Below are positions 1 through 20,976 of a DNA stretch of 20,976 nt, in pieces. The notes below the pieces were generated by a model. The model ran no database searches. It was not told the DNA's origin and was given only the letters and a program-made list of their open reading frames with translations. The translations under genes and the position numbers were made by a program. This stretch comes from a virus. The number at the start of each line of letters is the position of its first letter. Position 1 is the first letter of the stretch. The stretch covers positions 1-20,976 of the IMG/VR virus record IMGVR_UViG_3300011115_000854; one strand, given 5' to 3'.

Positions 1-28
1 ATCGGCGGCTACGCCGATTCGCCGATAG
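1..28. repeat. Hairpin repeat 'O', copy 1 (cut by window edge)
   Basis: The sequence can fold two ways: ATCGGCG/CGCCGAT around a GCTA loop, or the first ATCGGC paired with a third copy of GCCGAT further on. The same element recurs at 671-704 and 1533-1567 with compensated base changes. As in the other copies, it is followed by a CAGCACCCGGTCTCC block (47-61). Its promoter, if it has one like the other copies, would lie outside the window. Confidence 0.6.
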
Positions 29-63
29 TACGCGTAAATGCGACAGCACCCGGTCTCCGTCTA

Positions 64-87
64 GGGGGGAGGCGTTCGCCTCCCCCC
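64..87 (-). terminator. GC-rich hairpin after gene 102-461
   Basis: GGGGGGAGGCG and CGCCTCCCCCC form an 11-bp perfect stem with a minimal loop, 14 bases past the stop codon of the minus-strand gene. No U-tract follows, so it may act as a 3' stabiliser as much as an intrinsic terminator. Confidence 0.55.
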
Positions 88-101
88 CACATCACTTCCA
101 A

Positions 102-461
102 TTACGCTCGAATGCTGCGGATGGTCTCGGCGCGGATACTCACGGTGCGCGGAGGATTCGTCGCAGTCGCTGCGAGAATCACCGTAACCATGATCTTTCC
201 GGCTTTCGTGACGCCCGGCTTCACGTGCAGCGCGAGAACCGCGCGACCATCCATTTCACCCTTCAAACGGTCTACGCCGGATTCGTCACTATCCGAGACG
301 CGCTGCCATGCTACGCGTGCATCCGGGGACGTGTTTACGAGACGGCACGCGCAGCCGATGGCTTGCATTGCCGCAGCCATTTCAACTTCCCGGCGTTCCG
401 CAGTCCATGACGCGGCGACGGACGTAAAGACGGCGTGCTTCCGATAAACGATACTACTCAT
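102..461 (-). CDS. Hypothetical protein, paralogue of 1967-2269
   Basis: A 119-residue protein I do not recognise. The second half closely matches the product of 1967-2269: both share AWQRVS(D/E)SD.SGVDRL, MDGRAVL, a VKP..TKAG block, a V.LAATA segment and the ending RAETIR.IRA. The N termini also align (SSIVYR against MQIVYR), so the two arose by duplication, and this copy carries about 20 extra residues in between. No signal peptide or membrane segment is visible. The start is supported by an excellent ribosome site (AGGAGTAGACCT before ATG). It has its own sigma70-like promoter (515-542) and a hairpin in its leader (488-504). GC content and codon use differ sharply from the genes right of 2879. 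The function is unknown; a small beta-rich regulatory or structural protein is possible but unproven. Confidence 0.7.
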   Translation of the reverse strand: MSSIVYRKHAVFTSVAASWTAERREVEMAAAMQAIGCACRLVNTSPDARVAWQRVSDSDESGVDRLKGEMDGRAVLALHVKPGVTKAGKIMVTVILAATATNPPRTVSIRAETIRSIRA

Positions 462-487
462 AGGTCTACTCCTACTAGTTGCGGTGA

Positions 488-504
488 AAGCGAACGCTTC
501 GCTT
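488..504 (-). promoter_or_regulatory. 5' leader hairpin plus ACTAGTAGGAGTAGA ribosome site
   Basis: On the minus strand, AAGCGAA and TTCGCTT pair (7 bp) around GCG, just after the predicted transcription start. About 20 bases later comes ACTAGTAGGAGTAGA and the start codon. The gene at 760-1374 has the same arrangement, and its hairpin differs by compensated bases (CGCGAA/TTCGCG). Such 5' hairpins often protect phage mRNAs from RNases; that role is inferred. Confidence 0.5.
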
Positions 505-514
505 CCATGCGCGG

Positions 515-542
515 ATCGTACCTAAACGGCTATAGAATGCAA
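515..542 (-). promoter_or_regulatory. Sigma70-like promoter for 102-461
   Basis: On the minus strand, TTGCAT (537-542), a 16-bp spacer and TACGAT (515-520). The spacer and flanks resemble those of the promoters at 1429-1456 and 2378-2405; a shared TCTRTAG.CGTTT block is obvious between this one and 2378-2405. Confidence 0.6.
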
Positions 543-575
543 TAGGGTACTTCGCATATTCATCCTGGGTGCACG

Positions 576-601
576 TCCGATAATATTATTCTTTCATCGG
601 A
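576..601. repeat. TCCGATAATATTAT repeat, copy 1
   Basis: TCCGAT ... ATCGGA inverted repeat enclosing the 10-bp palindrome ATAATATTAT (580-589). A second copy is at 2438-2464. Both lie between a minus-facing and a plus-facing promoter, which suggests a protein-binding site shared by divergent promoters. Confidence 0.5.
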
Positions 602-608
602 AAGATTT

Positions 609-661
609 TCTTTCAATCTTGAAAGAATTGTCTTGCATCTGGTGCGCCCTGGCGGTATAAT
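609..661 (+). promoter_or_regulatory. Plus-strand promoter with upstream palindrome, copy A
   Basis: TTGCAT (633-638), 17-bp spacer, perfect TATAAT (656-661). Just upstream is the inverted repeat TCTTTCAA-TC-TTGAAAGA (609-626). In all three plus-facing promoters the TTGARAGA half-site begins exactly 14 bases before the -35 box. Transcription would start near 668, directly into the hairpin pair at 671-752. Confidence 0.65.
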
Positions 662-667
662 CCCATC

Positions 668-756
668 CGAGGCCTATCAGCGGCTACGCTGATTTCGCTG
701 ATAGTACGCGACAGCACCCGGTCTCCTTTTGGTGGAGCCGGGTGCTGTCGCGTGAG
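668..756 (+). ncRNA. Candidate structured small RNA, copy A
   Basis: A transcript from the 633-661 promoter would be about 90 bases with no open frame of note. It has two structures: CTATCAGC paired with GCTGATAG (or ATCAGCG with CGCTGAT), then a 15-bp perfect stem at 707-721/738-752. The copy at 1531-1620 keeps both structures while changing paired bases (ATCAGCG/CGCTGAT becomes ATCGGCG/CGCCGAT). That argues the folds matter. It could instead be an operator plus a bidirectional terminator; expression is not shown. Confidence 0.35.
707..752. terminator. 15-bp hairpin between converging transcripts
   Basis: CGCGACAGCACCCGG (707-721) pairs perfectly with CCGGGTGCTGTCGCG (738-752), and an inner CTCC/GGAG extends it. 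It sits eight bases past the stop of the minus-strand gene 760-1374 and also ends the plus-strand unit starting near 668. No U-tract is present on either side. Confidence 0.55.
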
Positions 757-759
757 AGA

Positions 760-1374
760 TTACTCTGCTGGTGCTGGCTCCTCCGCGATCTTCAACATAA
801 GGAGTGGGCAGTTCTCCTCAAGCCATTTCAGGACATCACCCATCCATTCCACATCCTTGTGGAACTCTGATGAGAGGTAATCCTCGTTTGAGTAGTGATC
901 ATCGTCAGAGACGCCACACGCGCGGCTGGTCGCTGCGCGCTCCATACGGCGTTCACCATTGAACTGGTCCTCGTGTGCGTCCCGTGCCTCCTCCAGCGCC
1001 TTACGCGCAGCGAGGACGTACTCGCGTGTGCCTACCTTGTGTCCGCAGCGTGTAGCAAACGCAGTCGCGTGTTGTTCCAATACGCGCCGCTCACTTTCTT
1101 TCTTGAATTGAACCTTTGCCGTCTCTACCATGTCATTAAAGACCTCTTCCATGGCGATATGCTGGGGTCCGTAGATCCACGCAGTAACGTCTTCAACTTT
1201 CATCATGTCGATCATGAGATCTACGACCTCTTCATGTAAACATTCATCGCGTTCATCGCATACGCCTTCATGACTGGCGAAATACATGGCAAGTTGTTGA
1301 AGCCTACGATGGTTACGAATAGCCGAAATGATGGACTGGGCGAGGGTGGCAACGATATATGGGTTCAGACTCAT
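760..1374 (-). CDS. Hypothetical acidic, helical protein
   Basis: A 204-residue protein of no family I recognise. I start it at the MSLNPY methionine (1374), because AGGAGTAGAACCC lies directly before that ATG and the same ACTAGTAGGAGTAGA leader precedes the gene at 102-461; the frame runs further upstream but lacks a ribosome site there. The sequence is rich in Glu, Asp, Arg and Ala and looks mostly alpha-helical. The C-terminal part is strongly acidic (SDDDHYSNEDYLSSEFHKD) and ends PAPAE. No membrane segment, signal peptide or catalytic motif is apparent. It has its own promoter (1429-1456) and a 3' hairpin (707-752). The GC-rich codon use matches its left-end neighbours, not the phage genes at 2879 and beyond. 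Confidence 0.7.
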   Translation of the reverse strand: MSLNPYIVATLAQSIISAIRNHRRLQQLAMYFASHEGVCDERDECLHEEVVDLMIDMMKVEDVTAWIYGPQHIAMEEVFNDMVETAKVQFKKESERRVLEQHATAFATRCGHKVGTREYVLAARKALEEARDAHEDQFNGERRMERAATSRACGVSDDDHYSNEDYLSSEFHKDVEWMGDVLKWLEENCPLLMLKIAEEPAPAE

Positions 1375-1402
1375 GGGTTCTACTCCTACTAGTGGCGTTG
1401 AA

Positions 1403-1418
1403 CGCGAAACGCTTCGCG
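1403..1418 (-). promoter_or_regulatory. 5' leader hairpin of 760-1374
   Basis: CGCGAA and TTCGCG pair around a four-base loop in the mRNA leader. This is the counterpart of the hairpin at 488-504, with compensated changes in the outer pair. It is followed by the same ACTAGTAGGAGTAGA ribosome-site block. Confidence 0.5.
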
Positions 1419-1428
1419 CTCTGCACGG

Positions 1429-1456
1429 ATTGTACACGAATCGTAGAACGATACAA
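1429..1456 (-). promoter_or_regulatory. Sigma70-like promoter for 760-1374
   Basis: On the minus strand, TTGTAT (1451-1456), 16-bp spacer, TACAAT (1429-1434). Same spacing and similar hexamers as the promoters at 515-542 and 2378-2405. Confidence 0.6.
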
Positions 1457-1484
1457 GCCAATACAGTCCTGAAATTTATTTACA

Positions 1485-1530
1485 AATCTTGAAAGATTCC
1501 TCTTGACATCTATATGCAACTCGGTATACT
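1485..1530 (+). promoter_or_regulatory. Plus-strand promoter with upstream palindrome, copy B
   Basis: Perfect TTGACA (1503-1508), 16-bp spacer, TATACT (1525-1530). The palindrome AATCTT-GA-AAGATT (1485-1498) lies upstream at the same distance as in the other copies. The start point near 1537 leads straight into the hairpin pair at 1533-1618. Confidence 0.65.
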
Positions 1531-1620
1531 GAGGCCTATCGGCGGCTACGCCGATTGCCGATAGGCCGTGTAGATGCGGCAGCACCCGGCCTCCGTCGTA
1601 GGGAGCCGGGTGCTGCCGAG
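1531..1620 (+). ncRNA. Candidate structured small RNA, copy B
   Basis: GGCCTATCGGC (1533-1543) pairs perfectly with GCCGATAGGCC (1557-1567); alternatively ATCGGCG pairs with CGCCGAT inside. Then comes a 13-bp stem, 1577-1589 with 1606-1618. Both structures match copy A at 668-756, with paired substitutions. No coding frame fits. Whether it is transcribed, or is an operator and terminator at the DNA level, cannot be told from sequence. Confidence 0.35.
1577..1618. terminator. 13-bp hairpin between converging transcripts
   Basis: CGGCAGCACCCGG and CCGGGTGCTGCCG form a perfect stem with an inner CTCC/GGAG, 13 bases beyond the stop of the minus-strand gene 1632-1880. It is homologous to the hairpin at 707-752, with an A-T pair replaced by G-C. 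Confidence 0.55.
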
Positions 1621-1631
1621 GAGTAGATTAG

Positions 1632-1880
1632 TTACTCGACTTCTGGCGGCTCGTACAATTCTCCTTCTGCCAAGGGTCGTTCCATGCGGCGGCGGTGGCG
1701 TTCCTCGAATTTGTCCTCCTCGGCCTGCCGTGCCTCCCACCGCGCAGTAGCCTCGGTGATTTCACGATCGCACTCGGGGCATCGCCCGTGCACGAGGTCT
1801 GCGAGGAGAAGGTGCACCGCGCAATCGATGCACTTCGTGCGTGGAGAAACGGAAGAAACGGTAGTTGGATTCTGCGACAT
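1632..1880 (-). CDS. Small zinc-ribbon-like protein
   Basis: An 82-residue protein. Residues 17-37 carry CxxC ... CxxC (CIDC and CPEC, 13 residues apart), the spacing of a small zinc ribbon. The rest is a long, charged, probably helical tail rich in Glu and Arg (residues 38-70) ending in an acidic PPEVE. Small proteins of this kind often bind nucleic acid or another protein; that is inference only. The start at 1880 is chosen because the frame upstream reads through the terminator of the preceding gene. A clear ribosome site is not seen; a GCCCC/GGGGC hairpin lies 20-35 bases before the ATG. It may be transcribed by read-through from 1967-2269, since no separate promoter is evident. Confidence 0.55.
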   Translation of the reverse strand: MSQNPTTVSSVSPRTKCIDCAVHLLLADLVHGRCPECDREITEATARWEARQAEEDKFEERHRRRMERPLAEGELYEPPEVE

Positions 1881-1925
1881 TGTAGTCCATTCTGCCCCCG
1901 CAGGGGCGTAGGTGTTCTCCGTCAA

Positions 1926-1951
1926 GGGGAGGGGCTGTCGAGCCCCTCCCC
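1926..1951 (-). terminator. 11-bp hairpin after 1967-2269
   Basis: GGGGAGGGGCT and AGCCCCTCCCC form a perfect 11-bp stem around GTCG, 15 bases past the stop of the minus-strand gene. The following bases on the minus strand are not U-rich. Confidence 0.6.
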
Positions 1952-1966
1952 GGCATCCCTTCCCGA

Positions 1967-2269
1967 TCACGCCCGGATAAACCGGATCGTCTCGGCTCGC
2001 ACCTGCACGACCCGGACAGGGGCGTCCGCAGTCGCGGCGAGTACCACCGCTACCATGCGGTGTCCCGCCTTGGTGGGCAGGGGCTTGACGGACAGACGCA
2101 ACACGGCGCGTCCATCCATTTGACCGGGCAGGCGGTCGACGCCCGATGCGTCAGACTCCGAGACGCGCTGCCAAGCCATGCGTCCTGCACCTGCAGTGGT
2201 CACTTGACCGCAGGCGACTTCGAGGGCGACCATATCAAACACAGGCGACTGACGGTAAACGATCTGCAT
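1967..2269 (-). CDS. Hypothetical protein, paralogue of 102-461
   Basis: A 100-residue protein that is a diverged duplicate of the product at 102-461. Shared blocks are AWQRVSESDASGVDRL, MDGRAVL, SVKP..TKAG, VVLAATA and the terminal RAETIRFIRA. I start it at MQIVYR (2269), because this aligns with the start of the paralogue and has CGGAGA eight bases upstream. The frame also opens at an ATG at 2371, which coincides with the predicted transcription start and would add 34 residues absent from the paralogue. The leader contains a CCCGC/GCGGG hairpin (2317-2331 region). The function is unknown. Having two diverged copies in 2.3 kb suggests a family under diversification. Confidence 0.65.
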   Translation of the reverse strand: MQIVYRQSPVFDMVALEVACGQVTTAGAGRMAWQRVSESDASGVDRLPGQMDGRAVLRLSVKPLPTKAGHRMVAVVLAATADAPVRVVQVRAETIRFIRA

Positions 2270-2377
2270 GGCAGAATCTCCGAGGCATATGCCCCCCACT
2301 ACGCCGCGCATCCCAAGAACCCGCAACGCGGGAAGAGTCGGGCAGACGAACGTGTGAGGGGCAGTAGCCATGCGTCA

Positions 2378-2405
2378 AGTGTACACAAACGCCTACAGAA
2401 TACAA
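2378..2405 (-). promoter_or_regulatory. Sigma70-like promoter for 1967-2269
   Basis: On the minus strand, TTGTAT (2400-2405), 16-bp spacer, TACACT (2378-2383). The spacer resembles that of the promoter at 515-542 (TCTRTAG.CGTTT), consistent with duplication of promoter and gene together. Confidence 0.6.
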
Positions 2406-2437
2406 GGGGGTAGGTTGAAGAATCGCCCTGCGATGCG

Positions 2438-2464
2438 TCCGATAATATTATCCCGCTTGCCGGA
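2438..2464. repeat. TCCGATAATATTAT repeat, copy 2
   Basis: GTCCGATAATATTAT repeats the copy at 576-601, again with a flanking inverted repeat (TCCG ... CGGA) and again between a minus-facing and a plus-facing promoter. Confidence 0.5.
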
Positions 2465-2475
2465 TGATTTTTTTA

Positions 2476-2522
2476 AATTCTTGAGAGAATTAACTTGACT
2501 TTCACTGTCCAGACAGTAGAAT
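2476..2522 (+). promoter_or_regulatory. Plus-strand promoter with upstream palindrome, copy C
   Basis: TTGACT (2495-2500), 16-bp spacer, TAGAAT (2517-2522). The palindrome AATTCT-TGAG-AGAATT (2476-2491) has the same 14-base register to the -35 box as the two other copies. The -10 box runs into the first ATGGGTCCCC unit. Here no hairpin pair follows; the similarity to the left-end modules stops at about 2522. Confidence 0.5.
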
Positions 2523-2582
2523 GGGTCCCCTTTCCGTCAGAAAATCGTGGCGGCTAGCCAATCAACTTTAAATTTCCTCAAA

Positions 2583-2640
2583 AACCTCTAATACCCTCTA
2601 ATACCCTCAATTCCCTCTAATCCCCTCTCAATCCTCAAAA
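2583..2640. repeat. CCTCTAATAC-like short tandem repeats
   Basis: Five or six imperfect 9-11 bp units beginning CCTC (CCTCTAATAC twice, then CCTCAATTC, CCTCTAATCC, CCTCTCAATCC). The plus strand is strongly pyrimidine-rich. No gene or promoter is apparent; the rest of 2525-2660 shows no other feature. Confidence 0.6.
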
Positions 2641-2660
2641 GACCTCCCACCCTCTTTTCA

Positions 2661-2845
2661 GAAAAATGGGTCCCCCCCTTTGTACCCTCGGATTCCTCAA
2701 AATGGGTCCCATACGCCCCCAGGTCATTCCTGAAAAAATGGGTCCCCCCCCGGAATACCTCTGAGGACAAAAAATGGGTCCCCCCCCTTTCCCAGGTTAT
2801 ATGAAAAAAATGGGTCCCCCCTGGAACCCATAAAACTGGGTCCCC
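2661..2845. repeat. 36-bp periodic ATGGGTCCC array
   Basis: A-run plus ATGGGTCCC plus C-run begins at 2666, 2702, 2738, 2774 and 2810, exactly 36 bp apart. Less regular copies start at 2521 and 2836, and one at 3934 forms half of a terminator. Only about 12-16 bases of each unit are conserved; the rest differs. Read on the minus strand the units give GGTHF every 12 residues, but I see no convincing start or ribosome site for such a gene. GGGTCCC is nearly self-complementary. Confidence 0.75.
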
Positions 2846-2865
2846 TATACAACACGCCCATAAAT

Positions 2866-2873
2866 TATAAATA
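2866..2873 (+). promoter_or_regulatory. T4-type late promoter (consensus)
   Basis: TATAAATA, the exact T4 late octamer. It ends five bases before the ATG at 2879, so the expected start point coincides with the start codon and the mRNA should be leaderless. Confidence 0.75.
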
Positions 2874-2878
2874 CTTTT

Positions 2879-3931
2879 ATGTTGCGATTTAAACAATATC
2901 TAATTGAAAGTTCCGTCTTTGATAATACACTTTCTTGGTATGATCCTGATTTTCCTCCAGAAAAATCAACCAAAGAAACCCCTGAGCAACGTGATGCTCG
3001 TCAAGAAAAAGAAAACCAACAATCTCGCCTAATGGATCGTGCAACAAGATTTAAAGGTGCAGACCCAAGGGAACACAGAATAGATACAGATCTATCTCCA
3101 GAATTACAACAACTTCAACAAAATATTAGAAGAACAGCATTTGAAAAACAGGGATTAGTTGCACCACATCCAGAAGTAACAAAACAAACATCAGTGGGCG
3201 TATATTCTCCTAGCTTAACTGATTTGGAAGCATTGGAAAGAATGGGAGTTGTAAATGCAAAAAATTATACATCAGATGAACGTGGTATTTTGTATAGACC
3301 TGGGCAACTCCCAACAGAACAACAAAGACAAGCTACTGCTCTTCGGGCTACCGATGTAGCCAATGCAGGAGGAGGACTTGTAACTGCAAATACTCCCGAA
3401 GCCAAACAACGGCGATCAGATTCTGTACGTGCGTTTTATACAGACCCAAAAAATTCAAAAGCTCTTGAGAATAAACCAGGAAGTAGAATAGATCCATATG
3501 GTCGTAAATTTAGTGATCGTCAACTGGGTATAGATTTTCCTGTTGGGACTGTACATACTCCTGCTCAGTCTGCTGCTATAATACAGCAGATGGGTGCTCA
3601 AAGACCATCAGATCTACGAAAACAACTAGGACTAGGAATAGATTCTAGTGCTGTCAAAAATCTAGGAGCAGCAGGATTGGCTGCAGCAGGATCTATAGTT
3701 GGTGGTGCATTAACTCAGGGAGTTCAGGCAGGTACTGATGTATTAGGAATGATTGGAAGAACTCCCGAAGGCAAAGATAGAATGCAAATAGAAAAATCTT
3801 TTAACTCTGATATGGGACTTGGTTTTGATGTGGGTCCAGATGGAGAATTAGTAGCAGATCCTGCTGGAAGAGAAGCAGCAAGAAAAAGACAACAACAAGG
3901 AATAAATTTCCCAAGTATGTTCCAAAAATAA
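2879..3931 (+). CDS. Predicted internal head protein with capsid-targeting sequence
   Basis: A 350-residue, Gln/Arg-rich protein of otherwise unknown function. It begins MLRFKQYLIE-SS, the same signature as three other genes here (3994-4416, 4420-4965, 11004-11669). In T4, internal proteins start with a roughly 10-residue capsid-targeting sequence removed by the gp21 prohead protease after L/I-x-E. Here LIE at residues 8-10 fits. The body is hydrophilic and charged, with a glycine/alanine-rich hydrophobic stretch near residues 258-292 (AAGLAAAGSIVGGAL) that might contact membrane. It is transcribed from a consensus late promoter whose position leaves no room for a ribosome site, so translation is probably leaderless. 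A bidirectional terminator follows. The head location is inferred from the signature; nothing shows a specific activity. Confidence 0.75.
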   Translation: MLRFKQYLIESSVFDNTLSWYDPDFPPEKSTKETPEQRDARQEKENQQSRLMDRATRFKGADPREHRIDTDLSPELQQLQQNIRRTAFEKQGLVAPHPEVTKQTSVGVYSPSLTDLEALERMGVVNAKNYTSDERGILYRPGQLPTEQQRQATALRATDVANAGGGLVTANTPEAKQRRSDSVRAFYTDPKNSKALENKPGSRIDPYGRKFSDRQLGIDFPVGTVHTPAQSAAIIQQMGAQRPSDLRKQLGLGIDSSAVKNLGAAGLAAAGSIVGGALTQGVQAGTDVLGMIGRTPEGKDRMQIEKSFNSDMGLGFDVGPDGELVADPAGREAARKRQQQGINFPSMFQK

Positions 3932-3932
3932 A

Positions 3933-3960
3933 AATGGGTCCCCTTTTTGGGAGACCCGTT
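3933..3960. terminator. Bidirectional terminator containing a GGGTCCCC unit
   Basis: AATGGGTCCCC pairs with GGGAGACCCGTT (one bulged A) around TTTTT, between the converging genes 2879-3931 and 3994-4416. On the minus strand it is followed by TTTTTATTTTT, a good U-tract. On the plus strand an AT-rich stretch follows. Confidence 0.75.
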
Positions 3961-3993
3961 TAAAATATTTTATAATTTTTTAAGAAGATATAT

Positions 3994-4416
3994 TTACCAT
4001 AGGTCTTCTTCATCTTCCTGTGGTCTTGGATCTTCTAAAAATGATCCAGCCTCTATATTTCTATAATGCGCCTTGCCCATTCTTGGTCCCTTGTCATGTA
4101 ACAATAAAACCGCATCTAGGCGTTTAATACCTTCTGGACTAAGATTGGCTCTTAGTTCATTCTCTATATCAAATACTGTATGTTTTGCACCTGAATGATT
4201 AATCTTGCTATCATTCGTAACATTAGTCTCAATCCTACGTTCTCTTTTGGGAGAATTAGTAGTCTTAATACGGTTCATTTGACTACGAAACGCCATATGA
4301 CTCTTATTCCCCGGCGTAGAATCTTTTAAAGAATGTTTTTTAGTTTTCTTAACAACAGAAGAGGGTTTTGTACGCCCTTCTTTACCTTCTTCTAAAAATT
4401 GTTTAAATGATAGCAT
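3994..4416 (-). CDS. Predicted internal head protein with capsid-targeting sequence
   Basis: A 140-residue protein starting MLSFKQFLEE-GK, with LEE at residues 8-10 as the predicted prohead-protease site. The segment after it (residues 11-65) is very basic and Ser/Thr-rich, as expected for a DNA-associated internal protein. Residues 80-140 are more mixed and the C terminus is acidic (QEDEEDLW). No enzyme motif is recognised. It is the last gene of a three-gene minus-strand unit (5562 to 3994): the ATG lies three bases after the stop of 4420-4965, in an AGATAATATATG junction almost identical to the one before that gene. Translation is therefore probably coupled. Confidence 0.75.
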   Translation of the reverse strand: MLSFKQFLEEGKEGRTKPSSVVKKTKKHSLKDSTPGNKSHMAFRSQMNRIKTTNSPKRERRIETNVTNDSKINHSGAKHTVFDIENELRANLSPEGIKRLDAVLLLHDKGPRMGKAHYRNIEAGSFLEDPRPQEDEEDLW

Positions 4417-4419
4417 ATA

Positions 4420-4965
4420 TTATCTTTGTTTTCGATAATTTGGATTTACTGGCTCACCAGTGACCGGACTTCTTACTGTTGGTTTGACTTTTGGTCTAGG
4501 AGCTGGTTTTTCATCTGGCTTACGTGGTGCTGGTTTCACTTGTGGAGGCTTTCCAGTCATATTCCATCGTCCAGTATTAGGATCAAAGGTATAAGTATAA
4601 CCTTCTGGGGATGTCCAAGTCCAGCCATTTCCCGGGTTTGGACTTGTATCGGTGGGTGAATGAGGAGCCGGAGGTCCTTGTTGGTGTGATCCTGGTTGTC
4701 CTGGTCGTGGATCAACTATAAAACTATCCGGAAGTGGATTCACAGTCGGAGTGGCAGTATAGCCGTCACCTTCGTTTATAAATTGTTTGAATGATAGCAT
4801 TGATTGATTACTTTCCAAATGTTCTTTAAAAGCTTTTCTCTTTTTCTTTGAGATCTCAATAGCTGCAAGTTGTGCTTGTGCTTTTTCTTTTGATGGATGT
4901 GTTCCCAGTACTTTTGTACCAGTAGAATCTTTCACAACCCATTTTTTACCTTGTTGTGAGATCAT
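4420..4965 (-). CDS. Two-part protein with an internal capsid-targeting start
   Basis: The 181-residue frame has two parts. Residues 6-42 (KKWVVKDSTGTKVLGTH...QLAAIEISK) form a small basic domain seen in many phage proteins of unknown role. At residue 56 a second methionine opens MLSFKQFINE-GD, the capsid-targeting signature, preceded by TTTGGAAAG as a plausible ribosome site (start at 4800). So the gene may give a long form from 4965, where the ATG is three bases past the upstream stop, and a 126-residue form from 4800. The residues just before the internal start, AFKEHLES, themselves resemble a cleavage site. The tail is Pro-rich with a GWTWTSPEGYTYTF motif (residues 114-127) shared with the protein encoded at 4969-5562. 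A packaged internal protein is likely. Confidence 0.7.
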   Translation of the reverse strand: MISQQGKKWVVKDSTGTKVLGTHPSKEKAQAQLAAIEISKKKRKAFKEHLESNQSMLSFKQFINEGDGYTATPTVNPLPDSFIVDPRPGQPGSHQQGPPAPHSPTDTSPNPGNGWTWTSPEGYTYTFDPNTGRWNMTGKPPQVKPAPRKPDEKPAPRPKVKPTVRSPVTGEPVNPNYRKQR

Positions 4966-4968
4966 GTA

Positions 4969-5562
4969 TTATCTCGTTGGTGGATTTTGACCTTGTCCAT
5001 TATGCGGATGGTTTCTTTCTCTTCCAATGGGAGCCCTTGGTGGACTTCCAGTACGCACCCACCCATTGGCTCTCCAAGTATAGGTAGTACCATCGGGTGC
5101 TTTCCATTTAAACCCTGGTGGAAATGGATCGTTTGGATCATTTTTTGGTGGTAAGTTTTGATCTCTGGGTGCTGATGGTCTGGGTTCTTGATTATCAGCT
5201 GGTTGTTCCGGAGCTGGAGCTGGAGCTGGTGCTGGAGGTGGAGGTGGAGGTGGAACATAACCTTGACCCGGTGTAAACGGAGGGAATACCGCGGGAGTAT
5301 AGTCTTCGTTTAAATTATTACTTCGACCGCGAAGTGCATTTTGCATGACAGCATTACCTGCACGATACTCAGCTGCACGTAGAACACCAGTTAGAAAATT
5401 TACAGATTTTTCTAAATTTTCTGATAATGTCTTGTAGTGTTCTTCAGAGTTTTCGCTCACCATTGCCTTATATGAAACATTGAGGCGATCCTCGTAGTTA
5501 TTGGTCTTACGAGCGTTAAACGATTTTTGTTGCAGGTCTGCACGGAAAGCTTTCATGTCCAT
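4969..5562 (-). CDS. Predicted head protein with Pro-rich linker and YTW domain
   Basis: A 197-residue protein. Residues 1-80 look helical; a possible prohead-protease site, LNE-D, is at 84-86. Residues 104-118 are an uninterrupted run of Pro and Ala, followed by a Pro/Asp linker and a compact motif at 150-172 (GFKWKAPDGTTYTW ... GWVRTG). This motif matches the one in the neighbouring 4420-4965 protein, so both carry the same small C-terminal domain. I chose the ATG at 5562 because TCTAAATA (minus strand) ends exactly five bases before it, as at other late genes; an alternative ATG is at 5556. The frame extends further upstream but there only mirrors the opposing gene 5588-5938. It is the first gene of the 5562-3994 unit. 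Function unknown. Confidence 0.7.
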   Translation of the reverse strand: MDMKAFRADLQQKSFNARKTNNYEDRLNVSYKAMVSENSEEHYKTLSENLEKSVNFLTGVLRAAEYRAGNAVMQNALRGRSNNLNEDYTPAVFPPFTPGQGYVPPPPPPPAPAPAPAPEQPADNQEPRPSAPRDQNLPPKNDPNDPFPPGFKWKAPDGTTYTWRANGWVRTGSPPRAPIGRERNHPHNGQGQNPPTR

Positions 5563-5567
5563 AAATT

Positions 5568-5575
5568 TATTTAGA
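5568..5575 (-). promoter_or_regulatory. Late promoter, minus strand, overlapping its divergent partner
   Basis: TCTAAATA on the minus strand (one mismatch to TATAAATA), ending five bases before the ATG at 5562. It shares base 5575 with the plus-strand late promoter. TCTAAATA recurs with the same spacing at 6267. Confidence 0.6.
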
Positions 5576-5582
5576 ATAAATA
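5575..5582 (+). promoter_or_regulatory. Late promoter, plus strand, overlapping its divergent partner
   Basis: AATAAATA (one mismatch to TATAAATA) ends five bases before the ATG at 5588. Together with the minus-strand element it forms TATTTAGAATAAATA, a compact bidirectional late promoter giving two leaderless transcripts whose first bases lie only about 26 bp apart. Confidence 0.6.
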
Positions 5583-5587
5583 GATAC

Positions 5588-5938
5588 ATGGATAACTTCT
5601 TAAATTTTCTATTAAATGAGTCGGGACACAAAAAAGCTATGAAATCTGGTAACAGAGGCGATAGAAAGAAAGAAGCCACTAAGCAATCTTTGCGTGCAGA
5701 AAAGAAAAGAAAAGAAGCCGAGGCAAGAGAAGAATTTGCAGATAAATTAGGAAATATGAATCCAGACTTACGCGCAAGCATAGACATGTCTCGTAATGCC
5801 TTAAAGGATTCAGCAAACAAGAATACACTCAATGCTCGGGCATTAAATGCTGCTCTTCCAGGTGAATCACAGCCAACGAGTGATGACAAACTTTCAGACG
5901 TGGTGTCATTAATTCGTAAATCCATTAAATTACGATGA
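5588..5938 (+). CDS. Basic predicted internal head protein
   Basis: A 116-residue, Lys/Arg-rich, mostly helical protein beginning MDNFLNFLLNE-SGHKK. The hydrophobic start ending in LNE (residues 9-11) followed by a basic body matches the capsid-targeting pattern, although the FKQ core of the other four is replaced. Residues 12-55 are highly basic and probably coiled coil (KKRKEAEAREE). The start at 5588 is set by the late promoter five bases upstream; the frame reads open further back but only across the divergent promoter. It overlaps the next gene by four bases (ATGA), so the two are probably translated together. DNA-binding inside the head is inferred from charge; no specific activity is suggested. 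Confidence 0.7.
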   Translation: MDNFLNFLLNESGHKKAMKSGNRGDRKKEATKQSLRAEKKRKEAEAREEFADKLGNMNPDLRASIDMSRNALKDSANKNTLNARALNAALPGESQPTSDDKLSDVVSLIRKSIKLR

Positions 5939-6129
5939 AAAATTCACTAGTGTATCTATTGGAATATTTGAGTGTTTATGGTACAGGCAAGACCATGGGC
6001 GATGCTGTAGATAACCTCAACGTAAAATCGGGCAAAATTTTGAAAAAACAGGCAAAAGCGAAAAAGGGAAAATCTGCCCTGAAAGATATCGCTGGAACCT
6101 TAAAACGCCTTCGCAAACGGAATGTTTGA
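5935..6129 (+). CDS. Very basic small predicted internal head protein
   Basis: A 64-residue protein, MKNSLVYLLE-YLSVYG..., with a hydrophobic N terminus ending in LLE (residues 8-10), again matching L-x-E. The second half is extremely basic (KILKKQAKAKKGKSALKD...LKRLRKRNV), typical of a DNA-condensing or DNA-associated peptide. The ATG overlaps the upstream stop (ATGA), so it depends on translation of 5588-5938. After predicted cleavage, about 54 residues with a high positive charge would remain in the capsid. No homologue is recognised, and the small size limits confidence in its role. Confidence 0.65.
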   Translation: MKNSLVYLLEYLSVYGTGKTMGDAVDNLNVKSGKILKKQAKAKKGKSALKDIAGTLKRLRKRNV

Positions 6130-6148
6130 AATTTCTTCGTCTGCAGTA

Positions 6149-6177
6149 CTCTAAGGTACTTTAAAGAACCTTTAGAG
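6149..6177 (+). terminator. Weak hairpin after 5935-6129
   Basis: CTCTAAGGT and ACCTTTAGAG pair with one bulge, followed by an AT-rich stretch with TTTT and TTTTTT runs. The 150-base gap from 6130 to 6279 otherwise holds only the late promoter at 6267. Confidence 0.35.
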
Positions 6178-6266
6178 ATATTCTTTTAAATAGTTTTTTA
6201 AAGTTTCTTTAGAGATTGTTCTAGAGTATATTATAAGAACTGTTCAAATCTTTGTCAAGTAAAATA

Positions 6267-6274
6267 TCTAAATA
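6267..6274 (+). promoter_or_regulatory. Late promoter for 6280-6789
   Basis: TCTAAATA (one mismatch to the T4 octamer), ending five bases before the ATG at 6280. No ribosome site fits between, so a leaderless mRNA is predicted. Confidence 0.6.
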
Positions 6275-6279
6275 ATTCT

Positions 6280-6789
6280 ATGAGCAACAAAAGACACGAT
6301 AGAGAACTTTTTGCCAATGCCCTGAAGCAAGTTCAGCTAAACGAATCAAAAATTGAACTGAATAGTAAGGGTGATATCGTCTTTAACAATAAACAACCCA
6401 TCAATGAACTTCTTGGTTCTGTGATTGCTGGTGGTTTACTTTTGGGTTTGGGTGCTCTAAAGGGTCGCCAAATTTATATGGCATCTCAGGCAGCACAAAA
6501 GAAAGCTGCTGCTGAGGCTGACGAAAAAGCTTTAAACAAACAAAATCTTTTATCTAGTATTGCGGAGCGCGAAGCTGCGGCACAACATAGAACTGATGCA
6601 TTAAATCAACAAAGAAAAGAAGCAGCTAAAAACCGAAGAGCGGATAGACGTGCACGAGGAAGTAATAGAAAACAAGCTACCACGATAGCTCAGAATGCAA
6701 ATAATGCAGCATTAGATGCTGCCAGAATTAAAGCTGCAGCCGTATTAGCAGCAGCTGGTCATACACCTCCACCTCCACCAACACCGTAA
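6280..6789 (+). CDS. Predicted head protein with hydrophobic segment and Ala-rich helix
   Basis: A 169-residue protein. Two potential prohead-protease sites occur: LNE at residues 20-22 and INE at 41-43. Directly after the second comes a hydrophobic, Gly-rich segment (residues 44-62, LLGSVIAGGLLLGLGAL) long enough to cross or insert in a membrane. A long Ala/Lys/Arg/Gln helix of coiled-coil character follows to about residue 160, and the tail ends in PPPPPTP. The order cleavage site, hydrophobic patch, charged helix is shared with the next gene (6797-8344). A head protein ejected with the DNA, or one that contacts the inner membrane during head assembly, would fit; this is inference. The start is fixed by the late promoter five bases upstream. 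Confidence 0.65.
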   Translation: MSNKRHDRELFANALKQVQLNESKIELNSKGDIVFNNKQPINELLGSVIAGGLLLGLGALKGRQIYMASQAAQKKAAAEADEKALNKQNLLSSIAEREAAAQHRTDALNQQRKEAAKNRRADRRARGSNRKQATTIAQNANNAALDAARIKAAAVLAAAGHTPPPPPTP

Positions 6790-6796
6790 GAGTTGT

Positions 6797-8344
6797 ATGA
6801 ATAATAATAATAAAAATTTACAAGAAGCTGATATTTCTGCATTTGGTGCAATGTTACCCGTAGCAGCTGTTGGTCTTGCTGCTGGTGGATATTTGGCAGC
6901 AAAGGGTATTGGAAGTTTTAGAAACTTTCTTGCCAATAGAGCAAAAAAGAAATCTGATGCTGAAGCTGCAGATGTTCCAGCTCCAACTCCAGTTCCTGCT
7001 CCGGCTCCTGTTCCTGTTGATAACAGTGCAAAACTTGCACGTATCGCTGCAAGAAAAAAAGCCAGACGTGAAGAAGAAGCTAGTTATGAATCTCGCAAAG
7101 ATGCAAAAGTTCAGGGTATTATTTCTACCTATGGTGAGGTCGGTAGAGCTGTTGGTGCAAGTAAAACTGCAGCAGCAGCTGCTGCGGCTGCACGTCAAGA
7201 TGCATTAGATCAGGCAGCTAACGAGCGACAAGTCAATAAAAATGAGGCTGAGACATTAAGAGCACAAGCACGTGTTCTTCAACAAAAAAATGAACGAAGT
7301 GCACTTTTGATACGGGCACTCGCAACACGTAATAAAAATAAAAATAATGATGCAGTATCAACTGCAAATATCGATAATATAAAAGCAAAAACTGATTTAA
7401 CACGAAGTAAGATACCATCCCCGCCACCCACTCCATCCGTGCCTACTGTTTCACCTAAAACTCCAAGTGAACCAAGTCCATTAGCTACTGCTGGAAAACT
7501 TATGGCTGATGTGTTTAGAGGCAAAGAAACAGGTGAAACATCATCTAAATCATCACCTGACGTAACACCTGGTTTACCTGATAAAGTTAAAGATACAGAA
7601 ACAGCAACAGAAAAAAAAGTTCCCGAAGTACCAGTTAAAGCTATACGTAAATCAAAAACACCTTCAGCAGCAGGTAAAGGTGTAGGTAAAGGTGTAACAG
7701 CAGCAGCAGAAGATTCAACAGTATCAACAACATCAACAGGTGCAGGTAGAGCTAAACGTAAAACACCAACACCTACAGCAACACCTACATCAACACCTAC
7801 ATCAACACCTACAGCAACACCATCAACAACATCAACAGGTGCAGGTAAAGGTAAAGGTAAAGGTAAAGGTGTAAGTAAAGGTGAAGTTAAAGGTAAAGGT
7901 AAAGGTGCAAGTAAAGGTGAAGTTAAAGGTTCTACAACAACACTAACTATAGCGACAAAAAGAAGTGCAAATAGAAGAGCAGCAGCAGCAGCAAAAGCAG
8001 CAACCCCGGTTCGTAAAGTTGATGAAGTTGATGAAGATGATAAACGTGAAGCTGCGGCAGCTAAAAGAGCAGCAGGAATGGCTGCTGCACAAGCAGTTAG
8101 AGATGAACAAACAAGACAACGTAATGCTTCTAATATATCTTTAGTAAAACCTGCTACACCAAGATCCACGAATACATCTAAAACACAAGAACCAGATGGT
8201 CTTACGCCAGAACAATTAAAAAAAGCGCAGGACATCAAAAGAGAAAATTTTGAAAAAAAAGAAAAAGACAATTCTTCGGTTAATGAGTTAACAGATTCTA
8301 CTCACTATTATGTTACTTCAATCTTAAAAAATCTTTTAGGTTGA
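6797..8344 (+). CDS. Long low-complexity predicted head protein
   Basis: A 515-residue protein, eight bases after 6280-6789 and presumably co-transcribed. It opens MNNNNKNLQE-ADIS, with LQE at 8-10 as a predicted prohead-protease site, then a hydrophobic Gly/Ala segment (residues 17-38). Residues 60-75 are a Pro-Ala-Val linker, 85-190 a long Ala/Arg/Gln helix, and 205-400 low complexity: Pro/Thr/Ser repeats of the TPTSTPT type and Lys-Gly repeats of the GKGKGKG and SKGEVKG type. The C-terminal 120 residues are again helical and end SILKNLLG. The composition is basic overall. Nothing enzymatic is seen. The opposite strand is also open for a long stretch (7279-8271), a side effect of the repeats. 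A DNA-associated internal or ejected protein is the best guess. Confidence 0.7.
   Translation: MNNNNKNLQEADISAFGAMLPVAAVGLAAGGYLAAKGIGSFRNFLANRAKKKSDAEAADVPAPTPVPAPAPVPVDNSAKLARIAARKKARREEEASYESRKDAKVQGIISTYGEVGRAVGASKTAAAAAAAARQDALDQAANERQVNKNEAETLRAQARVLQQKNERSALLIRALATRNKNKNNDAVSTANIDNIKAKTDLTRSKIPSPPPTPSVPTVSPKTPSEPSPLATAGKLMADVFRGKETGETSSKSSPDVTPGLPDKVKDTETATEKKVPEVPVKAIRKSKTPSAAGKGVGKGVTAAAEDSTVSTTSTGAGRAKRKTPTPTATPTSTPTSTPTATPSTTSTGAGKGKGKGKGVSKGEVKGKGKGASKGEVKGSTTTLTIATKRSANRRAAAAAKAATPVRKVDEVDEDDKREAAAAKRAAGMAAAQAVRDEQTRQRNASNISLVKPATPRSTNTSKTQEPDGLTPEQLKKAQDIKRENFEKKEKDNSSVNELTDSTHYYVTSILKNLLG
7660..7930 (+). repeat. In-frame microsatellite-like repeats (GGTAAA, ACACCTACA)
   Basis: Within the gene at 6797-8344, hexamer GGTAAA-type repeats (about 7673-7695 and 7840-7930) and ACACCTACA-type nonamers (about 7764-7815) encode GKGKG and TPTSTPT tracts. 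The unit GGTGAAGTTAAAGGT occurs twice, at about 7878 and 7917. Such tracts are prone to slippage and length change. Confidence 0.7.
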
Positions 8345-8347
8345 TTG

Positions 8348-8355
8348 TATAAATA
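8348..8355 (+). promoter_or_regulatory. T4-type late promoter (consensus)
   Basis: Exact TATAAATA, five bases before the GTG start at 8361. This promoter decides the GTG as start: an ATG two bases earlier is followed at once by a stop. Confidence 0.7.
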
Positions 8356-8360
8356 CATAT

Positions 8361-8606
8361 GTGAAAGTAATAGAAAAAGTTTCTTCTAGAGAGACTATCT
8401 TTAATTTAATGCCGTCATCAGATAATTTTGATTATCAGGCATTTGTAACTAAAATTAAAAATTTAAAAAAGCAACCATTTCATGATGTGTATATTTTTAC
8501 ACCAAATGAAATGTGTTTTGTTATTTTAAAAGAATTAAAAAATAAAAATATTGATATCAAACAAATGGAAATCAAACATGGGTTGGCTAAATTTGAGGTA
8601 GCATAA
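8361..8606 (+). CDS. Hypothetical late protein, GTG start
   Basis: An 81-residue protein of unknown function. It starts at GTG, five bases after a perfect late promoter octamer, so it is predicted to be translated from a leaderless mRNA with a GTG initiator, which is uncommon. The sequence has a mixed alpha/beta look (DYQAFVTKIKNLKK, then DVYIFTPNEMCFVILKEL). No known motif is apparent. Its stop overlaps the next start (TAATG at 8604-8608), so the two genes form a coupled pair, and both are probably late structural or assembly proteins. Confidence 0.7.
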   Translation: MKVIEKVSSRETIFNLMPSSDNFDYQAFVTKIKNLKKQPFHDVYIFTPNEMCFVILKELKNKNIDIKQMEIKHGLAKFEVA

Positions 8607-9271
8607 TGGCTGACGATTATGAAATTGTAGAAAACGGTACAGATGACATGGATGTCGTGAGAGATCCACGTGCAAGTGTTCGTGATGCAATGGCTAGTAT
8701 CGATGCTCAACGCAATGCATTAAAAGCCCAAAAAGAATTTGGTTTTGATGAAAGTTCATTTGGTTATAATGTTTACGAAAATAAAGAAATTGAAACTTAC
8801 GGTTTAGCAGAACAACGTAAAGCTAATTTAAAAGATGTTATGGATAATGATATGTTGTATTCTTCATATTTTTCTAAAAGATATGGAAGTTTATCTGTTT
8901 ATCTAGAAATGGACAATCAACTTTATCCACCGGGATTTAATCCATTAAGCGATAAATATGTTTCTGTAAAAATTGCTAAAGAAGGCAAACTTTATATTGC
9001 AGACTTTATAAATCCAAATCAAATTATTGAAGAACTATTAGATGGTATTGTTTCTTTCATGGTCATGAAAGTAAATGGTCAAGTTGCTCTTATAATGGGA
9101 TCACTCAAAGAAGGTCTTGTTAACGGCGAAGAACATGTAAGACAAGCAGGTTTTAGTCCATTAGGGGATGGTCGTATTTTATTGTGGAGCACAGTCAAAC
9201 AAAAGTGGAGTTCTTTCTACCCAGACAATCTTCTTTCGATGACACGAGATGACACAGATGATTTAGAATAA
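8606..9271 (+). CDS. Hypothetical acidic late protein
   Basis: A 221-residue protein I cannot assign. The N terminus is acidic (MADDYEIVENGTDDMD), followed by a helical stretch (residues 25-50) and a mixed region containing YPPGFNPLSDKYVSVKI (residues 111-127) and an apparent beta-rich part with KVNGQVALIMGSL. The C terminus is acidic (TRDDTDDLE). There is no prohead-protease signature near its start, which sets it apart from the internal-protein genes upstream. It is coupled to 8361-8606 by a one-base stop/start overlap and shares that gene's late promoter, so a virion or assembly role is likely. The stop codon lies inside the late promoter of the next gene. Confidence 0.7.
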   Translation: MADDYEIVENGTDDMDVVRDPRASVRDAMASIDAQRNALKAQKEFGFDESSFGYNVYENKEIETYGLAEQRKANLKDVMDNDMLYSSYFSKRYGSLSVYLEMDNQLYPPGFNPLSDKYVSVKIAKEGKLYIADFINPNQIIEELLDGIVSFMVMKVNGQVALIMGSLKEGLVNGEEHVRQAGFSPLGDGRILLWSTVKQKWSSFYPDNLLSMTRDDTDDLE

Positions 9272-9274
9272 ATA
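9267..9274 (+). promoter_or_regulatory. Late promoter for 9281-9463
   Basis: AATAAATA (one mismatch to the late octamer) ends six bases before the ATG at 9281. It contains the stop codon of the preceding gene. Confidence 0.5.
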
Positions 9275-9280
9275 TTAGTA

Positions 9281-9463
9281 ATGGAAGACTTTAAAGATTT
9301 AAAAACTGAACGTCATCTAAATGCTCTTCTATTAAGAGAAGCTAAACTTTTAATTAAAAATTATGAAGCTTACTTATTGGATAAAATGACATCCAAAGAT
9401 TTAGCCACAGAAATGCTGAATCTTACACATATAATACAAAGAATTGAAAACAGCGTCAAATAA
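9281..9463 (+). CDS. Small hypothetical late protein
   Basis: A 60-residue, probably all-helical protein (MEDFKDLKTERHLNALLLREAK...) with an amphipathic, Leu/Lys/Glu-rich pattern that could form a coiled coil. No family is recognised. It begins six bases after a late promoter-like octamer and ends three bases before the -35 box of the guaC promoter, so it closes the late block. Confidence 0.6.
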   Translation: MEDFKDLKTERHLNALLLREAKLLIKNYEAYLLDKMTSKDLATEMLNLTHIIQRIENSVK

Positions 9464-9465
9464 TA

Positions 9466-9494
9466 TTGACGTTGGTGTTATAGTGTGGTAAAAT
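9466..9494 (+). promoter_or_regulatory. Sigma70-type promoter for guaC
   Basis: TTGACG (9466-9471), 17-bp spacer, TAAAAT (9489-9494). The ATG follows six bases after the -10 box, so this transcript too would start at or next to the initiation codon. Confidence 0.65.
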
Positions 9495-9500
9495 ATACGC

Positions 9501-10535
9501 ATGATCGTAAATTACGAACCAAAACTTGATTACTCTGATGTTTTGATTGTTCCACAACTTTCTGATGTAAAATCTCGAAATGATGTAAGTTTAGACGTCG
9601 CAACAGAGTTTAAATGTGGTAGATATTGGAAAGGTACGCCAGTTATGGCTGCTAACATGTCTACCATTGGTACACATGCGATGGCACTTGCTCTTTCCAA
9701 TTATAACATGATAACTTGTCTTAAAAAAGGTTTTGATTATTATGATTCATTTGTAAAACAATATCCCGATAAAGAACATAATGTTGCACTTAGTCTAGGA
9801 CTAGATGCACAAAGTAAATTATGGTTAGATACACCATCCATAAAAGATCCAACGTTTATTTGCTTAGATGTAGCAAATGGTTATATGAAAGAGTTTCATT
9901 CTTTTGTTAGAAAGGTAAGAGAGAAATGTCCAACTTCGATAATTATAGCAGGAAATGTAGTGACACCAGAGGGAGTGAAAGCATTAGCAGAAGCAGGTGC
10001 CAATCTTGTAAAAGTGGGAATCGGAGCCGGGTCAATGTGCTTGACGCGGAGAATCGCGGGAGTGGGTTACCCACAATTGTCCGCAGTAATGGAGTGTGCA
10101 GAAACCGCAGCAGCATTAGATATTGGGATCGTTGCTGATGGTGGAATAGTACACTCTGGAGATATTGCAAAATCTTTTGTTGCTGGTGCTGCATTTGTTA
10201 TGATTGGTGGGATGTTTGCCGGACATGACGAGTGTGGCGGTGAAATTCGTCATAAAGAGCATGGACAGCTTACGATGTTGCATTACGGCATGAGCAGCAA
10301 AACTGCAAATGACAAATACAATGGTGGGCTGTCCACATATCGTGCGTCAGAGGGACGCACAGTGGAGGTTCCTTACCGTGGACCTGTATACAATACGATA
10401 CAAGAAATTCTTGGTGGTTTGCGCTCGGCTTGTTCTTACGTTGGTGCTTTTGATTTGCCTTCTTTATACACCAATGGTACAATGGTGAAAGTGAATCGTA
10501 CTATCAACAATATTTTTGAAGAGAATGAAATATGA
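9501..10535 (+). CDS. guaC: GMP reductase
   Basis: A 344-residue protein of the IMP dehydrogenase/GMP reductase family. It lacks the CBS domains of typical IMP dehydrogenase and has nearly the length of E. coli GuaC (347). Diagnostic features are AANMSTIGT (residues 50-58), CLDVANGY (121-128), AGNVVT (150-155), the active-site loop GIGAGSMCLTR with catalytic Cys180, VADGGI (211-216), MIGGMFAGHDE (234-244), YGMSS (262-266) and the GuaC-like EGRTVEVPYRGPV (284-296). The enzyme converts GMP to IMP with NADPH and so rebalances purine pools, here presumably toward adenine nucleotides for AT-rich phage DNA; that purpose is inference. It has its own host-type promoter, so expression is probably early. 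The middle of the gene (about 9990-10120) is noticeably GC-richer than its ends. The last codons overlap the next gene (ATGA). Confidence 0.93.
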   Translation: MIVNYEPKLDYSDVLIVPQLSDVKSRNDVSLDVATEFKCGRYWKGTPVMAANMSTIGTHAMALALSNYNMITCLKKGFDYYDSFVKQYPDKEHNVALSLGLDAQSKLWLDTPSIKDPTFICLDVANGYMKEFHSFVRKVREKCPTSIIIAGNVVTPEGVKALAEAGANLVKVGIGAGSMCLTRRIAGVGYPQLSAVMECAETAAALDIGIVADGGIVHSGDIAKSFVAGAAFVMIGGMFAGHDECGGEIRHKEHGQLTMLHYGMSSKTANDKYNGGLSTYRASEGRTVEVPYRGPVYNTIQEILGGLRSACSYVGAFDLPSLYTNGTMVKVNRTINNIFEENEI

Positions 10536-11029
10536 ATATTTTTGCTTTAGATAAAGATCCTCTTATTGCTGCTCAAATGATGTGTGATAAACATGTTGTA
10601 AAAATGATTCTTGAAGGTTGTCAAATGCTTTCAACAGTTCACTCTTTAGATACTGTACAAGATAATAAAATAAAATTGTACAAACCATGTTTTCATAATC
10701 ATCCATGTACAATTTGGGCAAGAGCATCCAAATCAAATTATTATTGGCTAGCAAATCACACATTTGAATTGACTAATGAATACAGTAGTCGTTATTATGG
10801 TAAAATCCATAAATCTACTGATATGGCATATTGGTTTACTCAAAACGCACCAAGCAATCTTCCAAATACTATTTGTACTGACTTTGCACAAGCAATGCCA
10901 GAACAATATAAGAACGTTGATGGAGTAGCCGCATACCGTGCGTATTATCTTGGAGAGAAAGCTAAATTTGCTAAGTGGAAGTTAGGAAATGAACCTATGT
11001 GGTTTACCGTCGCTTCCCTTTCTGTTTAG
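10532..11029 (+). CDS. Conserved phage protein, MNIFxLDxDP family
   Basis: A 165-residue protein. The start (MNIFALDKDPLIAAQ, then CDKHVVKMILEGCQMLST), the central HNHPCTIWARASKSNYYWL and the later EYSSRYYGKIH resemble a family common in T4-like cyanophages and other marine phages, known to me as hypothetical. The many conserved His, Asp, Cys and Trp residues suggest an enzyme, perhaps acting on nucleic acid, but no activity is established as far as I know. It overlaps guaC by four bases, so both are translated from the same mRNA and may serve nucleotide or DNA metabolism. Its 3' end overlaps the converging gene 11004-11669 by 26 bases. Confidence 0.8.
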   Translation: MNIFALDKDPLIAAQMMCDKHVVKMILEGCQMLSTVHSLDTVQDNKIKLYKPCFHNHPCTIWARASKSNYYWLANHTFELTNEYSSRYYGKIHKSTDMAYWFTQNAPSNLPNTICTDFAQAMPEQYKNVDGVAAYRAYYLGEKAKFAKWKLGNEPMWFTVASLSV

Positions 11030-11669
11030 GTGGCTCGTTTAATAATGGTGGAATAATTGGACTATTGGGGTCTTGAGTTGGTGTAACTTTTGGAGTTACT
11101 ACAGGTTCTACTTTTGGTGGTTCTGTTGGTTTAATAGGAGTTTGTGCAACAGGCTTGGGTTCTGCCACTGGTGTACATACTCCATTTTCACAATTTAAAA
11201 ATCCACTTTTAAATTTTTTAACATTACCAGCCCAATTTTGATTTAATTTAGTTGGGTCATTTGCAACATTTGGTGGTGCCCATCGGGCTCCCATAAAGTC
11301 TTCAAATGATAATTTTTTATCAGATGCTTCATATCTTTTTCTATTAGAAATAATAGAAGCTGCAGCCCAACCAGCCTGACGATCTAAAGACGTTTCAGGA
11401 GTATCTCCTGGTTGTCCCATGGCTTTTGGATCTAATACACCAAATTCTCGACCCTGTCTCCCATTTTCTGCTCGTCGTATTGCACCTAACATTGCTAGAC
11501 CATCATAATCTTCTTTGTTAATACCATTTCGTTCTGCTGCACCCATCATTATTGCATATTCTTTTCCAAATTCTTTTTCTAATTTACTATGAAAATTTTG
11601 ATGATATGTGTTAACTGGTTGTTTTACTTCGCCAGTATCTTCAAGCAAAAATTGTTTAAATCTTAGCAT
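11004..11669 (-). CDS. Lysozyme-like protein with capsid-targeting sequence
   Basis: A 221-residue protein. It begins MLRFKQFLLE-DT, the same capsid-targeting signature as the genes at 2879, 3994 and 4420, with LLE (8-10) as cleavage site. Residues 55-153 resemble a lysozyme or transglycosylase-like domain: AIRRAENGRQGREFGVL (63-79, candidate catalytic Glu68), then FMGARWAP (125-132), NDPTKLNQNW (137-146) and NV. The assignment is by motif pattern only. A Cys pair (160, 165) precedes a Pro/Thr/Lys-rich tail ending in KQKGKRR. If both parts are real, this is a wall-degrading enzyme packed inside the head and delivered with the DNA. It lies alone on the minus strand; no late octamer is seen upstream, and AAAGG nine bases before the ATG may be its ribosome site. 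Confidence 0.7.
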   Translation of the reverse strand: MLRFKQFLLEDTGEVKQPVNTYHQNFHSKLEKEFGKEYAIMMGAAERNGINKEDYDGLAMLGAIRRAENGRQGREFGVLDPKAMGQPGDTPETSLDRQAGWAAASIISNRKRYEASDKKLSFEDFMGARWAPPNVANDPTKLNQNWAGNVKKFKSGFLNCENGVCTPVAEPKPVAQTPIKPTEPPKVEPVVTPKVTPTQDPNSPIIPPLLNEPPKQKGKRR

Positions 11670-11679
11670 ATATTAACCT

Positions 11680-11707
11680 TTGACTTTGCTGCAGTTCATG
11701 GTATAAT
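11680..11707 (+). promoter_or_regulatory. Sigma70-type promoter for 11727-12996
   Basis: TTGACT (11680-11685), 16-bp spacer, perfect TATAAT (11702-11707). A normal leader with AAAGGAAA before the ATG at 11727 follows. Confidence 0.75.
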
Positions 11708-11726
11708 ATGACAAAGGAAACATACA

Positions 11727-12026
11727 ATGAACGTTCAACTATTTAGACTAAACTCAGGCGAAGAAATTTTGACTCGATACGAAGAAACCGAAACAGGCTA
11801 TGTCTTTAAAGACCCAGCAGTTTTAATTCCAATGGAACAAGGGCAAATTGGTATGATGCCTTGGATGATGTATACTGATATTTCTAACGGTGTTACTATT
11901 CCAAAATCATTTATTGTGTTTCATGTTAGCCCAGTAGCTGCATTGAAGAATCAATATGATGCTAACCTCAATAAAGGGATCGTTGCTCCTTCGAAGTCAT
12001 CGAAGTTAAAGTTGACGATGGATTAA
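11727..12026 (+). CDS. Small Sm-like phage protein
   Basis: A 99-residue protein. VQLFRLNSGEEILTRYEETETGYVFKDPAVLIPM resembles the start of small conserved cyanophage proteins whose beta-strand pattern recalls Sm/Hfq-like folds (residues 1-45); the SGEEI turn and the later TIPKSFIVFHV strand fit. Sm-like proteins bind RNA as rings, but that activity has not been shown for this phage family as far as I know. It has a good ribosome site (AAAGGAAA) and a sigma70-type promoter, which points to early or middle expression, and heads a run with the deaminase-like and SPOUT genes. With an RNA methyltransferase and a tRNA downstream, an RNA-related role is attractive but unproven. Confidence 0.7.
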   Translation: MNVQLFRLNSGEEILTRYEETETGYVFKDPAVLIPMEQGQIGMMPWMMYTDISNGVTIPKSFIVFHVSPVAALKNQYDANLNKGIVAPSKSSKLKLTMD

Positions 12027-12027
12027 A

Positions 12028-12408
12028 TTGGATATTGACACGATAACTAAACTTTATGTTCCTATTGCCAAACCTATATCAATGGCAATGGAAAGACAAA
12101 AGAAACATATTTCTATTATTTTATATAAAAAAGAAATTGTTGCTATTGGTCAGAATGAGTATAAGACTCACCCACAAAGTGTAAAACTTGGTTATAGGTA
12201 TCCTGAGATGCATTCTGAGTTAGATGCATTCAGAAAAATCCCAAGAAGTTATCGTGATAAAAAATTAATCCTTCTTAATTTTAGATTTAATCGGTTTGGT
12301 GTTTATAGAAATGCTAAACCATGCCCAATATGTCACAAATGGTGTGCTGATATTTTTCATGACATCTATTACACAAGTGATGACGGAATTCTTAAATTAG
12401 AGGATTAA
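12028..12408 (+). CDS. Zinc-dependent deaminase-fold protein, TTG start
   Basis: A 126-residue protein with the two hallmark motifs of the cytidine/deoxycytidylate/tRNA-adenosine deaminase superfamily: HSE at residues 62-64 (zinc ligand and proton-shuttling Glu) and PCPIC at 98-102 (two further zinc ligands). A fourth Cys is at 106. The strand ISIILYKKEIVAIGQNEYKTHP fits the first beta strands of the fold. The domain is minimal and the motif spacing is compact, so the substrate (nucleotide, or a base in RNA) cannot be told. The frame begins with TTG one base after the upstream stop; the alternative ATG at 12082 would remove the first 18 residues but keep the fold. It is in line with the Sm-like and methyltransferase genes. 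Confidence 0.75.
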   Translation: MDIDTITKLYVPIAKPISMAMERQKKHISIILYKKEIVAIGQNEYKTHPQSVKLGYRYPEMHSELDAFRKIPRSYRDKKLILLNFRFNRFGVYRNAKPCPICHKWCADIFHDIYYTSDDGILKLED

Positions 12409-12411
12409 CCA

Positions 12412-12996
12412 ATGGAAACACGTAACATAATTGATCATTATCATTATTGGGAACATGATGCGATATTATCCGATTTGGACGATAAGCGTTTTAATTATTC
12501 AGTTGTCTGTTGTAATATTGGCAATGATTTTAATATTGCTACCGTTATACGAAACGCTAATGCATTTTTGGCGAAAGAAGTAATTATCTATGGCAACAAA
12601 AAATATGATAGGCGCGGCACTGTTGGCACTCATCATTATACCAATTTTCGTCATGTACGAACTATTGATGATTTTGGATCGTTTATTGAATCCAAATCAT
12701 GTGACACCGGAGGACAGATCCGACTCATAGGAATTGATAATGTTCCTAATGCGAAGGATGTGAGTACATATGAGTTTGACCCTAACATTCATTATATAAT
12801 GATTTTTGGACAAGAACAAATTGGTGTACCAGCAGAAATTTTAAATATCTGTAATGATATTTTGTATATTCCACAGTACGGTTCTGTGCGAAGTATTAAT
12901 GTTGGTACTGCCAGTGGAATTTTGATGAATTCTTATTGTTCCAAAATCACACACTCTGGGCCTCGGAGTATAAAAATTTGGGGCTTTTTTGCTTGA
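12412..12996 (+). CDS. SPOUT (TrmH/SpoU-type) RNA 2'-O-methyltransferase
   Basis: A 194-residue protein with all three SpoU motifs: NDFNIATVIRNANAFLAKEV (residues 38-57, conserved Arg47), IFGQEQIGVP (131-140) and IPQYGSVRSINVGTASGI (153-170), which form the knotted SAM-binding site. Family members methylate a ribose 2'-OH in tRNA or rRNA using SAM. It lacks any extra substrate-binding domain, so the target is open; the tRNA-Gln that begins inside its stop region, and the deaminase-like gene four bases upstream, suggest tRNA. The ATG is preceded by GAGG. The last 14 residues extend beyond the usual end of the fold and run through a hairpin and T-run. The stop codon lies inside the tRNA acceptor arm. 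Confidence 0.88.
   Translation: METRNIIDHYHYWEHDAILSDLDDKRFNYSVVCCNIGNDFNIATVIRNANAFLAKEVIIYGNKKYDRRGTVGTHHYTNFRHVRTIDDFGSFIESKSCDTGGQIRLIGIDNVPNAKDVSTYEFDPNIHYIMIFGQEQIGVPAEILNICNDILYIPQYGSVRSINVGTASGILMNSYCSKITHSGPRSIKIWGFFA
12960..12990 (+). terminator. Possible weak terminator inside the methyltransferase 3' end
   Basis: GCCTC and GGGGC can pair (5 bp, one G-T) around 15 bases, followed by six T residues. The stem is short and the loop long, so it may be fortuitous. If it works, it would limit read-through into the tRNA. Confidence 0.25.
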
Positions 12997-13060
12997 TGGT
13001 GTAACGGTAGCACCGAACCCTTTGAAGGTTTTTGTTTAGGTTCGAATCCTAATCAAGCAA
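12990..13060 (+). tRNA. tRNA-Gln (anticodon UUG)
   Basis: A complete cloverleaf. Acceptor stem TGCTTGA (12990-12996) pairs with TCAAGCA (13053-13059); D arm 12999-13013; anticodon stem GAACC/GGTTT with loop CTTTGAA, anticodon TTG at 13022-13024; T arm TTAGG-TTCGAAT-CCTAA (13036-13052). It starts with U1, as tRNA-Gln usually does, and the discriminator is A. CCA is not encoded. UUG reads CAA, the Gln codon favoured by the AT-rich genes here. It overlaps the end of the SPOUT gene by seven bases. Confidence 0.92.
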
Positions 13061-13062
13061 TT

Positions 13063-13070
13063 GATAAATA
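13063..13070 (+). promoter_or_regulatory. Late promoter-like octamer after the tRNA
   Basis: GATAAATA (one mismatch to TATAAATA), three bases after the tRNA. Six bases further on is the ATA codon at 13077, the proposed start of the DUF5856-like gene, the same register as at 9267-9281. Confidence 0.45.
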
Positions 13071-13076
13071 TCTGGT

Positions 13077-13436
13077 ATACAAATAATCACACCACTATTA
13101 ACCCTGCAGAATCAATTGAGACTGCTTCACTGGCAAACTAAGTCCTATTCCGAGCATAAAGCCTTGGGACGCGCCTACGAGGCTCTAGACGGCATTGTAG
13201 ACAACTTTGTAGAGACTTACTTCGGTAAATATGGGAACGTTAACGCCAAAGAAACTTTTAAGATTAATATTGAAAATTATTCAGATAAAAATGTTAAAGA
13301 AGTTCTCCAAGATGGTATTCGATATCTTGAAAATATGACAACAAATTTGTCAGAAAATGACACAGAACTACTAAATATCAGAGATGAGATGCTTGCTGTT
13401 CTCCAGCATACAAAGTATCTGCTTCGTCTGACATGA
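13077..13436 (+). CDS. DUF5856-like cyanophage protein, start codon uncertain
   Basis: A helical protein of about 119 residues. LHWQTKSYSEHKALGRAYEALDGIVDNFVETYFGKYG is typical of a conserved family in T4-like marine phages (DUF5856 type, resembling ferritin/Dps-like helical bundles); its function is not established. The obvious start, TTG at 13116, would remove most of the first helix. The frame stays open upstream to 13068 and encodes IQIITPLLTLQNQLR, which fits the first helix of the family (a run ending LQNQLR before HWQT), but it contains no ATG, GTG or TTG. I therefore place the start at ATA 13077, six bases after a late promoter-like octamer; this is a proposal. A base error is the alternative. 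It overlaps the next gene by four bases. Confidence 0.65.
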   Translation: MQIITPLLTLQNQLRLLHWQTKSYSEHKALGRAYEALDGIVDNFVETYFGKYGNVNAKETFKINIENYSDKNVKEVLQDGIRYLENMTTNLSENDTELLNIRDEMLAVLQHTKYLLRLT

Positions 13437-13747
13437 AAATAACAGAACTAACCTACGAAATCCGTTTGTTGGCTCGCAAAGAAATAGATCCTTCTCGTAA
13501 GGATCTATTTTACCAAGTAGCTAGTCTACTTGAATATACAGATGACCTTGTGAAACAATGCGATCTAGCAGTTTGTGATGGACTTAAGTCTGGCACGGGC
13601 CCCATTGATTTGAACGGGGAACAAATATGCCCTGTGGACAAAGAAGTTTTGGGAATGATGGATGATTTCATCACCGAACTTATCCACAAAGGTTATTTTC
13701 CCCAAGAAGATCGATGGGAAGAAATAAGAAAATTAGACGCAGCGTAA
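13433..13747 (+). CDS. Hypothetical helical protein
   Basis: A 104-residue protein of unknown function, mostly helical, moderately acidic, with no motif I recognise. Its ATG overlaps the stop of the DUF5856-like gene (ATGA), so the two are co-translated. Two Cys in the centre (VKQCDLAVCDG) and a third at QICPVDKE are the only notable residues. The C terminus overlaps the converging gene 13733-14329 by 15 bases. Confidence 0.7.
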   Translation: MKITELTYEIRLLARKEIDPSRKDLFYQVASLLEYTDDLVKQCDLAVCDGLKSGTGPIDLNGEQICPVDKEVLGMMDDFITELIHKGYFPQEDRWEEIRKLDAA

Positions 13748-14329
13748 TAAGGCTGTTCTAATATTCTTGGGTAGCGTGCTATGACTCTGGGCCTTAAAAT
13801 TTGAAGGCATGGTTTTTTGCACTGCTTTATTCTTATAAGGGTTCTTTTTAAACATCCAAAATTTGCGTGTCTCTTCCATAATAAAATGGGTATAGATATA
13901 GCAATTTGCTTGCTTGATATACTTCTTTTTGTCAATCGGAAGATCGTACTTGTGTATCAATTTTACAGCAAATTGTTCGCATTCACGTTCCATCTTACGA
14001 ACCCAGTAAAATGCCTTTTTAATAGTTTTAACGGAATATTCTTTTCCACCAAACCAATCAACTACAATAGAACAATGTCTATCGGCTGTATTGTAAATTT
14101 TTGATTTTTGAATCCATTGTAAAAAATGGCAATATTCATGTAAGAGCACATCTAAAAAATTTGGTGCTTTTCGGGCTACAGAAATTGTTATGTTATTGTC
14201 ATCAAAACATCCGGAACAACGACTACCCTCAACATTTATTGCTTTACCGCGCCCTATGACCAATTTTCCATTGTAAAGTTTTAAATGTTTACGTACATGG
14301 GAGACAAACTGACGGTGTTTGTAAGTCAT
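13733..14329 (-). CDS. HExxH zinc metalloprotease-like protein
   Basis: A 198-residue basic protein. VLLHEYCHFLQW at residues 61-72 contains the zinc-protease motif HExxH (64-68), and ERECEQFA (114-121) about 50 residues later can supply a third Glu ligand, as in gluzincin-type peptidases. A Cys pair (38, 41) lies before the motif. The C-terminal 45 residues are very basic. Substrate unknown; a role in processing of host or virion proteins is possible. I start it at 14329: GGAGG precedes this ATG and CATAAATA, a late promoter-like octamer, lies further up at 14353-14360. The frame extends to a TTG at 14413, but that would lie upstream of the promoter. Unlike most late genes here, this one has a normal leader. 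Confidence 0.7.
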   Translation of the reverse strand: MTYKHRQFVSHVRKHLKLYNGKLVIGRGKAINVEGSRCSGCFDDNNITISVARKAPNFLDVLLHEYCHFLQWIQKSKIYNTADRHCSIVVDWFGGKEYSVKTIKKAFYWVRKMERECEQFAVKLIHKYDLPIDKKKYIKQANCYIYTHFIMEETRKFWMFKKNPYKNKAVQKTMPSNFKAQSHSTLPKNIRTALLRCV

Positions 14330-14352
14330 GGCGTAGGAGCCTCCGTTAGAAC

Positions 14353-14360
14353 TATTTATG
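14353..14360 (-). promoter_or_regulatory. Late promoter-like octamer for 13733-14329
   Basis: CATAAATA on the minus strand (one mismatch to TATAAATA). The predicted start near 14347 gives an 18-base leader containing GGAGG, which also folds as GGAG-GC-TCCT. Confidence 0.5.
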
Positions 14361-14406
14361 AATAAAACTACCCCAAAAGACAATATTTTTTTATTAAAAT
14401 AAGGGC

Positions 14407-14435
14407 TTGACAATACCCTTGATTTGTATTATAAT
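14407..14435 (+). promoter_or_regulatory. Perfect consensus sigma70 promoter
   Basis: TTGACA (14407-14412), 17-bp spacer, TATAAT (14430-14435): a full match to the bacterial consensus with ideal spacing. It drives the small gene at 14460. Confidence 0.9.
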
Positions 14436-14459
14436 ATGCAATATAGAAAGGTTACTAAT

Positions 14460-14696
14460 ATGAATGTTACTAATATCAAGCGTCCGACTAAGATTCAGCG
14501 TGTTTGCAACTATATGTCACGGGGAAACACCCTGACTGAGGGCAAGGCACGATCCATGTTCAAGATTCGAAATGTCCGTGCCACGATGAGCGATCTTCGT
14601 GAAGCATTTGACACCTTCGGTCATCGTATGGACGTGGTTCGTGAGACCAAGAAGGGTCGTACCTTCTACCGTCTGCAAAATACGCGTTCCCGCTAA
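14460..14696 (+). CDS. Small winged-helix-like DNA-binding protein
   Basis: A 78-residue basic protein. TKIQRVCNYMSRGNTLTEGKARSMF... (10-35) reads as helix, turn, helix, followed by NVRATMSDLREAF (38-50) as a recognition helix and MDVVRETKKGRTFYRL (57-72) as a two-strand wing. Proteins of this size and pattern occur in T4-like cyanophages and are thought to bind DNA; a regulator is the likely role, by inference. The start is the ATG at 14460, with AGAAAGG upstream; the frame opens further back only inside the promoter. It sits alone between a perfect sigma70 promoter and a strong terminator, so it should be made early and in quantity. Its codons are much richer in G and C at third positions than those of the neighbouring genes. 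Confidence 0.75.
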   Translation: MNVTNIKRPTKIQRVCNYMSRGNTLTEGKARSMFKIRNVRATMSDLREAFDTFGHRMDVVRETKKGRTFYRLQNTRSR

Positions 14697-14723
14697 ACTT
14701 TCAAAAAAGTTTAGCCTTTCAAA

Positions 14724-14752
14724 AACCACTCCAGTAATGGGGTGGTTTTTTA
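14724..14752 (+). terminator. Strong intrinsic terminator
   Basis: AACCACTCC pairs with GGGGTGGTT (9 bp, one G-T) around AGTAAT, followed by TTTTTTATTT. It closes the unit 14407-14696. A second, weaker hairpin (TAAACT/AGTTTA) overlaps the stop codon just upstream. Confidence 0.9.
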
Positions 14753-14761
14753 TTTGGGAGA

Positions 14762-14769
14762 CCTAAATA
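14762..14769 (+). promoter_or_regulatory. Possible late promoter of the giant gene
   Basis: CCTAAATA matches the late octamer at six of eight positions (TAAATA core). The start near 14775 would give a short leader containing AGGTGA eight bases before the ATG at 14791. Confidence 0.4.
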
Positions 14770-14790
14770 GATGTAACAGGTGATTAATTT

Positions 14791-17700
14791 ATGATATCAA
14801 GAAAATGTTGTTGTACGACTTCGAATACGTGCTGTGACCCAATTTTAAAAGACCAATTCGTAACTTTATTTGATACTGAATTAGATAGCGCATGCCCAGT
14901 ATCTGATCAGGATTTAATTGTATTAAAAATTAATCGCCCTGGTGCCCAATCACATCGTAGAGAAATTTCCATAGGAACACCCCCGGTAGGTAATGGGGGA
15001 GGTCCAGGTGGTGGTGTAGGAGGAGGATCGGGGTGCCCATCGTGCTGTAGAACATGTTCTAGAGAAGGTTGTACATGCGGTCCATTGGTTCCAGGTGTTG
15101 GCAATATTAATATAGGTGGAACCCGCAGAACTGATATAGGTAAGCCATGTACAAAATGTTGTTGTATGGTTCCTAATGATTACCCTGGAGGATGTGCAGA
15201 TTCCCCCTCATGTACTGCTGGATTCCAATTTAAAAATAACAACAATACACCACAACCATCAATAAGTAATATTCCTTCGGTTTTTAAAAGTTTTGTAAAT
15301 AAAATTTTAAAAAATCCACCATCATTATTAAAACAATATAATATTCAAACTTTAGATTATTTAAACAGTGTAGAGGTTCAAAACGATAGACTTTTAAAAA
15401 CTACAGAAAAACAAATAAGAACACCTACGACAAAAACTGATTTTAAAAATGAAAGATTTAAATCAACATTAGAATTTTTAAATAGATGTAAAAAATGTTT
15501 GCAGGACAATAATATTGATATTGATTGTGTTGATAATGAGACGAATCTATTATGCCAAGGTAAAAATACTAATATTTGTGAAAATTGTTCTGAAGAATGC
15601 ATTAATTTTTGTGATCCAATTTATGGTGGAACACCACAACAAATAAAAAATAGTGAATTATTATTGAGTAATATTAATTACAAAGATAATATGTTAGCCT
15701 TAGATCCGGAGTTAGATACCACAGAAGTGTATTCTGGGACAAAAGATGTTACAAATTTAGTAAAAAGTCTTGGTGCAGGTGATTATGGTAATGATGTTAC
15801 TTTACCAGATCCAAGTCAAAAACTATGTACTAAATGTTTATTTAGTGGTGGTAACCCAGCAGCACCTCCCATTTATTTTATTTACAGATATTCTTCTTGT
15901 AATTTTATATGGTACCCACCAGAATATGTTTTTAATTACAACAGAACACCAAGTCAATGTCCAGGATATATACATCCAACAGGACCAAGAACATGTGATT
16001 ATTTTTTTGGTAGGATAAATCAAGCAGTTTCTGATGGTGCAGAAAGTGCGTTTGAAACCAGTTGCACATCAAATATATTTGATACCCCCGATAGTGGTTG
16101 TTCCAGAGATTATAATTCTTTTCCTTGTCAATGTACTCAATTTCCACATTTAAGTGGTGGAATTTATGATACTTTACAAAGACGTATTAATATTTCTAAG
16201 AAACAATTTTTTGGTGGATATATTGCAGGAAAAAATCCATTTTTACCAAAAGTAAAAATCTCGGAATTAGGGTGTTGTACTTGTTTTACCACACAAAGTA
16301 CTTATGGTCCTCCGGAGGACTGTGCGGGGTCAGCAGAGCGTTTTAATACAAAAAGAAGTAAATTTTTATCGTATCCAAAAGCAAGTGGTTGGGGTTCCAG
16401 TATACAAGCTATAGGAATTGGTTGCACCGAAGATCGAGGTACCAGCCCACCAGCTTATAATCCAAATTATAATACTAGCTGTTTTAGTCGTGGTATTTCT
16501 CCATATTTAAGTAGAATATCTATTTCGCTTTATACTTTAGCATTTGATATTTTCCATTACGGTTCAGATAATCCAGCCCAACAGGAAACTTTAGGGGCAA
16601 CCTATAGATCTTCTTCTATATTAGAAGATGGTAAAAAGTGGACGTCATTACGTTTTACTAAAATGTACAATAAAAAAGATTCTTTATACAATAAATTAGT
16701 TGGAATTGTATCTTTAGAACACCACTTTGAATCATGGGCTTATCACAGTAAAGCTCCCTTTTCTCCACAACCACCTTTGTTAATGAATCATGGTTTAATT
16801 TTATTATTACCTTATGAAAGAGCGTATGCTGGATTTGTAAAACCTTGTAGTTTTCAATATGAACCAAGAGCTGCAATGCGTTGGCAGATTCAGCGATATA
16901 CTCCACGAACTGTTATGTATGGTTCTTCTGGTGTCCCTATCTTCTTTTCGGATCTTTATGCATTTGAACATTTATCACGTGAAAAAAATATTTTAATTGA
17001 TGGTGAAACATTTAATGGTTCTAAATTTTTAGAACAGTATTATTTGTATTTTTACAATAATATTATCAAACCTTCTATTGTAGGTGAACCTTATGTTGAA
17101 CCAATAGATGTTTCAATGTATGAATATGTAAAGACATGTCTTACTGAAATGATTAGATATAATATTATCAGTATCAAAGACCACGCAAAAGATATTGCTG
17201 ATGAATTAATTGAAATACTAGACCAGATTACTGTTGAAACTATTGAAGGTGAATCTGTTGTAGTATTCCCGAATAATTTTATTAAAACACAAATTGGTGG
17301 ATCTGCTGGTTATTATTATATGATAACTTTTTTAAAGCGTTTAGTTGGTTTTGATATTGGTAATAATCCTATTACGGATTGGGCGTCACTTAAACCATAC
17401 GTAACAGCTAAAGTTATTAAGAGAATGATTAACCCAGATAGTTTGGGCACTTTAGCAAATTATAGAAAAAGTCTTCCGGGCCCAATGTTCTTAGGACCAA
17501 GAAGAGTTAAATTAATACCAACACCACTTTCATCTGGGTTAACAGCATGGGGGTGTGATCCAGAAGAAGGATGTTCTTCGTATAATCCATCTCCACTTGA
17601 TATACAATCAAATGTTAATTTAGTGTATTCTTCTGTTCATACAAATGATCTTGGTACTAATTTTGCTATTACTGTAAACGGTAAAGTTCAAATTACAGGA

Positions 17701-20700
17701 AATAATTCTGTTCCTGTATGTAATACCGATACCGATACAGCTAATTTTACAACATCTCTTGGTTGTGTCCCGTTACATTTAAGTTATGTTCAAGATCTTT
17801 TAGAAAATCCAGCAGATGCTGCTCCTGGAAGTATAGAAAAAATTTCTTGTAAAGGTAAATTTGCTGTCGCCTTGGTAAACTATGGGGCATTTCCTGTAGG
17901 AAATCATCTTGGTAATGAAAATAGCAACGATACAAATAGAAAATTAGATTCTAATTGTGGTGTTCAATGGGTTGCAAGTGGTCCTTCTGATCCAAACTAT
18001 GGTGGTATCTATCGCCAAGATCCAAGTTTTAGTTTTTGGGGAGTTTATCCGAGTTGTCCTGGTTATGGATATGGCGTTAATGATAATACATTTGCTTTAA
18101 AAACATGGGGACCAGATAATAAATATGGTATTTTTTATAATCCCCCAGGTAAATTATATTATTGTCCTTCTTCTAATGATAGTAATGTTGCACCTAACGG
18201 AATATTAAATACATTACCTTTAAAAAATAGATATAGATTTTGGATAGATGCTGCAGCAGGCGCCAAACATTGTGTTGCTATTACTGGTGATGGGTGTTTA
18301 TTTGTAACACCAGAAAGTGATAATACATACAATCAATCATCTTATGGAAAAGCACCAACCCAAGTTTCTGGTAATAGTGATTTAACATATATTGAAAACA
18401 TGCCTGTACCAGGTTATTTTAAAGATATTGACTGGAATGGAAACAGTCTTACAGAATGGAAAGCAAAACATTGCGGTGGTAATTTCCCCCGCATAAAATG
18501 TGATATTAGATGTTATTTGTATTCTATTAATAATTACGATGATTTGAATCCTGATTTTCCTTCTGGAGTTTATTCTGGTACCCCTGGGTATTTTGATATT
18601 ACACCAGAAAGACCTTTTTATACAAATGTTGGTGCCGGACAATATCACAGTATTGCTGTTTCTTCTGATCAGAATTTAAAAGTCTGGGGTAGTTATGTCA
18701 AAGTAGATCAGTCTGGTAATATTCTTGGACCAAATCAACAAGATATAACAGGTAATACTGGAATAAATCCTATACAAGCATTTTCACCAACCAATCTCAT
18801 TAATCCAGATAGATGGACGCTTGGTGGAATAACATTAGGGTGTGTAGGTCAGGATGTTAATAATCCCGATAATTATGTATATACTACCGCAACAAAAGAT
18901 CCAGCTACTATTAAAATATTTCAAGTAGATGGTGGACCTGATTATAGTCTTGCTGTAACGGGGTCAGATACACCAGTTAATGTTATTATTTGGGGACACT
19001 CAGAAATGGTTTCCGCATTAAATAATACTGTAATTTCTGGTTTAACCGGATCTGATACTAAATCTTACAACTATATTGAAAAAATTATAGCTGGTGTAAA
19101 TTCTTTTGGTGTATTGTACCGAAGACAAAATAATGCTCAAAAATTCTTAGATATTTTTACTAGACCTTCGCGTACAGCGAAATCATATGATTTTGGTGTT
19201 GATAAATTGCCATATACCGAATATGATTTTGAAGATGCTGCTCTGAGTTATGGTCATGCAATTGGTATTGTTAATAGTGGATACAGAATTAATACCTGGA
19301 AACAAAGTTCGTTTAATTCATATACAGGACATAATTTATTACAATTTAATAGTACTGGTGATCTTCCGTTATATTTCCAAAGTCAAGCTTTCTTTAGATG
19401 TGTAAAAGGACACTGGGATTTTTCCAAATGGTTATTTGGTAGATCGTGTAAGCAGTTACAGGGCGAAGAACAAGACAATGAAGTAATAAAAGAAGACAAG
19501 TGCAGTATCTACTGGAAAAAAGGTGAAGCAAATTTATGTTTTACAGGTCACCCAAAATATTATTGGATGAAACCCAATGATAGAAGATACCAAAAAGTTA
19601 CTCCATTGCACACAAGAGATCCACAAGAAGATCAAACTGGTTGTGGTCTTCTGCGCGATGAAAATGGTGACGATGGATTACAACCCGCTGATTATGGTAC
19701 AGGAAGCGGAAGTCAAACAAATGGAGATGCAAATCGTCAATTAGGTGAATTGATTGGTGGGTGCTATTCTGGTAGAGGTGATATATGTTGGGTAGGCGAT
19801 GGATCACCCAGTGCTTACCAATACACAAAACAGTCAACTCAATTAGGTACCGGTAATCGTTGTGATTGCGAAGAAGCATGTGGATGTCCACCAGAATCTG
19901 AAACTTATTATAGGTATGATTGTGGTGCACCCAATAGTTTTGAAGGACTGGGTACTATGTGTTTTGGTGATGGTGTTTACGGAAGATCTGGTTTTTCTTC
20001 AAATAAAGATTTTTTTGTTCAATCTCACAAATATTTTGGAAAAACAAAATCACGCGAAGCAGTTGAGGGCGTAGGTGGAGTATGCTGTGGTGTTGTTGAT
20101 ACAAATATAACTTATTTTTATTATGCAAAAAAATGTTTTTATTATGGTTATAATTCTACTACTGGGTTGTATGAAGTAAAAAACGCACCTTTAAAATATA
20201 GATCATATTACTGGGGTGATGGTAGAACAGGTGCAAATCCTGGTGCTACTTCGGCAGTTTATATGAATTATACGATGACTCCAGAAGATTGTATTGTAAA
20301 ATATTATCAAGTAGATTATTATATGCAATACCCAACAGTTTATGTTGGTGGAGCTCGTTTACGACAATTAAAATTAAGTTTTTACACTTCTATTAACCTC
20401 GGTCAAGGGTCACCATGTGATCAGTGTTTTTGTAACGCAAATGATCCATGTTCACCCAATAATCAATGCCCGGATACATGTTCTGGATGCAAAGATGTCA
20501 ATGCTGGTAAAAATTTACTTGGACCGGGTGGATGGATATACAATCCTGGAGCATTATGTAATAATTCTTCAATTGGTGATATAATACCAGTATACAGAGG
20601 AGGTGTTCTTAGTAGTTCAATTGCCTTGTTTGATCAAACTTTATATCTCGAAGCTGGTGCATCAACATATTTGGGACCTTTAGTAAAATTTGGTCCATAT

Positions 20701-20976
20701 ACAGGAAGATTACCCCCAGGGTTTACTGCAACATGTTATACAGGTCCAGCTTGTCCGTGTCCAAACTATGAAGCTAATTGTGCTGGATGTAATTTACAAT
20801 GTAATGCAAATGCAGTTTATGATGTTCTTGAAGAATATGATATCGATGATTTAACAAAATATAATTTAGTTGGAGACAAAATAACGTATACAAACGAACA
20901 AACAGGTAAATTGTTTAGAGTTTATGAAGAATTAAAATCTACCTGGATGCTTACCGGAGCGACATATGATCCCCCA
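14791..20976 (+). CDS. Giant Cys-rich protein with RCC1-like propeller (partial)
   Basis: One frame stays open for 2062 codons and leaves the window without a stop, so the protein exceeds 2062 residues. The ATG has AGGTGA at the right distance. The N terminus is extraordinarily Cys-rich (18 Cys in the first 141 residues, including CCC at 6-8 and 123-125) around a Gly-rich linker (66-81). Residues 950-1505 hold about seven RCC1-like beta-propeller segments: FAITVNGKVQITG (958-970), GKFAVALVNYG (1022-1032), GAKHCVAITGDG (1157-1168), GAGQYHSIAVSSD...VWGS (1281-1301), DYSLAVTGSD...IIWG (1384-1402), NSFGVLYR (1437-1444) and YGHAIGIVNSGYRINTW (1487-1503). More Cys clusters follow at 1691-1711, 1876-1900 and 1981-2003. 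No catalytic motif is seen. A large virion protein, perhaps a receptor-binding or tail appendage, is plausible; the Cys clusters may bind metal or form disulfides. Confidence 0.85.
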   Translation, partial: MISRKCCCTTSNTCCDPILKDQFVTLFDTELDSACPVSDQDLIVLKINRPGAQSHRREISIGTPPVGNGGGPGGGVGGGSGCPSCCRTCSREGCTCGPLVPGVGNINIGGTRRTDIGKPCTKCCCMVPNDYPGGCADSPSCTAGFQFKNNNNTPQPSISNIPSVFKSFVNKILKNPPSLLKQYNIQTLDYLNSVEVQNDRLLKTTEKQIRTPTTKTDFKNERFKSTLEFLNRCKKCLQDNNIDIDCVDNETNLLCQGKNTNICENCSEECINFCDPIYGGTPQQIKNSELLLSNINYKDNMLALDPELDTTEVYSGTKDVTNLVKSLGAGDYGNDVTLPDPSQKLCTKCLFSGGNPAAPPIYFIYRYSSCNFIWYPPEYVFNYNRTPSQCPGYIHPTGPRTCDYFFGRINQAVSDGAESAFETSCTSNIFDTPDSGCSRDYNSFPCQCTQFPHLSGGIYDTLQRRINISKKQFFGGYIAGKNPFLPKVKISELGCCTCFTTQSTYGPPEDCAGSAERFNTKRSKFLSYPKASGWGSSIQAIGIGCTEDRGTSPPAYNPNYNTSCFSRGISPYLSRISISLYTLAFDIFHYGSDNPAQQETLGATYRSSSILEDGKKWTSLRFTKMYNKKDSLYNKLVGIVSLEHHFESWAYHSKAPFSPQPPLLMNHGLILLLPYERAYAGFVKPCSFQYEPRAAMRWQIQRYTPRTVMYGSSGVPIFFSDLYAFEHLSREKNILIDGETFNGSKFLEQYYLYFYNNIIKPSIVGEPYVEPIDVSMYEYVKTCLTEMIRYNIISIKDHAKDIADELIEILDQITVETIEGESVVVFPNNFIKTQIGGSAGYYYMITFLKRLVGFDIGNNPITDWASLKPYVTAKVIKRMINPDSLGTLANYRKSLPGPMFLGPRRVKLIPTPLSSGLTAWGCDPEEGCSSYNPSPLDIQSNVNLVYSSVHTNDLGTNFAITVNGKVQITGNNSVPVCNTDTDTANFTTSLGCVPLHLSYVQDLLENPADAAPGSIEKISCKGKFAVALVNYGAFPVGNHLGNENSNDTNRKLDSNCGVQWVASGPSDPNYGGIYRQDPSFSFWGVYPSCPGYGYGVNDNTFALKTWGPDNKYGIFYNPPGKLYYCPSSNDSNVAPNGILNTLPLKNRYRFWIDAAAGAKHCVAITGDGCLFVTPESDNTYNQSSYGKAPTQVSGNSDLTYIENMPVPGYFKDIDWNGNSLTEWKAKHCGGNFPRIKCDIRCYLYSINNYDDLNPDFPSGVYSGTPGYFDITPERPFYTNVGAGQYHSIAVSSDQNLKVWGSYVKVDQSGNILGPNQQDITGNTGINPIQAFSPTNLINPDRWTLGGITLGCVGQDVNNPDNYVYTTATKDPATIKIFQVDGGPDYSLAVTGSDTPVNVIIWGHSEMVSALNNTVISGLTGSDTKSYNYIEKIIAGVNSFGVLYRRQNNAQKFLDIFTRPSRTAKSYDFGVDKLPYTEYDFEDAALSYGHAIGIVNSGYRINTWKQSSFNSYTGHNLLQFNSTGDLPLYFQSQAFFRCVKGHWDFSKWLFGRSCKQLQGEEQDNEVIKEDKCSIYWKKGEANLCFTGHPKYYWMKPNDRRYQKVTPLHTRDPQEDQTGCGLLRDENGDDGLQPADYGTGSGSQTNGDANRQLGELIGGCYSGRGDICWVGDGSPSAYQYTKQSTQLGTGNRCDCEEACGCPPESETYYRYDCGAPNSFEGLGTMCFGDGVYGRSGFSSNKDFFVQSHKYFGKTKSREAVEGVGGVCCGVVDTNITYFYYAKKCFYYGYNSTTGLYEVKNAPLKYRSYYWGDGRTGANPGATSAVYMNYTMTPEDCIVKYYQVDYYMQYPTVYVGGARLRQLKLSFYTSINLGQGSPCDQCFCNANDPCSPNNQCPDTCSGCKDVNAGKNLLGPGGWIYNPGALCNNSSIGDIIPVYRGGVLSSSIALFDQTLYLEAGASTYLGPLVKFGPYTGRLPPGFTATCYTGPACPCPNYEANCAGCNLQCNANAVYDVLEEYDIDDLTKYNLVGDKITYTNEQTGKLFRVYEELKSTWMLTGATYDPP

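Follow-up and report, generated by a model that had tools for sequence, protein, structure and literature searches.

A giant cysteine-rich protein with a predicted RCC1-type propeller in uncultivated T4-like phages, a candidate late attachment protein

RCC1 domains have been found in phage virions before, both in jumbo phages and in Vequintavirinae. The RCC1/BLIP-II-domain protein gp1 of GAP32, described along with relatives, was detected in virions by mass spectrometry (PMC5259590), and the RCC1 proteins gp237-239 of W70 were found in virions by the same method (PMC11370258). Phage phAPEC6 encodes eleven RCC1-like proteins, for which a DNA-organising role was suggested (PMC7247149). The giant protein described here is like these phage RCC1 virion proteins (GAP32 gp1 and its 121Q homologues, W70 gp237-239, phAPEC6) in that an RCC1 domain comes from a myophage. 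What we did not find described is the union of this domain with about 90 cysteines, an N-terminal CCC module and a conserved region at residues 346-905. A sequence-only reading of the DNA knew of no described phage virion protein that unites an RCC1 propeller with so many cysteines; RCC1 virion proteins were in fact known already, and it is the union with the cysteines that stands.

We analysed a virus record of 20,976 bp, referred to as the window. An ATG at 14791 opens a + strand frame of 2062 codons that is stop-free to 20976. The features of this region are listed below.

14424..14696, + strand: p90, the conserved left neighbour, which marks the boundary of the giant cassette
14722..14749, + strand: intrinsic terminator-like hairpin (RNA fold −20.4 kcal/mol, z −3.6; 12-bp stem, then a T-run)
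14762..14770, + strand: predicted T4-type late promoter CCTAAATAG, core TAAATA, at −29 from the giant ATG
14791..20976, + strand: giant ORF, first 2062 of 2109 codons, with the stop beyond the window end
14791..15000, + strand: N-terminal CCC module (residues 1-70), encoded by a small gene of its own in 10/23 relatives compared
14986..15033, + strand: glycine-rich linker (about residues 66-81), read from the sequence
15487..15612, + strand: Cys cluster C233-C274 (CxxC ... CxxCxxxCxxxC), largely conserved
15826..17505, + strand: conserved domain (residues 346-905), fold unknown, in which the motifs PCxC, GxSPYL, HHFE and KDHxxD are invariant
17530..19350, + strand: predicted seven-bladed RCC1-type propeller (residues 914-1520), from Pfam, PDB profile and fold searches and blade motifs
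19351..20976, + strand: Cys-rich C-terminal region, poorly modelled (residues 1521-2062 here, extended to 2109 by a longer contig)

The earlier claim that the frame stays open through the last base was borne out. IMG/VR contig 3300011114_000805 (57,499 bp; hereafter G001) is 100% identical in DNA to window positions 1538-20976 and closes the frame 47 codons past the window end, which completes a protein of 2109 aa with 90 Cys. A first scan for relatives recovered one full-length protein (2124 aa, 93 Cys) and two partial ones, with pairwise identities of 79-85%. A full-length relative has 76-79% identity and a dN/dS of 0.25-0.32, and the frame is thus coding and not a chance opening. An assembly or reading-frame artefact might be suspected from the frame running off the window end and from a GC break near 2.5-2.7 kb. 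Nevertheless, the identical longer contig, the same frame kept in about 30 contigs and the purifying selection rule out a chance ORF, a frameshift or an assembly artefact, and we give this explanation practically no weight.

One relative (L018:1-6230) has a giant frame that is broken late, probably by an assembly or sequencing error; the closely similar L017 has an intact copy. In the left part of the window (1-2700), GC is 0.50-0.60 and declines near 2.5-2.7 kb to about 0.40; a 233-aa ORF of this part lacks a phage homologue. The left part is common to the window and G001 from 1538 on and is either a real insertion or a shared assembly chimera. The window also encodes a dehydrogenase-family protein (9501-10535; phrog_9582), a SpoU-type RNA methylase (12412-12996) and a tRNA-Gln(ttg) (12989-13061). 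At the contig end of G001 (51269-57489; L012), about eight low-GC ORFs resemble glycosyltransferases or sugar-related genes, on sequence impression only.

Scans that started from gp32 and from alignments of the family found giant relatives (22-85% identity) in about 30 uncultivated T4-like phage contigs. The complete proteins have 1,802-2,389 aa and approximately 3-4.4% Cys. The gene order p90-GIANT-orf184-p97-p93-orf442(-)-orf306(-)-p78-gp32 is kept. In G001, the T4-like genes downstream comprise gp32 (Pfam gp32 2e-50), a gp26-type baseplate hub, a tail-tube protein, gp4 and others, and the giant lies within a few kb of gp32, gp26, the tail-tube gene and gp4. The small, Cys-containing orf184 (L002:14346-14900) followed the giant in every contig compared and had no database match. 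Because gp32, gp4 and gp23 are less than 60% identical to any isolate, we assign the phage to an uncultivated T4-like group. The listed best matches of these three were mostly cyanophages; a cyanophage identity was nonetheless rejected, as no psbA/psbD-type gene was present in 20 incomplete family contigs and gp23 was at most ~54% identical to cyanophages among the matches listed. A tblastn search with three family members and one collagen-type protein found no homologue in 50,697 isolate phage records. The giant was also not found in a scan of GTDB bacterial and archaeal genome contigs, so that no host link was obtained. Judged by sequence comparison, the giant belongs to a previously uncatalogued family, which we did not find in the libraries or papers searched.

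About seven RCC1-like segments had been proposed at residues 950-1505. Across 13 divergent members we found seven conserved blade segments at 945-1520, preceded by an AWG strand at 917-922; this agrees with the proposal and gives a predicted propeller of seven blades at 914-1520. In the window protein, Pfam RCC1_2 scored 23.7 bits (curated cut-off 22; 36.3 and 31.9 bits in relatives) and WD40_RLD had an E of 1.3e-7, the latter model staying below its own curated cut-off in every member whose score was shown. Family-wide at E≤0.01, RCC1_2 was matched in 24/26 and WD40_RLD in 25/26 members, and 25 of the 26 matched some Pfam RCC1 model. Searched against PDB sequences, the family profile matched HERC2 RLD, UVR8 and RCC1.

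The sequence-only reading had proposed a structure prediction with a fold search, and both were run. An AlphaFold model of residues 905-2100 (26-sequence alignment) had a mean pLDDT of 54.5, with the blade strands mostly at ~65-90. With Foldseek against the PDB, all matches listed at E≤1e-3 were RCC1-fold (RCC1/RLD-type) proteins, with target TM up to 0.6 and 8-15% identity; the rmsd was mostly 10-14 Å and the model closes the propeller poorly. The viral fold matches came from uncultured Caudovirales and from giant viruses, and were RCC1 proteins. A likeness to BLIP-II had also been suggested and was not upheld: BLIP-II is an RCC1-superfamily propeller too, but it was absent among the PDB fold matches listed at E≤1e-3. 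We conclude from profiles and model that the predicted RCC1 propeller is real, with its closure and the placement of its inserts tentative at these rmsd values.

RCC1/RLD propellers (RCC1, HERC2 RLD, UVR8, RPGR; PF13540, PF25390) share the blade motif, the seven blades and the profile and fold matches with the giant. However, they span 360-400 residues, whereas the giant propeller has approximately 600 with long inserts between blades and, unlike theirs, sits within a 2,109-residue Cys-rich protein. The BFVD RCC1 proteins A0A6J5KKT8, A0A6J5KT19 and A0A6J5Q1M1 of uncultured Caudovirales were among the best viral fold matches, but are far shorter (477-663 residues) and were matched over ~620 model columns. 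The giant family had no sequence match to phrog_4219 (W70 gp237-239). A PHROGs search returned no PHROG for the window protein; three relatives weakly matched phrog_16766 and one phrog_7220, both annotated as 'regulator of chromosome condensation'. Neither Pfam nor PHROGs revealed a tail-fibre, tailspike, adhesin or chaperone family or domain in the giant. On profiles and model we therefore file the giant as a predicted RCC1-fold protein. We do not class it with the tail fibres, for want of a tail-fibre domain in these searches, nor do we file it under phrog_4219 or BLIP-II. To our knowledge, the activities of RCC1 proper (Ran GEF, chromatin binding) are not expected in a phage.

For residues 346-905, Pfam, PDB and fold searches gave no convincing match. 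The model of residues 1-906 was poor (mean pLDDT 51), and a fold search with this low-confidence model of the N-terminal region gave no match.

Cysteine accounts for 4.3% of the giant (90 residues), compared with 1.05% across the remaining ORFs of its contig. The dense clusters noticed earlier in its N and C parts are evident from the Cys density, which is high at residues 1-600 and 1500-2000 and low at 600-900 and 1300-1500. Compared with distant relatives, Cys is the best-conserved residue type (65%; Trp 60%), and conservation reaches 80% or more at 33 Cys positions. When disulfide pairs were sought by covariation, only C922-C928 was cleanly co-lost (jointly present in 23/27 and jointly absent in 4/27 family members), which is consistent with a pair; other pairs were confounded by clade. 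A literature search on Cys-rich virion proteins of T4-like phages found nothing relevant. Disulfides do not form readily in the bacterial cytoplasm. The many conserved cysteines would stiffen the giant, and we infer that they do so either as post-lysis disulfides or as metal sites.

There are 10 CxxC motifs in the giant versus a mean of 3.8 in shuffled sequences, and a CxxCxxxCxxxC at residues 263-274 is conserved. Together with the high conservation of Cys, this could point to a metal- or iron-binding virion protein, in which CxxC clusters would hold Zn or Fe for uptake mimicry or stability and recognition by the propeller would play no part. We regard such a function as improbable, since the zinc-finger profile match was weak and single (1/23 members, E 0.007) and disulfides are equally possible.

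Two predicted signals precede the giant ATG. The strong terminator-like hairpin probably closes the preceding unit, so that the giant would start a new unit after it. The TAAATA core of the second signal, which we take to match T4-type late promoters, precedes 8/68 ORFs of the contig (P ~0.002). It lies upstream of the tail sheath gp18, portal gp20, scaffold gp22 and major capsid gp23 candidates of the same contig, names that were given by position, length and resemblance, with a tblastn comparison for gp23 only. Among fused giant relatives, the core is at −25 to −34 in 13/13, counts that are not independent as the members are related; in split relatives it stands ahead of the separate CCC gene, at −21 to −25. 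From this motif, we read the expression class of the giant as that of a predicted late gene.

Late promoters also serve non-virion late genes, and RCC1 domains are general interaction modules. The giant might accordingly act within the host cell or at its surface (takeover, lysis, superinfection exclusion) with its propeller as a protein-interaction platform, and it is indeed dispensable across the clade. Yet a 2,100-residue protein with its own late promoter beside structural genes would be a costly design for such a role, and Pfam and profile searches recognised no enzymatic domain. We consider a non-virion function unlikely.

Among close relatives, the giant and orf184 had dN/dS values of 0.22-0.34 versus 0.01-0.09 for p97, orf442, orf306 and gp32 at broadly similar dS. 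Protein change in these two is thus several times faster than in the neighbouring genes. Between L003 and L005, dS was ~0.4 before residue ~1190 and zero after it, where the sequences are identical. This switch indicates a recombination breakpoint inside the giant, in the propeller. Fast evolution and recombination would fit a part that faces variable hosts; the high dN/dS would fit relaxed constraint as well as adaptation.

Where the CCC module is a separate ORF, it encodes 77-134 aa and ends a few to ~25 bases short of the giant ORF. The family tree requires three or more switches between the fused and split states. Separate CCC genes directly upstream of the giant ORF are at the following positions.

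L099:6840-7244, separate CCC gene
L104:1361-1594, separate CCC gene
L109:800-1042, separate CCC gene
L113:2699-3052, separate CCC gene
L120:4767-5009, separate CCC gene

In the sister phages L031, L037 and L051, the giant cassette is cleanly absent and p90 is close to orf442. These phages instead carry, between p126 and p106 and under a predicted late promoter, a Cys-rich gene (Cys 5.6-6.9%) starting MPRKACCC or MPKKACCC.

L037:216-4046, CCC-headed Cys-rich late gene
L051:1259-4957, CCC-headed Cys-rich late gene
L031:4070-5413, CCC-headed Cys-rich late gene

The longer two proteins (L037 and L051; Cys 5.6-6.1%) have GASGCCGASG-type collagen-like repeats and weak collagen-like Pfam matches. They resemble the giant in the MPKKACCC start and the late promoter, but differ in lacking RCC1 and in their locus. 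Profile comparison did not support homology between the giant and the collagen-like CCC proteins past the N-terminus, and the CCC profile matched the L031 protein with an E of 0.03. Since no further similarity between the two kinds of protein was detectable, we treat the shared N-terminus as a resemblance, with homology unproven. Further large, very Cys-rich ORFs (5-8%) occur in more distant T4-like contigs (L084:17330-19369, L090:8022-10805, L064:4404-5882, L080:4360-6198, L089:699-3335); two of them start CCC but are without the late-promoter core.

A late promoter would equally suit an internal or head-associated virion protein whose RCC1 propeller organises DNA or is packaged with it, as proposed for phAPEC6 (PMC7247149). 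We find this placement quite improbable: a core head part would not usually evolve fast and recombine, sister phages that share the structural genes lack the cassette, and a Cys-rich, Gly-rich or collagen-like modularity would fit exposed proteins better.

The explanation that we favour, with some reserve, is that the giant is a late virion-surface attachment protein (a modular adhesin) of an uncultivated T4-like phage clade; its presence in the virion, surface position and receptor binding are all part of what we suppose. A host-recognition or adhesion role had been put forward from the sequence. It is the best-supported hypothesis, given the late promoter, fast evolution, recombination and modular exchange, and its virion location and binding keep the standing of suppositions. 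The detection of GAP32 gp1 and W70 gp237-239 in virions makes a virion location plausible. The propeller itself, the start of a new unit after the terminator, the nearness to gp32, gp26, the tail-tube gene and gp4, and the clean loss or absence of the cassette in sister phages also speak for this explanation. The want of a tail-fibre or adhesin match in Pfam and PHROGs, the poor closure and low confidence of the models, and the poor formation of disulfides in the cytoplasm speak against it. The short Cys-rich CCC module, fused here and a separate subunit in some relatives, would anchor or assemble the giant, and the conserved region at 346-905 would form its body. The seven-bladed propeller with its long variable inserts would present the binding face, and the Cys-rich C-terminal region would complete the distal part. 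As orf184 evolves in step with the giant, it may be an accessory or capping protein. More tentatively, these parts could make up a new kind of attachment apparatus: a giant adhesin densely stapled by cysteines, in which an RCC1 propeller would be the binding head and a separable CCC subunit would serve for docking and could carry one body or another (RCC1-propeller or collagen-like), the cassette being swapped between phages.

RCC1 propellers recur in phage virions, and in the giant family a predicted one belongs to a defined late gene within T4-like phages. The family bears the marks of diversification and of module exchange that a part for host recognition would be expected to show, and has a conserved Cys content that is unusual for phage proteins. 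Its absence from the 50,697 isolate phage records suggests that the giant may point to an uncultivated clade with an undescribed attachment system.
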